Of a stretch of DNA of 64,000 nt, positions 1 through 64,000 are shown piece after piece. The notes beneath the pieces were generated by a model that did not search any database, was not told the origin of the DNA, and worked only from the letters and a program-made list of their open reading frames with translations. Source of the DNA: Tenacibaculum sp. Bg11-29 (GTDB lineage: Bacteria; Bacteroidota; Bacteroidia; Flavobacteriales; Flavobacteriaceae); the NCBI RefSeq assembly GCF_002836595.1, contig NZ_PJBB01000003.1, positions 2,665,001 to 2,729,000 of the forward strand, in the 5' to 3' direction. Made by a program: the position numbers and the translations under genes. Every line of letters starts with the position of its first letter. The stretch's first letter is position 1.

Positions 1-562
1 TCCAATCTTTATGTAACCAAGCATATTGTAGAGATTTATATGTTTTAGGAGTAGTTAAATTTGTTCCTATTAAGTTTTCTTTTGATTGGTTGAAAGCTAA
101 ACCAACATCTAATTTAAAAGTACCCTCTTTGTACTTTATTAATGCCATATCATGACTACGTGCTTGTTGTGCCCAAGCTACGTTACCAAAAATTCTACTA
201 TCATCATAAACAACTTCTTGACGACCTAATTTTAAAGAGAAATTACCATCTAAAAGTATTTCAGCCCAAGCTTGATGTATGCTTAAACCGTTATTATCGG
301 CACTATTTAATTGAGGTACATCTCCCCAAATTCTAACGTCTTGTACACTTACATAAAAGTTTAATTTATTAATTGATTGTGTAAAGTTTAATCGAGTTCT
401 TTGTGAGGTAAATAAGGCAGCATTAGCGTTATCAGGAAATAAAGTTTTAAAACCATGTCTGTATTCTGCACGTGGTCGTATTTCTGCATCAATTTTAAAT
501 TGAGAATATGCTAATGATGTTATTAGAATTAATATTATACTAAAAATTTTATTTATCTTCAT
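1..562 (-). CDS. Alginate-export-like outer membrane porin, partial
   Basis: The reading frame starts at an ATG on the minus strand (560-562) and is cut by the left window edge, leaving about 187 residues. It opens with a signal peptide ending around LAYSQ. The mature part is rich in alternating hydrophobic/polar stretches typical of beta-barrel strands (for example RLNFTQSINKLNFYVSVQD and FSLKLGRQEVVYDDSRIFG). The LGRQE..YDD.R..G pattern is typical of the alginate export / porin family of Bacteroidetes. It probably sits in the outer membrane. The substrate cannot be told, and the C-terminal half is missing. Confidence 0.65.
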   Translation of the reverse strand, partial: MKINKIFSIILILITSLAYSQFKIDAEIRPRAEYRHGFKTLFPDNANAALFTSQRTRLNFTQSINKLNFYVSVQDVRIWGDVPQLNSADNNGLSIHQAWAEILLDGNFSLKLGRQEVVYDDSRIFGNVAWAQQARSHDMALIKYKEGTFKLDVGLAFNQSKENLIGTNLTTPKTYKSLQYAWLHKDW

Positions 563-720
563 AATCTTCTATTTTAGAATTTATTAACAAATTTCTGTAT
601 ATATATTTCTTTAAAGTATGATAAAAATCATGATTTAAATATTGTTATAATAAAAGAAAATTAAAGAATTGAAAATATAGTATAGAAAAAGGAATTGAAA
701 ATATGAAGTATATAAATAAT

Positions 721-752
721 AAAAGAGAGAGATTTTTTAAATCTCTCTCTTT
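721..752 (-). terminator. Intrinsic terminator of the metallopeptidase gene
   Basis: A 14-bp perfect inverted repeat (AAAGAGAGAGATTT and its complement) with a short T-rich centre lies just downstream of the minus-strand gene ending at 785. Confidence 0.75.
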
Positions 753-784
753 ATAAAATAATCAACCGTTATTTAATATTATTT

Positions 785-1663
785 TTAGTTATTACCTAAG
801 TTAGCGTATTCTTCTTCAGAAATTTTTCCTGTATGAATATCGCTTAACTCTTCTATTTTAGTTAACATAAATTTATGTAACTCTTCATTTATCTTTTTAG
901 GCTTTTCAAGATTACTTGATTTTAATTTACCAGGAAGAATATGACTATTATAGTAGTAAAAAAAGTTGTAATCAAGATCTGCATTAGATAAAGCACCGTT
1001 ATTTGCTAATAACCATCCTAATCTTACAGAAGAACGTCTTTGTGCAGCAGTACCATGAGATGATCCATTAGAACCAGCTATAGATTGAGCAAAGTTATAT
1101 GCAGGAATAACATCAGACCAATTAGTAGTATAACTTCTTCTTAAGAAATATCCAGCAAAACCATCTGCTTCTAATTCTGTATTAGAAGCTCCAGTTACTG
1201 AAGGATATCCTTGTCTAAATTGTATTTGATGCGCAACTTCGTGTGCTACAATATATGCTACAGCAGATCTTCCGTAATTTAAAGCACCACTAAGCATTTC
1301 TTCTCCCCAAATAATATAATTATTAGGAGGTCCGTAAGAAAGAGCGTTAAATGTACCGTTTCCTGCAGCAAAATAAAGAGGTACATTAGATATACCAAAA
1401 AGACTTGATGCTTTATTGTTTTGTTGCTTTAAAAAATTTGTTTCATTAGTATTTACAATAGTGTTTGCCCAATAAGAATTAGGCCCAAATTGAGATACAG
1501 TAGCGCAGTTATGTGCTGTATTGTGATTGTTTACTTCACTAGGTAAAAGGCCTTTTTCTGGTGAATTGGCGTTTAAATCTAAATCTTTTTCTATTTCTTG
1601 TTTGTCACAACTTTGTAACGAAACTAAAATAGCTAACGTCATTAATTTAATAATTTTTTTCAT
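785..1663 (-). CDS. Lipoprotein zinc metallopeptidase (HExxH)
   Basis: This 292-residue protein has an N-terminal lipoprotein signal (hydrophobic stretch, then LQSC). The zinc-binding motif is HEVAH in the context YIVAHEVAHQIQF, followed about 20 residues later by ELEADGFAGYFL. That resembles the third-ligand region of neutral zinc metallopeptidases of the COG2321 type, where ExxAD.FAG is typical. It is probably membrane-anchored and faces the periplasm or cell surface. It is monocistronic, with a strong terminator downstream. The substrate is unknown. Confidence 0.7.
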   Translation of the reverse strand: MKKIIKLMTLAILVSLQSCDKQEIEKDLDLNANSPEKGLLPSEVNNHNTAHNCATVSQFGPNSYWANTIVNTNETNFLKQQNNKASSLFGISNVPLYFAAGNGTFNALSYGPPNNYIIWGEEMLSGALNYGRSAVAYIVAHEVAHQIQFRQGYPSVTGASNTELEADGFAGYFLRRSYTTNWSDVIPAYNFAQSIAGSNGSSHGTAAQRRSSVRLGWLLANNGALSNADLDYNFFYYYNSHILPGKLKSSNLEKPKKINEELHKFMLTKIEELSDIHTGKISEEEYANLGNN

Positions 1664-2020
1664 TTTTGGAAGGGTTTGAATGTTATGGTTGATTAAATCA
1701 TTGGCGAATATAGTTATTAAGTATCATTTTATTAATTATTTAAGTAAAAAAACATTAAAAATATAATTATTTAACAAAATTAGGTTTTTTTGTTTTTTGA
1801 GAAAAACGACTAAACAACAGGCGCCATATACTTTTATTATGAAATAATTAAACATCGAATTAATCTTATTTAGAAAGCATTTCATAGGTATATTAATCAA
1901 ACCTTTTTAGGAGAATTATAATTATCCTAGTATAATTTAAAATAAAGAAGTTTATTAAACTTACGAGATAACTAGTAAGCATACTGTTTTTAATAAATAG
2001 GTAATGTTAATTGTGTAAAA
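1664..2020. other. Intergenic stretch, nothing clear
   Basis: About 360 bases of AT-rich DNA lie between the start of the metallopeptidase gene and the terminator of the next gene. I see no ORF, RNA gene or strong repeat in it. It should hold the metallopeptidase promoter. Confidence 0.4.
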
Positions 2021-2060
2021 ATAAATTGGGGAGGTAATATAATTACCTCCCCAATTTATT
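2021..2060 (-). terminator. Terminator of the PLP-enzyme gene
   Basis: A long near-perfect inverted repeat (AAATTGGGGAGGTAAT and its complement) with a 2-3 base centre overlaps the stop codon of the minus-strand gene at 2059. Confidence 0.75.
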
Positions 2061-3888
2061 AAATGCTTTTTACAAAGTCTAAAAATATTTTTTTATGAAG
2101 TTCAATGTCCATATTAGCAGAAAGAGCTACTCGGGCAATATAATCTTTATCACCTTCTTTTGTTGTTCCTTGAGTGGAAGTAGCAGGTATTGTCCAATAA
2201 CATCCTTTTAACTGACCATAACTAACACAATATTTACTTTCATTAGGAATCTGATTAATCATTAAATTAATTAACTTTAAATTTAATGCTCTTTTATAAG
2301 TTTCTCTTTCTGCATCTGTATTTCCTTTTGTAGGAAGATCTAATGAAAATACAGAAGGAGTAAATCCTTTTTCAGCTAATTCTTCTGAAACAAAATTTAT
2401 TTTAGCTTCAGGTAAAGTATCGTTAATATAATTTACAAATTCACGAGTGTTTTTGTAAGCAGCGTAAATTCTTTGATTCATTGAAGGCAATTGCTGTGCT
2501 AATATTTCATACTGATGAGATGTAGCTTCGTTATCACAAAGGGTAAGATGTAATTCAATTTTTTCAATTAAACGATCTGTTTTCTTATTACCTATACAGT
2601 AACCGGCAGTACATTTACCTCCGCTTGGAAACTTAGAACCACTAGCAAAAGAAATAGTACGAACTGTTGATAGTATTTCACCTTCACCTAAAAAGTGAAC
2701 ATTAGGACAAAATGTTTGATCTAAAATAAAAACAGGGTCAATAGCTATTTTTCCTGTAGCTGTTTTACGTTCTTTTCCTAAAACATCTTTTAATATAATC
2801 AGATCTGGAACTTCAACTCTTGGGTTTGTAGGTATTTCAGCAATTATATATGGAACAGCATCTTCGGTTGCTATTTTTGCTAAAACAAGATCAATACTTT
2901 TATTCATGTCATTTCCTCCATCAACAGGTAAATCAACAACATCAACATTATCAATACAAGCAGCAATACGTCTTGCCTGATCGTTTGTTCCACCATAGCA
3001 ATTCGGAGGAACAACTATTTTAATAGCTTTTCCTTTATGATTTTCTAGGGCATCATGTATTAATCCCATTAAAATAGCATATTGAATAGATAAGCCACTA
3101 GAAGCTACTAATGGTTTTGTATTTGTACCAGTAACTTTTTGAATTGAACCTAAAACATTTGTTTTATCTGTTTCAATATTATTTTTGTTAATATTAAGAG
3201 ATGGTTCTTTTACTAACATTTTTAAGGTCGTAAAGCTATTAATAGGAGTCATAGCGATAGTTTCTCTTCTTCTAACATGCTGTATGTCTGAGATGTAATT
3301 TGTGTTTTTATCACCATTTATCACTAAAATACTCCCTAAGTCATTATGAGTATTTATAAAAAAATCAACTTTTGAGGTTAAATCAAAATTATAAATTTCT
3401 TCTTGTTGTGAAATAAAGATAACGCTACCATCAAAAGTTGAGATATCTTCTGTTTTCTGAATTTTTTTTAATTCAAAATTATAGCCATAAACATTATGTA
3501 ATATTTCTGTGTTTAGAATTTTTGGTAATTCATCTTTATAAATAATTTGGGTATTCTTATTCTCTAATAAATTTTTTCTAAGAATTGATAAAACAGGAAT
3601 TGTCTTAGAAGAAAAACTAATTACGTTTGCAGCATTTATAGCGTTTAAATTAGCAATACTCCATTCTAGTACACAAGATAATGGGTGACCTAATCGAATA
3701 TAGTCATAAGCAGTAGGCAGTTCGTTTAGTGCTGATACTTCAAAATTATTACTATTAAATAAGTTTTCGAACTGTTCTAAAAATTGAGTTTTAGCTAATT
3801 TTTCATCATAAATATCTAACCGATGAGTTGTTGTACTCAGCCAACCTGCTGGCATATTTTTTAATACTTCTTTAATATAATTTTGCAT
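2059..3888 (-). CDS. PLP-dependent Cys/Met metabolism-type enzyme
   Basis: This 609-residue protein has a C-terminal part resembling the cystathionine gamma-synthase/lyase fold: VVPPNCYGGTNDQARR, then FILDQTFCPNVHF, then FASGSKFPSGGKCTAGY. The lysine in SGSKFPSG is the likely Schiff-base lysine for pyridoxal phosphate. About 240 N-terminal residues precede the recognisable enzyme core, so the protein is longer than classical 380-400 residue members; I do not recognise that extension. Long forms annotated as PLP-dependent transferase are known in Bacteroidetes. It is cytosolic and monocistronic. The reaction is probably on a sulfur amino acid, but I cannot specify it. Confidence 0.65.
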   Translation of the reverse strand: MQNYIKEVLKNMPAGWLSTTTHRLDIYDEKLAKTQFLEQFENLFNSNNFEVSALNELPTAYDYIRLGHPLSCVLEWSIANLNAINAANVISFSSKTIPVLSILRKNLLENKNTQIIYKDELPKILNTEILHNVYGYNFELKKIQKTEDISTFDGSVIFISQQEEIYNFDLTSKVDFFINTHNDLGSILVINGDKNTNYISDIQHVRRRETIAMTPINSFTTLKMLVKEPSLNINKNNIETDKTNVLGSIQKVTGTNTKPLVASSGLSIQYAILMGLIHDALENHKGKAIKIVVPPNCYGGTNDQARRIAACIDNVDVVDLPVDGGNDMNKSIDLVLAKIATEDAVPYIIAEIPTNPRVEVPDLIILKDVLGKERKTATGKIAIDPVFILDQTFCPNVHFLGEGEILSTVRTISFASGSKFPSGGKCTAGYCIGNKKTDRLIEKIELHLTLCDNEATSHQYEILAQQLPSMNQRIYAAYKNTREFVNYINDTLPEAKINFVSEELAEKGFTPSVFSLDLPTKGNTDAERETYKRALNLKLINLMINQIPNESKYCVSYGQLKGCYWTIPATSTQGTTKEGDKDYIARVALSANMDIELHKKIFLDFVKSI

Positions 3889-4210
3889 TTTATTTGGTTG
3901 TATTTTTTTACTATTTAATAGGTGTGCAATATACGATAATTAGATTTTTCTAATTGTTATAAAATACTAAGTAAGAAAAGGTGTAGCGTTTATTCTTTAA
4001 ATTTTAATAGTGATTAGAAGTAGGAGATAGGAAGGGGGGGAATTGCTTAAAGTATATCAAATATGATATGTTTTAAGTAAAAAATAAGAGTTATTTTATT
4101 GAAAGAAATAGAATTACTAAGAGGTAAGTTGTCTTTTTCTGGTTTATATAAAATTAACCAATAAAAAGGTTATAAAGAGTAGATGTATATTGTTTAAAGT
4201 ACTAAGTTTA
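3889..4210. other. Intergenic stretch, nothing clear
   Basis: About 320 AT-rich bases with one G-run near 4035 but no convincing ORF, hairpin or repeat. Confidence 0.35.
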
Positions 4211-5365
4211 TTATCTATGAATATAAACCCATCCTTTTTTTTCTGTAATTAAAGAAGCAGGTGTATCTCCTAGTTTTAAAACATAAAAATACGTTCCATC
4301 AGGTAACTTATCTACTTTTTTAAAGGTGGCTCTACCTGATGATATACCATTCCAATTATTTTTATATTCATCAGTTTGGTATACTATGTTTCCCCAACGA
4401 TTAAAAATAACAAGATTATTGTTTGAATATTGGGCTACTTCATCAAAAACTAAAAAATCATTAAGATTATCACCATTTGGTGATATTAATATATTGTTAC
4501 TATCTATTTCTATAACATCTTTTACAATTGAACCAATTGTAATTACTTCATAATTGTCGGGTACAAATACAGCTGATGTAATTTCACCGGTAGTTAAATC
4601 ACCAGTAACATTTAAAACACTTAAGTTTTCCCATCTGTTCTCGGTAATACTCCAGCCAACTACGGTTAGTAATGAAATTTGATCAGAAATAGCAGAAATA
4701 TCGCTTCTAGCATCCCAAGTTAATGTAATTCTAGTTTCTTTACTTCCATCTAAATCCCAAAACTCAAGATTACTAATATTCTCAAGCATTACTTGTTTTT
4801 GATTCGTTAAGAAATTTGTAGAAAAAGTAATAGGAGAGTTAGGATCTTCATAAAAATATGCTCCTTTAAATAAATCGTATTGATTTTTATTTGGTATTCT
4901 CATTGGGCGTAGTAAAGTACCATCACCAATAGGAAAAGTAAAACTTGGATTGCCTCCTTTTATTGATGAGTACCCATCAACATGTCTTATATCATCTTCT
5001 CCTGCATAGCTATCGTAATTTATAAAGTCAAGAGAAATATTTGGGTTATTTCTTGGCGTAATTACTGTACCGTTTATAAAATCTAATTGATTTCTTACAC
5101 CTAAAGAATTTTGAAGCTCTAGATTGTTTGAAGCATCAATTTCAACATCAAAGAATGCTATTCTATTATTACCAGAAATAATTCTAGTTTCAGTATTAGC
5201 ATAAAATCCAGCAAAACCAATATAATTATTCAAGACACCATTATTTATCACATCGGTATGAAAACCAATTTTAGCACCATCATGTAATTGCACATTTCCT
5301 GAATTAAAAAAGGCTGTTTGTGCAGATAAATAAGATGAAAATAATATAAAGGCTAAGTTTCTCAT
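4211..5365 (-). CDS. Secreted protein with gliding-motility (CHU_C) C-terminal domain
   Basis: The 384-residue protein starts with a signal peptide (FILFSSYLSAQ). Its last 90 residues match the gliding motility-associated C-terminal domain: ISPNGDNLNDFLVF, then VIFNRWGNIVYQ, NWNG, LPDGTYFYVLKL and a final KKGWVYIHR. This domain is the type-B sorting signal of the type IX secretion system, so the protein is probably exported across the outer membrane and attached to the surface. Its start overlaps the end of the upstream gene by four bases (ATGA-type), so the two are co-transcribed and probably act together. Confidence 0.8.
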   Translation of the reverse strand: MRNLAFILFSSYLSAQTAFFNSGNVQLHDGAKIGFHTDVINNGVLNNYIGFAGFYANTETRIISGNNRIAFFDVEIDASNNLELQNSLGVRNQLDFINGTVITPRNNPNISLDFINYDSYAGEDDIRHVDGYSSIKGGNPSFTFPIGDGTLLRPMRIPNKNQYDLFKGAYFYEDPNSPITFSTNFLTNQKQVMLENISNLEFWDLDGSKETRITLTWDARSDISAISDQISLLTVVGWSITENRWENLSVLNVTGDLTTGEITSAVFVPDNYEVITIGSIVKDVIEIDSNNILISPNGDNLNDFLVFDEVAQYSNNNLVIFNRWGNIVYQTDEYKNNWNGISSGRATFKKVDKLPDGTYFYVLKLGDTPASLITEKKGWVYIHR

Positions 5366-6573
5366 AAGCCTAAATAAATAAATGTATTTACGACTAAATA
5401 AGGTTGATAACGTTCAAACGATTGATCACTACCACCACTACTAACTGTTACGTTATGTGTATGATTACCAGTAGTAGATGTATTGGTAGTACCTCCATTA
5501 TTGTAAAATGTTAAATTAGAGTCAAAAGCAAACACTACAGGTTGAGCTCTTAGAGTTCTTGCAATTGTATGGCTATGGTTTCCGTTAGTAGTCGTTGCTG
5601 CTGTTGGGAAGGTTATGTTTGGTAAATTAGCTTGAACAAGCGTAGTATTTACTTGACCTCCCGTTGATCCAATAGTTTCTCCACCATTAGGGTGCTTTAA
5701 TACACGATTGGCTGCATCAGGTAAATTTGTTGGGAAACCTAGAGCGTTTGCAGCAGCTTGTGCAGTCGCTGATAAACTACTAGTAACCCTACCATCTAAA
5801 ATATACCAGCCAGCATGATCAGCAGCTTGAACTCCATTTTTAATATCTCCAGAGGTCTGAAAACTAGCATCTACTTTTTTAATAACACCATTAGTATCAG
5901 CTACAATTACTTTATCTGTAGTTAAATCTCCATTATCAATAGTTCTAACTCTTAGTCTACCATTAACATCTAAACGTTCTGTAGGAGTGCCTGTATTTAT
6001 ACCAATATTACCTCCATATTCTAAAAAGAGTCTATTATCACTAATTCCACTTTCAGCAAAATTTAAACCATTTGCTAAAAGATTCCAATGCCATTTAGGA
6101 TCTCCTGTAGCATCTTCAAAAGCAAGTACATCAACTCCGGTTGCACGAATAACAAGAGGGTGATTGTTAAATGTAAGTGCTTGGTTTATCAATACTTGAC
6201 CTTTAGTTTCATGAATTTTTAATTTTTCAATATTATTAGTTCTTAATACTAAAGCTTGTGCATCGGTAGTTCCTAAAAAATTAGGAGCAGTAGTACCTGA
6301 ATTACCAGTCAACGACCAAAAATTATTAGCAAAAGGTAGCCATGATGTGCCATCCCAAATCCTAATGGTATTTGGTGTAGTACTAGTGTCAAACCATACA
6401 TCATTTTCAACAGGACTCGTAGGTGCTATTGCTATTGTAGTAACTGTATTATTGTTTACAGTTTGTATAGTTCCTTTATTATCAACAACATTAACTTCTT
6501 GTGCATTGATATTTAAAGAGATAAATATCAAGACTAAAACTAATATAACTATATGTTTATTGTTTTTTTTCAT
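5362..6573 (-). CDS. Secreted tail-collar-like surface protein
   Basis: A 403-residue secreted protein with a signal peptide ending near LNINAQ. The N-terminal half carries a motif shared with its neighbours (VVDNKGTIQTV) and a WDGTSW segment found in many Flavobacteriia surface proteins. The C-terminal half resembles a phage tail-collar domain: HAGWYILDGR, then LPDAANRVLKHPNGGETIG, and His/Thr/Asn-rich NGNHSH and TGNHTH segments. Such domains trimerise in fibres. The downstream partner carries the type IX sorting domain, so the pair may form a surface fibre anchored by the neighbour; that is inference. Confidence 0.6.
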   Translation of the reverse strand: MKKNNKHIVILVLVLIFISLNINAQEVNVVDNKGTIQTVNNNTVTTIAIAPTSPVENDVWFDTSTTPNTIRIWDGTSWLPFANNFWSLTGNSGTTAPNFLGTTDAQALVLRTNNIEKLKIHETKGQVLINQALTFNNHPLVIRATGVDVLAFEDATGDPKWHWNLLANGLNFAESGISDNRLFLEYGGNIGINTGTPTERLDVNGRLRVRTIDNGDLTTDKVIVADTNGVIKKVDASFQTSGDIKNGVQAADHAGWYILDGRVTSSLSATAQAAANALGFPTNLPDAANRVLKHPNGGETIGSTGGQVNTTLVQANLPNITFPTAATTTNGNHSHTIARTLRAQPVVFAFDSNLTFYNNGGTTNTSTTGNHTHNVTVSSGGSDQSFERYQPYLVVNTFIYLGL

Positions 6574-6732
6574 TTTTTACTATAAAACTAAACTTGTAAT
6601 TCGAGATCGAGAAGTAGTTCTTCTGTCTTTATTTAGTATGTAATTTTTTATTTATAACTTTAAAGTGCTAATAATTAGCAAACAAGTATAAAGCTATAAG
6701 GGGATTTTTTAATATACCAGGATCATCTAATT

Positions 6733-6860
6733 TTATGTTATTAACAGTTGTAATAATTCTTTTGGTGTTAATAAACTTAATAAGTTAACTTCTTGAGCAT
6801 TGGTTCTAATAGAAAATAGAACCAATGCAGAAGCTAATAATAATATATTTGTTCTTAATA
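6733..6860 (-). pseudogene. Fragment of a related secreted surface protein
   Basis: A minus-strand frame encodes a signal-peptide-like stretch ending in NAQEVNLL, followed by a few residues and a stop. It has no ATG. NAQEVN is the same processing-site context as in the gene at 5362-6573 (NAQEVNVV), so this looks like the decayed N-terminal end of a paralogue left between two living copies. Confidence 0.4.
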
Positions 6861-6866
6861 CAAAAA

Positions 6867-7571
6867 TTATTTAATATATTGAATTTCAATTATATCACCA
6901 GCATACATTGGTAAGTCTGCAGCATCAAATTGAATAGTAACTGTATCAGCGGTAGCTACAAAATCAGAAATTGTTCTTAATTTTACTCCATTTCTGTATA
7001 CAAATAATTTTGCGAAAGTTGAACCAACAGTTAATAGTGGTAAACCAGTAACAGTGATAGCAACATCAGCAGCAGCATTTCCAACCTGAATATACTCTGT
7101 TCTTATACCACTAACTAAATCGGTAGCTAATAATTTTTTAATTTCACCAGTTACTTCATCTCTTACCATTAATGTAAAACCTGTAGCGCCATATGTAGTT
7201 GCAGCAATGTCAGAAATAGCAGCTGCAGCATCTACTGTAGGATCTATAGCTGAAATTCCTGTAATTCCAAATTCAGCACCAGAAGCATCAATATAAGTAT
7301 TATCAGTTAAAGTACCACCTAATTGCCAAGTAGTAACGACACCACCATCAGGAGCTGTATCTGTAAACATGGTTACACCATTATTAGATTGTAAGTATTT
7401 GATTGTACCTTTATTATCTACAACTTTAACAGAACCAGCAGCAGCACCTAATACAGTATTTGCTTGCTTTGTAAAATCAGCTCCAGTTGTTCTCTGCGCA
7501 CTAACGGTTCCGATAGTTAAAAGACCAACGGCAACTAGTGCTATTTTAAATTTGTTTGTAATTGTTTTCAT
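6867..7571 (-). CDS. Secreted protein of the surface-protein locus
   Basis: A 234-residue protein with a clean signal peptide (IALVAVGLLTIGTVSAQ). After it comes VKVVDNKGTIKYLQSNNGVTMF, the same motif as in the gene at 5362 (VVDNKGTIQTVNNNTVT). The C-terminal half contains a segment (LFVYRNGVKLR...IQFDAADLPMYAGDIIEIQYIK) that also occurs in the gene at 7610 (KVNIYRNGVRVDF...CYSGDQIRIVQFY). I do not recognise a catalytic function. It looks like a small modular surface or fibre protein whose C-terminal unit is shared within this locus. Confidence 0.6.
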   Translation of the reverse strand: MKTITNKFKIALVAVGLLTIGTVSAQRTTGADFTKQANTVLGAAAGSVKVVDNKGTIKYLQSNNGVTMFTDTAPDGGVVTTWQLGGTLTDNTYIDASGAEFGITGISAIDPTVDAAAAISDIAATTYGATGFTLMVRDEVTGEIKKLLATDLVSGIRTEYIQVGNAAADVAITVTGLPLLTVGSTFAKLFVYRNGVKLRTISDFVATADTVTIQFDAADLPMYAGDIIEIQYIK

Positions 7572-7609
7572 AAATAAATGATTGTTTTAAAGTTTATAAT
7601 TGGGGTTTA

Positions 7610-8551
7610 TTAGTAAAATTGAACTATTCTTATTTGATCACCTGAGTAGCAAACTGCTTCAGGTTCTATTTCTATTGTAGTTGTATTAACTACAGTAAAA
7701 TCTACTCGTACACCATTTCTGTAAATATTTACTTTTCTTGAGTCTGTTATAACCAATGGTGGTGTAAATTGTATTTGACCATTTGTTGCAATTATTTCAG
7801 CAACTTCCTCTCTAAATAAATTAGCAGCACTTATTTTTCGTAATTGACCTGTGGTTCTATTTACTGTTACGATATCATCTTGAATAACATCACCGTTTTG
7901 TAAACCAGTAATGGCAAGTGTATTTGTAACATCTGTTTCTATTGTCGTTGGTTTAATTAATACACCGCCTAGTTGAATGGTATTTGTAACATCAACTAAA
8001 AGCCCATTGTTAGCAGATGGAGTTGCATTTGAACTAACCCAACCAATACCATCATATGCGTAAATAATTCCTGTAGTACTATCGATATACACATCACCAG
8101 CAATTGCATTAGGAGCTGTTGTTATATTAGGTATTCCATTGCCTCTTCTTGGATTATTGTCTATTGATATCCAGTTAGTTCCGTCCCAAATACTTGTTGA
8201 GTTGTTTAGTGTGTTGTTTATCCAAAAATCACCTAAATTGTTAGCTGTCGGAGCTGTTGATGATGTAGTAACATTTATACCAGCACCTGTATTACATAAA
8301 CTTCTCCAAGAAGTTCCATCATATATAAAAACACAATTTTGATCAGTATTAAAAATTAAAGCTCCTCTTAAAGGAATGATAGCGTTCATTTGAGTATCAG
8401 ACATACGACTTATAACTAAAGCTTTGTCAATACTTTCTAATTCTAATATAGAGTTTGAATGAATCGAAGAAGGATTATCTCCTATCTTTACTTGAGCGTA
8501 AAGAGAAGTGTTCAATAAAATAAAAAATAAGAAAAGATATTTTATTTTCAT
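7610..8551 (-). CDS. Secreted modular surface protein
   Basis: A 313-residue secreted protein (signal peptide ending LYAQ). Its N-terminus has the layout common in Flavobacteriia fibre-like proteins: VKIGDNP..I..NSILELES.....LVISRMSD, then a YDGTSW repeat occurring three times as IYDGTSW, IWDGTNW and AYDGIGW. The C-terminus ends in the YRNGVRVDF...GDQIRIVQFY module shared with the 6867 gene. It is probably the first gene of the surface locus read leftward from 8.55 kb. The function is unknown; adhesion is possible. Confidence 0.6.
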   Translation of the reverse strand: MKIKYLFLFFILLNTSLYAQVKIGDNPSSIHSNSILELESIDKALVISRMSDTQMNAIIPLRGALIFNTDQNCVFIYDGTSWRSLCNTGAGINVTTSSTAPTANNLGDFWINNTLNNSTSIWDGTNWISIDNNPRRGNGIPNITTAPNAIAGDVYIDSTTGIIYAYDGIGWVSSNATPSANNGLLVDVTNTIQLGGVLIKPTTIETDVTNTLAITGLQNGDVIQDDIVTVNRTTGQLRKISAANLFREEVAEIIATNGQIQFTPPLVITDSRKVNIYRNGVRVDFTVVNTTTIEIEPEAVCYSGDQIRIVQFY

Positions 8552-8668
8552 ACTTGGGGCTGTATATTAATTACAATAATAACTTTTTTTTTTGTTATAA
8601 AAAAATAATAGTAATTTTCTTTTACATTTATGTGACACATGTTTTTATTATAAGTCACATGTACTAGT

Positions 8669-9718
8669 TTAACATATTTTTTTTATTTTTTTAACATGTC
8701 TTTTTAATTCTATCATCTCAGAGGTGAATAACTTGGGGCTTTTATAAGGTGTTTTAAACTTTTTATTATTTATAGTAGCTATTTCATACACATTTCGCCA
8801 ATGATTTCTTATTGATTTTAGAGCTTTAAAATAGGTGTAGTTTTCAGAGTCGTATATATGTGTCGGTTCTGCTAAAATCCCATTAATCTCAAGGATTTTG
8901 AAATCAAGACCATTTTCTAAAGAAGAGAATGAATTGTATTTTAAATCAATCCTGCCGTAAAACCATCCAGGAATAGCTTTATTAAGTTTATCGAAACTTT
9001 TAATTAAAGTGTCACTAATTAAGTGATTACCATTAATAAATTGAGTTCCTTTTGAGTGATTTCCTATAGCTGTAAGTTTTACAGTTTCATTTTTTTTAGG
9101 AATAGTATTTAATTTTTTTTTATGAATTTCAGAAAACAACTCAAGGTACAAACGAGCCCTATTGTCTTTTAAAATTAATTCTTTTAAAGTATGTTTTCCG
9201 TTTCCTATAACAGATAAAAAACGTTTTAATGTTATAGAAGTAATTTTACCTGTTTCACTTTCGGGGTTGCGGTGATAAAAAATGCCACATTCATTTTCAT
9301 AATCAAGAAACTCTTGTATAATAATATTAATAGGGTATTTTTCTAAATAACTTCTTAACGCTGCTTCTGAGTTTATTTTTTTGACTAATAAACCTCTGAA
9401 TCCAACATCTGGTTTAGCAATTAAAGGGAATGTTATTTTTTGTTTTTGAATATCAATTAGAACATTATAAAAATCAGCATTAGGTTTTACGAGTATTGAT
9501 TTAGGTCTGTATTCTTTCGGAACCAACATAATAGTCTCGTATTTGCTTTCAGTGCCATTTCCAGAACTTTTTATACATGGATTTGCTGCGCTAAAAAAGG
9601 CAAGGTGTTTTGCTTTAAATGCTAAGTAAAAAGCATAGGGCAAATTTGGAACGTAAAACATGGCTGTTGGCCAATGTTCCCAATTTGTAAGTTTTTCTAT
9701 GGTATTATTTTTTCTCAA
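8669..9718 (-). CDS. ATP-grasp domain protein
   Basis: A 349-residue protein with ATP-grasp hallmarks: FPLIAKPDVGFRGLLVKKI (nucleotide-binding lysine and glycine-rich loop), IIIQEFLDYENECGIFY, and SVIGNGKHTLKELILKDNRAR, a segment typical of the cyanophycin-synthetase/GshF-like branch. The C-terminal FKILEINGILAEPTH carries the Mg-binding Glu and Asn. Such enzymes ligate a carboxylate to an amine with ATP; the substrate is not evident. It lies four bases from the next minus-strand gene and is probably in one operon with the small membrane protein and murQ. Confidence 0.65.
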   Translation of the reverse strand: MRKNNTIEKLTNWEHWPTAMFYVPNLPYAFYLAFKAKHLAFFSAANPCIKSSGNGTESKYETIMLVPKEYRPKSILVKPNADFYNVLIDIQKQKITFPLIAKPDVGFRGLLVKKINSEAALRSYLEKYPINIIIQEFLDYENECGIFYHRNPESETGKITSITLKRFLSVIGNGKHTLKELILKDNRARLYLELFSEIHKKKLNTIPKKNETVKLTAIGNHSKGTQFINGNHLISDTLIKSFDKLNKAIPGWFYGRIDLKYNSFSSLENGLDFKILEINGILAEPTHIYDSENYTYFKALKSIRNHWRNVYEIATINNKKFKTPYKSPKLFTSEMIELKRHVKKIKKIC

Positions 9719-9722
9719 ATTC

Positions 9723-9959
9723 TTATTGAAATAAGTTGTCTAAAAAAGCTTTTATTGTTTTAAGTCCGAAGTATACAGTAAATAAAATTAAAAATATACC
9801 TATTGTTAAAAAAGTATAAGCTATATAAACTTTAGGACTTTGCGCGTATATTTTTAAAGCTTTAAAACCAAAACTTAATATAATTGGGGAAACAATTAAA
9901 AGTCCTAATAGTATTAAGAATTTTTTTACAACTTTATCAAAAGTGTCTGATTTACTCAT
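9723..9959 (-). CDS. Small two-helix membrane protein (DUF6095-like)
   Basis: A 78-residue protein with two hydrophobic segments (about residues 13-33 and 45-68) separated by a short polar loop. The size and pattern fit the DUF6095 family, commonly found beside murQ in Flavobacteriaceae. Its start overlaps the end of murQ by eight bases, which indicates translational coupling. The function is unknown. Confidence 0.65.
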   Translation of the reverse strand: MSKSDTFDKVVKKFLILLGLLIVSPIILSFGFKALKIYAQSPKVYIAYTFLTIGIFLILFTVYFGLKTIKAFLDNLFQ

Positions 9960-10767
9960 TATTATAGTTTTTAATTACTTTTCGTACGCTTCCATGTTGT
10001 CTTAATAATTTACTTGCAGTTTCTTTGTCGATATTTAATTCTGAAACTAACATTTTTTCACCTCTATCTACAAGCTTACTGTTAGAAAGTTGCATATCAA
10101 CCATTTTATTGCCTTTTACTTTGCCTAATTGAATCATTGTAGCTGTTGATAGCATGTTTAATACTAACTTTTGAGCAGTACCAGCTTTCATACGAGAACT
10201 TCCAGTAACAAACTCTGGGCCAACCACAACTTCTATCGGAAATTGAGCTGTTAAGGCTAAAGGACTATTCTGATTACAGGTTATACATCCTGTTATAATT
10301 CTGTTTTCGTTACATTTTTCTAGCGTAGTAATTACATATGGAGTTGTACCTGAGGCAGCAATACCAATAACAACGTCTTTGTTTGAAATGTTATGCTTTT
10401 GTAAATCTAACCAACCTTGTTCTATTGAATCTTCCGCATTTTCTACAGCTTTTCTTATGGCTATATCTCCACCGGCAATGAGTCCGATCACTAATTCATG
10501 AGGAACACCAAAAGTAGGAGGGCACTCACTAGCATCTAAAATTCCTAATCGGCCACTAGTACCAGCACCAATATAAAATAAACGACCACCTTCTTTTAGT
10601 TTTAACACTATTTCTGTAGTTAATTTATTTATTTGAGGTAATGCTTTTTCTACGGCAAAGGGCACTGTTTTATCTTCGTTATTTATGTTTAATAATAATT
10701 CAGAAATGCTCATTTTTTCTAAATGATTATATTTTGAAGATTGTTCTGTGGTTTTTATAAAGCTCAT
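9952..10767 (-). CDS. murQ: N-acetylmuramic acid 6-phosphate etherase MurQ
   Basis: This 271-residue protein carries the MurQ signatures: GRLFYIGAGTSGRLGILDASECPPTFG in the N-terminal SIS sugar-phosphate domain, then IAASGTTPYVI and TGSSRMKAGTAQKLVLNMLST. MurQ cleaves the lactyl ether of MurNAc-6-phosphate to give GlcNAc-6-phosphate and D-lactate in cell wall recycling. It is cytosolic and of usual length. It is coupled to the small membrane protein downstream and separated from icd by a strong terminator. Confidence 0.93.
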   Translation of the reverse strand: MSFIKTTEQSSKYNHLEKMSISELLLNINNEDKTVPFAVEKALPQINKLTTEIVLKLKEGGRLFYIGAGTSGRLGILDASECPPTFGVPHELVIGLIAGGDIAIRKAVENAEDSIEQGWLDLQKHNISNKDVVIGIAASGTTPYVITTLEKCNENRIITGCITCNQNSPLALTAQFPIEVVVGPEFVTGSSRMKAGTAQKLVLNMLSTATMIQLGKVKGNKMVDMQLSNSKLVDRGEKMLVSELNIDKETASKLLRQHGSVRKVIKNYNNE

Positions 10768-10793
10768 ATATCAAATATAATGTATTATAGCAT

Positions 10794-10830
10794 AAAAAAA
10801 GCAGGTGTTATAAATCACCTGCTTTTTAAT
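10794..10830 (-). terminator. Terminator of icd
   Basis: AAAAAGCAGGTG pairs perfectly with CACCTGCTTTTT across an eight-base loop, with flanking A and T tracts. It lies between icd and murQ, both read leftward. Confidence 0.85.
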
Positions 10831-10847
10831 TTTTATAGAAAATAAAA

Positions 10848-13484
<2,637 letters not shown>

Positions 13485-13514
13485 AAAAAGCATCATAAAT
13501 AATTATGATGCTTT
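13485..13514 (-). terminator. Terminator of rplS
   Basis: AAAAGCATCATAA pairs with TTATGATGCTTTT around a four-base loop, just downstream of the rplS stop. Confidence 0.85.
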
Positions 13515-13540
13515 TAATTTCTTGAGTAAGAAAAAAGATA

Positions 13541-13885
13541 TTAGTTTCTTTTTTCTTTAATTCTTGCTTTTTTACCAGTAAGACCTCTAAAGTAGTAAAT
13601 ACGAGCTCTACGTACAACACCTTTTTTGTTTACTTCTATTTTTTGAATAGCAGGTAAATTAACAGGGAAGATACGTTCAACTCCTACAGTACCAGACATT
13701 TTTCTGATTGTAAAAGTTTCAGAAGCACCAACACCTCTTTTTTGGATAACAACACCTCTAAAGAACTGAGTACGCACTTTTTCTCCTTCTCTAATTTCGT
13801 AATACACTGTTAATGTATCTCCAGCTGCAAATTCTGGTAATTCGTTTCTTGTTACAAATTCGTCTTGAACAAATTTTACTAAATC
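13541..13885 (-). CDS. rplS: 50S ribosomal protein L19
   Basis: From the internal ATG at 13885 the product is 114 residues (MDLVKFVQDEF...), the normal L19 start and length. An upstream in-frame start would add 14 residues not typical of the family. Family segments are GDTLTVYYEIREGEKVRTQFFRGVVI, GASETFTIRKMSGTVGVERIFP and RRARIYYFRGLTGKKARIKEKR. It is a component of the large ribosomal subunit at the 30S interface. In many bacteria it follows trmD; here trmD lies upstream on the same strand with about 350 bases between them. Confidence 0.95.
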   Translation of the reverse strand, partial: DLVKFVQDEFVTRNELPEFAAGDTLTVYYEIREGEKVRTQFFRGVVIQKRGVGASETFTIRKMSGTVGVERIFPVNLPAIQKIEVNKKGVVRRARIYYFRGLTGKKARIKEKRN

Positions 13886-14235
13886 CATTGTAATGATATT
13901 TATATGGTTGTTTAAAGCAACATTCACGATTTTCGTCAGAGGTTGATTTGTGGCTGCGAAATTAAGAATTATTTTTTTGAATGAAAAATTAAAGTTGTTT
14001 ATTTTTTATACTGATAATTAGTGTAAAAGTTTTTAATACAGATACTTTATCAACTTGAAGTTGTTTCTTTTAATAGAGGTTTTATTTTAATTTTTTTCTT
14101 AGCATGTAAGAAAACAACTTTTAGTTTATTTAATTGCTATAAACCATTAATTAAGCAATCAAAATACAGAACTATGAAAACGATAATGTATTTAACTATT
14201 TATGTATTACTAAAAAGTATTTATAATATGTTTTC
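13886..14235. other. Intergenic stretch between trmD and rplS
   Basis: About 350 AT-rich bases. It should contain the rplS promoter. A run starting ATGAAAACG on the plus strand at 14174 merely overlaps trmD antisense and is not a credible gene. Confidence 0.4.
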
Positions 14236-14913
14236 TTATTCGTCTAATAAATCAGGTCTTATGTTTTTAGTATGCAAATATGCTTTTTCACTTCTCCATT
14301 CATCAATTTTAGGGAAGTTGCCAGATAGTAGCACTTCAGGAACTTTTAAACCGTCATATTCTGCAGGTCTTGTATAAACAGGAGGAGATAATAAATTATC
14401 TTGAAAAGAGTCTGTTAAAGCAGATTGTTCATCGCCTAAAACACCAGGGATTAAACGAACAACAGCGTCACATAAAATAGCTGCTGCTAATTCACCACCT
14501 GTTAAAACATAATCACCAATAGAAATTTCTTTTGTAATAAATTTATCACGAACACGTTGGTCTACACCTTTATAATGCCCAGTTAGAATAATTATGTTTT
14601 CTTTTAGAGAAAGTGTATTAGCAATAGATTGATTTAAAGTCTTAGCATCAGGCGTCATATAAATAATTTCATCATATGTTCTTTCCGCTTGCAGTTTAGA
14701 AATACATTTATCAATAGGCTCTATCATTAAAACCATACCAGCTCCACCGCCAAATTGAGTGTCATCTAGTTTTTTGTAAGAACCAATTCCGTAATCACGT
14801 AAATTATGAAAATGAATTTCAGCTAAACCTTTGTCTATAGCACGTTTCATCATAGAATGTTCAAACGGGCTTTTTAATAAATCTGGAGCTAGGGTAATAA
14901 TATCTATTCGCAT
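14236..14913 (-). CDS. trmD: tRNA (guanine-N1)-methyltransferase TrmD
   Basis: 225 residues, usual length. Hallmarks are [71 protein letters not shown] and [17 protein letters not shown]. TrmD is a SPOUT methyltransferase with a deep trefoil knot that makes m1G37 in tRNAs with G36 and so prevents frameshifting. It is cytosolic and essential in most bacteria. It lies about 30 bases downstream of the pseudouridine synthase gene, probably in one transcript. Confidence 0.95.
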
Positions 14914-14943
14914 GTGCGCAAAGATATATTTTTTAAAGGGAAA

Positions 14944-15852
14944 TTAAGATGTAAATATTTTTTTGAATTTACTAGGAAGTTCCTTTGTAGCGATAACTTG
15001 CTCTTTTGTAAAAGGATGTATGAATTCTAAAGTTGATGCATGTAAATACAACCCCTTTCCTTTTAAAACTAATCCATCAATATAATGTTCTTTATCACCT
15101 AGTATGGCATTTCCTATATAAAGAATGTGTTTTCTTAGTTGATGTTTTCTTCCTGTTTGTGGCTGTAGTTTAACTAAGTTTAAACAATTAAAACGTTCAG
15201 ATAATACAGTTTTTATAACTTTATAAGAAGTAAATGCGTTTTTGAAATCAATAGGAGAATTAATCTCTCCGTTATCTTTCATTTTACCTATGGTAATTGC
15301 GTGATATGTTTTTTTAATTTGTTTAAGTTCAAACAACTTATTTAAAGTAATAATACTTGCGCTTGTTTTTCCTATTAATAAAAGCCCGCTTGTTGGGTAA
15401 TCTAATCTATGTACAGGCCTTGGGCGTACAGCATCAGGTAAGTTGCTTTTACTTAAGTTTTGTAATAAAGCATTATCTATAGTTGCAAAAGAATTACCAC
15501 TAACTAAAATTCCAGATGGTTTATAAATTATAGCTAAATAATCATCTTCAAAAAGTATTTCTAAAGGAAAACTGAACTGTTTAAAAGTCGAACCTTCCTC
15601 TGTTTTATATAGTTGTATACTTTCACCTCCTTTTATAAATAGAGCAGTAGTTGCAATTTGACCATTAACATAAACCAAATCTTTTTTAATAGCTTTTTTA
15701 ATTCCTGATTTTGTTGGAATAGTTTTAAATATACCAACTCCATATTCTTGTAGTCGAATTGCTTTCTCTAATAAAGGAACTTTATGTGAATCAGAAATTT
15801 TCAAAAAATAAAATTTAAATGAAGAATGATTTATTACGTCAAAATTAAACAA
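14944..15852 (-). CDS. RluA-family pseudouridine synthase
   Basis: 302 residues. Residues about 45-85 form an S4-like RNA-binding segment (AIKKDLVYVNGQIATTALFIKGGESIQLY). The catalytic signature is RPVHRLDYPTSGLLLIGKT, with the Asp of HRLD as the nucleophile. LQPQTGRKHQLRKHILYIGNAILGD is the second family signature. The enzyme isomerises uridine to pseudouridine in rRNA or tRNA; the target position cannot be assigned. The first 25 residues are atypical, so translation may start at a later codon. Confidence 0.8.
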   Translation of the reverse strand: MFNFDVINHSSFKFYFLKISDSHKVPLLEKAIRLQEYGVGIFKTIPTKSGIKKAIKKDLVYVNGQIATTALFIKGGESIQLYKTEEGSTFKQFSFPLEILFEDDYLAIIYKPSGILVSGNSFATIDNALLQNLSKSNLPDAVRPRPVHRLDYPTSGLLLIGKTSASIITLNKLFELKQIKKTYHAITIGKMKDNGEINSPIDFKNAFTSYKVIKTVLSERFNCLNLVKLQPQTGRKHQLRKHILYIGNAILGDKEHYIDGLVLKGKGLYLHASTLEFIHPFTKEQVIATKELPSKFKKIFTS

Positions 15853-16038
15853 ACCGTTTTAATTAGTCTCTAGTTTTTTTAGATGAAATAGCTTTATCAT
15901 TAAAAATAAAGCACTCTTGATTGTTATACCTACGTTTAAAGAAATTTATTAAACTTTTAAGAAGATTATTAATAATTTAGGACGTGAAACGTATTAGTAC
16001 TATATAAAAAATTAGTAATAAATATTAAAAAATACATA

Positions 16039-17781
16039 ATGAAAACATATTTACATAGTCTATTAAAAGAAGAAGAAGATCCAATTGATAAAAAATACTT
16101 AGAATATATTCAAAATGGGTTTCCAGAAAGAAAAGGAGAAAAAAAAGATATTTTAGTTATTGGTGCTGGAATGGCAGGCATGGTAACTGCCTCAATTTTA
16201 AAAAAATCAGGACATAATGTTACTATAGTAGAGGCCAATACACGTATTGGAGGAAGAATTAAAACATTTAGAAATACGGAAGAGAAAAAATATTGGGAAG
16301 ATCCATCATTATATGCTGAAGCTGGAGCGATGCGTTTACCTGATTTTCATTATATGTTAATGGAATATTGTAAGCAACTTGATGTTGATTTAGAACCATT
16401 TTATTATGTATCTGTAGATAAAAAAGAAGCTTTGAAAAACAAGGAAGAAGCTTATGAAAATTATAAAAAACTCAGTTTAACATTTCCTAAGAAAACATTT
16501 AACTCGTTCTTATTTGTTAATTATAAACAGGTACGACAAAATGTTTATAATGAGAGTACTAATATAAATGAGTTGTTAAATTATAATTTACAAGAAAGTG
16601 TTGACCCAGAAGTTTTAGGAGAAAATCAAAATGCGGGTGATTTGTTAACCAATGCAATGCAACCTCTTATAGATTTTATTGCTATTAACCCTGTAGAGAA
16701 TTGGCCAAAATTAATTGAGAAGCTAGGGGAATATTCGATGCGTAGATTTTTAAAGGAGTTTACGAATTACTCAGAGAATGCAATTGAAATGATAGGAGTA
16801 CTTCAGAATTTAGAATCACGTATGTCATATGATTTTATTCAAAGTTTTATTGAGTCTAATATTATTAAAAATGACACTGTTTTTTGGCAGGTAATTGGAG
16901 GGACAGATGTAATTACAGAAAGGTTTTATGCAAAGTGTAAATTAGCAGAAATTACTCATTTAGATACTAGAATGACAGATATTTACTTGAGAGATGGAAA
17001 AGTGAAAATTTCTACTGAAATTGAAATTAAAAGAGAGGCATCTTATTATGAAAAAAGAGGCTATAAAAAACAAGAGGTATCAGTTTCTAACATGGAATTT
17101 GACGAAGCAATTGTTACCGTCCCTTTTTCAGCATTAAGAATGGTACACGTTTGGCCTGAGTTTTCACAAGGAAAAAGAAAAGCAATCCGTGAACTTCATT
17201 ATGATGCAGCAACAAAGGTGCTAATTGAATTCAAAGAAAGATGGTGGGAAAAAGCCCCATATAATATTGTTGGAGGAGGAACTATTACTGATTTAGCAAA
17301 TCGCTTTATATATTATCCAAGTCAGGATATAAATGGAAAAGGTCATGGATTAATGTTAGCTTGTTATTGTTGGGCTGATGATGCTAGAAAATGGGATTCT
17401 ATGAGTCATATGGATCGATATATTTATGCATTAGATAATATTGCTGTAGCACATGCGCCAGATGATTTAAAGGAACAGCAACGGATTAAAAACCTATCGG
17501 TATTTGATCCAGAAGCGCCAGAAGCAATAGGATATGTAGATAAAATAAAAGGAGCAGCTACTGTAGCTTGGATGCAAAATCCATATGCTTTTGGTGAAGC
17601 AGCGATCTTTTCACCAGGTCAATTAAATTTATTACAGGCTGACATTGAAAAACCAGAATGGGATGGAAAAGTGCATTTTGCAGGAGAACATGCCTCGCTA
17701 AAACATGCTTGGATAGAAGGCGCTATAGAATCTGGTATTCGTGCGGCTTTAGAGGTGAATGAAACACCGGTAAGCTTTTAA
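16039..17781 (+). CDS. Flavin monoamine oxidase / L-amino acid oxidase family protein
   Basis: The 580-residue protein has a dinucleotide-binding motif [15 protein letters not shown] at about residues 41-55 followed by VTIVEAN, then the GGRIKTF segment of amine oxidases and a [13 protein letters not shown] segment. The C-terminal FAD clamp is [23 protein letters not shown]. It oxidises a primary or amino-acid amine to an imine, producing hydrogen peroxide. No signal peptide is visible. It heads a plus-strand gene set with an unknown protein and a berberine-bridge-type oxidase, suggesting a small biosynthetic or antimicrobial pathway; this is inference. Confidence 0.75.
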
Positions 17782-17861
17782 AAAGGGTTACCTATTAAAA
17801 TAGAATGCTCCATACAAAGAGTTAAAGTAAATCATATAAACTAAACTAATTTAAACATAAA

Positions 17862-18935
17862 ATGAAAACGAAATTAAAAACAGCAATACCAGCAGGTTGG
17901 ATTGGAGGATTTGCAGCGTCAAACCCTGCATTTGCATACCCAACCCCAGATCTTAGCTCATTACCAATGCCAGATAATATGTTGAATATAGACAAACTTC
18001 AACGACAACAAGCAGTGAAATGGCCAGAATTCAGTTGGGAAACACAAATGGGAAAACCAGATTCTAAGCGATGTTATCAAATGTTTGCTCCTGATATTTC
18101 TAGAATTGGATATACAGATACTGGAAAAGTATATTCTATTATTTGCCCACAACAAGGTATTAGTTCTCCTTCTTTAGGAACCTTAAATGTAGAGGTTACA
18201 GTTACAGGAACAAGAGGCTGGGTAAATGAAGATAATAAAGAATTGGCTGCCGATATGGGGGTTGTTGGTAAAATATGGTTTAGCCCAGGAGCAAAACAGA
18301 ATTTTATAGTAAAGCAATTGTGGGATCATTTTGAAAAAAGTTACTTGCCTTTTCCTTCAAAAAAATCACAAGCAATAGTTGTTTTTACAAGTTTAGTTGG
18401 AGATTCTGAACAACCAGTATTTCCTTTAAATAAAGGGGAGAGTAGTGGTTTTCCTATTCCTGACTTTGCGAAACACGAAGCAGCAGCTTGGACTGTTGGT
18501 AATTTAAATGTACAAATTGGAGCCATTAAAAAAACAGGGTATCCAGTAGTAGATGAATTTAATAAATTTATTATGGACGTTTTCAATTTAGGATCTGGTA
18601 ATATGTTACAAAAAGATAATATACTTACATGGAATGTTTGGTTTACTCAACCAGAGTTAGTTGATCAAGATGAATGGGCAAGTCATGCAAGAAAGTGGAG
18701 AGAATCTATTGATGCCGACCATGGCTCACCAGAAGGTCCAGGAACAATAGCAAGATATTATGATGGAACACCTTTTAAAGTTGGTTTAGGTACTTTAAAA
18801 GATGATGTAGAAAGTGAATTGCTTAAAGTTACAGAAGAGACTATAAAAAAAGAAGAGCACAGTAAGCTTTTTAATTTCTTAGAAAAAATTGAAGGAGAAG
18901 AGAAAGATAAAATTCTTGCTGCTTTAAAAAAATAA
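17862..18935 (+). CDS. Unknown protein between two flavin oxidases
   Basis: 357 residues, family not recognised. The first 30 residues are weakly hydrophobic (IPAGWIGGFAASNPAFAYP) but lack a classical signal peptide. The body is soluble and Trp-rich (KWPEFSWETQ, LTWNVWFTQPELVDQDEWASHARKWRE), with a charged helical tail from about residue 320. It lies 80 bases after the amine oxidase and 45 bases before the FAD-linked oxidase on the same strand, so a joint role is likely. It could be a partner of one of the oxidases or a further biosynthetic enzyme. No catalytic motif could be assigned. Confidence 0.5.
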   Translation: MKTKLKTAIPAGWIGGFAASNPAFAYPTPDLSSLPMPDNMLNIDKLQRQQAVKWPEFSWETQMGKPDSKRCYQMFAPDISRIGYTDTGKVYSIICPQQGISSPSLGTLNVEVTVTGTRGWVNEDNKELAADMGVVGKIWFSPGAKQNFIVKQLWDHFEKSYLPFPSKKSQAIVVFTSLVGDSEQPVFPLNKGESSGFPIPDFAKHEAAAWTVGNLNVQIGAIKKTGYPVVDEFNKFIMDVFNLGSGNMLQKDNILTWNVWFTQPELVDQDEWASHARKWRESIDADHGSPEGPGTIARYYDGTPFKVGLGTLKDDVESELLKVTEETIKKEEHSKLFNFLEKIEGEEKDKILAALKK

Positions 18936-18979
18936 ATATTAATTAATAATACAGAATAAAATTTATTCCCCCTATAATT

Positions 18980-20749
18980 ATGAAAAACGATATGTATACA
19001 GTTAAAATTGACCAAGAAGCGATTGATAATTTTAAAAAAGCTTTTTGCGATTGTATAATAAAACCTAATTTTTGGCAACCCTCAGGAGATAATTCATATA
19101 ATGAATTAAGAAAAGTTTTTAATAGAAGATTCGATTTCATGCCTTCTTTAATTGTACAGCCACATAATACAGAGCATGTGGCTATAGCAACTCAATATGC
19201 AACTGACAATAATATACAAATTACTGTAAAATCTGGAGGCCATGACCATGAAGGAGAATGTGTCGCTACAGGAAAAGTATTGATTGATTTTGCTCTAATG
19301 AATAAGACTGATGCTTCTTTAAAAAATTATCCTATAGAAAAAGGAGAGGTTAAACAAATAAGTATTCAACCTGGTGCAAAGTTTAAAAGCATAAAAGAAG
19401 TATTAGATAAAGAACATTTAGGTATTCCACACGGAACATGCCAAAGTGTTGCCATCGCAGGATATACGATGGGAGGAGGTTGGGGGCCTTGGACTCGTAA
19501 ATATGGAATGGGGTGCGAACGATTAATGGGGGCAACCATCGTTTTAGGAGATGGTACTGTGAAATATTTAGGATCTAGTGTTTTTTATAATAAAGAAAAA
19601 GCTACTGAAGGCAATACTGAAGGTGCAACTAGTAAATTATTATGGGCAATCCGTGGAGGAGGAGGATTGAGTTATGGTATTGTAACTGAATTTTTCTATG
19701 AGCCTTTTGAATTACCAGACATAGCTTCTAGTTTTCATATATCTTATGATATGCTTCCTGTATTCAAAAAAATAAAAGCGACAGCAGTTATTGAAGCATG
19801 GGAAAGTATAACAACACCAGGAAAAAATAATCAACTAATAGGGACTAATTTAAAGGTTGTAGCGAAACAGGTTACTAGTAAAAAGGAAATATCTAAAAAT
19901 GCAGTTTTAGACTGGACACTAAACGGACATTTTGGAGGTACGCGTGAAGAGTTGAAAACAATGATGATAGAATGGGGGAGTTATTTAGTTAAATTGATAG
20001 AAAAGGATCCTGATTTTAATAAAGAAGAAAAGATAGAAATGATAGCTGCTGTTATTGAAGGATTGAAAATTAAGTTTGATGAATTAACTAATGACGCACA
20101 TATTCTAACTTTTATTAAAGGAGTTACTAATGGGTATCCATATACTTTTGAGTCATGGGATAGGTACTCTGTTACTGCAAAAGAAAATGGGTTGAGTTTA
20201 GAAACTGATTGTCCTGCACCTCATAAAATTACATCAAGAATGCCAACAAGTAGTTGGGATGACAAGAGTAGAGAACAGTTAGTTTGTTCATTGCAATCAA
20301 TATTATTAAAAGGAATTGAAGAAACAAATATTTCATCATACATTACTTTGGGAGCTATTCAGGGAGACTTTTATGGAACTAAAGAAGCTAGAGAAAAATC
20401 TGCTTTAAAATGTGCTTTTCCGTTTCAGGAGAGCGCTTTTACAATTCAATACCAAACATGGTGGGATATGCCTACTCAGAGTGAAACTGATTGCAAATGT
20501 AAAATGGATGAAAATACAATCGAAAAAGTAATTCCAACACGTTTTTATTCAAATAGAGCTTTAGATTGGATGGAAGTATGTCGTGATTATATAATAAATG
20601 AAACTAATGGTTCATTTATTAGTTTTAAAGATGCTTCTGTACCTACTAAAAATTATTTTGTAGATAATTACGAGAAATTAATAGGGGTAAAGTTGGATTA
20701 TAGTAAGGATAAAAAATGTATTTTTAAATCAAGAAAAACTATTTTATAA
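18980..20749 (+). CDS. Berberine-bridge-type FAD-linked oxidase
   Basis: 589 residues with a FAD_binding_4 (PCMH) domain: TVKSGGHDHEG at about residues 82-92 and HGTCQSVAIAGYTMGGGW at about 151-168, then GPWTRKYGM. In berberine bridge enzymes flavin is attached to both a His in SGGH and a Cys in GxC; here His88 and Cys154 occupy those places, so bicovalent FAD is predicted. A C-terminal Asn-Tyr-Phe-containing segment (KNYFVDNYEKLIGVK) resembles the BBE domain end. Such enzymes oxidise alcohols, amines or sugars with oxygen. It is the third gene of the set starting at 16039. Confidence 0.75.
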   Translation: MKNDMYTVKIDQEAIDNFKKAFCDCIIKPNFWQPSGDNSYNELRKVFNRRFDFMPSLIVQPHNTEHVAIATQYATDNNIQITVKSGGHDHEGECVATGKVLIDFALMNKTDASLKNYPIEKGEVKQISIQPGAKFKSIKEVLDKEHLGIPHGTCQSVAIAGYTMGGGWGPWTRKYGMGCERLMGATIVLGDGTVKYLGSSVFYNKEKATEGNTEGATSKLLWAIRGGGGLSYGIVTEFFYEPFELPDIASSFHISYDMLPVFKKIKATAVIEAWESITTPGKNNQLIGTNLKVVAKQVTSKKEISKNAVLDWTLNGHFGGTREELKTMMIEWGSYLVKLIEKDPDFNKEEKIEMIAAVIEGLKIKFDELTNDAHILTFIKGVTNGYPYTFESWDRYSVTAKENGLSLETDCPAPHKITSRMPTSSWDDKSREQLVCSLQSILLKGIEETNISSYITLGAIQGDFYGTKEAREKSALKCAFPFQESAFTIQYQTWWDMPTQSETDCKCKMDENTIEKVIPTRFYSNRALDWMEVCRDYIINETNGSFISFKDASVPTKNYFVDNYEKLIGVKLDYSKDKKCIFKSRKTIL

Positions 20750-20771
20750 CTATTATATAAAGTTAACAAAA

Positions 20772-21542
20772 ATGAAAAAAATATCAACATATGTTTTTTT
20801 AATACTAATTATTATTAGTTGTAATCAATCTAAAAAAGAAACAAAAGTTAACAGCTCGATTTTAAAGAACGAAACTAAATCTAAAAAAGTAACAAGTAAT
20901 GCTCCGTTATTTGTTTATGGTATTGATATTTCTAAATATCAAGGTGATGAAATTACTGAGTTAAGTAAACAAAAAGATAGTTTAAGTTTTATTATTTGTA
21001 AAGCTACTGAAGGAATTACGTATACCGATCCAAAGTTTAGTTATAATTGGAAAATGATTAAAGAAAAATCATTTATAAGAGGCGCTTATCATTTTTATAG
21101 AAGTGATGATGATCCTATAGCTCAGGCCAACCATTTTACGAATACTATTGCAAGTATTAAAAAATCAGATATTCCACCGATAATAGATTTTGAAGTTGGA
21201 GGAATTGATGTATCACAATCTGTAGAAGAAGTTCAACATACATTAAAAATTTTTATTAATCAATTAGAGAAAATACTAGAACGTAAACCTATAATATATA
21301 CAAGTGTTTCTACAGGGAATAAGTATTTGAATGATTCTTTTTTTGCAGATTATAAATTATGGATAGCTAATTATAATGGAGAAAAATCTCCTGATTTACC
21401 TAATGCTTGGAAAGAAAAAGGATGGTTAATGTGGCAAAGGTCTGATAGTTATAAGCTTGATGGTGTAACTGATGATTTAGACATGTTTAATGGTAGTTTA
21501 GAAGAATTTAAAATATTTATTAAAAATAGCAGTATCAAATAA
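20772..21542 (+). CDS. GH25-family lysozyme, lipoprotein
   Basis: 256 residues with a lipoprotein signal (FLILIIISC). The GH25 fold is seen in YGIDISKYQGD (catalytic-site Asp), FIICKATEGITYTDPKF, RGAYHFYRSDDDP, PPIIDFEVGG (catalytic DxE), KPIIYTS and WLMWQRSDSYKLDGV..DLDMFNG. It hydrolyses the MurNAc-GlcNAc bond of peptidoglycan. The lipobox suggests anchoring in the periplasm or on the surface. It lies 22 bases after the FAD-linked oxidase and may be co-transcribed. Confidence 0.85.
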   Translation: MKKISTYVFLILIIISCNQSKKETKVNSSILKNETKSKKVTSNAPLFVYGIDISKYQGDEITELSKQKDSLSFIICKATEGITYTDPKFSYNWKMIKEKSFIRGAYHFYRSDDDPIAQANHFTNTIASIKKSDIPPIIDFEVGGIDVSQSVEEVQHTLKIFINQLEKILERKPIIYTSVSTGNKYLNDSFFADYKLWIANYNGEKSPDLPNAWKEKGWLMWQRSDSYKLDGVTDDLDMFNGSLEEFKIFIKNSSIK

Positions 21543-21587
21543 AAATAAATTTAAACCTAAACTTTTACATATTATTTTTGGTTTAAA

Positions 21588-21632
21588 GACAGTTTGATTT
21601 TTTGTAATCTTGATAAAAATCAAACTGTTTTA
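21588..21632. terminator. Bidirectional terminator between convergent genes
   Basis: ACAGTTTGATTTTT and its complement form a hairpin with A and T tracts on both sides. It lies between the plus-strand lysozyme and the minus-strand ggt, so it can serve both. Confidence 0.8.
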
Positions 21633-21660
21633 GTATTTTTTTTATAGTTTTATTTAATAA

Positions 21661-23352
21661 TTAGAAACCAAGTGCTTTGTCATCTCCTCTAGGATCGGCT
21701 CCACCTTCTAGTTTTCCATTAGGTAATATTAAAATGGCTGCAACCTTTCCGATTACAGGTGAGTCTTCTTCGTTTAAAATGTAACCAGTTTTTTGTAAGT
21801 TTTGCTTTACAGTTGTGTCAAATTTATTAGGCTCCATCATAATAACATCAGGTAACCATTGGTGATGAAATCGTGGTTGGTTAACAGCTTCTTGCATTCC
21901 CATTTTAAATTCATGTACGTTTAAAATGGTTTGTAAAACAGAAGTTATAATTGTTGATCCACCAGGTGTTCCTACAACCATCCATAATTTTCCGTTTTTT
22001 TCAACAATAGTAGGAGTCATAGAGCTTAACATTCGTTTTTCAGGTGCAATTTCGTTAGCTTTAGCTCCAATTAAACCAAACATATTTGGTGTGCCAGCCT
22101 TACTACTAAAATCATCCATTTCATTATTTAAAAAGAAGCCTAAATCTTCGCAATATAATTTTGAGCCAAATGCCGCGTTTATAGTAGTTGTTGCTGATAC
22201 AGCATTACCGAATTGATCTACAATAGAGTAGTGAGTGGTTTCGTTACTTTCAACCATTTCTACACTTCCATAAGAAACATCTTTAGAAGAGGTTGCTTTA
22301 TTAAAAGAAAAGTTATTCATTCTTTCTTTTATGTATTCTTTACTTGTTAAAGTTTTTAAAGGAATATTTACAAAATCAGGATCTCCTAAAAAATGACTTC
22401 TATCTGCATAAGCACGTCTTTCAGCTTCTGTAACAACTTGTATTGTTTTTGTTGTGTTGTGTCCGAATTTATCTAAGTTGTAAGGTTCAATAGCATTCAT
22501 AATTTGAGCTAAACAAATACCTCCACTAGAAGGAGGTGACATAGATATAATACGTAAGTCATCATACTTAAAAGTAATAGGTGTTCTCCATTTTACTTTA
22601 TATTTAGCTAAATCTTCTTCGGTCATAATACCTCCATTTTCTTGCATAAATTTTACAAGACGTTTTGCGGTATCTCCTTTATAAAACTCATCACGGCCAT
22701 TTTTTAAAATACGCATTAAAGTATTAGCTAAAGCGTTGTATTTTATAGTGTCATTTTCTTTCCAATTTTTAGAAAAAAGGATAGAATCTTTATTTGCTTT
22801 AAGAAAAGATGGTTGATGTTTTTTTATTTTGTAAGCTTGTTTTTTTGTTACAATAACACCTTTTTTTGCTAATGCAATTACAGGTGTTAATATATCAGCA
22901 ATAGGTAGTGATCCAAATTTTTTATGAGTAGCAAAAACACCAGCAATTGTACCAGGTATACCTACGGCCATTGCGCCAAGTGTACTTTTGTATTTTATAA
23001 CATTTCCATTAGTATCTAAAAACATTTTTTTTGTAGCGGCAATTGGTGCTTTTTCACGATAATCTAAAGCCCCAATTTCTCCATCTTTTTTTCTGTATAT
23101 CATAAAGCCACCACCACCAATATTACCAGCATACGGATAGGCTACTGCGAGCGCAAGTTCTGTGGCTGCCATTGCATCGAAAGCATTCCCTCCTTTTTTA
23201 AGAATGTCAGTTCCGATTTTAGAAGCTTCTTTACGAGCAGAAACAACCATTGCTTTATTTGTAATTAAGCCAATTGTTTTTTCCTTTTTTGTAACTGTTT
23301 TACAGCTTAATAAATTAATAAGTAAGAAAGTAAAGAAAAAGCCTTTTTTCAT
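21661..23352 (-). CDS. ggt: Gamma-glutamyltranspeptidase
   Basis: 563 residues with a lipoprotein-type signal (FLLINLLSC). The autocleavage and catalytic Thr lies in ESNETTHYSIVDQFGNAVSATTTIN, the small-subunit start of the Ntn-hydrolase fold. Other family signs are GGNAFDAMAATELALAV, NIGGGGFMIYR, DYREKAPIAA, MSPPSSGGICLAQIMN and GTPGGSTIITSV. It transfers or hydrolyses the gamma-glutamyl group of glutathione and related compounds. It is probably periplasmic and lipid-anchored. It is followed closely by the upstream-lying ACP phosphodiesterase gene on the same strand. Confidence 0.93.
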   Translation of the reverse strand: MKKGFFFTFLLINLLSCKTVTKKEKTIGLITNKAMVVSARKEASKIGTDILKKGGNAFDAMAATELALAVAYPYAGNIGGGGFMIYRKKDGEIGALDYREKAPIAATKKMFLDTNGNVIKYKSTLGAMAVGIPGTIAGVFATHKKFGSLPIADILTPVIALAKKGVIVTKKQAYKIKKHQPSFLKANKDSILFSKNWKENDTIKYNALANTLMRILKNGRDEFYKGDTAKRLVKFMQENGGIMTEEDLAKYKVKWRTPITFKYDDLRIISMSPPSSGGICLAQIMNAIEPYNLDKFGHNTTKTIQVVTEAERRAYADRSHFLGDPDFVNIPLKTLTSKEYIKERMNNFSFNKATSSKDVSYGSVEMVESNETTHYSIVDQFGNAVSATTTINAAFGSKLYCEDLGFFLNNEMDDFSSKAGTPNMFGLIGAKANEIAPEKRMLSSMTPTIVEKNGKLWMVVGTPGGSTIITSVLQTILNVHEFKMGMQEAVNQPRFHHQWLPDVIMMEPNKFDTTVKQNLQKTGYILNEEDSPVIGKVAAILILPNGKLEGGADPRGDDKALGF

Positions 23353-23356
23353 GATT

Positions 23357-23944
23357 TTAAGTTGTTGGATTTATTTTAGAGTCACAAAATTTACGTAAGT
23401 CTTCAAAAAATAATGTAAAATCATTTTCAAGTAATTGGTAGTGAACTAACAGGTCTTCAGAAGCTAAATTCATTTGAGATTTTCCTTTAGTGCGCTTGTT
23501 CATACCGTTTAAGACTTCTTGAATACCATTAGCAAACTGATAATTATATAACCAGTTATACTTTGTTAAAAATGGAAGTATTTCTTGTGTCTTTTCAGGA
23601 AGAATATTGTAATTATCTTGTAATAATTTATAAACTGATTTAACGTAAGTATTTAGTGGTATTTGTGAGTAAGTATTCCAGTTTCTGGCTAAAAAATGAT
23701 CATAAAAAATATCGATTATAATTCCATCGTAATGACCATAGCGTTCATGTAATCTACGCTTGCTTTTTCTAACAATATGATGAGTATCTGTAAAAGTATC
23801 TATTTCTCTATGTAAAAAAATACCTTTTTGTATTTCCTCATGATAATGAGAAAATTTATTACCTCGTATATGATCGGCAATAAAGTTACCAATCATTAAA
23901 TCAGTATTATTACCAGAAAGATATAAATGTGCTAAAAAATTCAT
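23357..23944 (-). CDS. ACP phosphodiesterase family protein
   Basis: The ATG at 23944 gives 195 residues starting MNFLAHLYLSGNNTDLMIGN, the usual start of the AcpH/DUF479 family. An earlier in-frame start would add nine residues inside the terminator. Conserved parts are GNFIADHIRG, GIFLHREIDTFTD and YDGIIIDIFYDHFLARNW. Family members remove the 4'-phosphopantetheine group from acyl carrier protein. It lies five bases from the ggt start, probably in one operon. Confidence 0.8.
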   Translation of the reverse strand: MNFLAHLYLSGNNTDLMIGNFIADHIRGNKFSHYHEEIQKGIFLHREIDTFTDTHHIVRKSKRRLHERYGHYDGIIIDIFYDHFLARNWNTYSQIPLNTYVKSVYKLLQDNYNILPEKTQEILPFLTKYNWLYNYQFANGIQEVLNGMNKRTKGKSQMNLASEDLLVHYQLLENDFTLFFEDLRKFCDSKINPTT

Positions 23945-23960
23945 TTTATAAATGTAAACA

Positions 23961-23994
23961 AAAAACCACAACTGATCGATCAGTTGTGGTTTTT
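23961..23994 (-). terminator. Terminator of the TonB-receptor operon
   Basis: A perfect inverted repeat (AAAAACCACAACTGATC and its complement) without a loop base lies directly after the last gene of the leftward operon. Confidence 0.85.
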
Positions 23995-23995
23995 A

Positions 23996-25648
23996 TTAAT
24001 CGACAAAAAAAGTTTTTATTAATGATATTGGTTTTCCTTTTTGAGTAAAACCTTCAATTTCAATTTCGAATTCTCCTGAGATATCTGAAGTGTAAAAAGT
24101 AATTTCTTTCGTAGATAAATCAACATTGGGGTTCCAGTATAGTTGGGTTCTATAATCAGGAATTCTTTTTGTTTTTTCAGGTACATCATGCATTTGAAAG
24201 AAATATTCTTTCAAAGAAACAGGTCTAAGTATATCAATCTGACTTACATATTCTGAATTTGGTTTAAAGTCTTTTTTAAAAGTATTAACATAAAGTATTC
24301 CTTGATATAAAACACTTCCAAAAAGATATTTGTTTTTTACTAAAGAGAACGATTTTATCTTCTTGGTATCATATTCCATGAAGTCTTGATGGTTAAAGAT
24401 TATGTTACCATCAACAACTAATAAACTAGGTAGTTTTGTGTCAGTTTTTAAATTAGAATCACGAACATGTATATAATTATTGTTTTTATTTTTAGTTAGC
24501 CAAACATCATTTAAAATTTCAATAATAACTTCTTTAACTGTTTTGAATTGTTTATAATCACTTAAAGTATAAGTTAAACTTATTTTATCAAAAATATTTT
24601 CTTCTATAATTAAGGGCAATTCTAAGTTTTTTTTGACTTCGTGATATGAGTTTTCTATTTGCATATACTCAGTTCTTTTATCAATTAGATTCATTAATTT
24701 GTCATCTAATTTTAGATACTTGAAGTTTTTAAATTGTTTATATAATGGAATGTTTTTAATTTTAATTTTATAATTTCCCCTCTCTTTATTTAGAACTTGA
24801 ATAAAAGCAGTAGAAGAATCATTGTTGCTAACATTGAAGTAAAACTCACCAAGATCATTAGTTATTGAAGTTCTAAAAAAAGGATTAGTTCCTAATATTG
24901 ACAAACCAAGTTTAATATTCGATATTTCAGCAGAAATACTATCTGATTGTAATATTTTACCCTGAATTAGTTGGCCTCTTAATTCTGGGAGAAATTTAGT
25001 TTCAGATATTTTTTGAGAATACGAATTTTTATTAAAAACATCTCTAATGTTTTTCTTTAAGGGGATATTTATAGGTTGTTTTTTATTAACAGATATAGAG
25101 AAATTACCTTTAATATTTTCTTCGATTTTTAATATCACTTTTTCTCTATTCAAAAATTTTTCTTTGTTAATTTTAAGATTGTATTTTGAATTTTTATTAG
25201 AAGTATATGTGTTTTTTTGTATCGTTTTTGTTCCGCTATTTTGTTTTTCAATAAAAGGATTTACAATGTATAGATCATTTTCAAAAAAAATCTGTTTATT
25301 CCTAGACCATTGTGTATAAGAAATGAGCTTATAAGTACCAGTTTTTAGCTTTGATTCAATAAAAATATCTCCATAACCAGTTCCATTATTTAATTTTACT
25401 TTTTGTTTTATTAGACTTTTGTTATTATCATCTATAATTTCAACATAAGCAATCTTACTATAAGGAGATAATTTTTTTTGAGATAGATTATAAATTTTAT
25501 AATATAGGTTTTCTCCAGTTAATAAAAAGTTAGAACTAAAATGGATGTACGTTTTCTCTATAGGTAAGTCATCAGTATTTGATTGGGCTATAGCTACTAT
25601 TGTATATAATGTGAAAAGAATTAGTATAATATTTTTTTTCTTTTTCAT
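23996..25648 (-). CDS. Secreted MG2-like protein of the TonB-receptor operon
   Basis: A 550-residue protein with a signal peptide (IILILFTLYTIVAIAQ). The first 130 residues resemble an alpha-2-macroglobulin MG2-type beta-sandwich: PIEKTYIHFSSNFLLTGENLYYKIYNL, then YVEIIDDNNKSLIKQKVKL and GDIFIESKLKTGTYKLISYT. Proteins of this layout are common beside TonB-dependent receptors in Bacteroidetes and are probably outer-membrane or periplasmic partners. It is the last gene of a four-gene minus-strand operon. The ligand is unknown. Confidence 0.6.
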   Translation of the reverse strand: MKKKKNIILILFTLYTIVAIAQSNTDDLPIEKTYIHFSSNFLLTGENLYYKIYNLSQKKLSPYSKIAYVEIIDDNNKSLIKQKVKLNNGTGYGDIFIESKLKTGTYKLISYTQWSRNKQIFFENDLYIVNPFIEKQNSGTKTIQKNTYTSNKNSKYNLKINKEKFLNREKVILKIEENIKGNFSISVNKKQPINIPLKKNIRDVFNKNSYSQKISETKFLPELRGQLIQGKILQSDSISAEISNIKLGLSILGTNPFFRTSITNDLGEFYFNVSNNDSSTAFIQVLNKERGNYKIKIKNIPLYKQFKNFKYLKLDDKLMNLIDKRTEYMQIENSYHEVKKNLELPLIIEENIFDKISLTYTLSDYKQFKTVKEVIIEILNDVWLTKNKNNNYIHVRDSNLKTDTKLPSLLVVDGNIIFNHQDFMEYDTKKIKSFSLVKNKYLFGSVLYQGILYVNTFKKDFKPNSEYVSQIDILRPVSLKEYFFQMHDVPEKTKRIPDYRTQLYWNPNVDLSTKEITFYTSDISGEFEIEIEGFTQKGKPISLIKTFFVD

Positions 25649-25658
25649 AATTTATTTC

Positions 25659-26846
25659 TTAATCAATCCAGAATACTGGTTTTACGTTAGTTCCTTGCGC
25701 GGTACAATCACCGCATATTCTTTTTGTTAAATAATAAGGGTTTTCATCATCAGTTTTAGCAAAAAAAATATAACCGTTATTAAGCGCTCTAATCAAAGGA
25801 GATTCTTTTTTATCTCCAGAAGCAAGACTTGTTTTTAGTATTTTACAATTTTCATCAAAAGTAGGTTGAAGACTTGTAAGTTCATTTCTATTGAAAAACA
25901 CTCTTTTTTCAGAAACTGATGCAACACTAAAGTAACCAATAACACTTTTGTCTGGTTTTTTTTTAGATTGAATATTCCCTGTTAAATTCCCTGTTTGTAT
26001 TTGAGAGAAAACATTGTTTATATCTGAAAATTTATTTAGTATATTATAATAATTATAAGCTTCGAAGCTTTCTACATATTGTTTGACAATTATTGTATAT
26101 CTGTGCATATATCTTGAAGAAAGTATTAAGCCAGAATAAGATAAAAATCTTAAAGGATAATTAACAACATTATTCTCGACTAATGACTTTGTTTCAGTTT
26201 GGAATATTTTATCTGAATATTTAGTTTTATAACAAACTTTATCTCTATTAATGTTTTTTTTAGTTTCGATTTTTATTCCAAACGGAGGTGTATCAGAAGT
26301 AACGATGATTGTGTCTTTAGACCATAAAGGAGGCAAAATATTATAGGTTTCGTTGTATTCAAATCGATAATAATTTGCATTATCATCAATAGTAGAACTA
26401 TTAACACTAATCATTACACCCTCTTCATCAAAGAAGCTTTGAGTGGGTATAGAAGTTATATTTTCTATTTTAGACTCTGCTGTAATTTTTTCTGCTCTAG
26501 AAGAATATACTTCTCCATCACTAGTTTCAACTTCTAGAGTATATTCGGTGTTTTTTAAAGCGCTAAAATCAGTTTTAGATCTATATTTCCCTGTACTAAT
26601 TTCTTCAAAATTATATGTGTTTTTAAACTCATCAATAATTTTAACTAATGCTCCTCCCTCTAATTTATAACTTAAAGAATCAATAGGTATAGTTCTTGAT
26701 AATTTAATTTCGTGCTTTTTAAACTCACTTGTAATTATGGCTTCAATTACAAGTAACTCTTTATTTTGAGTTGTAGATTTAATTTCAATTGGTTCAATAC
26801 AGCTTATCGCAATAAAAAATAAAAAATAATAGCATGTTTTTTTCAT
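25659..26846 (-). CDS. DUF4249-family lipoprotein
   Basis: 395 residues starting with a lipoprotein signal (FFIAISC) followed by IEPIEIK and LLVIEAIITSE..KHEIKLSRT, the opening pattern of the DUF4249 family. The C-terminal CGDCTAQGTNVKPVFW is also typical, with a Cys pair. DUF4249 genes sit directly downstream of TonB-dependent receptors in Bacteroidetes, and the products probably cap or load the receptor in the outer membrane. Spacing to the receptor gene is about 10 bases. Confidence 0.75.
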   Translation of the reverse strand: MKKTCYYFLFFIAISCIEPIEIKSTTQNKELLVIEAIITSEFKKHEIKLSRTIPIDSLSYKLEGGALVKIIDEFKNTYNFEEISTGKYRSKTDFSALKNTEYTLEVETSDGEVYSSRAEKITAESKIENITSIPTQSFFDEEGVMISVNSSTIDDNANYYRFEYNETYNILPPLWSKDTIIVTSDTPPFGIKIETKKNINRDKVCYKTKYSDKIFQTETKSLVENNVVNYPLRFLSYSGLILSSRYMHRYTIIVKQYVESFEAYNYYNILNKFSDINNVFSQIQTGNLTGNIQSKKKPDKSVIGYFSVASVSEKRVFFNRNELTSLQPTFDENCKILKTSLASGDKKESPLIRALNNGYIFFAKTDDENPYYLTKRICGDCTAQGTNVKPVFWID

Positions 26847-26856
26847 AATATAATCG

Positions 26857-29592
26857 TTAAAATTTTAAATTGTACGTAATTGTAGGGACAGGAAAAGAGA
26901 AAATAGAGCTTCTATAAGCATTAATATTTTCGCCTTCAGTTCTGAAAAACACAGAATAAGGATTGTTTCGTCCAAGTACATTATATATAGAAATATTCCA
27001 AAAGCTATGGGCTAGTTTTTTTATTTTATGGTTGCCTTCAATATTAAGTCCAATATCTAATCTATAGTAATCAGGTATTCTAAATTCATTTCTATTACTA
27101 TAAGTTAAAAACTCTATTCCTTGATAAGAATATTTTCCATTAGGATAAGTAACAGGTCTACCTGTTTGATAATTAAAATTACTTGATAAGCTAAACCTTT
27201 TAGTTAACTTATAATTTAAAATTAAATTTAGATCATGAGGTTTGTCATAATTTGTTACAAAATAATTACCGTTATTTATTCTTTCTTCGTTAAATTCACT
27301 ATCTAATTTTAAAAGAGACTTAGAATAGCTATAGCCTAACCATCCATTTAATCGTCCCATTTTCTTTTTAATCAAAAACTCAATACCATATGATTTACCA
27401 GGACCTTGAAGTACATCGGTTTCAATTGTTTCGTTCAATAGTAAATTAGCTCCAGTTTTATAATCTAAAATGTTTTTATACTCTTTATAATAGCTTTCTA
27501 AGCTTATTTCATAATTAGAAGTAATTAGATTCTTAAATATACCAAAAGAAGCTTGTATTCCTTCTTGAGGTTTAATATTAATATTAGATAGTCTCCAGGT
27601 GTCTATAGGTGAGGCACTAGTATTGTTGTTTAATCGATGTATGTATTGAAAAGATTTATTAATTCCCGCTTTAATTGAGAAACTGGGTGTAACTAAGTAG
27701 CTAGTAGATAATCTATAACTTAGACCTTGATACGTTTTGTAAATCTCATTTTCATCATACTGCAATGTATTCGTTAAAGTTGATTCATTTTTAGGTAAGT
27801 TTTCTCGATAAATCCTTTGGTTAGATGCTCCTAAAGCAAGATATTGAGAAAAACGTAAGCCTAAATTTATAGTTAATTTTTTATTTATCTGATATTTATC
27901 AGATAAGAATATTCCATTTTCTAAAGCTCTTTCCTTATTTATACTAAGAGGAGTTACTAAAGAATTTTCATTACTTGGTTTTATTGTTCCTGGAGATATA
28001 TTGTATAATTTAGACTCTACGCCATAAGTGAAATTATGTTTTTTTGAATGAAGATATTTCATTTTTAACTTCATACTCATTTCATTAATTTTGTATTTTA
28101 GATTGAAGGATTTATTGCTATTGTTTTCATAATCAATATTAAAAGTATAGCTACTATTAGAAAGTATTAAATTTCCAATATTTTTATCATTAAATTGATG
28201 CCTCCAATTTAAAGAAGCAATAGTATTGCCATAAGAGTTAATCGAATCTGAAGCTATTTGGTATTTATCTTTACTATAATAACCTGTTAATTTTATTGAA
28301 TTGGTCTCATTTATTTTATGATTATATTTTGTTATTAAATCATAAAAATTTGCACTACTATTTTTGAACCTTTTGTTGTCCAAAGCATTTAATAACCAAT
28401 TAGAATAGGTACTTCTAATCCCTATCATTAACCCTGCTTTTTCTTTAATAATAGGTAATTCAAGGCTTATGTTACCAGTAACAGGTCCAATAGAGGCTTC
28501 TCCTTTTATTTTTTTTGTGCTAGCGTCTTTAGTTTTTAGATCAAAAACAGAAGAAATCCTACCGCCATATTCGGCTGGTATATTTCCTTTATAAATTTTT
28601 AAGTCATTAGTTGTAAAAGGGTTTATTGCTGAAAATAAACCTAAAAAATGTGTAGGGTTATAGATTACACCGCCATCTAAAAGAAATAAGTTTTGATCGA
28701 CTTTTCCACCTCTAACATTTATTCCTTCAGCTCCTTCTCCTGCAGATTTAATTCCAGGTAATGTTGTTGCTGCTTTTAAAATATCTCTTTCTCCTAATAC
28801 TTGAGGGATAGTTTTAATATCCTTAGCTTTTATTTGAGTAATACCTATTATTGATTCCTTAATATTATTACTAAACTGATTAGCATTAATTATTATCTCA
28901 TCTAATTTTTCAGACTCTTCATAAGCCTGAAAATTTAAATTACCATTACCATATAAAATAATACTCTTCGCATCATTTCTAAAACCTGTAAAAGAAGTTT
29001 CTATATAGTTTTTTCCGTAAGTAAGTTTTAAACGATAAAAGCCCTCTTTATTCGTGGTGGTAGATTTATTTTTTTTTCTTTCAAAAACATTAATACCTTC
29101 TATTGGTTTTCCTGTTTTTTTATTCTTGATATAACCAGAAAGTATATAGGTGTTATTATTATAATTATTATTATCTTTTCCTATTTTTAAAAAATTATAA
29201 TTATCTATTATAGGTGTTTTAGAAAGAAAATTTAGATTGTTGTTTTGTAACTGTTTATAGTCTTTTTTTTGATAACTACTTTTATGAATTAAATTTCCTT
29301 TTGTTAGTATAATTTTATTTTTATCAATAAAAAAGTTTAGATCAGAATTATCTAGAACGTGATTTAAAATAGAAGAAATATTTAAGTTTTTAAAGTCTTT
29401 GGTTATAACTTTTTTATCTAACCATTTTTTTAAGTAAAAAAAATTATAAGTAGTTTTGCTTTCTATTAAATTAATTATTTGTTCTTTATTGAGATTATCT
29501 ATATTGATAGATAACTTATCTGTTTTATTTTGAGCTAGTAAATTAAAACTAATTGTAAAAAATATAGCAAAAAACATCTTATCTATTTTCAT
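26857..29592 (-). CDS. TonB-dependent receptor with STN and carboxypeptidase-like domains
   Basis: A 911-residue outer membrane transporter. After the signal peptide come an STN-like segment (about 25-95: LSINIDNLNKEQIINLIES...), a CarboxypepD_reg-like domain (about 150-230: GYIKNKKTGKPIEGINVFERK...TNKEGFYRLKL), a plug with IKSAGEGAEGINVRGGKVDQNLFLLDGGVIYNP, and a beta barrel ending in aromatic-terminated TITYNLKF. An STN domain often means signalling to an anti-sigma factor, but none is visible nearby. The substrate is unknown; the partners are the DUF4249 lipoprotein and the MG2-like protein. Confidence 0.85.
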   Translation of the reverse strand: MKIDKMFFAIFFTISFNLLAQNKTDKLSINIDNLNKEQIINLIESKTTYNFFYLKKWLDKKVITKDFKNLNISSILNHVLDNSDLNFFIDKNKIILTKGNLIHKSSYQKKDYKQLQNNNLNFLSKTPIIDNYNFLKIGKDNNNYNNNTYILSGYIKNKKTGKPIEGINVFERKKNKSTTTNKEGFYRLKLTYGKNYIETSFTGFRNDAKSIILYGNGNLNFQAYEESEKLDEIIINANQFSNNIKESIIGITQIKAKDIKTIPQVLGERDILKAATTLPGIKSAGEGAEGINVRGGKVDQNLFLLDGGVIYNPTHFLGLFSAINPFTTNDLKIYKGNIPAEYGGRISSVFDLKTKDASTKKIKGEASIGPVTGNISLELPIIKEKAGLMIGIRSTYSNWLLNALDNKRFKNSSANFYDLITKYNHKINETNSIKLTGYYSKDKYQIASDSINSYGNTIASLNWRHQFNDKNIGNLILSNSSYTFNIDYENNSNKSFNLKYKINEMSMKLKMKYLHSKKHNFTYGVESKLYNISPGTIKPSNENSLVTPLSINKERALENGIFLSDKYQINKKLTINLGLRFSQYLALGASNQRIYRENLPKNESTLTNTLQYDENEIYKTYQGLSYRLSTSYLVTPSFSIKAGINKSFQYIHRLNNNTSASPIDTWRLSNINIKPQEGIQASFGIFKNLITSNYEISLESYYKEYKNILDYKTGANLLLNETIETDVLQGPGKSYGIEFLIKKKMGRLNGWLGYSYSKSLLKLDSEFNEERINNGNYFVTNYDKPHDLNLILNYKLTKRFSLSSNFNYQTGRPVTYPNGKYSYQGIEFLTYSNRNEFRIPDYYRLDIGLNIEGNHKIKKLAHSFWNISIYNVLGRNNPYSVFFRTEGENINAYRSSIFSFPVPTITYNLKF

Positions 29593-29597
29593 GCTTT

Positions 29598-30287
29598 TTA
29601 TTGATTTTTTGGATTCAGTGATTCTATTAAATTTTTAATAAATAAACCAAAATTATCTTTTCGGATAAAACTATTCTTTTGATTGAATTTTTTTATCTGT
29701 TTTTTTTTATCAGGAAAAACTTTGAAAATGTCTTTTACTTTATTGATAACATAATTTTTGTTTTTAAAATTGATTAAATAAAAAATGTCTTTTTCAAACT
29801 TGTAATAACTAAAATTTTTATCTAATTTTTTGTGTTTTTTTTTGATATATTTTTTGTATAGTTTTATCTCCTTTTTTAATAATAAAGTTTCTAAAAAACC
29901 AAAATCAGTGTTATATATAAAATCAGTATTGTTTATCTTAAATTTTTCAACAAGATGAGAGTGAAGTTTGATAGGGAAGTTTTCATACCCTTGAGTTATA
30001 TAAATAATTAAATTATCATCGAATAAATCATATTTCATAAGAACATTACTGAAAAACTGATTTCTATAAGAAACTTGCCCTATTCTAAATTCATCTACTT
30101 CATAGTAATTGTGATTACCATCTATCTTTTTGTATTTGTTTTTGAATAGTGTACCGTAACTTAAATCGGTGTTTTTTTGACCTATGATTTCGTCGAAATA
30201 GTTATAGAATTTTTTTTCATGTTTCTTTTGAGAGAAAAGATTATAATTGACTATTAATAAAAGTGATAGCAGTATTTTTTTTTTCAT
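29598..30287 (-). CDS. Secreted Lys/Phe-rich protein heading the receptor operon
   Basis: From the ATG at 30287 the product is 229 residues with a signal peptide (KILLSLLLIVNYNLFSQ). It is rich in Lys, Phe, Tyr and Asn and contains KYDLFDDNLIIYI and FYKIN-like patches found in small periplasmic proteins that precede TonB receptors in Flavobacteriia. I do not recognise a domain. Its position six bases upstream of the receptor gene implies co-transcription and a role in the same uptake or sensing process. Confidence 0.5.
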   Translation of the reverse strand: MKKKILLSLLLIVNYNLFSQKKHEKKFYNYFDEIIGQKNTDLSYGTLFKNKYKKIDGNHNYYEVDEFRIGQVSYRNQFFSNVLMKYDLFDDNLIIYITQGYENFPIKLHSHLVEKFKINNTDFIYNTDFGFLETLLLKKEIKLYKKYIKKKHKKLDKNFSYYKFEKDIFYLINFKNKNYVINKVKDIFKVFPDKKKQIKKFNQKNSFIRKDNFGLFIKNLIESLNPKNQ

Positions 30288-31066
30288 TTTTATCCACAAT
30301 TTTATTTTTTACAGATTATAAATGTATAATTATAATTTTATAAAAATAAAAAAAACAATAAATAAATTTTAAATAAGGATAATATGCTGTATAATTATTC
30401 AGTATTTTACATTTTTTACTTAAACATTTCTGTTAGAGAAAAATGTTTTTTTCCGTTTTGAAAAAGGACAGTAATTGGATCTTGTTTTTTTATTTACGAT
30501 TTTATCTTGATTGAAGTTTTTTCTATGTAAAATTTATTAAAATAGGGTTTTATCGTTGTTTTTTTTCTAAAAATATAGATGTATAGCTATATTAAGTAAT
30601 TGAATTTAATGAAGATGTAATAACTTAAAATTTTATATAAATTCGTATCTGTTTTCCTTAATAGAATACTAAATATTTCTTTATTTAGACAAATAGATAA
30701 AGCATGATATTTAAGACGTTGATTATTTTTTTTACAGTAATTATCAACGGAAAGAATCTTTACTTAATCTTTAGGGGAATAAAAATAAATTTTTCACTTT
30801 AAGTAGTTGTTAATTGGTTATGTGTGTGTTGTGTTTTTAGGAATTATAAAAAGCATAAGTATATAGTATAGGGGGAGCAATATTAAAAAAAAAATAACCT
30901 CCTTTATTTTAAAAAAAATATATTTATAATTTTTATTTTGTGTTAATTTTATTTTTAGAAAAATAAAGAAACTACTAATTCCGAATATGCCTGAGAATCT
31001 GTGCAATTACATAAAAGAAAGTAACCGTTTTAGAAAATAACGCTTCATATGAAAATTCTCACGTTA
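30288..31066. other. Long AT-rich intergenic region
   Basis: About 780 bases between the receptor operon and the terminator of pepD. A 62-codon minus-strand frame at 30818-31006 has low-complexity Phe/Ile/Lys composition and no neighbour context, so I do not call it. I see no RNA gene or repeat. The receptor operon promoter should lie near 30290-30400. Confidence 0.4.
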
Positions 31067-31109
31067 AATATAATCCCTTCATTTTAACTTAAAATGAAGG
31101 GATTATATT
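31067..31109 (-). terminator. Terminator of pepD
   Basis: A 21-bp perfect inverted repeat (AATATAATCCCTTCATTTTA and its complement) around one central base lies just downstream of the pepD stop. Confidence 0.8.
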
Positions 31110-31127
31110 ATATTTAAATACTTTTTA

Positions 31128-32591
31128 TTAATTTTTACTAGGGATGTTCTTTAAAATTTCTAATAAAAATTTCCAATATTTTTGTGTAGATGAAATTTGA
31201 GCACGTTCATCAGGAGAGTGTGGGCCTCTAATGTTAGGTCCAAAAGAAACCATATCCATCTCAGGGTAATTCTGACCTAAAAGTCCGCATTCTAAACCTG
31301 CATGACAAGCTGCAACATTTGGCTTTTCATGATGTAAATCTTCATATAGTTTAGCAACTATCTTTAATATTTCAGAACCTAAATTAGGTAACCAGCCTGG
31401 ATAAGACCCTGAAAATTCAACATCAAATCCTGCTAATTCGAAAGCTGAACGTAGTGAATTTGCTAAATCCCATTTGTTTGAGTCAGAAGAAGAACGAGTT
31501 AAACACCCTATTTTAATAGCTCCTTCTTTTACTAAAACACGAGCAATGTTATTAGAGGTTTCTACTAATCCTTCAATACTTGGACTCATGCGATACACAC
31601 CGTTTAGAGCAGTATACATTGCTTTTATTAAGCCTTCTTGAATACCTAAGTCCATTACTTGTTTTGGTATTTCAATTTCTTTTAAATCAATTGATAAATT
31701 AGGTTCTATTAATGAAAATTCTGATTTAATAATTGTTATTAATTCTTGGATTTCAAATAAGAAAGGTTCTTTTGAAACAGTATCAATAACTACATTAGAA
31801 AAGCTTTCACGTGGTATTGCATTTCGTAAACTTCCACCGTTTATTTCAGAAATACGTAAACCGAAGTTTGTAAAACCATCAAATAATAAACGATTCATTA
31901 TTTTGTTAGCATTTCCTAAGCCTTTGTGAATATCCATTCCAGAATGTCCTCCTTTTAAACCTGTAATAGAAATTGTAAAAGCAGTTGTATTCTCAGGAGT
32001 AGCTTCTTCAGTATATGTTCTTGTAGCAGTAACATCTACACCACCAGCACAACCCATACTAATTTCATCATCATCTTCAGTATCTAAGTTTAGTAAGATT
32101 TCACCTTTTAGAATTCCACCTTCTAATCCCATTGCTCCAGTCATCCCAGTTTCTTCATCAATGGTAAATAATGCTTCAATAGCTGGGTGAACAATTTCGA
32201 TAGATTCTAAAACAGCCATTATAGATGCTACACCTAAACCGTTATCTGCACCTAAAGTAGTTCCTTCTGCTTTTACCCAGTCACCATCAATAAACATTTT
32301 AATTCCTTCTGTATCAAAATCAAAAACAGTATCAGAATTTTTTTGGTGTACCATATCTAAATGACTTTGCATTACAATCATTTTACGGTCTTCCATTCCT
32401 GAAGAGGCTGGTTTACGAATAATAACGTTACCAACTTTATCAACTATGGTTTCAAGATTTAGTTTTTTTCCAAAATCAACCATAAACTGAATGACTCTTT
32501 CTTCTTTTTTTGAAGGACGAGGTACTGCGTTTAAATCAGCAAAATTCTTCCAAACAGCTTTCGGTTCTAAATTTTTAATATCTGAATTCAT
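31128..32591 (-). CDS. pepD: Aminoacyl-histidine dipeptidase (M20 family)
   Basis: 487 residues. Metal-binding and catalytic segments of the M20C group are visible: VMQSHLDMVHQKN (first His ligand and Asp), GTTLGADNGLGVASIMA (bridging Asp), LFTIDEETGMTGAMGL (catalytic and bridging Glu), LNLDTEDDDEI and HAGLECGLL near the C-terminus. It hydrolyses Xaa-His dipeptides such as carnosine and other dipeptides with two zinc ions. It is cytosolic, divergent from recR, and carries a strong terminator. Confidence 0.9.
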   Translation of the reverse strand: MNSDIKNLEPKAVWKNFADLNAVPRPSKKEERVIQFMVDFGKKLNLETIVDKVGNVIIRKPASSGMEDRKMIVMQSHLDMVHQKNSDTVFDFDTEGIKMFIDGDWVKAEGTTLGADNGLGVASIMAVLESIEIVHPAIEALFTIDEETGMTGAMGLEGGILKGEILLNLDTEDDDEISMGCAGGVDVTATRTYTEEATPENTTAFTISITGLKGGHSGMDIHKGLGNANKIMNRLLFDGFTNFGLRISEINGGSLRNAIPRESFSNVVIDTVSKEPFLFEIQELITIIKSEFSLIEPNLSIDLKEIEIPKQVMDLGIQEGLIKAMYTALNGVYRMSPSIEGLVETSNNIARVLVKEGAIKIGCLTRSSSDSNKWDLANSLRSAFELAGFDVEFSGSYPGWLPNLGSEILKIVAKLYEDLHHEKPNVAACHAGLECGLLGQNYPEMDMVSFGPNIRGPHSPDERAQISSTQKYWKFLLEILKNIPSKN

Positions 32592-32684
32592 TGTAAAATG
32601 TTTGTTTAAATTTAAAGCACGAAGATACTTTTTTTAAGTTAGATATGTTAGTGAATGCTCTTTGAAAAATTGTAAATTCGCGCC

Positions 32685-33305
32685 ATGGATTTTTCGTCAA
32701 AATTACTAGAAAGGGCAGTAGATGAAGTGAGTAGATTACCTGGTATTGGTAAAAGAACTGCGCTTCGTTTGGTATTGCATTTGTTAAAGCAACCGAATGA
32801 GAATACAAAATTTTTAACTGAAGCATTAACTCATTTACGAAATGATGTGAATTCGTGCAGCAAATGCCATAATATTTCAGATACTGTTTTGTGTGAAATA
32901 TGTAACAATCCTAATAGAAAAGCTGAAATAGTTTGTGTTGTTGAAGATATCCGTGATGTAATGGCAATTGAAAATACGGCACAATTTAGGGGCGTATATC
33001 ATGTGTTAGGAGGAAAGATATCGCCTATTGAAGGTATTGGTCCGCAGAATTTACAAATAGAATCATTAGTGGCGAAAGTTAAAGAAGGTGAAGTGAAAGA
33101 ATTGATTTTCGCCCTAAGTTCTACAATGGAAGGTGATACAACGAATTTTTATATATATAAACAGATTGAAAAGTGTAATATAACAACGTCTACAATTGCT
33201 CGTGGAATTTCTGTTGGTGATGAGTTAGAATATGCTGATGAAGTTACTTTGGGTAGAAGTATTGTTAATAGGATTCCTTTTGAGCAGTCAATTAAAGGAG
33301 CTTAA
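32685..33305 (+). CDS. recR: Recombination protein RecR
   Basis: 206 residues. It has the helix-hairpin-helix [18 protein letters not shown], a zinc finger [16 protein letters not shown] and a Toprim domain with [17 protein letters not shown] and [20 protein letters not shown]. RecR acts with RecO and RecF to load RecA on gapped DNA. It is the last chromosomal gene before the accessory region: the integrase gene starts about 150 bases after its stop. Confidence 0.95.
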
Positions 33306-33368
33306 TATACTGGTTTTATAGGGGGTATAGGTTATGTAGTCGTATTTGTTTAGTTTTTAAGGAGCTTT

Positions 33369-33456
33369 AAAAGTGAAGTTTTTAATATATTTATGTATAT
33401 TTAGCGTAATTAATTTCACTTATAGTTCACTTAAAATATTTTACGACTTCACTTTT
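33369..33456. repeat. Heptamer repeats upstream of the integrase (possible arm sites)
   Basis: The heptamer TTCACTT occurs directly at 33415-33421, 33426-33432 and 33448-33454, and inverted as AAGTGAA at 33371-33377. The outer copies form a perfect 10-bp inverted repeat (AAAAGTGAAG with CTTCACTTTT). Their position right before the recombinase gene fits integrase or excisionase arm-type binding sites, but no core site was identified. Confidence 0.4.
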
Positions 33457-34683
33457 ATGGCTTCAGCTAAATTAAAATTAAAAACTTCACAAACTTTAAA
33501 AGATTGTTCTCATCCTATAATAATTCAAATACTTAAAGATAAAAAAAAAGCAATAACAACGCTAAATATTAATTGTCATATTGAAGAGTGGGATATAAAA
33601 ACGAACCTTCCTAAAAATAGAAGGCTTTCATTAATATGTCAAAAAAAACTTTTAGAATGCGAAGAGTTGCTGTTTGAAGGAATTGATAAAGGTTGGTCTT
33701 CAAAAAAAATTGCAAGCATATTTGCCGGAAAGGATACTAAAGAAATAATGTTTTTTAAATATTCTGCTGAAATTAATTTTGAAAATAAAATTGGTATTTC
33801 TACAAAATTACTAGATGCGTCTAAACTTAAAAAGTTTAAAAATTTTATAGGAGGTAAAGATATTTCGTTTAACGAACTAGATTTTCAATTACTATCTAAA
33901 TATAAGAAGTTTTTAGAAGATGAAGGTTTAAAAAGTGCTACTAGATATTTATCAATACTTAGGCAAGTATATAACTACGCTATTGAACAAGATGATTTTG
34001 TACCTAAGAAAAACCCATTTAAATCGTCACTCTTTAGTAAAAAAATAACTACAACAACTATAAATAGAAACTTAAACTTAATTAAGACAAAAGAACTATT
34101 TAAACTTAATTATGGCACTGGTTGGGGAAAGTCTTATAAAGATATGTCGTTAGACTTTTGGAAATTTTGTTTTTTAATGCGAGGAATAAATTTTATTGAA
34201 ATGGCGCTAATTAAACCAAAAGATATAGAAGGGGAGTATTTTAGTTTTACTAGAGAAAAATTAAAAACAAAAATTAATACTAAACAGAAAATTAAAATTT
34301 ACCCTGAAGCTAGAGAAATTATAAAAAAATATTTTGTTAAAGGAAACGATTACGTTTTTCCATTATTAGAAAACGGATATAATAAAGATACTAGTATTAA
34401 TGATTATAAAGCTTATAAACACAAGCTTACAGTAATAAATAGTAATTTACGAAACATAGGAAAAAAAGATTTAAATGTTGATTTTAATTTAACCTCAATG
34501 TCAGCTAGGTATACCTTTATAAATTTAGCAAAGTTAAATGAAGTTCCATTTCTTTATTTACAAGAATTATTAGGTCATAAAACTAAATCTACAACCGATA
34601 TTTATTTAGATGTATTTCCGCAGGAAAAAATAGATAATTATCATAGACAAGTAATAGATAAAGTTCTTAAAGAATTGTGGTAA
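33457..34683 (+). CDS. Tyrosine recombinase (phage-type integrase)
   Basis: From the ATG at 33457 the product is 408 residues starting MASAKLKLKTS, the usual start of Bacteroidetes phage/ICE integrases; a longer frame runs into the heptamer repeats. An arm-binding domain (IIIQILKDKKKAITTLNINCHIEEWD) and a SAM-like core-binding domain precede the catalytic domain. Likely catalytic residues are Arg in CFLMRGINFIEMALI, Arg in SMSARYTFINLA (the usual HxxR His is not conserved), His in LLGHKTKSTTDIYL and its Tyr. It is not an integron IntI by overall layout. It marks the left end of the accessory element after recR. Confidence 0.85.
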   Translation: MASAKLKLKTSQTLKDCSHPIIIQILKDKKKAITTLNINCHIEEWDIKTNLPKNRRLSLICQKKLLECEELLFEGIDKGWSSKKIASIFAGKDTKEIMFFKYSAEINFENKIGISTKLLDASKLKKFKNFIGGKDISFNELDFQLLSKYKKFLEDEGLKSATRYLSILRQVYNYAIEQDDFVPKKNPFKSSLFSKKITTTTINRNLNLIKTKELFKLNYGTGWGKSYKDMSLDFWKFCFLMRGINFIEMALIKPKDIEGEYFSFTREKLKTKINTKQKIKIYPEAREIIKKYFVKGNDYVFPLLENGYNKDTSINDYKAYKHKLTVINSNLRNIGKKDLNVDFNLTSMSARYTFINLAKLNEVPFLYLQELLGHKTKSTTDIYLDVFPQEKIDNYHRQVIDKVLKELW

Positions 34684-34717
34684 GTAAATAATGTTTAGTT
34701 TTGAAGTAAAAACAAAA

Positions 34718-35338
34718 ATGAACAGAGCTTTAATTTATTTTATTTTATTGTCAGTGTTATTATCCTGTAAAAATTCAGTTTTAGAAGAGGATTTATCTTT
34801 AGTAAAAACATATACGGGGGCTGAAGATGTAATTATTGATTATAATGTTAATGATATTTTAGTCCATGTATATCAGGATAAAATGAATGACCGAGGAAAG
34901 AAGCTTTTTATACCAGTCCTTTCAGTTATAATCGATGGTTTCATGTCGAAATATAGACCAGAGGCTAATGTTAAAGGAAAAACTATTTTTAAATTTTATA
35001 ATAAAAAGAATGAAATTATTGATGAGCAAAATATTTCAAATAATAAAATAAGAGAAGTGGATCAGTTTTTAGAGAAAACAAAAGAGATGTTTATTAAATT
35101 TAAAAAAGGGGAATCTATTAGAGATTATTTCTTGAACGTTAGTAATTTTAATTACCCTGTTTTTTTTAAAGAGCATTTTGAAGCAACAGAAGGTATGGAT
35201 GTATACGGGTATTATTCAAAAGATAATATTAGTATGATATATGCATATTTTTATTTTGATGGTGGTGAGAAGGTGGAAAGTTATATTTTGGTTTATGATA
35301 AGAAAAAACAAAGAGTAGAGAGTATAAAAAAGGCCTGA
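34718..35338 (+). CDS. Lipoprotein of unknown function
   Basis: From the ATG at 34718 the product is 206 residues with a lipoprotein signal (ALIYFILLSVLLSC). The rest is hydrophilic and Lys/Asp-rich with no recognised domain. It follows the integrase by about 35 bases and is followed by a strong terminator. It is probably a cargo gene of the element anchored in the cell envelope. Confidence 0.55.
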   Translation: MNRALIYFILLSVLLSCKNSVLEEDLSLVKTYTGAEDVIIDYNVNDILVHVYQDKMNDRGKKLFIPVLSVIIDGFMSKYRPEANVKGKTIFKFYNKKNEIIDEQNISNNKIREVDQFLEKTKEMFIKFKKGESIRDYFLNVSNFNYPVFFKEHFEATEGMDVYGYYSKDNISMIYAYFYFDGGEKVESYILVYDKKKQRVESIKKA

Positions 35339-35369
35339 TTTTATTTATAAATTATAAGGTCTACTTACC

Positions 35370-35398
35370 AAAAAACACCTTTTTCAAGGTGTTTTTTT
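35370..35398 (+). terminator. Terminator after the lipoprotein gene
   Basis: AAAACACCT pairs with AGGTGTTTT, with a flanking A tract and a seven-T tail. Confidence 0.85.
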
Positions 35399-35465
35399 AT
35401 GCAAAAAAATAAGAAAATGAATATTAAAATAAGTGTTGCAAAAGCGATAAGATTAAAGCAATAAA

Positions 35466-35522
35466 AAAGAGTTCATTTCTGAACCCTTGATTAATAAAGC
35501 TTTTTATCCCCATAAGAAAGCT
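35466..35522 (+). repeat. Tandem hairpin pair, copy 1
   Basis: First hairpin GTTCA-tttc-TGAAC, then the linker with gattaat, then a second hairpin AGCTTTTTAT-CCCC-ATAAGAAAGCT with a pure C loop. A near-identical copy lies at 49774-49829. Confidence 0.6.
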
Positions 35523-35621
35523 ATATATTCTCAAAGTTAAATTATTAAAGATAGAGGTATAGGTGTAAAACCATAAAATAAGTAAGGTGTAACCGTAAAA
35601 TTATAGGCTTTAAAACAAAAG

Positions 35622-35678
35622 AAAAGAGCCATTACGGCTCTTTTCAATTAATCAATCTTTTAAATCCCCCCGGATTTA
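35622..35678 (+). repeat. Tandem hairpin pair, copy 2
   Basis: First hairpin AAAAGAGCC-attac-GGCTCTTTT, linker caattaatcaatc, second hairpin TAAATCC-cccc-GGATTTA. The following 80 bases are also shared with the copy at 49145-49290. No gene follows here. Confidence 0.6.
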
Positions 35679-35709
35679 AATTTAATAGATCAAATATATA
35701 TAAGGTCTT

Positions 35710-35802
35710 CTAAATTGATAAGTAAAATTTATTTAGATATAAAAAAAAACTGTAGAGTGGGTATCCTTTTATTACTAAATCATTCTTAAAGTCTTCTAAC
35801 AT
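35710..35802 (-). pseudogene. Degenerate small-peptide unit (orphan)
   Basis: A minus-strand ATG at 35802 opens a 30-codon frame starting MLEDFKNDLV. Upstream on the same strand is TATTTTTGAGAAACT (35836-35843 is the -7-like box), the same promoter context as in the five leader-peptide units at 45.7-50.3 kb. Further out, CCGTAA-containing sequence resembles their upstream block. No Gly-Gly site and no Cys remain. I read this as an eroded sixth unit. Confidence 0.3.
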
Positions 35803-35849
35803 AGTAAAATTTTTAATTTTTAGTTTTTAGTTTCTCAAAAATAACTACT

Positions 35850-36084
35850 AATAAATATAAAAGTTAAAGGAAATCCGTAATAAAAGTTACGAAAATCCGT
35901 AAAAATAAACATTAAAGAAGTAATAGCTTTACAAGCCTAAATAAGTAACGTTCATACCCGTTTTTACGTCTCTCATGCTTTAGAAATAAGCGTTTAGGTG
36001 TTTTTTTTATAAACTATTTTATTATTAGATGAAATTTGCAACGAAACAAGCGAAAATAGTAGCTGTAACTGTTTAAATTTAGAG
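35850..36084. other. Gene-free stretch with weak repeat similarity
   Basis: Between the degenerate peptide unit and the first cassette boundary I see only weak matches to the upstream block of the peptide units (ATCCGTAATAAAAGTTACG near 35874) and no ORF or RNA gene. Confidence 0.35.
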
Positions 36085-36180
36085 TATTTCAGCGCTTTAA
36101 ATTAATTAAAAATCTCTTAGATTTAGTAAAAATATAATGGAAATTTATGTGTCAGCACATATATACCGTTGTTACAGGCA
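36085..36180 (+). repeat. Cassette-boundary repeat, copy 1
   Basis: A sequence of roughly 95 bases shared with copies at 36945-37042 and 63706-63790. Its core is a palindrome TATGTG-TCAG-CACATA (36146-36161), followed by ATATACC and GTTGTTACAGGC. The stem base pair that is G-C here is A-T in the other two copies. It lies about 60 bases upstream of the 36241 gene. No matching inverse end (GCCTGTAAC) was found after that gene. Confidence 0.6.
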
Positions 36181-36240
36181 ATTTAAAAGGCACGTTAAAC
36201 CAAACAAAAAAAAGATTAATTAAATTAAGTATAAAGAATT

Positions 36241-36771
36241 ATGGCAAAATCAAGTGTAATGGAAAATGCATCAACTACAGGAAACCTCATTAATTTCAAA
36301 ACGAAATCAATGTCAACAGGTGCAGCAACTCTTCATCATGAAGTTTCATGGGAATCTAGTACTGGAGCTATCGCTGATTTAGGACACATAAAAACGAGAG
36401 AGCGAGTATCTTGGGATGCTGCACCCGCAGAATTTGGACCAAGTGGAGAATATGCACGTTCTGGTGTTCATAATGGACTAGGTTCTAACACAGCTAGTGG
36501 TGGTATTGGAATTGATGACCATTCAATAATACCTCCTGGTTTTAATTTTAAACTTAACCAAGATGGCAGTTCTCAAGTTTGGACAATGAATCAACAATAT
36601 GAAATGCAAATTAATGGGGGAGAATGGATGCCAGTACCAAGCGGACAATACCAAATTACTCGTTGGTTTGAAAGAAAAGGAGCAGACTTAATAGCCTACA
36701 CAGCTAAAAGAGGAATTAATGATGGTTCAACGCATAGAGCTATGGTATCAGTGCCAAATTGGTTTAAATGA
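36241..36771 (+). CDS. Unknown cassette-borne protein
   Basis: 176 residues, family not recognised. It has no signal peptide or membrane segment. The sequence is Gly/Ser/Trp-rich (HHEVSWESSTGAIADLG, GLGSNTASGGIGIDDHS, WTMNQQYEMQINGGEWMP, QYQITRWFERKGADLI) and suggests a small beta-rich fold. It is alone between two copies of the boundary repeat, as an integron-like cargo gene would be. A role in defence or toxicity is possible but unsupported. Confidence 0.55.
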   Translation: MAKSSVMENASTTGNLINFKTKSMSTGAATLHHEVSWESSTGAIADLGHIKTRERVSWDAAPAEFGPSGEYARSGVHNGLGSNTASGGIGIDDHSIIPPGFNFKLNQDGSSQVWTMNQQYEMQINGGEWMPVPSGQYQITRWFERKGADLIAYTAKRGINDGSTHRAMVSVPNWFK

Positions 36772-36944
36772 TAAAAAATTAAGATGTTTTTTATGCTCAA
36801 GATTTGAGTAAAGAAACATTAGAATAGCAGTAGTTATCGGCTACAAAAAAAACGACAAAAAAGTTCATTGACGATAAATATTATAATTTGTATTCACTAA
36901 GTTAGAAAGTAAGAAACGACAAGAGTAGTTGTTGAAACTTAAAG
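36772..36944. other. Gene-free stretch after the first cassette gene
   Basis: About 170 bases with a weak hairpin (GCTCAAGATTTGAGTAAA) after the stop. I looked for the inverse end expected of a cassette (GCCTGTAAC) and did not find it. Confidence 0.35.
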
Positions 36945-37042
36945 TATTTCATAGCTTTAAATTAATTAAAAATCCCTTAGCTTTGTTTAAAAAAATATAA
37001 TGGAAATATATGTACCAGTACATATATCCCGTTGTTACCACC
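36945..37042 (+). repeat. Cassette-boundary repeat, copy 2
   Basis: Same layout as copy 1: TTTCATAGCTTTAAATTAAT, then the palindrome TATGTA-CCAG-TACATA (37009-37024), ATATCCC and GTTGTTACCACC. The terminal GTTACCACC (37034-37042) is perfectly complementary to GGTGGTAAC at 38410-38418 on the far side of the following gene. Confidence 0.65.
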
Positions 37043-37073
37043 AATACGAAAAAAGTTAATCACACGATATAAA

Positions 37074-38405
37074 ATGGAATTAACAAGCATTACTGAAATT
37101 CGAGAATTAAAAAACTCAATCAAAGAACAAATTACAAAAATTGATAAATCTGTATATAATGATTCTTTCTATGGTAATGAAGATGAATATAGTTATCGTG
37201 GGCTTTTAGGAGGATTGGATTTTTTATTAACGGATATTACAACACTTACAAAAGCTCCTAATCAATTTTTAAAACTTTCAACTTACGATGAAAGACAAGC
37301 AATATTAACTGGATTAAAAAATACAGAATCTTATCTTGAATCTCCTAATCAGCTTTGGAGACAACTTGATAATTTAAAACAAGCAATTAGACCATTTCAT
37401 ATAAGATATACTCAAGAACGATTATTAAATTTCGACGAAGAAATATCAAATGTAGGTCGTAAAAAACAATTATTAGAAGAGGAAATTGAAGTTGTAAAAA
37501 AGACAAAATTAGAGAATGAAGAATTACTAGTTGACTTAACCGATAAAAATGAGGAACTATCTAATCTTTTGGAAGATTTAAAGGAACGAGTTAATAATAC
37601 TAATGACAAAAACGAGGAATTATTAGAAAGAATATCTGTATTAGACGAGAAAATAGCAGAGGGAAATGGTTTAATAACTTCGGCTAAAGAAACTGTCGCA
37701 AATACTAACGAACAACTCGAAGAAGCAAAGGAAAGTACCTCTACTATTAAGGTTTTTGAAGAAAATGTAGAAAAAAGACAAATACAAGCTGATTCAATTG
37801 ACAAACGTACACAAGAATACAATACTAATATTGAAAATTTTGAAAAAGAAAGAGAACAATTAAATAAAAAAGCTAAAGATACAATTAACCAAGCCTTAAC
37901 AGCTTTAGAATACAATACTGCCAGAGGCCTTAGCGCTTCCTTCCAAACGCAACTCGATAAAATTGAAAAAAGCAATTATAAACAATGGTTACTAGGAGCT
38001 GGATTCTTTTTATTATTAACAATTGGAATTGGTATTTGGATTGTTTTATCTGGACATACTGATATTTCTGGTACAATTGGACGTATAGCATTAACTCCTT
38101 TCACTGTTATAGGAGCTATTTTTTGTGCAAACCAATATATTAGACAAAAGAATGTAATAGAAGACTATTCTTATAAAATGGTCCTTGCAAAATCAATTGT
38201 TGGATTTTCAGAGCAATTAAATAATGGGCAAGATAATTCTGATGAATACAAGGAATATATTAAAATGGCATTATCTGAGATTCATCAAGACCCATTAAGA
38301 AAACGTTCTAAATCGGATAAAGATGTAGATGGTGGTATAAAGTCTGGGATTGATTCTGTAATTGACACAGCTCAAAAAATAGTTGGATTAACTAAAAATA
38401 AATAG
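37074..38405 (+). CDS. Coiled-coil protein with two C-terminal membrane helices
   Basis: From the ATG at 37074 the product is 443 residues; the longer frame begins at a TTG inside the boundary repeat. Residues about 105-295 are a long heptad-rich coiled coil (LLEEEIEVVKKTKLENEELL and following). Two hydrophobic helices follow at about 304-326 (WLLGAGFFLLLTIGIGIWIVL) and 337-356, then a short soluble tail. I do not recognise a family. Coiled-coil membrane proteins on cassettes are often defence or envelope-sensing proteins, but that is inference. It is flanked by a 9-bp perfect inverted repeat. Confidence 0.6.
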   Translation: MELTSITEIRELKNSIKEQITKIDKSVYNDSFYGNEDEYSYRGLLGGLDFLLTDITTLTKAPNQFLKLSTYDERQAILTGLKNTESYLESPNQLWRQLDNLKQAIRPFHIRYTQERLLNFDEEISNVGRKKQLLEEEIEVVKKTKLENEELLVDLTDKNEELSNLLEDLKERVNNTNDKNEELLERISVLDEKIAEGNGLITSAKETVANTNEQLEEAKESTSTIKVFEENVEKRQIQADSIDKRTQEYNTNIENFEKEREQLNKKAKDTINQALTALEYNTARGLSASFQTQLDKIEKSNYKQWLLGAGFFLLLTIGIGIWIVLSGHTDISGTIGRIALTPFTVIGAIFCANQYIRQKNVIEDYSYKMVLAKSIVGFSEQLNNGQDNSDEYKEYIKMALSEIHQDPLRKRSKSDKDVDGGIKSGIDSVIDTAQKIVGLTKNK

Positions 38406-38409
38406 TAAA

Positions 38410-38609
38410 GGTGGTAACACTATATATAACAAATTGGGCGATTAGTGTTTAATCCAAAGGTCTGTGTCTATTTGCAAAGTCGCCAAATCTTTTGATTTGG
38501 TATTAAAAGAGAAAAATTAAAACAAAATACAAAAGATTTGGCTTGTGGTTCAATCGAAGATAATTGCTTATTTTCTGCCCAACTTGCCATATATTTAACG
38601 TTAGCGTTT
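38410..38609 (+). repeat. attC-like inverted-repeat site A
   Basis: The site starts GGTGGTAAC (complement of the start of the preceding cassette at 37034) and ends GTTAGCGTTT (start of the next cassette at 38600). The outer arms TAACACTATATATAAC and AAATTGGGC pair imperfectly with GCCCAACTTG and CATATATTTAACGTTA. An inner pair GCCAAATCTTTT (38482-38493) with AAAAGATTTGGC (38531-38542) is perfect. The whole 200 bases can fold as one extended hairpin, as long integron attC sites do. Cores deviate from the classical GTTRRRY. Confidence 0.5.
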
Positions 38610-38631
38610 ATTGTAAAATGAAAAACAACCA

Positions 38632-39396
38632 ATGAAAGAAATAATAGAATTAGTATTTTATATAACGGGAATAATCAGTTTCCTATTATTAGGTTATGTA
38701 TTAATTAAATTAATATTTACTAAAAAAGAAAAACAAAAATTGAATCTTGATTTTAAACTACCTAATTTCAAATTTAACTACCAATGGTTTTTTATAATTA
38801 TTTTCACAATTCTCATAGCGTTCACACCATGGTTATTTACAAGGGAAGCAATTATTTCAGATTTTGATTTTTCAAAAACTGGTGATATAGGTTCTACGAT
38901 AAATGGTATTACCGCTCCTTTTATTGCTTGGTTGGGGGCAATCTTAATATTTATTACTTTCAGAGAGCAAGTTAAAGCAAATAAAAGTAATCGAAATCAA
39001 TATAATTTCGATGTAATTTCACGAAACTTAACAGAATTACAAAAACAACAGAGTGAATTGACAACCATATGCTCAGCTGCTCAAGATGACTTGAGTAATG
39101 ACGGATATGATACATCAAACTTACAGGCAATTATAGAAAATATTAGACTGTTTCAGAATGTCGTTGTTTTGATTGAGAAGATGGATGAAAATGAGGATTT
39201 ATTAAAGTCAAAAGCTGTAATTTTATGGGAAAATATTTATCATCCAGAAATCGTTAAAGTAAATAATAGGATAGTTAATATAGGGGCTATTAATGGCTTA
39301 TTGCATTTATGTGGTAGCCCTCTTCTTCTTAGTAAAGATTTCAATTTTGTAGATGAGAAAATTAAAGAGTTTAAGAAAACAGGAATTGGATTATAA
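38632..39396 (+). CDS. Abi-like membrane protein (putAbiC type)
   Basis: 254 residues with hydrophobic helices at about 7-29, 52-69 and 92-110. The third lies in DIGSTINGITAPFIAWLGAILIFITFREQVKANKSN, a pattern typical of the putative phage abortive infection (putAbiC) family: Gly-rich TINGI..PFI..., a hydrophobic helix, then a charged exit helix. The soluble C-terminal half contains an NRIVN....NGLLH segment. Abi proteins of this type are proposed to sense phage and stop growth. The gene is alone between two attC-like sites. Moderate confidence, family call by pattern only. Confidence 0.5.
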   Translation: MKEIIELVFYITGIISFLLLGYVLIKLIFTKKEKQKLNLDFKLPNFKFNYQWFFIIIFTILIAFTPWLFTREAIISDFDFSKTGDIGSTINGITAPFIAWLGAILIFITFREQVKANKSNRNQYNFDVISRNLTELQKQQSELTTICSAAQDDLSNDGYDTSNLQAIIENIRLFQNVVVLIEKMDENEDLLKSKAVILWENIYHPEIVKVNNRIVNIGAINGLLHLCGSPLLLSKDFNFVDEKIKEFKKTGIGL

Positions 39397-39404
39397 AAAC
39401 AACA

Positions 39405-39600
39405 AAACGCTAACAAAAGCTAAATTTCATGTGCGCTTATGAGTAGTTTGAAAGTTTAGTACAATTAAGAAACACCAGCAAGCCAATTCAATTAGTTTGT
39501 TCAAAACATAAATATGTTAATTAAATCGACTTACTTATTTAGCGGTTTGATAGGGCAACTGTTTTAATCGCCCACGCAACTTAGCAAAACCGTTAATTCA
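39405..39600 (+). repeat. attC-like inverted-repeat site B
   Basis: It starts AAACGCTAAC (39405-39414), a perfect complement of GTTAGCGTTT at the start of the same cassette (38600). The arm GCTAACAAAAGCTAAATTTC pairs imperfectly with the right part GCCCACGCAACTTAGC..CGTTAAT (39570-39598). The overall size of about 195 bases and the arm layout match site A, although the sequences differ. Confidence 0.5.
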
Positions 39601-39865
39601 GTATATATACTTACCACAAAACACCTCTAACGAGGTGTTTTGTATGTTCAAGATTTATATTTATTAAGTGGTTTGTTAAATGTTAAAATAATGTTAAAGA
39701 AAATAGGGGTAACCCTATTTAATGTAGGGGTATTGGGTATTGTAAATTAGAATAAAAGTATGTTTATTTGCTGAAAATTAAAATGAAAAACCTTCGACTG
39801 ATGAATACTTAATATAAAATACCATTATTTTTACTTTTTTAAAAATTAATTTAAATAAAGTAAAA
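39601..39865. other. Leader region of a small operon
   Basis: It holds a terminator-like hairpin AAAACACCT/AGGTGTTTT (39618-39641) and about 220 further AT-rich bases with no gene. The hairpin stem is the same as that of the terminator at 35370. Confidence 0.45.
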
Positions 39866-40042
39866 ATGAAAAAAGCAGTCTTATTATTAGCAATGTTTAG
39901 TGTAATTATATTATCAAGTTGTACAGATAGTTCATTAGAAAATTTACCAAATGAAACACAAGGAAAAGAACTCCAATCAACAAACCCAGGAGATGACGGA
40001 GTCATCGTTACAGAAGATCCAGAAGACGATGGTGAAGGGTAG
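39866..40042 (+). CDS. Small acidic lipoprotein
   Basis: A 58-residue frame starts MKKAVLLLAMFSVIILSSC, a clear lipoprotein signal with lipobox LSSC. The mature part is short and acidic (PGDDGVIVTEDPEDDGEG). A purine-rich stretch (AATAAAGTAAAA) precedes the ATG. The gene overlaps the next membrane-protein gene by 14 bases, indicating coupling. The function is unknown; it could be a surface-anchored accessory of the neighbour. Confidence 0.55.
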   Translation: MKKAVLLLAMFSVIILSSCTDSSLENLPNETQGKELQSTNPGDDGVIVTEDPEDDGEG

Positions 40043-40760
40043 GAGCAAAATAACTAGCATAATTGCTGTTGTTTTACTTTTAATTGGAATAACAGCATCT
40101 TTTTCTCATAGTTTTTTTACACCATTTAAAGAAAACCCAGCAAGTTTAGAATTAAATAAAGAAAGATCTCAATTAAAAAAGGAGTGGAATAAAAAAGAAA
40201 CTTCTCATGATAGTGTTTTTAAAAATAATTTGATTTCAAAAAATGATTACTTTTTAATTAAAAATAGAAACGAAAAAGAACGGAAAGCTGATTTCATTGC
40301 TATTTCAAAAAGGAGAAAAAAAATTGGAATTGAATTTAGTTTTAACGGTAGAAATAGTTTACATTATTGGTTGAAATCATTTGGGTTTTCATTAACATTC
40401 TTTATTGTTTCTTGTTTTTTAGCATTTAAAGATGCTATTTTATATAGAAAAGGATTGCTAAAATGGTACGAACCTAAAGCGGCAATATCTTTTATTGCAA
40501 TTTCATTGTTTTGGTTATACCACTCTATTTTTATGACTGCTAGAGATTACTTTAATATTACATATTTGTTAGTTCTATTAGGAGTAATGTTTCCGTTATC
40601 TTACTTTATTTATCATTTTATCATTAGAGTTTTTTCTATAGAAGGTAAGCTTTTGGAAAATATAAGAAATTTAGTTTCTCATGTTTTGAATTATACTAAA
40701 GAAGAAAAAGAGGATGAGAAATGGGAATTATTAGAAAAAGTTGCTGATAATGGAAAATAA
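40029..40760 (+). CDS. Four-helix membrane protein
   Basis: I start at the ATG at 40029 (MVKGRSKITSIIAVVLLL); an upstream in-frame ATG at 39951 would overlap almost half of the small lipoprotein gene. The product is 243 residues with hydrophobic segments at about 8-30, 114-136, 150-166 and 178-205. The soluble loop between helices one and two is Lys/Asn-rich and the C-terminus is acidic. No family is recognised. It probably acts with the lipoprotein and the 51-residue protein as a three-gene unit, possibly exclusion or immunity. Confidence 0.5.
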   Translation: MVKGRSKITSIIAVVLLLIGITASFSHSFFTPFKENPASLELNKERSQLKKEWNKKETSHDSVFKNNLISKNDYFLIKNRNEKERKADFIAISKRRKKIGIEFSFNGRNSLHYWLKSFGFSLTFFIVSCFLAFKDAILYRKGLLKWYEPKAAISFIAISLFWLYHSIFMTARDYFNITYLLVLLGVMFPLSYFIYHFIIRVFSIEGKLLENIRNLVSHVLNYTKEEKEDEKWELLEKVADNGK

Positions 40761-40905
40761 AAAAGAAATACTTCAAAAGCTAAAAGAATCTGGTCAAATA
40801 AAAGAAAAAGACTATAAAAAACAGATTCAAATTATTGAAAAACAAAATCAAAAGATTAAAATATATAAAAGCGTATCAATTTATAATTTGAATTTATTAA
40901 AATAA
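40750..40905 (+). CDS. Small Lys-rich helical protein
   Basis: A 51-codon frame (MENKKEILQKLKESGQIKEK...) overlaps the end of the four-helix membrane protein gene by 11 bases. The product is a charged, probably coiled-coil helix (DYKKQIQIIEKQNQKIKIYK) without membrane segment. The overlap suggests translational coupling. The function is unknown. Confidence 0.4.
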   Translation: MENKKEILQKLKESGQIKEKDYKKQIQIIEKQNQKIKIYKSVSIYNLNLLK

Positions 40906-40912
40906 TCGTTTT

Positions 40913-41326
40913 TTAAGACTTTAGATATTCTTCAAGTTTCTCTTTTGAAGAGGTTATCTCAGCTATGCGTTTAGAAACTTTAATTTCTATTAAATTAGAA
41001 AAACTCTTTTTACTCATAAATAACTCTTCATTTTCTAAAACGATATCTATTATTTCGTTAACAGAAAAAGAGACCTTTTCATTTTCATTTTTATAAATTA
41101 ATTCTTTTTCTTTCGGTTGTGAATCAAAATTAAAACTAAGTAAATCATCAATCGAATACTTATCAAACTTAGAGTTTATTTTCTTAGCCAACAATCTTGT
41201 TATTTTTTTAGTATCACCCCTAAGAATCTTGTATATAGAACTTTTACCAACCCCAATTATTTTACTGAATTCGTCAGGTGTTAATCTTAAATCTATAAGT
41301 AATTTCTCAAATTTTTCCTGTACCAT
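40913..41326 (-). CDS. HTH (XRE-type) repressor
   Basis: 137 residues. The N-terminal helix-turn-helix is LIDLRLTPDEFSKIIGVGKSSIYKILRGDTKKITRLLAKKI (about residues 10-50), in the pattern of phage Cro/CI-like regulators. The C-terminal part is helical and acidic and may dimerise. No peptidase motif for self-cleavage is seen. It is divergent from the small HTH protein at 41499 with operator-like repeats between, the classic layout of a lysogeny switch. Confidence 0.7.
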   Translation of the reverse strand: MVQEKFEKLLIDLRLTPDEFSKIIGVGKSSIYKILRGDTKKITRLLAKKINSKFDKYSIDDLLSFNFDSQPKEKELIYKNENEKVSFSVNEIIDIVLENEELFMSKKSFSNLIEIKVSKRIAEITSSKEKLEEYLKS

Positions 41327-41347
41327 TATCTCATAGTGTAAAAAAAG

Positions 41348-41381
41348 TGTCCAAAAATATTGCTATTGTCCAAAAAGTGTC
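41348..41381. promoter_or_regulatory. Operator-like repeats of the repressor
   Basis: TGTCCAAAAA occurs at 41348-41357 and 41367-41376, 19 bases apart, with GTGTC half sites next to both (41347 region and 41377-41381). On the minus strand the first copy overlaps TATTTTTG, a TAnnTTTG-type -7 box about 25 bases before the repressor start, so binding here would be autoregulatory. Confidence 0.45.
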
Positions 41382-41498
41382 TTAATATTGTACTCAACAA
41401 AACAAATATACATAAATAAGTGATATATGTTGGGTTGCAAGATTGTTCAGTAAAACTAAAAATGAGTTTTATATCTCATTTTCAAAACGATTAGAAAT

Positions 41499-41693
41499 AT
41501 GACAACAGCGATAGATTGGGTAACAGCCAAAAAAATAGCGGAAGATACAGGAGTTTCAAGAAGTTTTGTTTTGAAGTTATTAGAAACTGGAGATATTAAG
41601 TTTTCAAAAAACGGAAATAGAAAAAATTCAGGGTTAATGATTTCAATTAGTTCATTCAATAAATATTGGGAAAATAATGGAATTATCAAATAA
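41499..41693 (+). CDS. Small HTH DNA-binding protein, excisionase-like
   Basis: 64 residues. WVTAKKIAEDTGVSRSFVLKLLETGDIKFSKNG is a winged or MerR-like HTH of the excisionase/HTH_17 type, and ISISSFNKYWENN is a typical end. It is the first rightward gene after the repressor operators. A role as excisionase or as early regulator of the element is likely. Confidence 0.6.
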   Translation: MTTAIDWVTAKKIAEDTGVSRSFVLKLLETGDIKFSKNGNRKNSGLMISISSFNKYWENNGIIK

Positions 41694-41962
41694 AAAATAA
41701 AGCAATTTAATTTGCTTTTAACAAACCGATAAAAGGGCATTAATCGGTTAAAAATACCAAAGGGATAAGTAAGAAAGCTTATCTAACAGTAACTCACAAC
41801 ATCGTTACTAAGTAACATTCTTAAAAGTTAGCCCTTTTCTAAAGTTGTGAGTTACTTTCTTTAAAAGATCATTAACATATTGGCAGATTAAGAGAGTTTT
41901 ATATAGTTCGTAGTTTAGTTTTTAATAGTAAGTTCTTAGTCTGCCATTTTAATATTTAAACA
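41694..41962 (+). promoter_or_regulatory. Structured leader region with three inverted repeats
   Basis: After a terminator-like hairpin (AAAGCAAATT-type, 41698-41717) and ACCGAT/ATCGGT (41724-41746) come a 12-bp perfect inverted repeat GTAACTCACAAC (41789-41800) with GTTGTGAGTTAC (41844-41855), and TGGCAGATTAAG (41881-41892) with CTTAGTCTGCCA (41935-41946) ending 17 bases before the next ATG. It may be a structured RNA leader or part of an origin. Confidence 0.45.
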
Positions 41963-42268
41963 ATGAAAAAAGGGCAAATTACCAAGCAAAATTGCGCAAT
42001 TAAACCGCAAAATATTATTCAAGTTTTCTTTTCAGAAAAGCTACAAGTTTTTTATGTAAAAGGAAAAGCCAACCACTTACCAAACAGTAATTTTAAATCA
42101 TTAATCACTTGTGAAAACAGTGTTTTTAATGAGTTTTTAAAATTCTTAGAAAAATTTAAATCTTCAGAATGCTTAGCATCCTATAAACTCTTAGAACTAA
42201 AAGATAAATTAAATGAGTTTTTAATTAATAGAGCAGGTAATTGTAAAGTAATAAATAAAGTAGCATAA
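41963..42268 (+). CDS. Unknown small protein of the replication region
   Basis: 101 residues, basic N-terminus (MKKGQITKQNCAIKPQNIIQVFF), central KGKANHLPNSNFKSLITCENS and a helical C-terminus. No family recognised. It has no membrane segment. It lies upstream of the large replication-like gene behind a structured leader. Confidence 0.5.
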   Translation: MKKGQITKQNCAIKPQNIIQVFFSEKLQVFYVKGKANHLPNSNFKSLITCENSVFNEFLKFLEKFKSSECLASYKLLELKDKLNEFLINRAGNCKVINKVA

Positions 42269-42326
42269 AATAAAGAAAGTGGCTAGAAATTTCGACCCTC
42301 TACCACTTTCTACCAAAGGAATAAGT

Positions 42327-42377
42327 ATGATAAAACCAATCTTAAAAAAGAAAGATATAACACGTTATTTCCTATGA
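42327..42377 (+). CDS. Possible 16-residue leader peptide
   Basis: ATG at 42327 opens a 16-codon frame (MIKPILKKKDITRYFL) whose stop overlaps the next ATG as ATGA. A hairpin AGAAAGTGG/CCACTTTCT (about 42275-42311) precedes it. It could be a translated leader controlling the 628-residue gene, or a chance frame. Confidence 0.25.
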   Translation: MIKPILKKKDITRYFL

Positions 42378-44260
42378 ACAAAAATACAAAAAATAACGCA
42401 AACAAAACGCAAAAACGCAAACTAATACTTAATAGTATTGGCGTTTATAATGAGGCTGTTAAAGACAATTTAAGAAAACGCAAGTTAAACGCAGTTACCG
42501 AGCATACCATTAAACATTTTATTGATAATGCGTATAGAAAAAAAGTAACAGATGTACAGTATAATAAATCGGTAGAAGCGTTTAATGCTACACATGGTTT
42601 ATTGCTGCTTAAAAGAGGTAAAGAGCAAGAGTACGAGCAAAAACAGTATTCATATATAAATTTTCCGTACTTAAACCAAGCAGCTGTAAATAATGCAATG
42701 AATAACTTTAGAAAGCATAAAGAAATTTATAATGAAAAGGTTACTCAAGAAAACAAAAAAATAGCAGCTTATAACTTATCAATTGTAAAAACTACGAATA
42801 AAGAGTTTCTAAGCGCAATTACTAAGTTTAAAAAAGAAAACAACAGGCTTTTTATTAGTGACTATAATAAAAAAGTAGCAGAATTTAATAGCCCTTTAGC
42901 TTATAAAATTTTACCTAAAAAAAGAGAACAGACTTTAAAACCTTTTTCGCAAATGATGTTTAGAACCTTAGCAGGTTTTTATGTATCGCAATTAAAAACT
43001 AGAAATTCATTTCTTCTTCAAATGAATAAACCTACTTCTGTTTTAAAAAATAAGCTTCCTAAATTAGAGATAGATCACAAGAAGTTAGCAGAACATAAAA
43101 GAGAAGGGTGGGCAATGTTAGGAATTTGTAAAAAAACAGCGCAAAACCACATTAAAAGGTTTAGAGAGGCAGGTTTATTGGTGAATTATAAGTTTATTAA
43201 TTCAGAAAAACCTATTTCAGTGAATTTTAAACCTGAAATTTTAACCGTTTTAGAAGGAAATCCTCCAAAATCACAAAATGCTGATTTTCAATTTTTTAAA
43301 TCTTTTAATCGGAAAGAATTACATGATAGTACTGATACTACTAGAACTAAATTAAAAGAAAAAGAAATAAAAGACTGTGCAAATAGCACAGCTCTTTATA
43401 AATGCGGTTCGATGCTGGCAAACGAACACGAAAGCAACACTAACGAATGTCCTGCGGACGGCTACGAGAACACCAAAGGGATAAGTAACAAAAAAGAAAT
43501 TTCTTTCGGCGGCGAAAAAAAAATAAAACGGCCCGATTTTCTTAAAATATCAGAACCAAAGAGTAAAACCAATTTACTAACCGAAAATTTTACTGCCAAT
43601 TTTATAGATGAAACCAAATTGGCTGAAAAACTAGCTAGTGGTGAATTTAATAATTACAAAGGTTTAAGATATGATTACTTACAAAAGGTTGAACAATACG
43701 CCCTTATTAGTAATGAAGAGTTTAAGCAGATAGTAATTCAGGATTTTATTAAAAGTTCTGCTAAAATTTGGAAAAATCACAATGTTTATGTGGGGGAGTG
43801 GCGCAAGACTATTAATACTTTAAAAACACAAGTGTTTGCTAACATCGTTCACAAATTAACAATTATTGAAAAACTAAAAGAGTATCGTTGGAAGCTTGAT
43901 TTTGCACGTAAATGGTTTCTTAAAAATAAGGAGGTAAAGGCATTGTTTCCGTTCGCATATTTTGATAAAACACGTAAAAATTCAAATGAATTAGGTTTTT
44001 ACGGACTGCATTCAGTATGGAAAAGTCATTTAAAGTACCAGGAGAAAAAGGAAGCAGAAAGGAAAAAACAAATAGAGGATTCTAACATTAGAAAACGCAG
44101 ATTATCATCACAAAAGAAGCTGACAAACGCAATAAAAAAATACGAATTAGGAAAGTTTAGTTACAAGCAATTATTCAATTACGTAAAAGATAATTTACCT
44201 CATGAGTATCTTATTTCACTACCTAATTTAATTAATAATCAAAATACAAATTTAGCATAA
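42374..44260 (+). CDS. Replication-initiator-like HTH protein
   Basis: 628 residues, very basic. The N-terminal 200 residues are helical and Lys/Asn-rich with ASN/NKK-type repeats. At about residues 240-275 lies a winged-helix-like segment, EGWAMLGICKKTAQNHIKRF followed by REAGLLVNYKF, resembling replication or DNA-binding proteins of phages and plasmids. The C-terminal part (about 400-620) is helical. I do not recognise a Rep catalytic motif (no HUH or two-Tyr pattern), so the initiator role is inference from position after the repressor/excisionase genes and the DNA-binding segment. The middle of the gene contains GC-richer hairpins and a repeated 15-mer. Confidence 0.45.
   Translation: MNKNTKNNANKTQKRKLILNSIGVYNEAVKDNLRKRKLNAVTEHTIKHFIDNAYRKKVTDVQYNKSVEAFNATHGLLLLKRGKEQEYEQKQYSYINFPYLNQAAVNNAMNNFRKHKEIYNEKVTQENKKIAAYNLSIVKTTNKEFLSAITKFKKENNRLFISDYNKKVAEFNSPLAYKILPKKREQTLKPFSQMMFRTLAGFYVSQLKTRNSFLLQMNKPTSVLKNKLPKLEIDHKKLAEHKREGWAMLGICKKTAQNHIKRFREAGLLVNYKFINSEKPISVNFKPEILTVLEGNPPKSQNADFQFFKSFNRKELHDSTDTTRTKLKEKEIKDCANSTALYKCGSMLANEHESNTNECPADGYENTKGISNKKEISFGGEKKIKRPDFLKISEPKSKTNLLTENFTANFIDETKLAEKLASGEFNNYKGLRYDYLQKVEQYALISNEEFKQIVIQDFIKSSAKIWKNHNVYVGEWRKTINTLKTQVFANIVHKLTIIEKLKEYRWKLDFARKWFLKNKEVKALFPFAYFDKTRKNSNELGFYGLHSVWKSHLKYQEKKEAERKKQIEDSNIRKRRLSSQKKLTNAIKKYELGKFSYKQLFNYVKDNLPHEYLISLPNLINNQNTNLA
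43376..43510 (+). other. Hairpin cluster inside the replication-like gene (possible origin)
   Basis: In an AT-rich gene this stretch is locally GC-rich and holds CTGTGC-aaata-GCACAG, TCCtgcGGA, TTTCGGCGGCGAAA and the 15-mer ACCAAAGGGATAAGT at 43472, which also occurs at 41756 and (one change) at 42312 upstream. Origins embedded in initiator genes have this look. Confidence 0.35.
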
Positions 44261-44272
44261 AAACCAAATAGC

Positions 44273-44584
44273 ATGAGCCAAGAAAACGAATTGAAGAAAT
44301 GTACTTGTGGTGCAAATAATAAAATTACTTGTCCGAATTGTAGCGAATTAAAAATGGTGATTCTTTTAAAACATGGAAATAATGATTTAAAAATTGCGGG
44401 AAATGGTGGCAGAAAATTTAACCCAGTTTGGTATAATCATTTAAGTAAAAACAGAAAAAAAGCAAACCTGTTGGTAAACGCTATGTTTCGAAGATTTGAG
44501 CAATCTAAATATGCAAATGCTACGAATAAAGTAAATTTTTACAGCAACATAACTGGTGATTTAGTAACAAGTATAAAAGTTTAA
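44273..44584 (+). CDS. Zinc-ribbon-like small protein
   Basis: 103 residues. The N-terminus has two CxC/CxxC pairs (CTCGANNKITCPNC), a likely zinc ribbon. The rest is basic (WYNHLSKNRKKANLL) with no further motif. It lies 12 bases after the replication-like gene and three bases before the next, so is in the same operon. Possibly a DNA- or RNA-binding accessory of replication. Confidence 0.5.
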   Translation: MSQENELKKCTCGANNKITCPNCSELKMVILLKHGNNDLKIAGNGGRKFNPVWYNHLSKNRKKANLLVNAMFRRFEQSKYANATNKVNFYSNITGDLVTSIKV

Positions 44585-44586
44585 TT

Positions 44587-44925
44587 ATGAAAAAGAAATT
44601 GAATTTAAAAATAAACGAATTAATCTCTCTTCACAAAATCACAAACAAGCTTTATGATTTAAACTTCTCATTGCTTGAGAAAGAAGAAAAAATAGCAGTT
44701 TCAATAGGTTTGATATTGGCTGACAAGTTTGATAAAAAATATAAAACCATTCAAAAGAAACTAGATTTATTCGAAGCAAAAAAATCAATCAAATTTACTT
44801 TAGATTTTTACGAAGCATGGGCATTAAAAAAATTATGTATTGAATTATACGGTATTGGAGATACTGATTTTGAAAAACTAGGTATTCAAAATGTAATAAA
44901 TAAACTAGATCGTGATGGATGCTAA
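44587..44925 (+). CDS. Unknown helical protein of the replication operon
   Basis: 112 residues, Lys/Leu-rich and mainly helical (LNLKINELISLHKITNKLYD, FLEAKKSIKFTLDFYEAWALK). No membrane segment and no family recognised. Tight spacing to both neighbours implies co-transcription. Confidence 0.5.
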   Translation: MKKKLNLKINELISLHKITNKLYDLNFSLLEKEEKIAVSIGLILADKFDKKYKTIQKKLDLFEAKKSIKFTLDFYEAWALKKLCIELYGIGDTDFEKLGIQNVINKLDRDGC

Positions 44926-44986
44926 TTTGAAACATATTTCAGAAAACAATATTCAAAAACTAAAAAACAAAATAGGGTTAAAATGA
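44915..44986 (+). CDS. Possible 23-residue overlapping peptide
   Basis: ATG at 44915 opens a frame (MDANLKHISENNIQKLKNKI) that overlaps the preceding gene by 11 bases and ends with TGA overlapping the next ATG. The overlaps at both ends fit translational coupling across the gap; it could also be chance. Confidence 0.25.
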   Translation: MDANLKHISENNIQKLKNKIGLK

Positions 44987-45579
44987 GTTATAAATTAGAA
45001 GATAAAATGACAAGTTTACGAGCAGTTTCTATTGCTGTTTTACTTTACATTTTTGGCTATGCTTTAAAAATTTCTGTACTACTTGTCGAAGTTTTAAACC
45101 CAATAATACCAAATATAATTGTAAAGTTTATAGCAGCAGGGTTTACAGGAGTAGCTTTATCAACTGGCTTATTAATAGTATCGGTTAACGATAAAAATAA
45201 ATACACTCCTTATGTAATTGCACTAATGGATGCAGTAATGTTATTACTTGTGTTTAATATTCTTAATTCAAAATCAATTAATGAAACTCTTACTTCAAGT
45301 TTTATTAGCTTTTTCATGGCTTTTATAGGGTATCAATTAATTTCAGTTTTTGTAACTAAATACAAGCAAACAATTAGCGAAAAGCAGCAAGCAATAAGCG
45401 AAATTAATATTGAGTGTAGCGAATCATTACAAGAGCTTAACGAATTAAAGCGAGAGTTAAGGGAAGTAAAACAAACTACTTGCGGATTTTGCGAAAAAGA
45501 GTACTCCAGTAAAAATGCTTTAAACGCTCATGTTGGTAGATGTAAAGAGAACCCTAAAAACAAAAAAGTAGCAGCATGA
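44983..45579 (+). CDS. Membrane protein with coiled coil and C2H2 zinc finger
   Basis: 198 residues. Four hydrophobic helices span about 12-32, 40-68, 76-92 and 105-125, followed by a coiled coil (about 128-160, SEKQQAISEINIECSESLQE). The C-terminus is a classical C2H2 pattern, CGFCEKEYSSKNALNAHVGRC (Cys-x2-Cys-x12-His-x3-Cys variant). A bacterial membrane protein ending in a C2H2-type finger is uncommon. It could tether element DNA or a partner to the membrane; this is inference. Confidence 0.5.
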   Translation: MSYKLEDKMTSLRAVSIAVLLYIFGYALKISVLLVEVLNPIIPNIIVKFIAAGFTGVALSTGLLIVSVNDKNKYTPYVIALMDAVMLLLVFNILNSKSINETLTSSFISFFMAFIGYQLISVFVTKYKQTISEKQQAISEINIECSESLQELNELKRELREVKQTTCGFCEKEYSSKNALNAHVGRCKENPKNKKVAA

Positions 45580-45695
45580 TAAAAGATATATTAAATGAAT
45601 GTTTATTGTTTAGAACAAATGACAAAGTGATAAGAGTAATTGGAGCCATGATGTGGTTGAGCATCATACTAATAATAATAGCATTAAATCTGTAG
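45576..45695 (+). CDS. Small single-helix membrane protein
   Basis: 39 residues (MIKDILNECLLFRTNDKVIR, then a hydrophobic helix IGAMMWLSIILIIIALNL). Its start overlaps the preceding stop as ATGA. The last nine bases AATCTGTAG are identical to the ends of three other unrelated small genes nearby. Confidence 0.5.
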   Translation: MIKDILNECLLFRTNDKVIRVIGAMMWLSIILIIIALNL

Positions 45696-45700
45696 TAAAA

Positions 45701-45718
45701 GGTGTCGAATTCGACACC
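45701..45718. terminator. Terminator between convergent genes, leader-peptide unit 1
   Basis: A perfect palindrome GGTGTCGAATTCGACACC between the plus-strand membrane protein and the minus-strand peptide gene. Confidence 0.65.
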
Positions 45719-45740
45719 TTTAGGAAAGTAAACTAAAAGA

Positions 45741-45914
45741 CTAGAAACATTCTTGTTCACAAATGGTATTCGATGTAATAAGACATCGACAACCAGGAGA
45801 AGGAGGTGGACATGCCATATTATAACAAGCTGAGCGAGTAAATTTCCCTCCATTAATAGATTGTTGTTCAGTTTTATTTAATACTGAACCTAAGTTTGAA
45901 ATGTTCTTTAACAT
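45741..45914 (-). CDS. GG-leader Cys-rich peptide precursor 1
   Basis: 57 residues from the ATG at 45914; an upstream TTG in frame lies inside the -7 box and is rejected. The leader MLKNISNLGSVLNKTEQQSI ends in NGG, the double-glycine type cleavage context. The core (about 34 residues) holds six Cys (SACYNMACPPPSPGCRC...TICEQECF), suggesting three disulfides or another modification. It resembles secreted bacteriocin-type peptides of Flavobacteriia. It has its own -7 box (45936-45943) and terminator. No modification enzyme or ABC exporter is seen in the window. Confidence 0.7.
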   Translation of the reverse strand: MLKNISNLGSVLNKTEQQSINGGKFTRSACYNMACPPPSPGCRCLITSNTICEQECF

Positions 45915-45935
45915 AATTTGAGTTTTAAAGTTTCT

Positions 45936-45943
45936 CAAATCTA
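45936..45943 (-). promoter_or_regulatory. -7 box of peptide unit 1
   Basis: Minus strand TAGATTTG fits TAnnTTTG, 22 bases before the ATG. GAGAAACTTTAAAACTC after it can form a small stem in the 5' UTR. Confidence 0.55.
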
Positions 45944-45968
45944 AATAGTATAAAATAAAATTGATGAT

Positions 45969-46030
45969 AAAAAACCGTAAAAAAAGTAAGGTAAAACCTT
46001 ACTTAACTAAAATTAACATAAATAGTGTAG
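45969..46030. repeat. Upstream block of peptide unit, copy 1
   Basis: About 60 bases: AAACCGTAAAAAAAGTAAGG, then a TAAGGTAAAACCTTA hairpin, ACTTAACTAAAATTAACA and TAGTGTAG. Near-identical blocks lie upstream of the other four peptide promoters. Confidence 0.65.
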
Positions 46031-46190
46031 TAAAAAAGAAAAGAAGCAGTCCCCCCGGATAACTTCTTTTCGATATAATTAACTCAAATTTAAACTATAC
46101 AGTAAAGATCGTTTAAGAAGAAAGTTAAATCGTTTAATATTAGATAAATGGCCTTAAACTATCGCTTAAAAGCGAAAAACAGTAGAAATT
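46026..46190 (+). repeat. 165-bp direct repeat, copy A (with C-loop hairpin)
   Basis: It differs from copy B at 47552-47716 by five bases on reading, with no gap. It contains the hairpin AGAAG-cagtCCCCCCGgataa-CTTCT (46042-46067) and TCGCTT-AA-AAGCGA near its end, and stops right before the ATG of the 95-residue gene. Confidence 0.75.
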
Positions 46191-46478
46191 ATGATAGAAT
46201 CTGTAAAAGTAGAAGGAGTAGTTTATGAAAGAATTCCTTACGAAGGAGATTTTGATGAATTTTTATTAGAAAATATTCATTCAAGTGATATCGAAGAGTA
46301 TGCAGAGTATCATTTAGATATGATTAAAGAAGATAAAATGAAACCAACTTGTGTTACTGATTATTCTGAAGATGATCTTTTAGGAGCTTTAAAAGAAAGT
46401 GGATGGATTTTAATAAAACCTGAATCCTTGACTGAAGAGATAAGAATAAAAGAATTAATAGACTTAGACAATCTGTAG
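46191..46478 (+). CDS. Acidic small protein of unknown function
   Basis: 95 residues, strongly acidic (YEGDFDEFLLENIHSSDIEEYAEYH, DYSEDDLLGALKESGW). No signal peptide or membrane helix, no family recognised. The acidic character recalls phage DNA-mimic or inhibitor proteins, but nothing supports a specific target. It starts right after a 165-bp repeat and ends in the shared AATCTGTAG, so it looks like an exchangeable cargo gene. Confidence 0.5.
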   Translation: MIESVKVEGVVYERIPYEGDFDEFLLENIHSSDIEEYAEYHLDMIKEDKMKPTCVTDYSEDDLLGALKESGWILIKPESLTEEIRIKELIDLDNL

Positions 46479-46494
46479 GTTTTAAAACAAAAAA

Positions 46495-46516
46495 ATGGCT
46501 CCTGGGGAGAAGCCAT
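46495..46516 (+). terminator. Hairpin with G-run loop after the acidic gene
   Basis: ATGGCT pairs with AGCCAT around CCTGGGGAGA. The GGGG loop is complementary to the C-run loops of the neighbouring hairpin family. A further AAGGGGAAATAAA follows at 46526 and again at 46713. Confidence 0.5.
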
Positions 46517-46597
46517 AAAAACAAAAAGGGGAAATAAATTTTAATTGTCAAATAACCCTTCAAAAGAAAATTTAACTATAAAACGAAAATCAAACTC

Positions 46598-46690
46598 TAA
46601 ACTATACTGTAAAGATAATTTAAGAAGATCGTTGAATTTTTAAAAGTTAGATTAATGGCATTTAAGTATCGATGAAAAGAAAAATAGTAT
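46598..46690 (+). repeat. Divergent copy of the 165-bp repeat core
   Basis: Shares AAACTATACTGTAAAGATAA, TTTAAGAAG, TTAGATTAATGGC and TATCGATGAAAAG with the right part of copies A and B. No gene follows directly. Confidence 0.55.
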
Positions 46691-46728
46691 AGATAAACAA
46701 ACTGTAGTTAAGAAGGGGAAATAAAAAA

Positions 46729-46789
46729 CCCACTTCTTTGAGAAGTGGGAAAATTGCTATGAAAAAGAAAACTTAAGACGTCTCTTAAG
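46729..46789 (+). repeat. Paired hairpins CCCACTTC and CTTAAGA, copy 1
   Basis: CCCACTTC-tttga-GAAGTGGG (terminator-like), then AAAATTGCTATGAAAAAGAA, then CTTAAGA-CGTC-TCTTAAG. A second complete copy lies at 47404-47461, and the first hairpin alone recurs at 50986. Confidence 0.55.
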
Positions 46790-46867
46790 AAGTTTCAAAA
46801 TTAAGTTAAATTATTTAGATAGTAAAACAAATAGAATAAATAAAACTGTAGTGTTTTTAATAAAAAG

Positions 46868-46928
46868 AAGGAACCATTATAGTTCCTTCCATTTAATATA
46901 AAGCTATAGATCCCCCCGAATTCTATAG
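46868..46928 (+). repeat. Tandem hairpin pair, copy 3
   Basis: First hairpin AAGGAAC-cattata-GTTCCTT, linker atttaatata, second hairpin CTATAGAT-CCCCCCGA-ATTCTATAG with a six-C loop. It lies 66 bases before the ASCH-domain gene. Confidence 0.6.
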
Positions 46929-46993
46929 TTTCTATTAACTAATTAGAAACAAGAAAAGAATAAAAGTCACAAGGGAATTAAAATAAGTGTAGT

Positions 46994-47386
46994 ATGACGG
47001 ATAACACATTACATCTGAATTTAAAACGAAAATGGTTTGATATGATATTGAAGGGAATTAAAACCGAAGAGTATCGAGACATTAAACCATTTTGGGATAA
47101 ACGTTTTTGGCATTTATTCCCTCAGGAAATTAAAGGAGAAACATTTTACCCAATTGTTGACACTATTACTTTCTCAAATGGTTACTCAAAGACTCGCTCA
47201 CAATTTGTAATTGAGTTAAAGAGCTTAAAAAAAAGAACTGGCATAGAAAATTGGGGAGCTAACAAAGATGTAAAATATTATGTATTTGAACTTGGTAAAA
47301 TAATCAAGGCAGGAAGACAAGGTTTTCATTTTAGAATAACTGAAGAAATGCCTTTAAATGAAATAGTAAACACACTAAATATGTAG
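46994..47386 (+). CDS. ASCH-domain protein
   Basis: 130 residues. The N-terminus LHLNLKRKWFDMILKGIKTEEYR is the ASCH signature (small beta-barrel related to PUA), with the substrate pocket residues Lys/Glu in GIKTEEYRDIKPFW. ASCH proteins bind RNA or modified nucleosides; some hydrolyse N4-acetylcytidine. In phages and mobile elements they occur as accessory genes. It has its own terminator hairpin behind it (47404) and a C-loop hairpin pair in front. Confidence 0.7.
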   Translation: MTDNTLHLNLKRKWFDMILKGIKTEEYRDIKPFWDKRFWHLFPQEIKGETFYPIVDTITFSNGYSKTRSQFVIELKSLKKRTGIENWGANKDVKYYVFELGKIIKAGRQGFHFRITEEMPLNEIVNTLNM

Positions 47387-47403
47387 AAATTATAACAAAA
47401 AAA

Positions 47404-47461
47404 CTCACTTTTTTGAGAGGTGGGAAATTGCTATGAAAAAGAACTTAAGACGTCTCTTAAG
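47404..47461 (+). repeat. Paired hairpins, copy 2
   Basis: Imperfect CTCACTT...GAGAGGTGGG hairpin followed by the same AAATTGCTATGAAAAAGAA linker and a perfect CTTAAGA-CGTC-TCTTAAG hairpin (47444-47461), directly after the ASCH gene. Confidence 0.55.
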
Positions 47462-47551
47462 AGCTGCTAAATTAAATCGAATTAAACAGAATAGTGAATA
47501 ATAAACCGTAGAAAAAGTACGGTAAAACCATAAAATACATATTAAAAATAC

Positions 47552-47716
47552 TGTAGTAAAAGAGAAAAGAAGCAGTCCCCCCGTATAACTTCTTTTCGAT
47601 ATAATTAACTCAAATTTAAACTATACAGTAAAGATAGTTTAAGAAGGAAGTTAAATCGTTTAATATTAGATAAATGGCGTTAAACTATCGCTTAAAAGCG
47701 AAAAACAGTAGAAATT
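47552..47716 (+). repeat. 165-bp direct repeat, copy B (with C-loop hairpin)
   Basis: Five differences from copy A. Includes AGAAG-cagtCCCCCCGtataa-CTTCT. Here no plus-strand gene follows; instead the terminator of peptide unit 2 comes 25 bases later. Confidence 0.75.
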
Positions 47717-47740
47717 GTGGGAAGTAAAAGGAAGAAAAAA

Positions 47741-47756
47741 GCGATCCGAAGATCGC
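47741..47756 (-). terminator. Terminator of peptide unit 2
   Basis: GCGATC-cgaa-GATCGC preceded by six A on the plus strand (T run on the minus transcript). The same hairpin is reused at 48667. Confidence 0.7.
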
Positions 47757-47767
47757 TAGGTAATACA

Positions 47768-47935
47768 TTAATCACAAGCAGTAATATCCATTGTTCCACC
47801 GTTATCACATTTAATGTAGGTAGTAGTACATCCGTCAGCAGTAATAGTCGACTCGGTACATGCGTCTCCACCATTAATAGATTGTTGTTGTTGTTTGTTT
47901 AGGACAGAACCTAAGTTTGAAATATTCTTTAACAT
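47768..47935 (-). CDS. GG-leader Cys-containing peptide precursor 2
   Basis: 55 residues. The leader MLKNISNLGSVLNKQQQQSI ends in NGG. The core is acidic and Thr-rich with four Cys (DACTESTITADGCTTTYIKC...TACD). The first 14 residues are identical to precursor 1 while the core is unrelated, as expected for a conserved leader with a diversifying product. The -7 box TATTTTTG is at 47956-47963 on the minus strand and a terminator follows. It is too short for usual gene-length cutoffs. Confidence 0.65.
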   Translation of the reverse strand: MLKNISNLGSVLNKQQQQSINGGDACTESTITADGCTTTYIKCDNGGTMDITACD

Positions 47936-47955
47936 AATTGTAGTTTTAAATTTCT

Positions 47956-47963
47956 CAAAAATA
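47956..47963 (-). promoter_or_regulatory. -7 box of peptide unit 2
   Basis: Minus strand TATTTTTG (TAnnTTTG), 20 bases before the ATG, followed by GAGAAATTTAAAACT as in the other units. Confidence 0.5.
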
Positions 47964-47989
47964 AAAATAAAAAAAAAAGGTTAGTCAGA

Positions 47990-48057
47990 AAAAACCGTAA
48001 AAAAAGTAAGGCTGAACCTTACTTAACTAAAATTAACAAATAATATAAATAGTGTAG
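47990..48057. repeat. Upstream block of peptide unit, copy 2
   Basis: AAACCGTAAAAAAAGTAAGG, a TAAGGCTGAACCTTA hairpin, ACTTAACTAAAATTAACA and AGTGTAG, as in unit 1. Confidence 0.65.
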
Positions 48058-48062
48058 ATAAA

Positions 48063-48284
48063 ATGAATTTAGAAAAAGTAACAAAAATTGACCAGATCAA
48101 AAAAGATGATACTATAATAATTACTGGTGCTGGTTTAGTTAATCATCCTGCAAAAGCATATATAGTAAAAGTGAGTAAAGATGGTACGGAAATCATTTTT
48201 GATAAAGGGAAAAACTTATTTATAAACTTAACAATGTTTTTAAAAGGGAAAAGCTGGTGTAAAGAATTAGCAATACTAAAATAA
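48063..48284 (+). CDS. Unknown 73-residue protein
   Basis: MNLEKVTKIDQIKKDDTIII then TGAGLVNHPAKAYIVKVSKD and FINLTMFLKGKSWCKELAIL. The pattern of short beta strands and the KKDDTIII..G........AYIVKVS segment resemble small SH3-like barrels, but no family is recognised. It starts a few bases after a TAGTGTAG block end. Confidence 0.45.
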   Translation: MNLEKVTKIDQIKKDDTIIITGAGLVNHPAKAYIVKVSKDGTEIIFDKGKNLFINLTMFLKGKSWCKELAILK

Positions 48285-48295
48285 GAGTAGATATA

Positions 48296-48579
48296 ATGGC
48301 AAATGAAGTTTTTAAATTTGGGAAAGTAACCGGTGCAATTTTATAATTACAGATTACGCACCGGAACAAAGAAAAAGTTTTTCAATTTGTGGTCATTGGT
48401 CAGGTTTTGTAAATCAGTTTAAAAATGGTGAAACTATTTCCGAAATAAAAGAGAGTGCAAAAAATTGGCTCCGGAACAAATTGAAAGAAAATTTTGATAA
48501 TCAGTATTCAAGTGAAAAACAGTTTCGGTGGCTCTTGAATGAATTAGAAAACGAAAATCAATTAACATTTAATCTGTAG
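48296..48579 (+). pseudogene. Frameshifted small gene
   Basis: ATG at 48296 reads MANEVFKFGKVTGAIL and stops. Adding one base near 48345 joins it to an open frame ITDYAPEQRKSFSICGHWSG...LRNKLKENFDNQYS...ENQLTFNL ending at 48579, giving about 93 residues. The end again is AATCTGTAG. So a single-base deletion probably inactivated this cargo gene, or a slippage is used. No family recognised. Confidence 0.5.
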
Positions 48580-48666
48580 ATAATCGGAGCCTAGTAACGG
48601 AACAAAAAAGTTACTGGGAATCAAAAAAAAGTGTAAAAATAATGAAAGATAAATAGGTGAAAAAAG

Positions 48667-48682
48667 CGATCCGAAGATCGCA
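48667..48682 (-). terminator. Terminator of peptide unit 3
   Basis: GCGATC-cgaa-GATCGC with six A in front, identical to that of unit 2. Confidence 0.7.
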
Positions 48683-48692
48683 AATTCAATTT

Positions 48693-48890
48693 TTAACAAA
48701 AAGCATGGATATTAGATGCGTAAATGCAAATACCAGAACAACAAATAGAAGGAATCGTATTAGTTTGTTTACAATCAGTACTAGTATTACAAGATTCACC
48801 AAATCCTTCATTAAACCTTCCGCTTCCTTTAATTTGTTTTTGATCAGATTTAGTTAATTCTAATCCTAAGTTTGAAATGTTTTTTAACAT
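48693..48890 (-). CDS. Leader-type Cys-rich peptide precursor 3
   Basis: 65 residues. The leader MLKNISNLGLELTKSDQKQI is followed by KGSG rather than NGG, so the processing site is altered (Gly-Ser-Gly). The core has six Cys with a knottin-like order (SCNTSTDC...SICCSGICIY...AFC), including a Cys-Cys pair. -7 box TAAATTTG at 48911-48918. Most divergent of the five units in leader, promoter flank and upstream block. Confidence 0.65.
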   Translation of the reverse strand: MLKNISNLGLELTKSDQKQIKGSGRFNEGFGESCNTSTDCKQTNTIPSICCSGICIYASNIHAFC

Positions 48891-48910
48891 AATATAAGTT
48901 TTAAGTTTTA

Positions 48911-48918
48911 CAAATTTA
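48911..48918 (-). promoter_or_regulatory. -7 box of peptide unit 3
   Basis: Minus strand TAAATTTG, 20 bases before the ATG. Confidence 0.5.
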
Positions 48919-48943
48919 AAAGGTTAAAAATAAAGTTAGTAAG

Positions 48944-49000
48944 AAAAAAACGTAAAATAAGTAAGGCTAAACCTCACTTAACTAAAAATTAACAAATAAC
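48944..49000. repeat. Upstream block of peptide unit, copy 3 (divergent)
   Basis: AAACGTAAAATAAGTAAGGC, CTAAACCTCACTTAACTAAA and AATTAACAAATAAC; it lacks the AGTGTAG end of the other copies. Confidence 0.55.
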
Positions 49001-49144
49001 TTAAAGATTAAGGTATAGGTGAAAAACCATAAAATAAGTAAGTTAAAAACCATAAAAAAAATTAATAAAACAGTAATAAAAAGAATACAATGGAAAAAAC
49101 AGAACAAACAATTACAAAATCAACAGTAGATTTTAAAACAAGAG

Positions 49145-49203
49145 AAAGGAGCCATTACAGCTCCTTTCAATTAATCAATCTTTAAATCTCCCCGACTTAA
49201 TTT
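49145..49203 (+). repeat. Tandem hairpin pair, copy 4
   Basis: AAAGGAGC-cattaca-GCTCCTTT, linker caattaatcaatc, then TAAATCT-CCCCG-ACTTAATTTA. The next 80 bases match 35680-35755, up to ACTGTAGAG. Confidence 0.6.
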
Positions 49204-49293
49204 AATAGATCAAATATATATAAGGTTTTTTAATTTTTTAAATTGAATTGATAAGTAAAATTTATTTAGATATAAAAAAAAACTGTAGAGATT

Positions 49294-49389
49294 ATGAAAA
49301 AATTAGGTTTCAAAACAAAGGACTATATAATATTAACAGCTTTACTAGTGTTTGCAATTTTTGCATTCTGGAAAGCATTTAATCTGTAG
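49294..49389 (+). CDS. Small single-helix membrane protein
   Basis: 31 residues (MKKLGFKTKDYIILTALLVF, then AIFAFWKAFNL), a basic N-terminus and one hydrophobic helix. It ends in AATCTGTAG and begins nine bases after ACTGTAG. Comparable in design to the 39-residue protein at 45576. A toxin-like or holin-like peptide is possible. Confidence 0.45.
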   Translation: MKKLGFKTKDYIILTALLVFAIFAFWKAFNL

Positions 49390-49405
49390 AATAAGGAGTA
49401 TAAAA

Positions 49406-49427
49406 AAAGCGAACCGAAGCTCGCTTT
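49406..49427 (-). terminator. Terminator of peptide unit 4
   Basis: AAAGCGA-accgaagc-TCGCTTT with an A run before it; a variant of the GCGATC-cgaa-GATCGC hairpin of units 2 and 3. Confidence 0.65.
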
Positions 49428-49448
49428 ATAAATTTGTTCGTTAAATAA

Positions 49449-49622
49449 TTATAATAAAATACAACCATACCAACCACATTGACAAGGCTCTCTTAATACA
49501 TATCCATTTGGTAATGTTCTACAACAAGTTGAATTACCACATTGTGACCAATTACCACCATTAATAGATTTTTGTTCAGTTTTGTTTAGGGTAGTACCCA
49601 AGTTTGAGATGTTTTTTAACAT
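49449..49622 (-). CDS. GG-leader Cys-rich peptide precursor 4
   Basis: 57 residues from the ATG at 49622 (an in-frame TTG upstream lies in the -7 box). The leader MLKNISNLGTTLNKTEQKSI ends in NGG. The core is NWSQCGNSTCCRTLPNGYVL and REPCQCGWYGCILL, six Cys including Cys-Cys and a Trp/Tyr-rich end. -7 box TATATTTG at 49644-49651. The core shares no obvious similarity with the other four. Confidence 0.7.
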   Translation of the reverse strand: MLKNISNLGTTLNKTEQKSINGGNWSQCGNSTCCRTLPNGYVLREPCQCGWYGCILL

Positions 49623-49643
49623 AATAAAATGTTTTAAGTTTCT

Positions 49644-49651
49644 CAAATATA
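49644..49651 (-). promoter_or_regulatory. -7 box of peptide unit 4
   Basis: Minus strand TATATTTG, 21 bases before the ATG, followed by GAGAAACTTAAAAC. Confidence 0.5.
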
Positions 49652-49676
49652 AATAGATAAAAATATAATAGACAAT

Positions 49677-49744
49677 AAAAAACCGTAATAAAAGTAAGGT
49701 AAAACCCTACTTAACTAAAATTAACAAATAACATAAATAGTGTA
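49677..49744. repeat. Upstream block of peptide unit, copy 4
   Basis: AACCGTAATAAAAGTAAGGT, AAAACCCTACTTAACTAAAA, TTAACAAATAACATAAATAG and TGTA; near-identical to copies 1, 2 and 5. Confidence 0.65.
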
Positions 49745-49773
49745 ATTAAAGTGAAAAGATTAAATCAATAAAA

Positions 49774-49829
49774 AAGAGTTCATTTCTGAACTCTTGATTA
49801 ATAAAGCTTTTTATCCCCATAAGAAAGCT
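49774..49829 (+). repeat. Tandem hairpin pair, copy 5
   Basis: AAGAGTTCA-tttc-TGAACTCTT, linker gattaataa, then AGCTTTTTAT-CCCC-ATAAGAAAGCT. The second hairpin is identical to that at 35498-35522. Confidence 0.6.
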
Positions 49830-49949
49830 ATATACATTTTGGTTTTTTCAAAATTAAATTATTAAAGATAAAGTTATAGATTAAAAACCGTAAAATAAGT
49901 AAGGTAAAAGCGTAAAATAAATATTAATCAAACAGTAGTAAAAATGAAA

Positions 49950-49978
49950 AGAGCCCTAATTTATCAAAAAAGGGCTCT
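49950..49978 (-). terminator. Terminator of peptide unit 5
   Basis: AGAGCCCT pairs with AGGGCTCT around an A/T-rich loop, with an A run inside the loop side. Confidence 0.6.
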
Positions 49979-49995
49979 AATATAATGAGAGATTA

Positions 49996-50175
49996 TTAAA
50001 AAGGTGTGATGTCAGAATAAACACATCTATTACCAATGCATTCAACAGAAAGATGAATAGGTGAAGCACATGGTGTTGGTCTAGAAGGGTCACAAGAGTA
50101 TTGAAGACCTCCATTAATAGATTTTTGCTCTGATTTGTTCAATACTGAACCTAAGTTTGAAATGTTCTTTAGCAT
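49996..50175 (-). CDS. GG-leader Cys-containing peptide precursor 5
   Basis: 59 residues. The leader MLKNISNLGSVLNKSEQKSI ends in NGG. The core LQYSCDPSRPTPCASPIHLS continues VECIGNRCVYSDITPF, with four Cys. -7 box TAATTTTG at 50196-50203, terminator at 49950. This unit is nearest to the C39-like peptidase gene (430 bases away, opposite strand). Confidence 0.65.
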   Translation of the reverse strand: MLKNISNLGSVLNKSEQKSINGGLQYSCDPSRPTPCASPIHLSVECIGNRCVYSDITPF

Positions 50176-50195
50176 AATTTGAGTTTTTAATTTCT

Positions 50196-50203
50196 CAAAA
50201 TTA
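50196..50203 (-). promoter_or_regulatory. -7 box of peptide unit 5
   Basis: Minus strand TAATTTTG, 20 bases before the ATG, followed by GAGAAATTAAAAACTC, which can pair as in unit 1. Confidence 0.5.
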
Positions 50204-50228
50204 AAAAGTAAAAATTAAGATTAGTATA

Positions 50229-50290
50229 AAAAAACCGTAAAAAAAGTAAGGTAAAACCTTACTTAACTAAAATTAACATAAATAGTGTAG
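50229..50290. repeat. Upstream block of peptide unit, copy 5
   Basis: Identical in order and almost in sequence to copy 1, ending TAGTGTAG. Confidence 0.65.
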
Positions 50291-50331
50291 GAATTATGAA
50301 TGTAGAATCATTAATAAATATGATAAAAAAA

Positions 50332-50364
50332 ACCAGTACTAGGGTATAAAAATCTAGTACTGGT
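50332..50364 (+). terminator. Strong hairpin, possible terminator
   Basis: ACCAGTACTAG pairs perfectly with CTAGTACTGGT across an 11-base loop. No T run follows, so termination is uncertain. The rest of the 50365-50482 stretch shows nothing clear. Confidence 0.4.
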
Positions 50365-50482
50365 AAATTAAATATATTATTAAGAAATGTATAAATGTTT
50401 CTTTTTAGTGACCTCTTTTCTATGGGGTGAGATTTACTTTATGTTTCATTTACAAATTCTATATATTTAATTATCTATATAA

Positions 50483-50570
50483 AAAACTATACTGTAAATA
50501 TAATTTAAGAAGAGGTGTGAGTTTTAAATGTTAGATAAATAGCATTGAAGTATCGATTAAAAATCAAAAA
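50483..50570 (+). repeat. Divergent copy of the 165-bp repeat core
   Basis: AAACTATACTGTAAATATAA, TTTAAGAAGAGG, TTAGATAAATAGCATTGAAG and TATCGATTAAAAATC match the right part of copies A and B. It lies about 35 bases before the C39-like peptidase gene, as copy A precedes the acidic gene. Confidence 0.55.
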
Positions 50571-50604
50571 GTAAGGATAAATAAATTGTAATTAAATAAG
50601 CAAA

Positions 50605-50976
50605 ATGAATAAAATTAAATTTATAGAACAACCGTATCATTCTAAAAAATGCGGACAGGCTTGTCTTTCCATGGTAACAGGAAAATCTATAGATGAAGTT
50701 TGCACAATTTTAGGGAAAAAATGGTCAACTTGTATTGAATCAGATTTACAAACCTTACTAAATAAAGAAGGTTATAAAACCACGTTAATTCGTGCTAGTG
50801 GCATGAAATTAAAAGCGATCCCTAATAACAGCATTGTACTTTTAAGTTATCCTAATGAAACAAGACACTTTGTATTGAAGAGTGCTGATAAAATTTATGA
50901 TCCATCGGTAGGAGTAATAGATCAAATGTTAGCTTATATAGAAGTATTGCATTATTTAACCTTTGAAAAGTCATAA
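50605..50976 (+). CDS. Stand-alone C39-like cysteine peptidase
   Basis: 123 residues, the size of a bare peptidase domain. EQPYHSKKCGQACLSMVTGK at residues 8-27 gives the oxyanion Gln9 and catalytic Cys16. TRHFVLKSADKIYDPSVGVI supplies His88 and Asp99, matching the HFVVL...DPA.G pattern of C39 leader peptidases, the domain that cuts double-glycine leaders in bacteriocin exporters. Here it is not fused to an ABC transporter and has no signal peptide, so it acts in the cytosol. Its neighbours are five genes with double-glycine-type leaders, so leader removal is the likely role. Related stand-alone papain-fold proteins with other roles exist. Confidence 0.65.
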   Translation: MNKIKFIEQPYHSKKCGQACLSMVTGKSIDEVCTILGKKWSTCIESDLQTLLNKEGYKTTLIRASGMKLKAIPNNSIVLLSYPNETRHFVLKSADKIYDPSVGVIDQMLAYIEVLHYLTFEKS

Positions 50977-50985
50977 AATAAAAAA

Positions 50986-51006
50986 CCCACTTCATTGAGA
51001 GGTGGG
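50986..51006 (+). terminator. Terminator of the C39-like gene
   Basis: CCCACTTC-attga-GAGGTGGG followed by AAAATTGCTATGAAAAAGAA, the same hairpin and tail as at 46729 and 47404. Confidence 0.6.
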
Positions 51007-51099
51007 AAAATTGCTATGAAAAAGAAATGTCGAAATGAGACTCCGACAGCATCAAATATAAAGATTAATGCAGACCTAAGCAATAAAAAAAGGTAATAC

Positions 51100-51130
51100 T
51101 GTTGCAACAAAATTAACTTTTGTTGCAACA
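51100..51130. repeat. Paired TGTTGCAACA palindromes (left side)
   Basis: TGTTGCAACA at 51100-51109 and 51121-51130 with AAATTAACTTT between; together GTTGCAACAAAA and TTTTGTTGCAAC form a longer inverted repeat. The following 140 bases are rich in GCAACA and AACAAA. The same palindrome recurs at the other end of the virus-like operon. Confidence 0.55.
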
Positions 51131-51273
51131 GTACGTAAATGCTTTAGGTAACAGATAAACGTAGTATTAATAAAGGTTTTAGTGAGTTAAAAATAAGTAA
51201 ATCAACAAAACAGCAACAAGGTTACAACAAAAGAGCAACAGCAAATCAACTAACTGCAACAAATAATTAAACA

Positions 51274-51483
51274 ATGGAGTCTCAAATAAACTACCCAAAA
51301 TTAATGGGGACAAAAAAGGAATTAGCAAATCATTATTGGAAACTTTCTAGTCGATTTTTCCGTAATACTATTAATAGAATAATTTCAGAATCTAGGAATA
51401 TACCATTAGGAGAAGCGAAACGATTAAAAACAATAACACCAAGAGAATTTAAATTGTTTGTAGCAGAAATTGATGGAATTTAG
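51274..51483 (+). CDS. Unknown 69-residue protein
   Basis: MESQINYPKLMGTKKELANH is followed by YWKLSSRFFRNTINRIISES and KRLKTITPREFKLFVAEIDGI: a basic, helical small protein, possibly DNA-binding. It is separated from the large operon by the tandem decamers and may act on them; this is inference. Confidence 0.45.
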   Translation: MESQINYPKLMGTKKELANHYWKLSSRFFRNTINRIISESRNIPLGEAKRLKTITPREFKLFVAEIDGI

Positions 51484-51490
51484 CAAAAGT

Positions 51491-51560
51491 ATCCTAACGA
51501 ATCCTAACGAATCGTTGCAAAAGCTAACAAATCCTAACGAAAGCTAACGAATCCTAACAC
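51491..51560. repeat. Seven tandem decamers (iteron-like)
   Basis: Read in steps of ten: ATCCTAACGA, ATCCTAACGA, ATCGTTGCAA, AAGCTAACAA, ATCCTAACGA, AAGCTAACGA, ATCCTAACAC. Six carry CTAAC at the same phase. The period equals about one helical turn, so a protein array would bind one face. It lies 65 bases upstream of the first gene of the virus-like operon: origin iterons or a late-promoter activator site. Confidence 0.6.
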
Positions 51561-51625
51561 CCACATTTTATAAGCACACATATTTGCATTGATATTGATT
51601 TTAGAGTCCGTATTAATAGCAATAT

Positions 51626-53188
51626 ATGAGTATAGCAACATTAAATTCAGCATTGTATCGTAACGTGAAAACACATACAAAGTATGACCGTTATTTCACT
51701 AAAACACCTTGTAAAGCTACTTTCTTAGGTAGCTATACAACAACAGGTGGAATGCAACAAATGGTAGAATGGGCTTTTAAGTATAAAAATTTCACCAAAG
51801 AAATTTCTAAAAAATTAAAAGGGCGGAATTTAAAAGAAACGGTTGCAAACATATATCAATTTACCTACGATCATATACAGTACCAAGCTGATGGGTACGA
51901 TCAACAACTAAGAAGTCCTTCCTGTACATGGAATGTACGTTTAGAAGGCGTTGACTGTAAAAGTTACAGTCTTTTTGTAAGTACCATACTTACGAATTTA
52001 AATATACCACACTCATTTAGAAAAGTAAAACAACCTTCTTCACCTTCAAGATGGTCACACGTGTACGTGCAAATTCCTTCAGGGAATGAAACATTAATTA
52101 TTGACCCAACACTACGGGTAAATACAGAAGTAAAATACATACAAAAAGAAGATATGGAAGTTAAATTAGATTATTACGGTTTGCATGGAGCAGAAGGAAC
52201 CGAAAAATCCGAAGAATTTATAAATGATAAAGATCGTTTAGGTGGGTTTTCAAAAGTTTTGCAGCTTTTTAAGAAAAAAGGAATCTCGGAAAGCACTTTA
52301 ACGCTTATAAATGAAAAAGTAAAACAAGCATATTCAGTAAATAATAGCTTTGATTTTGATTTTAAATTAACAAGAAAAGGGTTGATTATTCATAGGGAGT
52401 TAATTCAATTAGAATCATCAGGATTAAATTCACCAATCGGAGGAGGTTTATTTGAATCAATTGTAGGAGATATTGAATTTACAAAAGAAATTGGTAATGT
52501 TTTAACCTACGGACTAAACTCCTGGGGAGCTTCTCAAACTCCAGCATCATATCCTGGTTCAGATGGATTCAAAGCCTATTTAGCAGAAATTCAAAAATTA
52601 CAAGGAGGTATTAGCGCTTCAAATATTGGGCAAAAATTAACACGATTAGATCAATATTTCAATTTTTTAATTTATCAGCATTATTACTGGATGAATAATA
52701 TTGGGCGTGCATATTCATCACGTTTAGCCATGAACAATGCAATTGTTACGCTTCGTAAAATGCGAGGAGAGATCGTTGATAAAACATATAATTTATTTAA
52801 AAATAGAGGCGTAAATTTTATTGTAAAAACAACATCAACAAACGAAATGATGCTATGGAAAGCATCTCTTACTAAGTTTGGACGAGGCAATTATGAACAC
52901 CGACAATTTAAAGCCACAAACTTATCTCCAACGGCAATTGACCTTACCCCAAAAGATGTACACACTGTGGATACAGTAAACGATACTACGCCAACCATTC
53001 CAACAACAACGACCACAACTACTTCGCTAGATAACACGCAATCAGGTTCAAATACTACAACAGGAACCCCAAAAAAGAATGTAAATCAAGCAGGAATTGG
53101 AGGCGGAACACTTGCTGTTTTAGCATTAGCACTTGGTGGAGGATTCCTTTTAATGAATAATAATAAAGAAAGTAACACAAATAAATAA
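51626..53188 (+). CDS. Transglutaminase-like protein with C-terminal membrane anchor
   Basis: 520 residues. The papain-fold transglutaminase-like domain spans about residues 60-175: Cys111 in LEGVDCKSYSLF, His145 in RWSHVYVQIP and Asp160 in TLIIDPTLRVN. A helical middle follows, then a Thr-rich linker (about 455-485) and a hydrophobic helix GTLAVLALALGGGFLLMNN near 493-512 with a short charged tail. It is the first gene of the virus-like operon. It may crosslink or process structural proteins at a membrane. Single C-terminal membrane segments recur in this operon. Confidence 0.6.
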   Translation: MSIATLNSALYRNVKTHTKYDRYFTKTPCKATFLGSYTTTGGMQQMVEWAFKYKNFTKEISKKLKGRNLKETVANIYQFTYDHIQYQADGYDQQLRSPSCTWNVRLEGVDCKSYSLFVSTILTNLNIPHSFRKVKQPSSPSRWSHVYVQIPSGNETLIIDPTLRVNTEVKYIQKEDMEVKLDYYGLHGAEGTEKSEEFINDKDRLGGFSKVLQLFKKKGISESTLTLINEKVKQAYSVNNSFDFDFKLTRKGLIIHRELIQLESSGLNSPIGGGLFESIVGDIEFTKEIGNVLTYGLNSWGASQTPASYPGSDGFKAYLAEIQKLQGGISASNIGQKLTRLDQYFNFLIYQHYYWMNNIGRAYSSRLAMNNAIVTLRKMRGEIVDKTYNLFKNRGVNFIVKTTSTNEMMLWKASLTKFGRGNYEHRQFKATNLSPTAIDLTPKDVHTVDTVNDTTPTIPTTTTTTTSLDNTQSGSNTTTGTPKKNVNQAGIGGGTLAVLALALGGGFLLMNNNKESNTNK

Positions 53189-53196
53189 AAAGAAAA

Positions 53197-53658
53197 ATGA
53201 AGTTTAAATTTAATCAAAAAAACGCCATTGATTCAACCATTACAGGAGTTGCTGCCATTACAGGAGCTACTGCCTCAAAAGGAATCATGGGAATTGTTCC
53301 AGAAGGGGCAAAAAAACCAATTGTAAGAGCAGGAATTTCATTATTAACGCTTGCAATAGCAAGTGGAATTCAAGGAAATGACACTTTAGCAAAAGCCTCA
53401 AAAGGCGCTTTGTTGGGTATTTCAGTAGAGCAAGGCTTAACCTCAGTTTCAAAATTAGTCTCTCCAAGTGTAAAGGATACTCCAACAACCAAAGGAGAAA
53501 AATTTGTTGCTGCCATTGCGGGAATGAATGGAGGAGAAGAAGATATGTATCAACCTACATTAAGTCTTTCAGCGTATGACTGGAATTTAAATGATGTACT
53601 TGATGAAGTAGGAGATACCGCCAAAAGTAAATTATTAACAAGTGATTTTAAAGCATAA
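53197..53658 (+). CDS. Small hydrophobic structural-type protein
   Basis: 153 residues. Ala/Gly/Ile-rich weakly hydrophobic stretches (about 15-35 and 42-62, GISLLTLAIASGIQG) suggest membrane association. The C-terminal 40 residues are acidic and soluble. No family is recognised. It lies nine bases after the transglutaminase-like gene; abundance-type composition would fit a virion membrane protein. Confidence 0.45.
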   Translation: MKFKFNQKNAIDSTITGVAAITGATASKGIMGIVPEGAKKPIVRAGISLLTLAIASGIQGNDTLAKASKGALLGISVEQGLTSVSKLVSPSVKDTPTTKGEKFVAAIAGMNGGEEDMYQPTLSLSAYDWNLNDVLDEVGDTAKSKLLTSDFKA

Positions 53659-53662
53659 AAAA

Positions 53663-54259
53663 ATGAATAGCACAGTTTACAACATAGACGCTCAAAAAGC
53701 TGCAATAAAAGCAATTTTAGTAGCAAATGAAAAGAAATTAAGCCCACAATTTATAGGTGATTTTTCGAATCAAAGAATCAAGATTTTAAATGGAACTCCA
53801 ATTTTAAGAAAGGAAATTAAGCCTTCAATGGGGATTCAAAACTTAATTGATGAAGACACACGAAAAGTGGTTGGCGTATCCGATTTTTCTGAAAAAGTAA
53901 TTTCAAATACGGAAGTTTTAATTATTGAGAAACTAAGAATAGGGTATTGTACATCTTTAGCTTCTAAAGCAGAAGCTTTAGGAGCTTATAAAAAGGCATT
54001 GCCTGTTGCTTTTAGAAATGCAACATTCAGAATTCGTCAAGACGGCGATGTTATTTATGAAACTGGTTTGTCAGATGTGTTTAACAGATATACAGGTACT
54101 TCTTTAGAAGATGATTATGTGCACTTAAAAAATCCAGTAACATTAGTTGGTGGATTAGAAATCAAATTTGAATTAGAATTTGGAAAAGGAGCTGAGGCAC
54201 ATAAAACAGAAATTGAGTATTTAGAGCTTGGTTTTGGAGGTATAAAACTATCTCGTTAA
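53663..54259 (+). CDS. Beta-rich protein, capsid-protein candidate
   Basis: 198 residues from the ATG at 53663 (MNSTVYNIDAQ). No membrane segment. After a short helical N-terminus the protein is dominated by alternating beta-type sequence (IKILNGTPILRKEIKP, FRNATFRIRQDGDVIYETG, VTLVGGLEIKFELEFG). Size and pattern could fit a single jelly-roll capsid protein. It is the last gene before a terminator-like hairpin, which suggests graded expression with this gene among the most expressed. The capsid assignment is inference. Confidence 0.4.
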   Translation: MNSTVYNIDAQKAAIKAILVANEKKLSPQFIGDFSNQRIKILNGTPILRKEIKPSMGIQNLIDEDTRKVVGVSDFSEKVISNTEVLIIEKLRIGYCTSLASKAEALGAYKKALPVAFRNATFRIRQDGDVIYETGLSDVFNRYTGTSLEDDYVHLKNPVTLVGGLEIKFELEFGKGAEAHKTEIEYLELGFGGIKLSR

Positions 54260-54282
54260 GCGTTAATTAATATTCAAATAAT

Positions 54283-54316
54283 AAAAAAGCTCTTGCTTTT
54301 AAGTAAGAGCTTTTTT
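54283..54316 (+). terminator. Terminator or attenuator inside the operon
   Basis: AAAAAAGCTCTT pairs with AAGAGCTTTTTT, followed by T's. It separates the first three genes from the next thirteen, so it probably reduces downstream transcription. Confidence 0.8.
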
Positions 54317-54330
54317 TTAAAATTTTTCAG

Positions 54331-54678
54331 ATGAAAATCAAATCAAAAGTAGCAAACATTAAAATTGTTTCAGGTACTAATAAAGACTCTAAAACAATAC
54401 ACATAGAAAAAGGTACTGTTTTAAAATGTGCTTTGTTCGTAAATGGTTCTCTACCAAGTGAAATTGTCAATGTAAAAATTGAAGATGCAAGTACAGGCGA
54501 TGAATTACACCCATTTATTACCTACCATGAATATCAACCAACCAATGGAAACCATTTTGACAGTAGAAAAGATATGCATTTTGATGGAAATAGAGATGTG
54601 AAAATCACAACGCAAGCAATGGGAGATTTAGCAGCCGATTTCAACTTTCAAATGATATTTTATTATAATAAAGCATAA
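54331..54678 (+). CDS. Small beta-rich protein of the virus-like operon
   Basis: 115 residues, no membrane segment; beta-type pattern (VANIKIVSG, TIHIEKGTVLKCALFVNG, NVKIEDASTGDELHPF). No family is recognised. Possibly a second, smaller capsid or decoration protein; with the 53663 product it would make a pair of jelly-roll-sized proteins. Low certainty. Confidence 0.45.
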   Translation: MKIKSKVANIKIVSGTNKDSKTIHIEKGTVLKCALFVNGSLPSEIVNVKIEDASTGDELHPFITYHEYQPTNGNHFDSRKDMHFDGNRDVKITTQAMGDLAADFNFQMIFYYNKA

Positions 54679-54683
54679 ATTAA

Positions 54684-54959
54684 ATGGAAGAGGTAAAAGG
54701 TAAGCTTATTGAAGATATAATTACAAGTGATAAAGATTTTCAACTTGAAAACCTACAAAATATCTATTTCAAAAATTTTGGAGAAAAAAACGTAATGATA
54801 GGCCAATATCTTTTAAGGCCAGATCAAGAAACTTACATACATACAGGAAATATAACCTTAGAATCTAAGAATTTAGAAATTGTTTTTACAGATGGTATGG
54901 GAATAAAACAAGAGTTGTATGTACGCTATATAAAAGTACCAGAATGTACATGTGACTAA
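54684..54959 (+). CDS. Unknown 91-residue protein
   Basis: Beta-rich, soluble, ending in Cys-Thr-Cys-Asp. VMIGQYLLRPDQETYIHTGN recalls small phage head or spike proteins, but no family is recognised. Five bases after the previous gene. Confidence 0.4.
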   Translation: MEEVKGKLIEDIITSDKDFQLENLQNIYFKNFGEKNVMIGQYLLRPDQETYIHTGNITLESKNLEIVFTDGMGIKQELYVRYIKVPECTCD

Positions 54960-54979
54960 TTAAATGACCACCGATCAAG

Positions 54980-55864
54980 ATGCAAAACACATTAGAAGAA
55001 ATAGTTGATTTTTTAAAAGCAGACCCCCGCAATTCTATAGATATTTTCAACTACGAAAATCAAGATGAAAAATACTATAAAAAACTTTCCTATGCTGATT
55101 TAACAGGAAAAGCGAGTTCTCTAAAAGATTTACTTTCTCAATTACATTACACACACAACCTTGCTGCTTTAGGGATACAGAAATTTAAGCCTAACGGAAG
55201 TTCAAAACGCAAAGTTGATTTGTGTATAAGAATTAATAGTACAGAAAACAAAATGCCAGAGAAGGTGGTTCATGAAACAGTGCGTGCAATAGAAAATCAG
55301 CCACCTATTGCACCGCCTGTTTCTAATTTAACCTATTATCAACAAAATCAAGGTATGAATGCCGCAATGGGAATGTCCATGCCAGAGGTAATTCAATTAC
55401 ATACTACTGCTGCAGCGCACGAGACATTAAAAGAAAGATTTAGTGATTTAAAAGCAAAACACAATAGGCAAGAGTTAAAGTTTGATGAATTGTCTTCTGA
55501 AAACAGAAAACTAAAGGCAGCGATAGAAATTGCAGATCAGGTAAAGGAATTAGCGTTAAAAGAAGAACGCTTAAATAAAAAACCACTCCTTGATCCCGCT
55601 ATAATTAATAAAGCCCTTGAAATGGCGGGTAATTTTTTACCAGGACCAGAAGGAGCATCAGTCGGTATGGCGGCGCCAGATTTAACTGAAGGATTATCAG
55701 AGGATAAAAAAGCCTTTGTTCATTTAATAAAATCTAACAATATAAATGATGCGTTCGCAAAACAACTATCCTTTTTAACGGTAGCAATGCTGCGCGTCGC
55801 ACCCTTTAAAACTGAATTAGAAGCGTTAATAAAAAAACATAACATACAAGAATTGGTAAAATAA
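54980..55864 (+). CDS. Helical coiled-coil protein of the virus-like operon
   Basis: 294 residues. An N-terminal segment (1-85) is mixed; residues 115-135 are Gln/Met/Ala-rich (NQGMNAAMGMSMPEV); about 140-205 form a coiled coil (LKERFSDLKAKHNRQELKFD). The C-terminal third is helical. No membrane helix. The stop overlaps the next start by one base. Possibly an assembly or scaffold-like protein. Confidence 0.4.
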   Translation: MQNTLEEIVDFLKADPRNSIDIFNYENQDEKYYKKLSYADLTGKASSLKDLLSQLHYTHNLAALGIQKFKPNGSSKRKVDLCIRINSTENKMPEKVVHETVRAIENQPPIAPPVSNLTYYQQNQGMNAAMGMSMPEVIQLHTTAAAHETLKERFSDLKAKHNRQELKFDELSSENRKLKAAIEIADQVKELALKEERLNKKPLLDPAIINKALEMAGNFLPGPEGASVGMAAPDLTEGLSEDKKAFVHLIKSNNINDAFAKQLSFLTVAMLRVAPFKTELEALIKKHNIQELVK

Positions 55865-56052
55865 TGGGAAGTTTTAAAGTAGAAGTATCAGGGAAAGACA
55901 TTGTGGATAAAATGAATAGACAATCCGCTTTAGCAACAATAAACAAGCATGGATCAACAGAAGCATTGATTCTTTTAGCGGAAATGGTAGAAAAGCCAGG
56001 CGCAAGTAACAAGTTTGTTAAAAACGGTAACATGTTAAAAAGCTTTATTTAA
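55864..56052 (+). CDS. Unknown 62-residue protein
   Basis: MGSFKVEVSGKDIVDKMNRQ continues with a helical, basic sequence (GASNKFVKNGNMLKSFI). Start overlaps the previous stop (TAATG). No family recognised. Confidence 0.4.
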   Translation: MGSFKVEVSGKDIVDKMNRQSALATINKHGSTEALILLAEMVEKPGASNKFVKNGNMLKSFI

Positions 56053-56062
56053 ACCAAAAGCA

Positions 56063-56854
56063 ATGAAAAATCAAGGAATGGGAAACCCTTTAGCGATCAC
56101 AGCAGCAACTACAGTCGTAAATTCAAAAGAAGGACAAAAAGCAATTGGACAAGGAGTGAATGCGGTTAAAGTGATTTTACTTGGTTTAGGAGTTATTGCG
56201 GGATTACGCTTGGCAAACAGCCAATATAAAAAGCTACGAGCAAGCAACTTTGCAAGAAATAATGCAGGGAATCCGAATTTAACGGCAGCAGCTATTATTT
56301 ACGAATCATTTACTAGAATTGGTTTTCCAGCATCAAGCTTATTAAGTATGCTGATTTCATCGATAAATATTTCAACAGATGAAGCAGCGTTAAATGATAT
56401 TGCTACCAAAGTATCGAATATCAAAGCGGTATCACACGCCTATTATATACTGTTTGATCGTAATTTATTTACAGATGTCCGCAAAGGATTAGACACCGAA
56501 GAATTAAAACGATTTTGGGGTATTATTAGTTCGAGTTCAAAAAATGAAAATGTCACCACACTATACCCCATAGGAAGCATACTTTATTGCGCAGACAAAA
56601 ACGGTATTACCGTAAACCAAGCCGCAAAAGAAAATGGAAAATGGAAAGGCACAGGTATTTTTTATGATAAACTAAAGTTTAGGGAGGAAGTAGGAAAGAT
56701 AATCGCGCACGGAGTATACACATACAAAGATAAAAGTAAAGAAAATTACAACACCAAAGAAAATTACTACATCGTTGATGGATATTTTTGGCCTCGTCCA
56801 TTTTATAGGACTGGTGTCGTTGTACAGCATCAAATTACAAACGAAAAAAAATAA
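56063..56854 (+). CDS. Single-pass membrane protein, annexin-like C-terminal part possible
   Basis: 263 residues. One hydrophobic helix at about 34-52 (VKVILLGLGVIAGLRLAN) followed by basic residues. The remaining 200 residues are soluble; SISTDEAALNDIATKV..IKAVSHAYYILFDRNLFTDVRKG..TEELKRFWGII resembles the helical repeat seen in prophage-borne annexin-like proteins. A viral membrane protein is a reasonable reading. Confidence 0.45.
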   Translation: MKNQGMGNPLAITAATTVVNSKEGQKAIGQGVNAVKVILLGLGVIAGLRLANSQYKKLRASNFARNNAGNPNLTAAAIIYESFTRIGFPASSLLSMLISSINISTDEAALNDIATKVSNIKAVSHAYYILFDRNLFTDVRKGLDTEELKRFWGIISSSSKNENVTTLYPIGSILYCADKNGITVNQAAKENGKWKGTGIFYDKLKFREEVGKIIAHGVYTYKDKSKENYNTKENYYIVDGYFWPRPFYRTGVVVQHQITNEKK

Positions 56855-56856
56855 AA

Positions 56857-57243
56857 ATGTTTAGAAAGCAAGGAAAAATAATAGATGAAACAGGTATGGG
56901 AATACCTGGTGTTCATGTATCCGTTGAAGGAGATCCTTTAGCGGGAACTACGACCGATATAGATGGTAATTATTCTTTATTAGTAGGAAGTGAAGCAACG
57001 CTAAACTTTTCGCATTTAGGTAAAGGAATTAAGACAATTGCAGCTTCAGCAGTACCCGAAGTATTAAAACTGGATGCCAGTTTTGATATGCTAGACGAAG
57101 TTGTTTTAGACGTACCACCACCCAAAAGTTATCTCGGATGGAAGATTTTTGGAGGTATCGCAGGGACATTGTTACTGGTTGGTTTGTTATCAAAGAATGA
57201 TGAAGAAAAAAAAGAAAAGAACGTTAAAAAAGTAGTTTTATAA
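56857..57243 (+). CDS. CarboxypepD_reg-like domain with membrane anchor
   Basis: 128 residues. Residues 5-75 match the beta-sandwich that normally starts TonB-dependent receptors: GKIIDETGMGIPGVHVSVEG, then TTTDIDGNYSL. A hydrophobic helix (about 93-112) and a Lys/Glu-rich tail follow. Use of this domain as a free small protein in a virus-like operon is unusual. It could mimic or contact host outer-membrane receptors, or just serve as an Ig-like virion domain. Confidence 0.6.
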   Translation: MFRKQGKIIDETGMGIPGVHVSVEGDPLAGTTTDIDGNYSLLVGSEATLNFSHLGKGIKTIAASAVPEVLKLDASFDMLDEVVLDVPPPKSYLGWKIFGGIAGTLLLVGLLSKNDEEKKEKNVKKVVL

Positions 57244-57770
57244 TGGAGAAATTAATTTACCAAGATAAAGTTTCAGCTTCGTTTATATCGAAGTTAAAAT
57301 TAGTAGCGGATCAATTAAATGTAAATCCTAATTGGTTAATGGCTATTATCAATTTTGAAAGTGCAGGAACATTTAGCCCATCCATTAAAAACCCTTTTGG
57401 GTATGTTGGTTTAATTCAATTCGGTAAATCAGCAGCTCAAAGAATTGGAACAACGGTAGAGGATTTAGAAAACATGACAGCAGAACAGCAACTGGACTAT
57501 GTTTACTTGTATTATAAACCCTACAAAAGAAAGATTAAGAACTACATTGATTTGTACTTGGCAACTTTATTTCCAGTTGCGATCGGAAAACCTTCAAATT
57601 ATGTTCTTCAGACAAGACATTTACCTGCTGAAAGAGTAGCAAAAGCAAATCCAATTTTTGATATCAATAAAGATCATAAAATTACTGTTCAAGAAATTGA
57701 AACGAAGCTTTTAAAACATATTCCTGGGGGTTGGAGAAAGGTATTTGTAAAAAAAAAGGCAACCTGCTAA
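57243..57770 (+). CDS. Lytic transglycosylase-like lysozyme with EF-hand
   Basis: 175 residues. VNPNWLMAIINFESAGTFSPSIKNPFGYVGLIQF (starting about residue 27) is an SLT/goose-lysozyme-like active site with Glu39 as the catalytic acid. Near the C-terminus DINKDHKITVQE (140-151) is a complete EF-hand/dockerin-type calcium loop. It should cleave peptidoglycan during entry or lysis. The frame ends just after a run of nine A; a -1 shift at A AAA AAG would add a membrane helix and end at 57844. Confidence 0.7.
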   Translation: MEKLIYQDKVSASFISKLKLVADQLNVNPNWLMAIINFESAGTFSPSIKNPFGYVGLIQFGKSAAQRIGTTVEDLENMTAEQQLDYVYLYYKPYKRKIKNYIDLYLATLFPVAIGKPSNYVLQTRHLPAERVAKANPIFDINKDHKITVQEIETKLLKHIPGGWRKVFVKKKATC

Positions 57771-57844
57771 CCGTTTTCCTTCTCGTAGGTATTGGCTTTG
57801 GAATTTATAAAATAACACAACAAGACAATGCAAGAAATGTTTGA
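57749..57844 (+). promoter_or_regulatory. Possible -1 frameshift site and extension
   Basis: The zero frame reads GTA AAA AAA AAG GCA; the heptamer A AAA AAG is a canonical slippery site. The -1 frame continues GGC AAC CTG and encodes NLLTVFLLVGIGFGIYKITQ, a membrane helix, before stopping at 57842-57844 inside the next gene. Alternatively one A was lost from the homopolymer. Confidence 0.45.
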
Positions 57845-58136
57845 TTTTTTAGGAATAAAAATAAGTTTATTAATAACAGGCGGTATTTCAGGAATTATAG
57901 GCGCAAGAGCAGAAGATAAGAAAGGATTTTTTAATTATCTCTTTCGTGCTTTTGGAGGTGCAATGACAACGACTTACATAACCCCAATGTTGGTGGATTC
58001 TTTTCATTTATCAGAAAACTCATCTTATGGAGTAGGTTTTTTGATTGGATTAACCTCCATGAATTTAGTGCAGGTACTTTTAAAAATATGCTCAGACGTT
58101 GAATTTATTAAAACCATGATACCTACAAAACGATGA
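57828..58136 (+). CDS. Holin-like membrane protein
   Basis: 102 residues with two or three hydrophobic segments (about 8-26, 44-58 and 66-88) and a positively charged end (TMIPTKR). Size, topology and position between the lysozyme and a spanin-like gene fit a holin. The start overlaps the possible frameshift extension of the lysozyme. Confidence 0.5.
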   Translation: MQEMFDFLGIKISLLITGGISGIIGARAEDKKGFFNYLFRAFGGAMTTTYITPMLVDSFHLSENSSYGVGFLIGLTSMNLVQVLLKICSDVEFIKTMIPTKR

Positions 58137-58732
58137 AAAATTTTACAAAATATATTTTATTAATACTGATTGTTTTCCTACTCCTTTTTAATTTGAAAAC
58201 ATGTTACAAACCAGTATCAATAACCACAGAAAAAACAACGATTACCAAGGAAGTAAAACAACGAAAAGATAGTATTTCACACGATACTATTTTTAATATA
58301 AAAGAATTAGTGGTCTATGATACTATCAGAAAAACAATCGTTGAATATGTTAAGCAACCACGTAAGAAAAACGAAGTTTTAAAAGAAGTTGTAAAAAGTA
58401 AAGACACGTTTAATCTATCAAATGCAACGGTGTATTCGACAATTTTTGCAGAAGGAAAAGTTTTAAAACACGATTTAAAAGTTATTACAAACGATTCCAT
58501 AATCACCAAAATTACAGAAAGAGAAGTATTTACAGAAAACACAAAAAACACCTTGTTTTTGAATGTAAGTCCATTATTGAGCTTTAATAGTTCGCTTATA
58601 GGAGCTGAAGCAACGATTGATTACACCATTAAAAACAAATTTAGAATAGGCGCAGGCGCAGGACTTTTAAATATACCAGGACTAAGCAACACCGCTTTTT
58701 ATAAAATTTCAATAGGCATCCCATTAAATTAA
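58133..58732 (+). CDS. Spanin-like protein with N-terminal membrane helix
   Basis: 199 residues; start overlaps the previous stop (ATGA). A signal anchor (YILLILIVFLLLFNLKTC) is followed by a Lys/Thr-rich extended region (about 28-125). The C-terminal 65 residues are beta-barrel-like (TLFLNVSPLLSFNSSLIGAE, then GAGAGLLNI and a hydrophobic end). The design, inner-membrane anchor plus periplasmic stalk plus outer-membrane-like end, resembles a unimolecular spanin. Inference from layout. Confidence 0.45.
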   Translation: MKNFTKYILLILIVFLLLFNLKTCYKPVSITTEKTTITKEVKQRKDSISHDTIFNIKELVVYDTIRKTIVEYVKQPRKKNEVLKEVVKSKDTFNLSNATVYSTIFAEGKVLKHDLKVITNDSIITKITEREVFTENTKNTLFLNVSPLLSFNSSLIGAEATIDYTIKNKFRIGAGAGLLNIPGLSNTAFYKISIGIPLN

Positions 58733-58735
58733 ATC

Positions 58736-59263
58736 ATGGAAACAACAAAACTACCAAACAAAAAAGCAGCAGAAGATAGCTCTTTTCCTACAGGATTAGT
58801 TACCGCTGTAATTATTGCAATTATCGGGGTTACAAAATATAATAAGTTCGTAAAATTCATTGATTCTGTACGATTTAGAATTGTGTTAGTTCAAAATAAC
58901 CAACAAGCGATTACATGTTTTATAAGTCCCTTAAGTTGTCTTAATATTCCTTATAAAATAGAAAACATTGAATTGTTTTTGGATAACCATATTTGGAAAG
59001 TTCAAGGCTGTGAATTGCATAAAAAAATAGTAGCGAGCTCCCATATTCCAATAGTATTAAAAGCAATCGCAACAAGCAATAAAACTCCAAATGCGTCAAT
59101 CATGGCAGTTACCTATTCTTTTTGTGGATTTACATTTAAAAGAGGATATCAGCCTGAAGTATTGAGAAATGAAAACGAGCAAAGACCAACTTCATTTCAG
59201 CAAGTATCAAGACCAGACCCACACCAAAAACCTTGTAGCTGTAAAAATAAACATGCATCATAA
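58736..59263 (+). CDS. Single-pass membrane protein
   Basis: 175 residues, a hydrophobic helix at about 18-36 (TGLVTAVIIAIIGVTKYN) after a short Lys-rich N-terminus, then a beta-rich Cys-containing domain (FISPLSCLNIPYKIENIELF) and a Pro/Cys/Lys tail. No family. The N-terminal anchor is like those of the 56063 and 60640 products. Confidence 0.45.
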   Translation: METTKLPNKKAAEDSSFPTGLVTAVIIAIIGVTKYNKFVKFIDSVRFRIVLVQNNQQAITCFISPLSCLNIPYKIENIELFLDNHIWKVQGCELHKKIVASSHIPIVLKAIATSNKTPNASIMAVTYSFCGFTFKRGYQPEVLRNENEQRPTSFQQVSRPDPHQKPCSCKNKHAS

Positions 59264-60531
59264 TGAGTAGAGTTATAAAAATAGAGAAAGTAAATAATAG
59301 TACCCTGGTAAGCATTACCGAAAAAGGAAACACCCAAACGAGTTATTCATCGATCAGGCGAAATGTAACAAAACATTTAAACGGTGTGCAAATTCAACCA
59401 GATCCAGAAGAAGCAGCCTTTAATAATTTTTACATTGATTTAGATGAATTAGAAGATTCTTTCGGGGCAAAAACACCAGAAGCGTTAATTACGGAATTCG
59501 CTGTACGAGGTTTTTTTAGTGGCGGCGAATCAACTATTGATAAAACAATTGATTTATCAGGGAGTTCTTTAAAATTTGGTACGATAAAAACAGTACCTCC
59601 TATGTCAGATATATCAGATATATACAGAGCGTTAGGCAATCCAAAAGCAAGTAATATTTTTTACCTATGTGAATTAAAGGGAAGTATACTATTTGTACAT
59701 GATACCTCTAAGGGAGCCTATAATTTTGCCAAAAGAATGCAAGGAACCAATAGGCTTTCTATAAATTCTGAAAACGCTGATGCAATTGATAACTCATTAA
59801 CCGATTTAAGATTAGATTTAAGTACAGCAAGGTATCGTGTTTATAACTTGGATTATTCAAATTTTGTATTGGGTACCGATTTGCTTTTAAATGAGACCTA
59901 CGATTTTAATTTTTATTTAACGATATCAGGAGCTTCTTCCTCTACTGATTTAGCGTATACTCAAGCTTCTGAAAATGGTTTGGTAAATTCTAGTACAGGA
60001 GAGAGTGCAATAATCCCTTTAGCTAATGTTGATTACGCAGGGTTAATGCCGAATGATTTTATAGAGACAGGTACTTTTCAACCGTCCCTTGTTAATTTAG
60101 TAGCGGTCGCTAATGAAACTCCAGATACATTTACTTATGATGCTTATGGCATGTATTACAGGATAGGTAAGGTGCTGCATTTTGAAATAACTATCTTAAA
60201 TATTAATACGCAAAGAAATGGAGCTCGATCAGGTAATTTTATAATAAAAGGCTTGCCTTATTTCATGTGGTTAGATGTAGCTAAACAACAACCTGTGTTT
60301 TCTGATATGCATATTTCTGGGTTAGATACCGATTTAAAAGATTTGTTTTACAACTTTACAGTAAGCAACAGTCATGAGCTGGTTTTGCAGGGGTATAATA
60401 GTGTAAACGATAGGAACCAAACAGTAAGAGAAGGGGTGAGTTATAGATTTACAAACGGTAAAATACAGGTAAGAGGTACTTATTTAATATCGACGATTAA
60501 TAATGATGCCGTTATTAATAGACACATATAA
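59263..60531 (+). CDS. Fibre- or receptor-binding-like protein
   Basis: 422 residues, no membrane helix; start overlaps the previous stop. The N-terminal 70 residues (MSRVIKIEKVNNSTLVSITE...) look like an attachment domain. A KTIDLSGSSLKFGTI segment is of fibre type. The C-terminal 150 residues are beta-rich (GMYYRIGKVLHFEITILNIN, GVSYRFTNGKIQVRGTYLIS), a pattern common at tips of phage fibres. It is probably the host-recognition spike. A short membrane-helix frame (60534-60617, without ATG) follows and is not called. Confidence 0.5.
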   Translation: MSRVIKIEKVNNSTLVSITEKGNTQTSYSSIRRNVTKHLNGVQIQPDPEEAAFNNFYIDLDELEDSFGAKTPEALITEFAVRGFFSGGESTIDKTIDLSGSSLKFGTIKTVPPMSDISDIYRALGNPKASNIFYLCELKGSILFVHDTSKGAYNFAKRMQGTNRLSINSENADAIDNSLTDLRLDLSTARYRVYNLDYSNFVLGTDLLLNETYDFNFYLTISGASSSTDLAYTQASENGLVNSSTGESAIIPLANVDYAGLMPNDFIETGTFQPSLVNLVAVANETPDTFTYDAYGMYYRIGKVLHFEITILNINTQRNGARSGNFIIKGLPYFMWLDVAKQQPVFSDMHISGLDTDLKDLFYNFTVSNSHELVLQGYNSVNDRNQTVREGVSYRFTNGKIQVRGTYLISTINNDAVINRHI

Positions 60532-60639
60532 CAATAGATAATGAGCCTATTATAAATCACGTAGGATTTTTGTTTTTCTCATTATTAGGAATGCTGTTAA
60601 TAAAGCTTTGGAGAAAAAAGAATTAAATACTTTAAAAAA

Positions 60640-61098
60640 ATGAAAAAAAAACTAATCATAGGATTAATAGCAGGAGCAGGAATTTACGCAGCTGTAAAGT
60701 ACCAAAAAGTAAAGGAATCATTAAATGAATTGTCTATAAAAATTAGTGGGATAAGTAATTTAAAAGCAAGTTTCACACAAATTCGATTTAATTTATCTTT
60801 TGTTATTCATAACCCAACCAATACCCATATTGGTATTAACACCTATAAACTTTTAAGTTTAAAGCAAATTAAGTTTTATAACAAAACAAACAATGCCTAT
60901 TTAGGTACAGCAAACGTAAACTTCTCAAACATTCAAATACCTGCAAAACAGACGTTAGAAATTAAAGAAGTACCCACAGCTTTGCCTGTAAAAAATATCT
61001 TGTCAAACTTAGCATTGTTCAAAGGAAATATAGAAGAAAACCTCTTGATTAAATTGCAGTTTGAATCACTGGGAAAGCAATTTGAATTAATAGCTTAA
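60640..61098 (+). CDS. LEA-type-2-like membrane protein
   Basis: 152 residues. N-terminal anchor KKLIIGLIAGAGIYAAVKYQ (about 3-21), then an LEA type 2-like beta-sandwich: LSIKISGISNLKASFTQIRFNLSFVIHNPTNTHIGI with the NPT/NPTN signature, and NVNFSNIQIPAKQTLEIKEV. LEA_2 domains are membrane-tethered and bind lipids or proteins; they are seen in Bacteroidetes mobile elements. It fits a minor membrane protein of a virion. Confidence 0.6.
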   Translation: MKKKLIIGLIAGAGIYAAVKYQKVKESLNELSIKISGISNLKASFTQIRFNLSFVIHNPTNTHIGINTYKLLSLKQIKFYNKTNNAYLGTANVNFSNIQIPAKQTLEIKEVPTALPVKNILSNLALFKGNIEENLLIKLQFESLGKQFELIA

Positions 61099-61103
61099 TA
61101 TTT

Positions 61104-63410
61104 ATGTTAGAATCACTTATTCAGCAATACAACGCATTAGATAATACCGAAGTAACTAGAGTTTTTTTAACCACTTTTTTAAAACAATTAGCCCTTGTAA
61201 AAAATACAACCAAAGAAGCTCGTTTTATGCACGGTAAAATTCAAAGCATTTTAAACGAATTTACAGACGATGCGTTTTTTATTGAGTTGTCAAAAAAAAT
61301 AAAAACGATAGATGTTGCGGAATTACAAGGAATGGGAATTCCGCTGTACAACCGACCTGTAAAAGATGTTACTCAGGGATTAAATGGTAAAATTAATGCA
61401 GTAGACATTTATCAGATGATCACAGATAAGATGATTGCTTTAATAGAAGAAGCAACCGGACACGGTTATCAAAAAAAATGGCAAGAAACGATTAACGAAT
61501 TTATGTACCCGGTAAACTTTGTATCTAAGAAAGCATACAGAGGCATCAATCATGCGCTTTTAACCATTTTTGGAATGCAAAGTTTTGAGAACCCTTACTT
61601 TTTAACCTTCAAACAAATTGAAAAGCTTAAAGGAAAAATTAAGAAAGGATCAAAAGGTCATGAAGTAATTTATTTTACAAAGCTGTTTGTATTTCAACAA
61701 GAATCGCCTAAATTAAAAATAGGAACTTACGATGTAAAGCGGTTTGTTTCGTACATCAACAAACATAAAAGTAAAATTAAACACTTTCAAAAAGGAGGGA
61801 GTTTAGATTCCTTTATTTATAAATCGACAGTTCCTTTATTAAGATACTACTGTGTGTTTAACGGGTCAGATATTGAAGGAATAGATTTTAAATTAGATGA
61901 GTACCGAAAAGAATTTGCCAAAACAGCTAAAGAGAAAATTACAACAGCTGAAGCAATTGTAAAAGCGTATCCAAAACCAAATCCACCGTTAAGACATGGT
62001 GGAGATAATGCGTATTACACCCCTACGAATGACTTTGTGCAAATGCCTAAGCTGAATGACTTTGATACTAAGGAAGATTACTATAGAACGTTGTTTCATG
62101 AGTTTATTCATAGTACAGGCCATAAAAAAAGATTAGATCGTTTTGTACCTGGTGTAAGTTTTGGAAATGCAGCTTATGCAAAAGAAGAATTAGTGGCAGA
62201 ATTTGGGGCTATTTTTTTAAGTGCAGAAGCGGGTATTATGTGGCGTAATAATTCTAATCATGCAGAATATATAAAGAATTGGAAAAGTGCTTTAAAACAC
62301 CTAAAAGAGGATAATAAATTACTCTTTAGAGCAAGTTCACAAGCGCAAAAAGCAACGGACTTTATTTTGCAACGCGATGAAAATGGCGTTCCAAAGTATT
62401 TACATGGATTATTAAAAACAGTCAAAAAGAAAGTTACAAGACAAAAAGAAGTTGTGGGAATGAACGCACCCGAAATAATTCTTGATTTACCACCAATTAA
62501 AGAAATGATTCTTAGGTTACCACCAAAGCAAGAATTACTTGTTGCAACAAGTAGCAGCAAAATTGCAACAAAACTGCAACAAGAAGAATTTAAAGAAGCA
62601 ACTGTACAAGCCCCTGTAAATACAGTGCTTTCTGAAGTTGTTGCAGAAAACAAAACACCTTTGTTGCAACAAAACAACAACGTTGCAACAAAACCGCAAC
62701 AAGTGTTGCATGAATCTAAAAGAGGAACAACAAAGCAACACAAAAATGTTTTGTCTACTTCAGATATTAATAATATGACTTTTGATACGTTGCCTTTTAC
62801 AGGGGAGTGGGCTAATTTTATGCAAGAACCTGCAAAAACAATGAAATTAGCAATTTGGGGGAAACCTAAAAATGGTAAAACAGCAGGAGCAACAAAACTG
62901 GCAAATTACTTGACTAATTTTGGAAGTATACTTTATAATTTTGCAGACCAGGGAATAAATAAAAGTACGCAAGATTTATGGAAGTTATCAGGATTACATG
63001 AAAAAGAGAATGCTTTTCTTTCTGAAGCAAGAGAAATAAAAGACCTTGAAAAATTATGTGCTAGTGGAGATTATGATTTTGTTTTTATTGATATGATAAA
63101 TACCTACATTCATAGAACAGGAATGAAACCTCATGAGTTTGAAGATCGATTTATAAAGAAATTTCCTAATATTTCATTCATTTTAATTTTTGAGGTAACC
63201 AAGTCTGGGAATTTTAAAGGAGATCAAGGATGGACGCATTTAACTGATGCATTAATTACGGTTGATAGTTTTGTGATGCATAACCAAGGACGTTATGGAG
63301 TAGGTGAGTATGTTGTATGGGAAGAAGGTTTAAGAAAAGTAAACCCTAAGAAGTACAAAGAGTATTTTGGTGAAGAAGAGGAAGAAAAAGAAATCGTTAT
63401 AGATTTATAA
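61104..63410 (+). CDS. ArdC-type metallopeptidase fused to a P-loop ATPase
   Basis: 768 residues. Residues about 140-270 resemble the ArdC N-terminal (ssDNA-binding) domain. About 300-420 is a zincin domain with HEFIHSTGH (His332, Glu333, His336, His340) and EELVAEFGA. A low-complexity linker (about 455-550) carries GTTGCAACA repeats at DNA level. The C-terminal 190 residues are a RecA/AAA-type ATPase: Walker A GKPKNGKT (586-593) and Walker B YDFVFIDM (657-664). ArdC proteins protect incoming ssDNA from restriction. The ATPase may be a packaging or recombination enzyme. The fusion is unusual. A terminator follows. Confidence 0.6.
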   Translation: MLESLIQQYNALDNTEVTRVFLTTFLKQLALVKNTTKEARFMHGKIQSILNEFTDDAFFIELSKKIKTIDVAELQGMGIPLYNRPVKDVTQGLNGKINAVDIYQMITDKMIALIEEATGHGYQKKWQETINEFMYPVNFVSKKAYRGINHALLTIFGMQSFENPYFLTFKQIEKLKGKIKKGSKGHEVIYFTKLFVFQQESPKLKIGTYDVKRFVSYINKHKSKIKHFQKGGSLDSFIYKSTVPLLRYYCVFNGSDIEGIDFKLDEYRKEFAKTAKEKITTAEAIVKAYPKPNPPLRHGGDNAYYTPTNDFVQMPKLNDFDTKEDYYRTLFHEFIHSTGHKKRLDRFVPGVSFGNAAYAKEELVAEFGAIFLSAEAGIMWRNNSNHAEYIKNWKSALKHLKEDNKLLFRASSQAQKATDFILQRDENGVPKYLHGLLKTVKKKVTRQKEVVGMNAPEIILDLPPIKEMILRLPPKQELLVATSSSKIATKLQQEEFKEATVQAPVNTVLSEVVAENKTPLLQQNNNVATKPQQVLHESKRGTTKQHKNVLSTSDINNMTFDTLPFTGEWANFMQEPAKTMKLAIWGKPKNGKTAGATKLANYLTNFGSILYNFADQGINKSTQDLWKLSGLHEKENAFLSEAREIKDLEKLCASGDYDFVFIDMINTYIHRTGMKPHEFEDRFIKKFPNISFILIFEVTKSGNFKGDQGWTHLTDALITVDSFVMHNQGRYGVGEYVVWEEGLRKVNPKKYKEYFGEEEEEKEIVIDL

Positions 63411-63440
63411 ATTCTACTACACTATTTATTTTTTTATGAT

Positions 63441-63474
63441 AAAAAACCCACTCAGTTTTTGAGTGGGATTTTTG
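63441..63474 (+). terminator. Terminator of the virus-like operon
   Basis: CCCACTC-agttttt-GAGTGGG with six A before and T's after. Confidence 0.85.
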
Positions 63475-63635
63475 TTGCAACAACTTTAAATTCTGTTGCA
63501 GTTTTGTTGCAGTTTTGTTGTTGCTTGTTGCAACAGGGTGTTTAATTTTCTATAATATTTTTTAAAAGTACTGTGTTTATTGGTGTTGCAGTGTTGTAAG
63601 CGTGCTGCAACAATAATTCGTTTTTGTTGCAACAA
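63472..63635. repeat. TGTTGCAACA palindromes (right side)
   Basis: The palindrome TGTTGCAACA occurs at 63473-63482, 63526-63535 and 63625-63634, with further GTTGCAG copies between. The same palindrome lies in the last gene (62540, 62662) and on the left side of the operon (51100, 51121). Confidence 0.6.
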
Positions 63636-63705
63636 ATTAATTTATACTATAGGTTTTTATATCCTAGAACTGAAAAAGTTCTTAGAGATAATTGTGGTTA
63701 GTAAA
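63636..63705. other. Short gene-free link
   Basis: Contains AGAACTgaaaAAGTTCT (63667-63683 region) and otherwise nothing clear. The right end of the element could lie here or beyond the window. Confidence 0.3.
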
Positions 63706-63790
63706 TTTTTAATTGATAAAAAATCAATTAAATTTGTAAAAAAGTATAATGAAAATATATGTACTAGTACATATATCCCATTGTTGGCAG
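63706..63790 (+). repeat. Cassette-boundary repeat, copy 3
   Basis: Matches copies at 36085 and 36945: TTAATTGATAAAAAATCAAT, GTATAATGAAAATATATGTA, the palindrome TATGTACTAGTACATA (63758-63773), ATATCCC and GTTGGCAG (63783-63790). A gene starts 27 bases later. Confidence 0.6.
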
Positions 63791-63816
63791 TAATCTAAAA
63801 AAAAAACGAAAACCGA

Positions 63817-64000
63817 ATGAAAAACTTACTTGTAATTACAATTCTACTAATTACAACAAATTTATACTCTCAAAATATCTTTATTGAAAAATATGATGAT
63901 TGTCATATTGGAAAATTTTGCCTTGATTGTGGAAGTCCGAAAGCCAAATTTGCAAATGATATTGATAGTTACTTCAAAAAAGAGTTGACTGATTTTTCAA
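63817..64000 (+). CDS. Secreted protein, partial at the right edge
   Basis: 61 residues are seen. It starts with a signal peptide (LLVITILLITTNLYSQ) followed by NIFIEKYDDCHIGKFCLDCG, with three Cys in a CHI..FC.DCG order. Similar N-termini are known in small secreted Bacteroidetes proteins, some ending in a TonB-like energy-transducer domain; the rest is outside the window. By its boundary repeat it is another cassette-type gene. Confidence 0.5.
   Translation, partial: MKNLLVITILLITTNLYSQNIFIEKYDDCHIGKFCLDCGSPKAKFANDIDSYFKKELTDFS

Follow-up and report, generated by a model that had tools for sequence, protein, structure and literature searches.

We analyzed a 64,000-nucleotide stretch of the genome of the marine bacterium Tenacibaculum sp. 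Bg11-29 (hereafter the window) and found five cysteine-rich leader peptides that we judge, with moderate confidence, to be cargo cassettes in a slot at a fixed position of an integrated virus-like element, and to be co-regulated, exported, oxidised and antibacterial. The peptides are probably secreted. Judging from alignments with related elements and loci, the cassettes change while the backbone stays, and many breaks fall at CTAC(A/T)(G/C)T junctions. More tentatively, at somewhat below even chances, we propose a non-integron exchange in which tailless proviruses and chromosomal loci trade cassettes bounded by this junction, the peptide and short-RNA cargo being pre-wired to a host operator shared with peptide-oxidising and T6SS effector-type genes. 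The features are listed in Table 1.

Table 1. Features of the window, in window coordinates
Feature	Position	Strand	Remarks
Element tyrosine integrase	33373..34683	+	beside recR (32685-33305)
Backbone gene, other array side	44983..45579	+	198 aa; 98% identity in G278
Cassette-array slot, between two backbone genes	45695..50604	.	homology breaks vs element A, G278
Leader peptide 1	45741..45914	-	57 aa, 6 Cys in core
Operator-promoter, peptide 1	45936..45989	-	TTACTT to TTTG, 54 bp
Noncoding cassette copy 1	46030..46185	-	promoter-like box, G-rich-loop terminator hairpin (folded)
ORF cassette	46191..46478	+	95 aa; stop TAG inside next junction; own promoter not seen
Noncoding unit	46478..46707	-	terminator-like hairpin at end; read by eye
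Noncoding unit	46707..46851	-	promoter-like box, terminator-like hairpin; read by eye
Noncoding unit	46851..46992	-	GGGGGG-loop hairpin, terminator; no TTTG box found ahead
ORF cassette	46994..47386	+	130 aa; weak ASCH match, 15.8 bits vs cut-off 21.2
Noncoding unit	47387..47556	-	operator-like block, terminator-like hairpin; read by eye; relatives by alignment
Noncoding cassette copy 2	47556..47711	-	repeat match to copy 1, folded
Leader peptide 2	47768..47935	-	55 aa, 4 Cys
Operator-promoter, peptide 2	47956..48009	-	pattern search of genome
ORF cassette	48063..48284	+	73 aa
Cassette, ORF apparently frameshifted	48290..48579	+	read by eye
Leader peptide 3	48693..48890	-	65 aa, 6 Cys; leader end IKGS
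Variant operator-promoter, peptide 3	48892..48971	-	repeat D2
Noncoding cassette	49129..49288	-	90% identity to G278 C1 568866-569026, both ends at junctions
Hydrophobic peptide ORF, filling 101-bp cassette	49294..49389	+	31 aa; translated by hand
Leader peptide 4	49449..49622	-	57 aa, 6 Cys
Variant operator-promoter, peptide 4	49625..49704	-	repeat D2
Noncoding unit	49745..49938	-	operator-promoter 49849-49902, GGGG hairpin, terminator
Leader peptide 5	49996..50175	-	59 aa, 4 Cys
Operator-promoter, peptide 5	50196..50249	-	pattern search of genome
Noncoding cassette	50290..50604	-	outer edge is slot edge, not CTAC motif
C39-type double-glycine peptidase fold, stand-alone	50605..50976	+	backbone gene adjoining array
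Capsid candidate, single-jelly-roll-like	53642..54259	+	
Anti-restriction and ATPase protein, near right element end	61104..63410	+	phrog_7245, phrog_6891

Shared Leaders and Unrelated Cores

What a first-pass annotation had observed in the sequence held up overall, with corrections on unit length, contiguity and a hairpin. All five peptide genes share the N-terminal MLKNISNLG, the leaders end in INGG in all but the third (the annotation's NGG in four of five), and the cores carry the four to six cysteines it had counted. A GG (or GS) leader end thus stands ahead of a variable core in every case. Leader identity was 0.70 (a value that includes one unit cut one codon short, the minimum of 0.28 being a possible artefact), and core identity was 32%, vs 28% for shuffled cores; as far as the sequences tell, the cores differ completely past Gly-Gly, as had been claimed. 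The leader profile had 25 matches in the whole genome, and among the 10 of these that were compared, the cysteine number was even in all. The NCBIfam model leader_Chryseo (NF047798, bacteriocin-like protein; curated cut-off 23.5 bits) matched two of the five peptides at 11.9 and 11.7 bits and gave no match to the other three.

The annotation had gone on to interpret the five units as bacteriocin-type leader peptides multiplied by unit duplication inside a mobile element. The peptide type and the mobile location are supported, while the duplication is only partly right. Each peptide unit does contain one copy of a 175-nt repeat family; the units are not contiguous, the copies starting 553–2021 bp apart with other units between. 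Measured from junction to junction (with the variant TTACACT taken as the junction at 49745), four peptide units span 335–356 bp instead of the 320–342 bases first given, and the third is a fusion with the remnant of another unit. That annotation recognized neither the junction nor the non-peptide cassettes as such, and it noted neither the operator shared with host genes nor the peptidase gene bordering the array.

If a single peptide unit had simply been duplicated locally within the element and had then diverged, this would account for the high leader and promoter identity among units, and unit 4 has its best partner inside the array. Unrelated cassettes alternate with the peptide units, however, and cassettes are shared with other elements and recur at chromosomal loci, with breaks at junctions. 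For three of the four units tested (unit 2, missed by the search pattern, was left out), leader plus promoter had its closest relative outside the window array, one of the three being decided narrowly (0.816 vs 0.810). We therefore regard an origin by local duplication as quite improbable.

An Operator-Promoter Shared with Host Genes

The TAnnTTTG box was found about 20 nt before the peptide ATG, as first read. The upstream CCTTACTT/AAGTAAGG block is likewise present; its position upstream of the promoter box favors a DNA operator over an RNA structure such as the hairpin originally described.

A search of the 4.5-Mb genome gave 16 distinct sites for the operator-promoter pattern and none for the reversed pattern. 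In a genus-blind scan, the 54-bp spacing was found in 31 of 32 Tenacibaculum sites vs 4 of 18 sites elsewhere. Of these 31 Tenacibaculum sites, 15 are followed by a leader peptide, 8 by a C39-VKOR gene, 1 by a TssD gene and 7 by a short noncoding unit, the classes being assigned by rule plus reading (by rule alone, 15 leader, 7 VKOR, 1 TssD and 8 unassigned; reading reclassified L051 as leader, L065, whose gene is cut at the locus end, as VKOR, and the first L046 site, where the rule had caught the leader of the next unit, as noncoding). At L042 and L073 the leader gene lies farther downstream of the site than elsewhere. As the exact pattern occurs in 10 of 97 genus genomes and leader genes in 27, many leader genes are controlled otherwise.

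By pattern match, the same operator-promoter precedes C39-VKOR genes and two host TssD-fusion genes. In Bg11-29, the exact block stands upstream of both TssD fusions and a variant block upstream of one copy of the C39-VKOR gene; the block is absent upstream of the second VKOR gene. The C39-VKOR protein scored above cut-off for VKOR, Thioredoxin_4 and Peptidase_C39, and its gene is not adjacent to the window peptide genes. Across the 97 genus genomes, leader genes were present in 27, VKOR in 28 and both in 25 (Fisher p 1e-17, phylogeny ignored). A C39-ABC exporter at 1802612–1804624 (1.80 Mb) matches PF03412 (3e-16), PF00664 and PF00005, with an HlyD gene at the same locus; a second frame of similar name lies at 1811295–1813307. 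Since the peptides at the exporter locus differ from the array peptides in upstream sequence, we only infer that the exporter handles the latter.

Each peptide cassette supplies its own operator-promoter, leader, core and terminator. Under our favored explanation, a host regulator, perhaps a LuxR-type response regulator beside a chromosomal array, would switch the whole set on together. Host C39-ABC exporters would then cleave after Gly-Gly and secrete the cores, in which VKOR would form disulfides by oxidation. The mature peptides would inhibit competing bacteria, to the benefit of the lysogen and its provirus.

ComA-type peptidases process signals as well as toxins, and they are among the best fold matches of the element peptidase. 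Together with the two LuxR-type response regulators adjoining chromosomal array B, this would fit peptides acting as signals (pheromones), a private repertoire for provirus or host read by host two-component systems. Five unrelated cores would, however, need five receptors, the three array ORFs scanned gave no receptor-like match, and the operator also lies ahead of T6SS TssD fusions, which points to competition. We consider signaling unlikely.

The Element Backbone

The peptidase gene adjoining the array encodes a C39 fold with its catalytic residues. Compared with the double-glycine peptidase domains in the solved structures of PCAT1, LahT and ComA, the protein has no attached transporter, is encoded by the backbone and scores below the curated threshold of PF03412 (19.7 bits, E 8e-4, vs 22). 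Among 199 family genomes, the C39-like backbone protein was found in one, that of Bg11-29 itself. No relative of the 198-aa backbone protein turned up in viral contigs, the capsid candidate had no match in 50,697 phage records or PDB sequences, and 7 of 10 element proteins had none in PHROGs; one element protein gave a marginal tape-measure match there.

A backbone with its own double-glycine-peptidase fold next to the array might mean that the peptides are of use to the virus itself, for instance by blocking competing viruses or superinfection, and not to rivalry between host and other bacteria. This is very improbable in our view: the leader family and the operator also occur at loci of chromosomal appearance, and the leader genes track the host maturation gene.

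Cassette Exchange at Short Junctions

Homology to element A (C3, 3.945–3.976 Mb; 79.9%) and to the G278 element (96.0%) ends at 45695 in both and restarts at 50604 and 50615, respectively. Between these points, the minus strand has 13 occurrences of CTACWST and the plus strand none (expected mean 1.3, maximum 6, over 1000 dinucleotide shuffles). Junction arrays adjoin the homologous C39-like gene in three relatives, element A, G278 and G286. The G278 slot is 2.0 kb long with five junctions; it gave no alignment with the window slot and its sequence revealed no leader peptide, while the G278 backbone blocks that align are 85–97% identical.

Several cassettes recur elsewhere. The two noncoding copies in the slot are 96% identical and end at junctions, and positions 50292–50602 match another Bg11-29 locus, near 4.458 Mb, at 95.8% identity and T. 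ovolyticum L046 at 95.5%. Further copies of the 431-bp ASCH cassette of array A lie at 2.017 Mb (99.8%) and inside A (97%), with unrelated flanks and breaks at TAC. G278 has a 395-bp segment, with CTACTG at each end, that the orthologous locus of Bg11-29 lacks; a second indel at this locus, of 80 bp, meets CTAC at just one of its ends. Among the 74 distinct alignment ends in the array, junctions or slot edges account for 15 (5.0 expected) and leader/core borders for 6 (1.3 expected), while 53 fell at neither; some T. ovolyticum stretches were counted twice, the loci and G278 being the same DNA, which affects the distinct-end counts less. Chromosomal array B did not bear out a TAC rule: in a rough alignment with its T. 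ovolyticum counterpart, TAC(A/T) lay near both ends in 3 of 16 indels.

Rfam gave two matches over 44900–51500, both far below gathering scores, and no GTAG partner was found within 30 nt of 18 window junctions. The ASCH protein has 25 relatives in viral contigs; the best of them, L111, has no CTACWST in its 10.4 kb.

In our explanation, cassettes would be gained and lost through a candidate site-specific recombinase or recombination at the short shared junctions. We found no recombinase common to the elements, and tblastn of four Bg11-29 recombinases against 60 kb around the G286 array detected no shared one. Cluster K mycobacteriophages have start-associated sequences, and CTAC could similarly be a gene-start or gene-end signal, with modules swapped by homologous recombination between such signals. 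The lack of a detected recombinase agrees with this, as do plus-strand ORFs beginning 3–12 nt past GTAG and stop codons that in some cases lie inside the next junction. The motif is nevertheless also present between minus-strand unit pairs where no plus-strand gene starts (for example at 46030, 49938 and 50290), and its orientation in the window is always one way; we find such a signal rather unlikely.

Array A contains six attC-like sites of 130–134 bp under a relaxed rule (0.44 expected in shuffles), and the integron-integrase model hits, in two pieces, a tyrosine recombinase of 376 aa encoded at 2.09 Mb, as if an integron integrase moved the cassettes at attC sites. Against this, both strands of the window array have no attC-like site by either the strict or the relaxed rule, TIGR02249 has 12 matching pieces in the genome with none above cut-off, and the CTAC junction differs from GTTRRRY. 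An integron cassette array is accordingly a poor prospect.

Discussion

The bacteroidetocins, in the available part of their description (PMC6671954), are peptides of Bacteroidota that have four cysteines and a Gly-Gly leader and whose genes accompany those for a thiol oxidoreductase and a C39-type ABC transporter, and their disulfides are supported; the Tenacibaculum peptides resemble them in leader type and cysteine content. They differ in leader length (23 residues vs 15–16), in having five unrelated cores in separate cassettes of a virus-like element, and in that the candidate genes for maturation and export lie at other chromosomal positions and not beside the peptides. Phage integron and CALIN arrays, according to an excerpt (PMC9892861), consist of small cassettes, mostly single ORFs, with one toxin-antitoxin cassette having its own promoter. 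A small-cassette array in a phage genome is the point of likeness, whereas the Tenacibaculum array has no attC sites, uses the CTAC(A/T)(G/C)T junction and resides in a genome without IntI above cut-off. Tenacibaculum and Kordia are RiPP-rich in a survey of Bacteroidota RiPP precursors (PMC11118758), in keeping with many leader peptides per genome; the array, the junction and the shared operator are absent from the accessible portion of that account. The array organisation was not met in the titles and abstracts of the best-ranked literature matches, mostly from the open literature.

Our results suggest that, on behalf of their hosts, proviruses keep weapons or signals in stock and exchange them. 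If the explanation is true, the provirus maintains a variable set of secreted peptides plugged into host regulation and maturation, and small-cassette arrays of a second kind would exist beside integrons. The combination of leader, operator and junction would then provide a rule for mining new disulfide-rich peptides in marine Flavobacteriia.

A Cassette Array in the Element Backbone

The window covers positions 2665001–2729000 of a 4.54-Mb contig from a single genome, and its virus-like element starts next to recR. We compared the element with element A, a relative on the same chromosome, and with the element of G278, the nearest relative used and a genome taken as T. ovolyticum, which occupies the same recR site. 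Homology to both stops at 63636. Within the element, homology is lost at 45695 in both comparisons and returns at 50604 (element A) or 50615 (G278), enclosing 4.9 kb of DNA in the window, 13.5 kb in element A and 2.0 kb in G278. Backbone blocks aligned between window and G278 are mostly 91–97% identical (85% beside the peptidase gene), and parts of 36.8–41.4 kb lack alignment to G278. The 4.9-kb slot holds five leader-peptide genes. In genome G286, a more distant syntenic element likewise has an array, which includes a leader peptide and adjoins the C39-like gene of that element.

The slot is a cassette array. Its junction motif, CTACWST, occurs almost exclusively in one direction (13/0 in the window, 12/2 in element A, 5/0 in G278, 8/1 in G286 and 13/0 in an 8-kb Tenacibaculum locus, L048). 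Units bounded by junctions move whole: the window itself contains a 155-bp duplicate, a 311-bp noncoding cassette of the window has a 95.8% match at another locus of the same genome, a 431-bp ASCH cassette is found in three places, all outside the window, and a 395-bp segment is present or absent between orthologous loci. Junctions or slot edges held 15 of the 74 distinct alignment ends against 5.0 expected (p 1e-4). Another 53 lay away from junctions and leader/core borders alike. Array B, a chromosomal array of this genome, counts against block movement, as the junction rule held at both ends in just 3 of 16 indels. No recombinase linked to the junction was found.

Downstream of the slot lie likely structural genes, mostly without a phage-family match. 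The protein at 53642 resembles capsid proteins of the single-jelly-roll type, which raises the possibility that the element is a tailless virus in integrated form. Element A is flanked by a 75-bp repeat (93%) that starts ACTACTC and thus contains CTAC. Elsewhere, CTAC junctions and a leader peptide adjoin a uridine-kinase-like gene (named from sequence), apparently outside a provirus.

Locations of array-associated features (C3, the contig containing the window; L, loci)
Feature	Position	Context
Integrase of virus-like element	33373-34683 (window)	beside recR
Likely structural genes	51626-63410 (window)	
G-rich-loop short hairpin-terminator units	46030-46185, 46851-46992, 47556-47711, 49745-49938 (window); L013 3900-11300	second location, array B
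TssD-fusion genes	C3 2176174-2177682 and 3862698-3864542 (L079, L080)	same operator upstream
Integron-type attC-like sites	C3 3948246-3961735 (L011, L018)	element A
75-bp repeat	C3 3945186 and 3975582	flanks element A
CTAC junctions and leader peptide	L070 1302-3546	uridine-kinase-like gene
Leader peptide	L014 7838-9324	radical SAM gene

Leader Peptides and Candidate Processing Genes

Reading of the sequence bore out the first-pass annotation, which had described five minus-strand genes sharing a double-glycine leader ahead of differing Cys-rich cores. Leaders are conserved and homology frequently stops at Gly-Gly: leader/core borders account for 6 of the 74 distinct alignment ends (expectation, 1.3), with at least one end at each of the five borders. 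The cores are barely more similar than shuffled sequence (identity 0.32 vs 0.28), with four or six Cys in each of the 10 peptides compared. One leader peptide of this genome adjoins a radical SAM gene.

Of 97 genomes of the genus, 27 gave matches to the leader profile; the highest count in one genome was 56, and Tenacibaculum sp. Bg11-29 has 25. In the C39-VKOR protein of this strain, VKOR, Thioredoxin_4 and Peptidase_C39 all score above cut-offs. C39-VKOR relatives occur in 28 of the 97, and 25 genomes have both. The leader occurs without VKOR in G210 (67% complete) and G215, and VKOR without the leader in G244 and G261 (both <30% identity) and G250 (one internal stop). At 1.80–1.815 Mb, the chromosome encodes a C39-ABC exporter with an HlyD-like partner (by profile scan) and two VKOR genes; second exporter and HlyD-like copies there were identified by like name only.

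In the stand-alone C39-type protein of the element backbone, Gln, Cys, His and Asp are invariant in 7/7 relatives, and a confident structural model matches the peptidase domains of PCAT1, LahT and ComA. The protein is also kept in G278, in whose array we saw no leader peptide, and is therefore not tied to the window's five peptides alone.

The kind of system is already known. Bacteroidetocin loci (PMC6671954) show a like combination of peptides, thiol oxidoreductase and C39 exporter. Integron arrays in phages (PMC9892861) are alike in array form, but the window array lacks attC by two tests. Among the papers listed by literature searches, none matched its arrangement and junction. Element A has six attC-like sites (relaxed rule) alongside its CTAC junctions; these six sites, integron-type and 130–134 bp long, are nested among CTAC cassettes. 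On an IMG/VR contig (L111), a relative of the ASCH gene lies without CTACWST, between flanks resembling attC halves.

A Shared Operator and Noncoding Units

Two kinds of cargo make up the array: plus-strand units, whose ORFs occupy nearly the whole cassette, and minus-strand units, of which five encode the peptides and about nine are noncoding. Terminator-like hairpins close the minus-strand units and most have a promoter-like box. Folding of four of the nine noncoding units gave one or two hairpins each with a G run in a loop, the TTTG box being missing in one; the remaining five were judged by eye from sequence.

The genome contains 16 distinct sites of the operator upstream of units, TTACTTNTTTTAYRGTTT...TTTG (reversed pattern, 0), with a spacing of exactly 54 bp at 15. 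Assigned by reading the surrounding sequence, they precede 6 leader peptides, 2 TssD-fusion genes and 8 noncoding units or remnant. The fusions join TssD (Hcp) domains to long C-terminal parts, and one has a weak M43 peptidase match. Across the genus draw, the pattern occurred in 10 of 97 genomes (reversed control, 2), one of which, G206, has it at a different spacing only. Exact-spacing matches in a genus-blind scan were mostly Tenacibaculum records, and T. ovolyticum loci contain units near-identical to those of the window. The same block precedes C39-VKOR genes in other Tenacibaculum records; here, the C39-VKOR gene has a variant of the block upstream and the second VKOR copy has none. Two LuxR-type response regulators adjoin array B.

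The G-rich-loop hairpin-terminator units are repeated in the genome, several of them behind the operator common to the peptide units, and possibly represent new small-RNA families.
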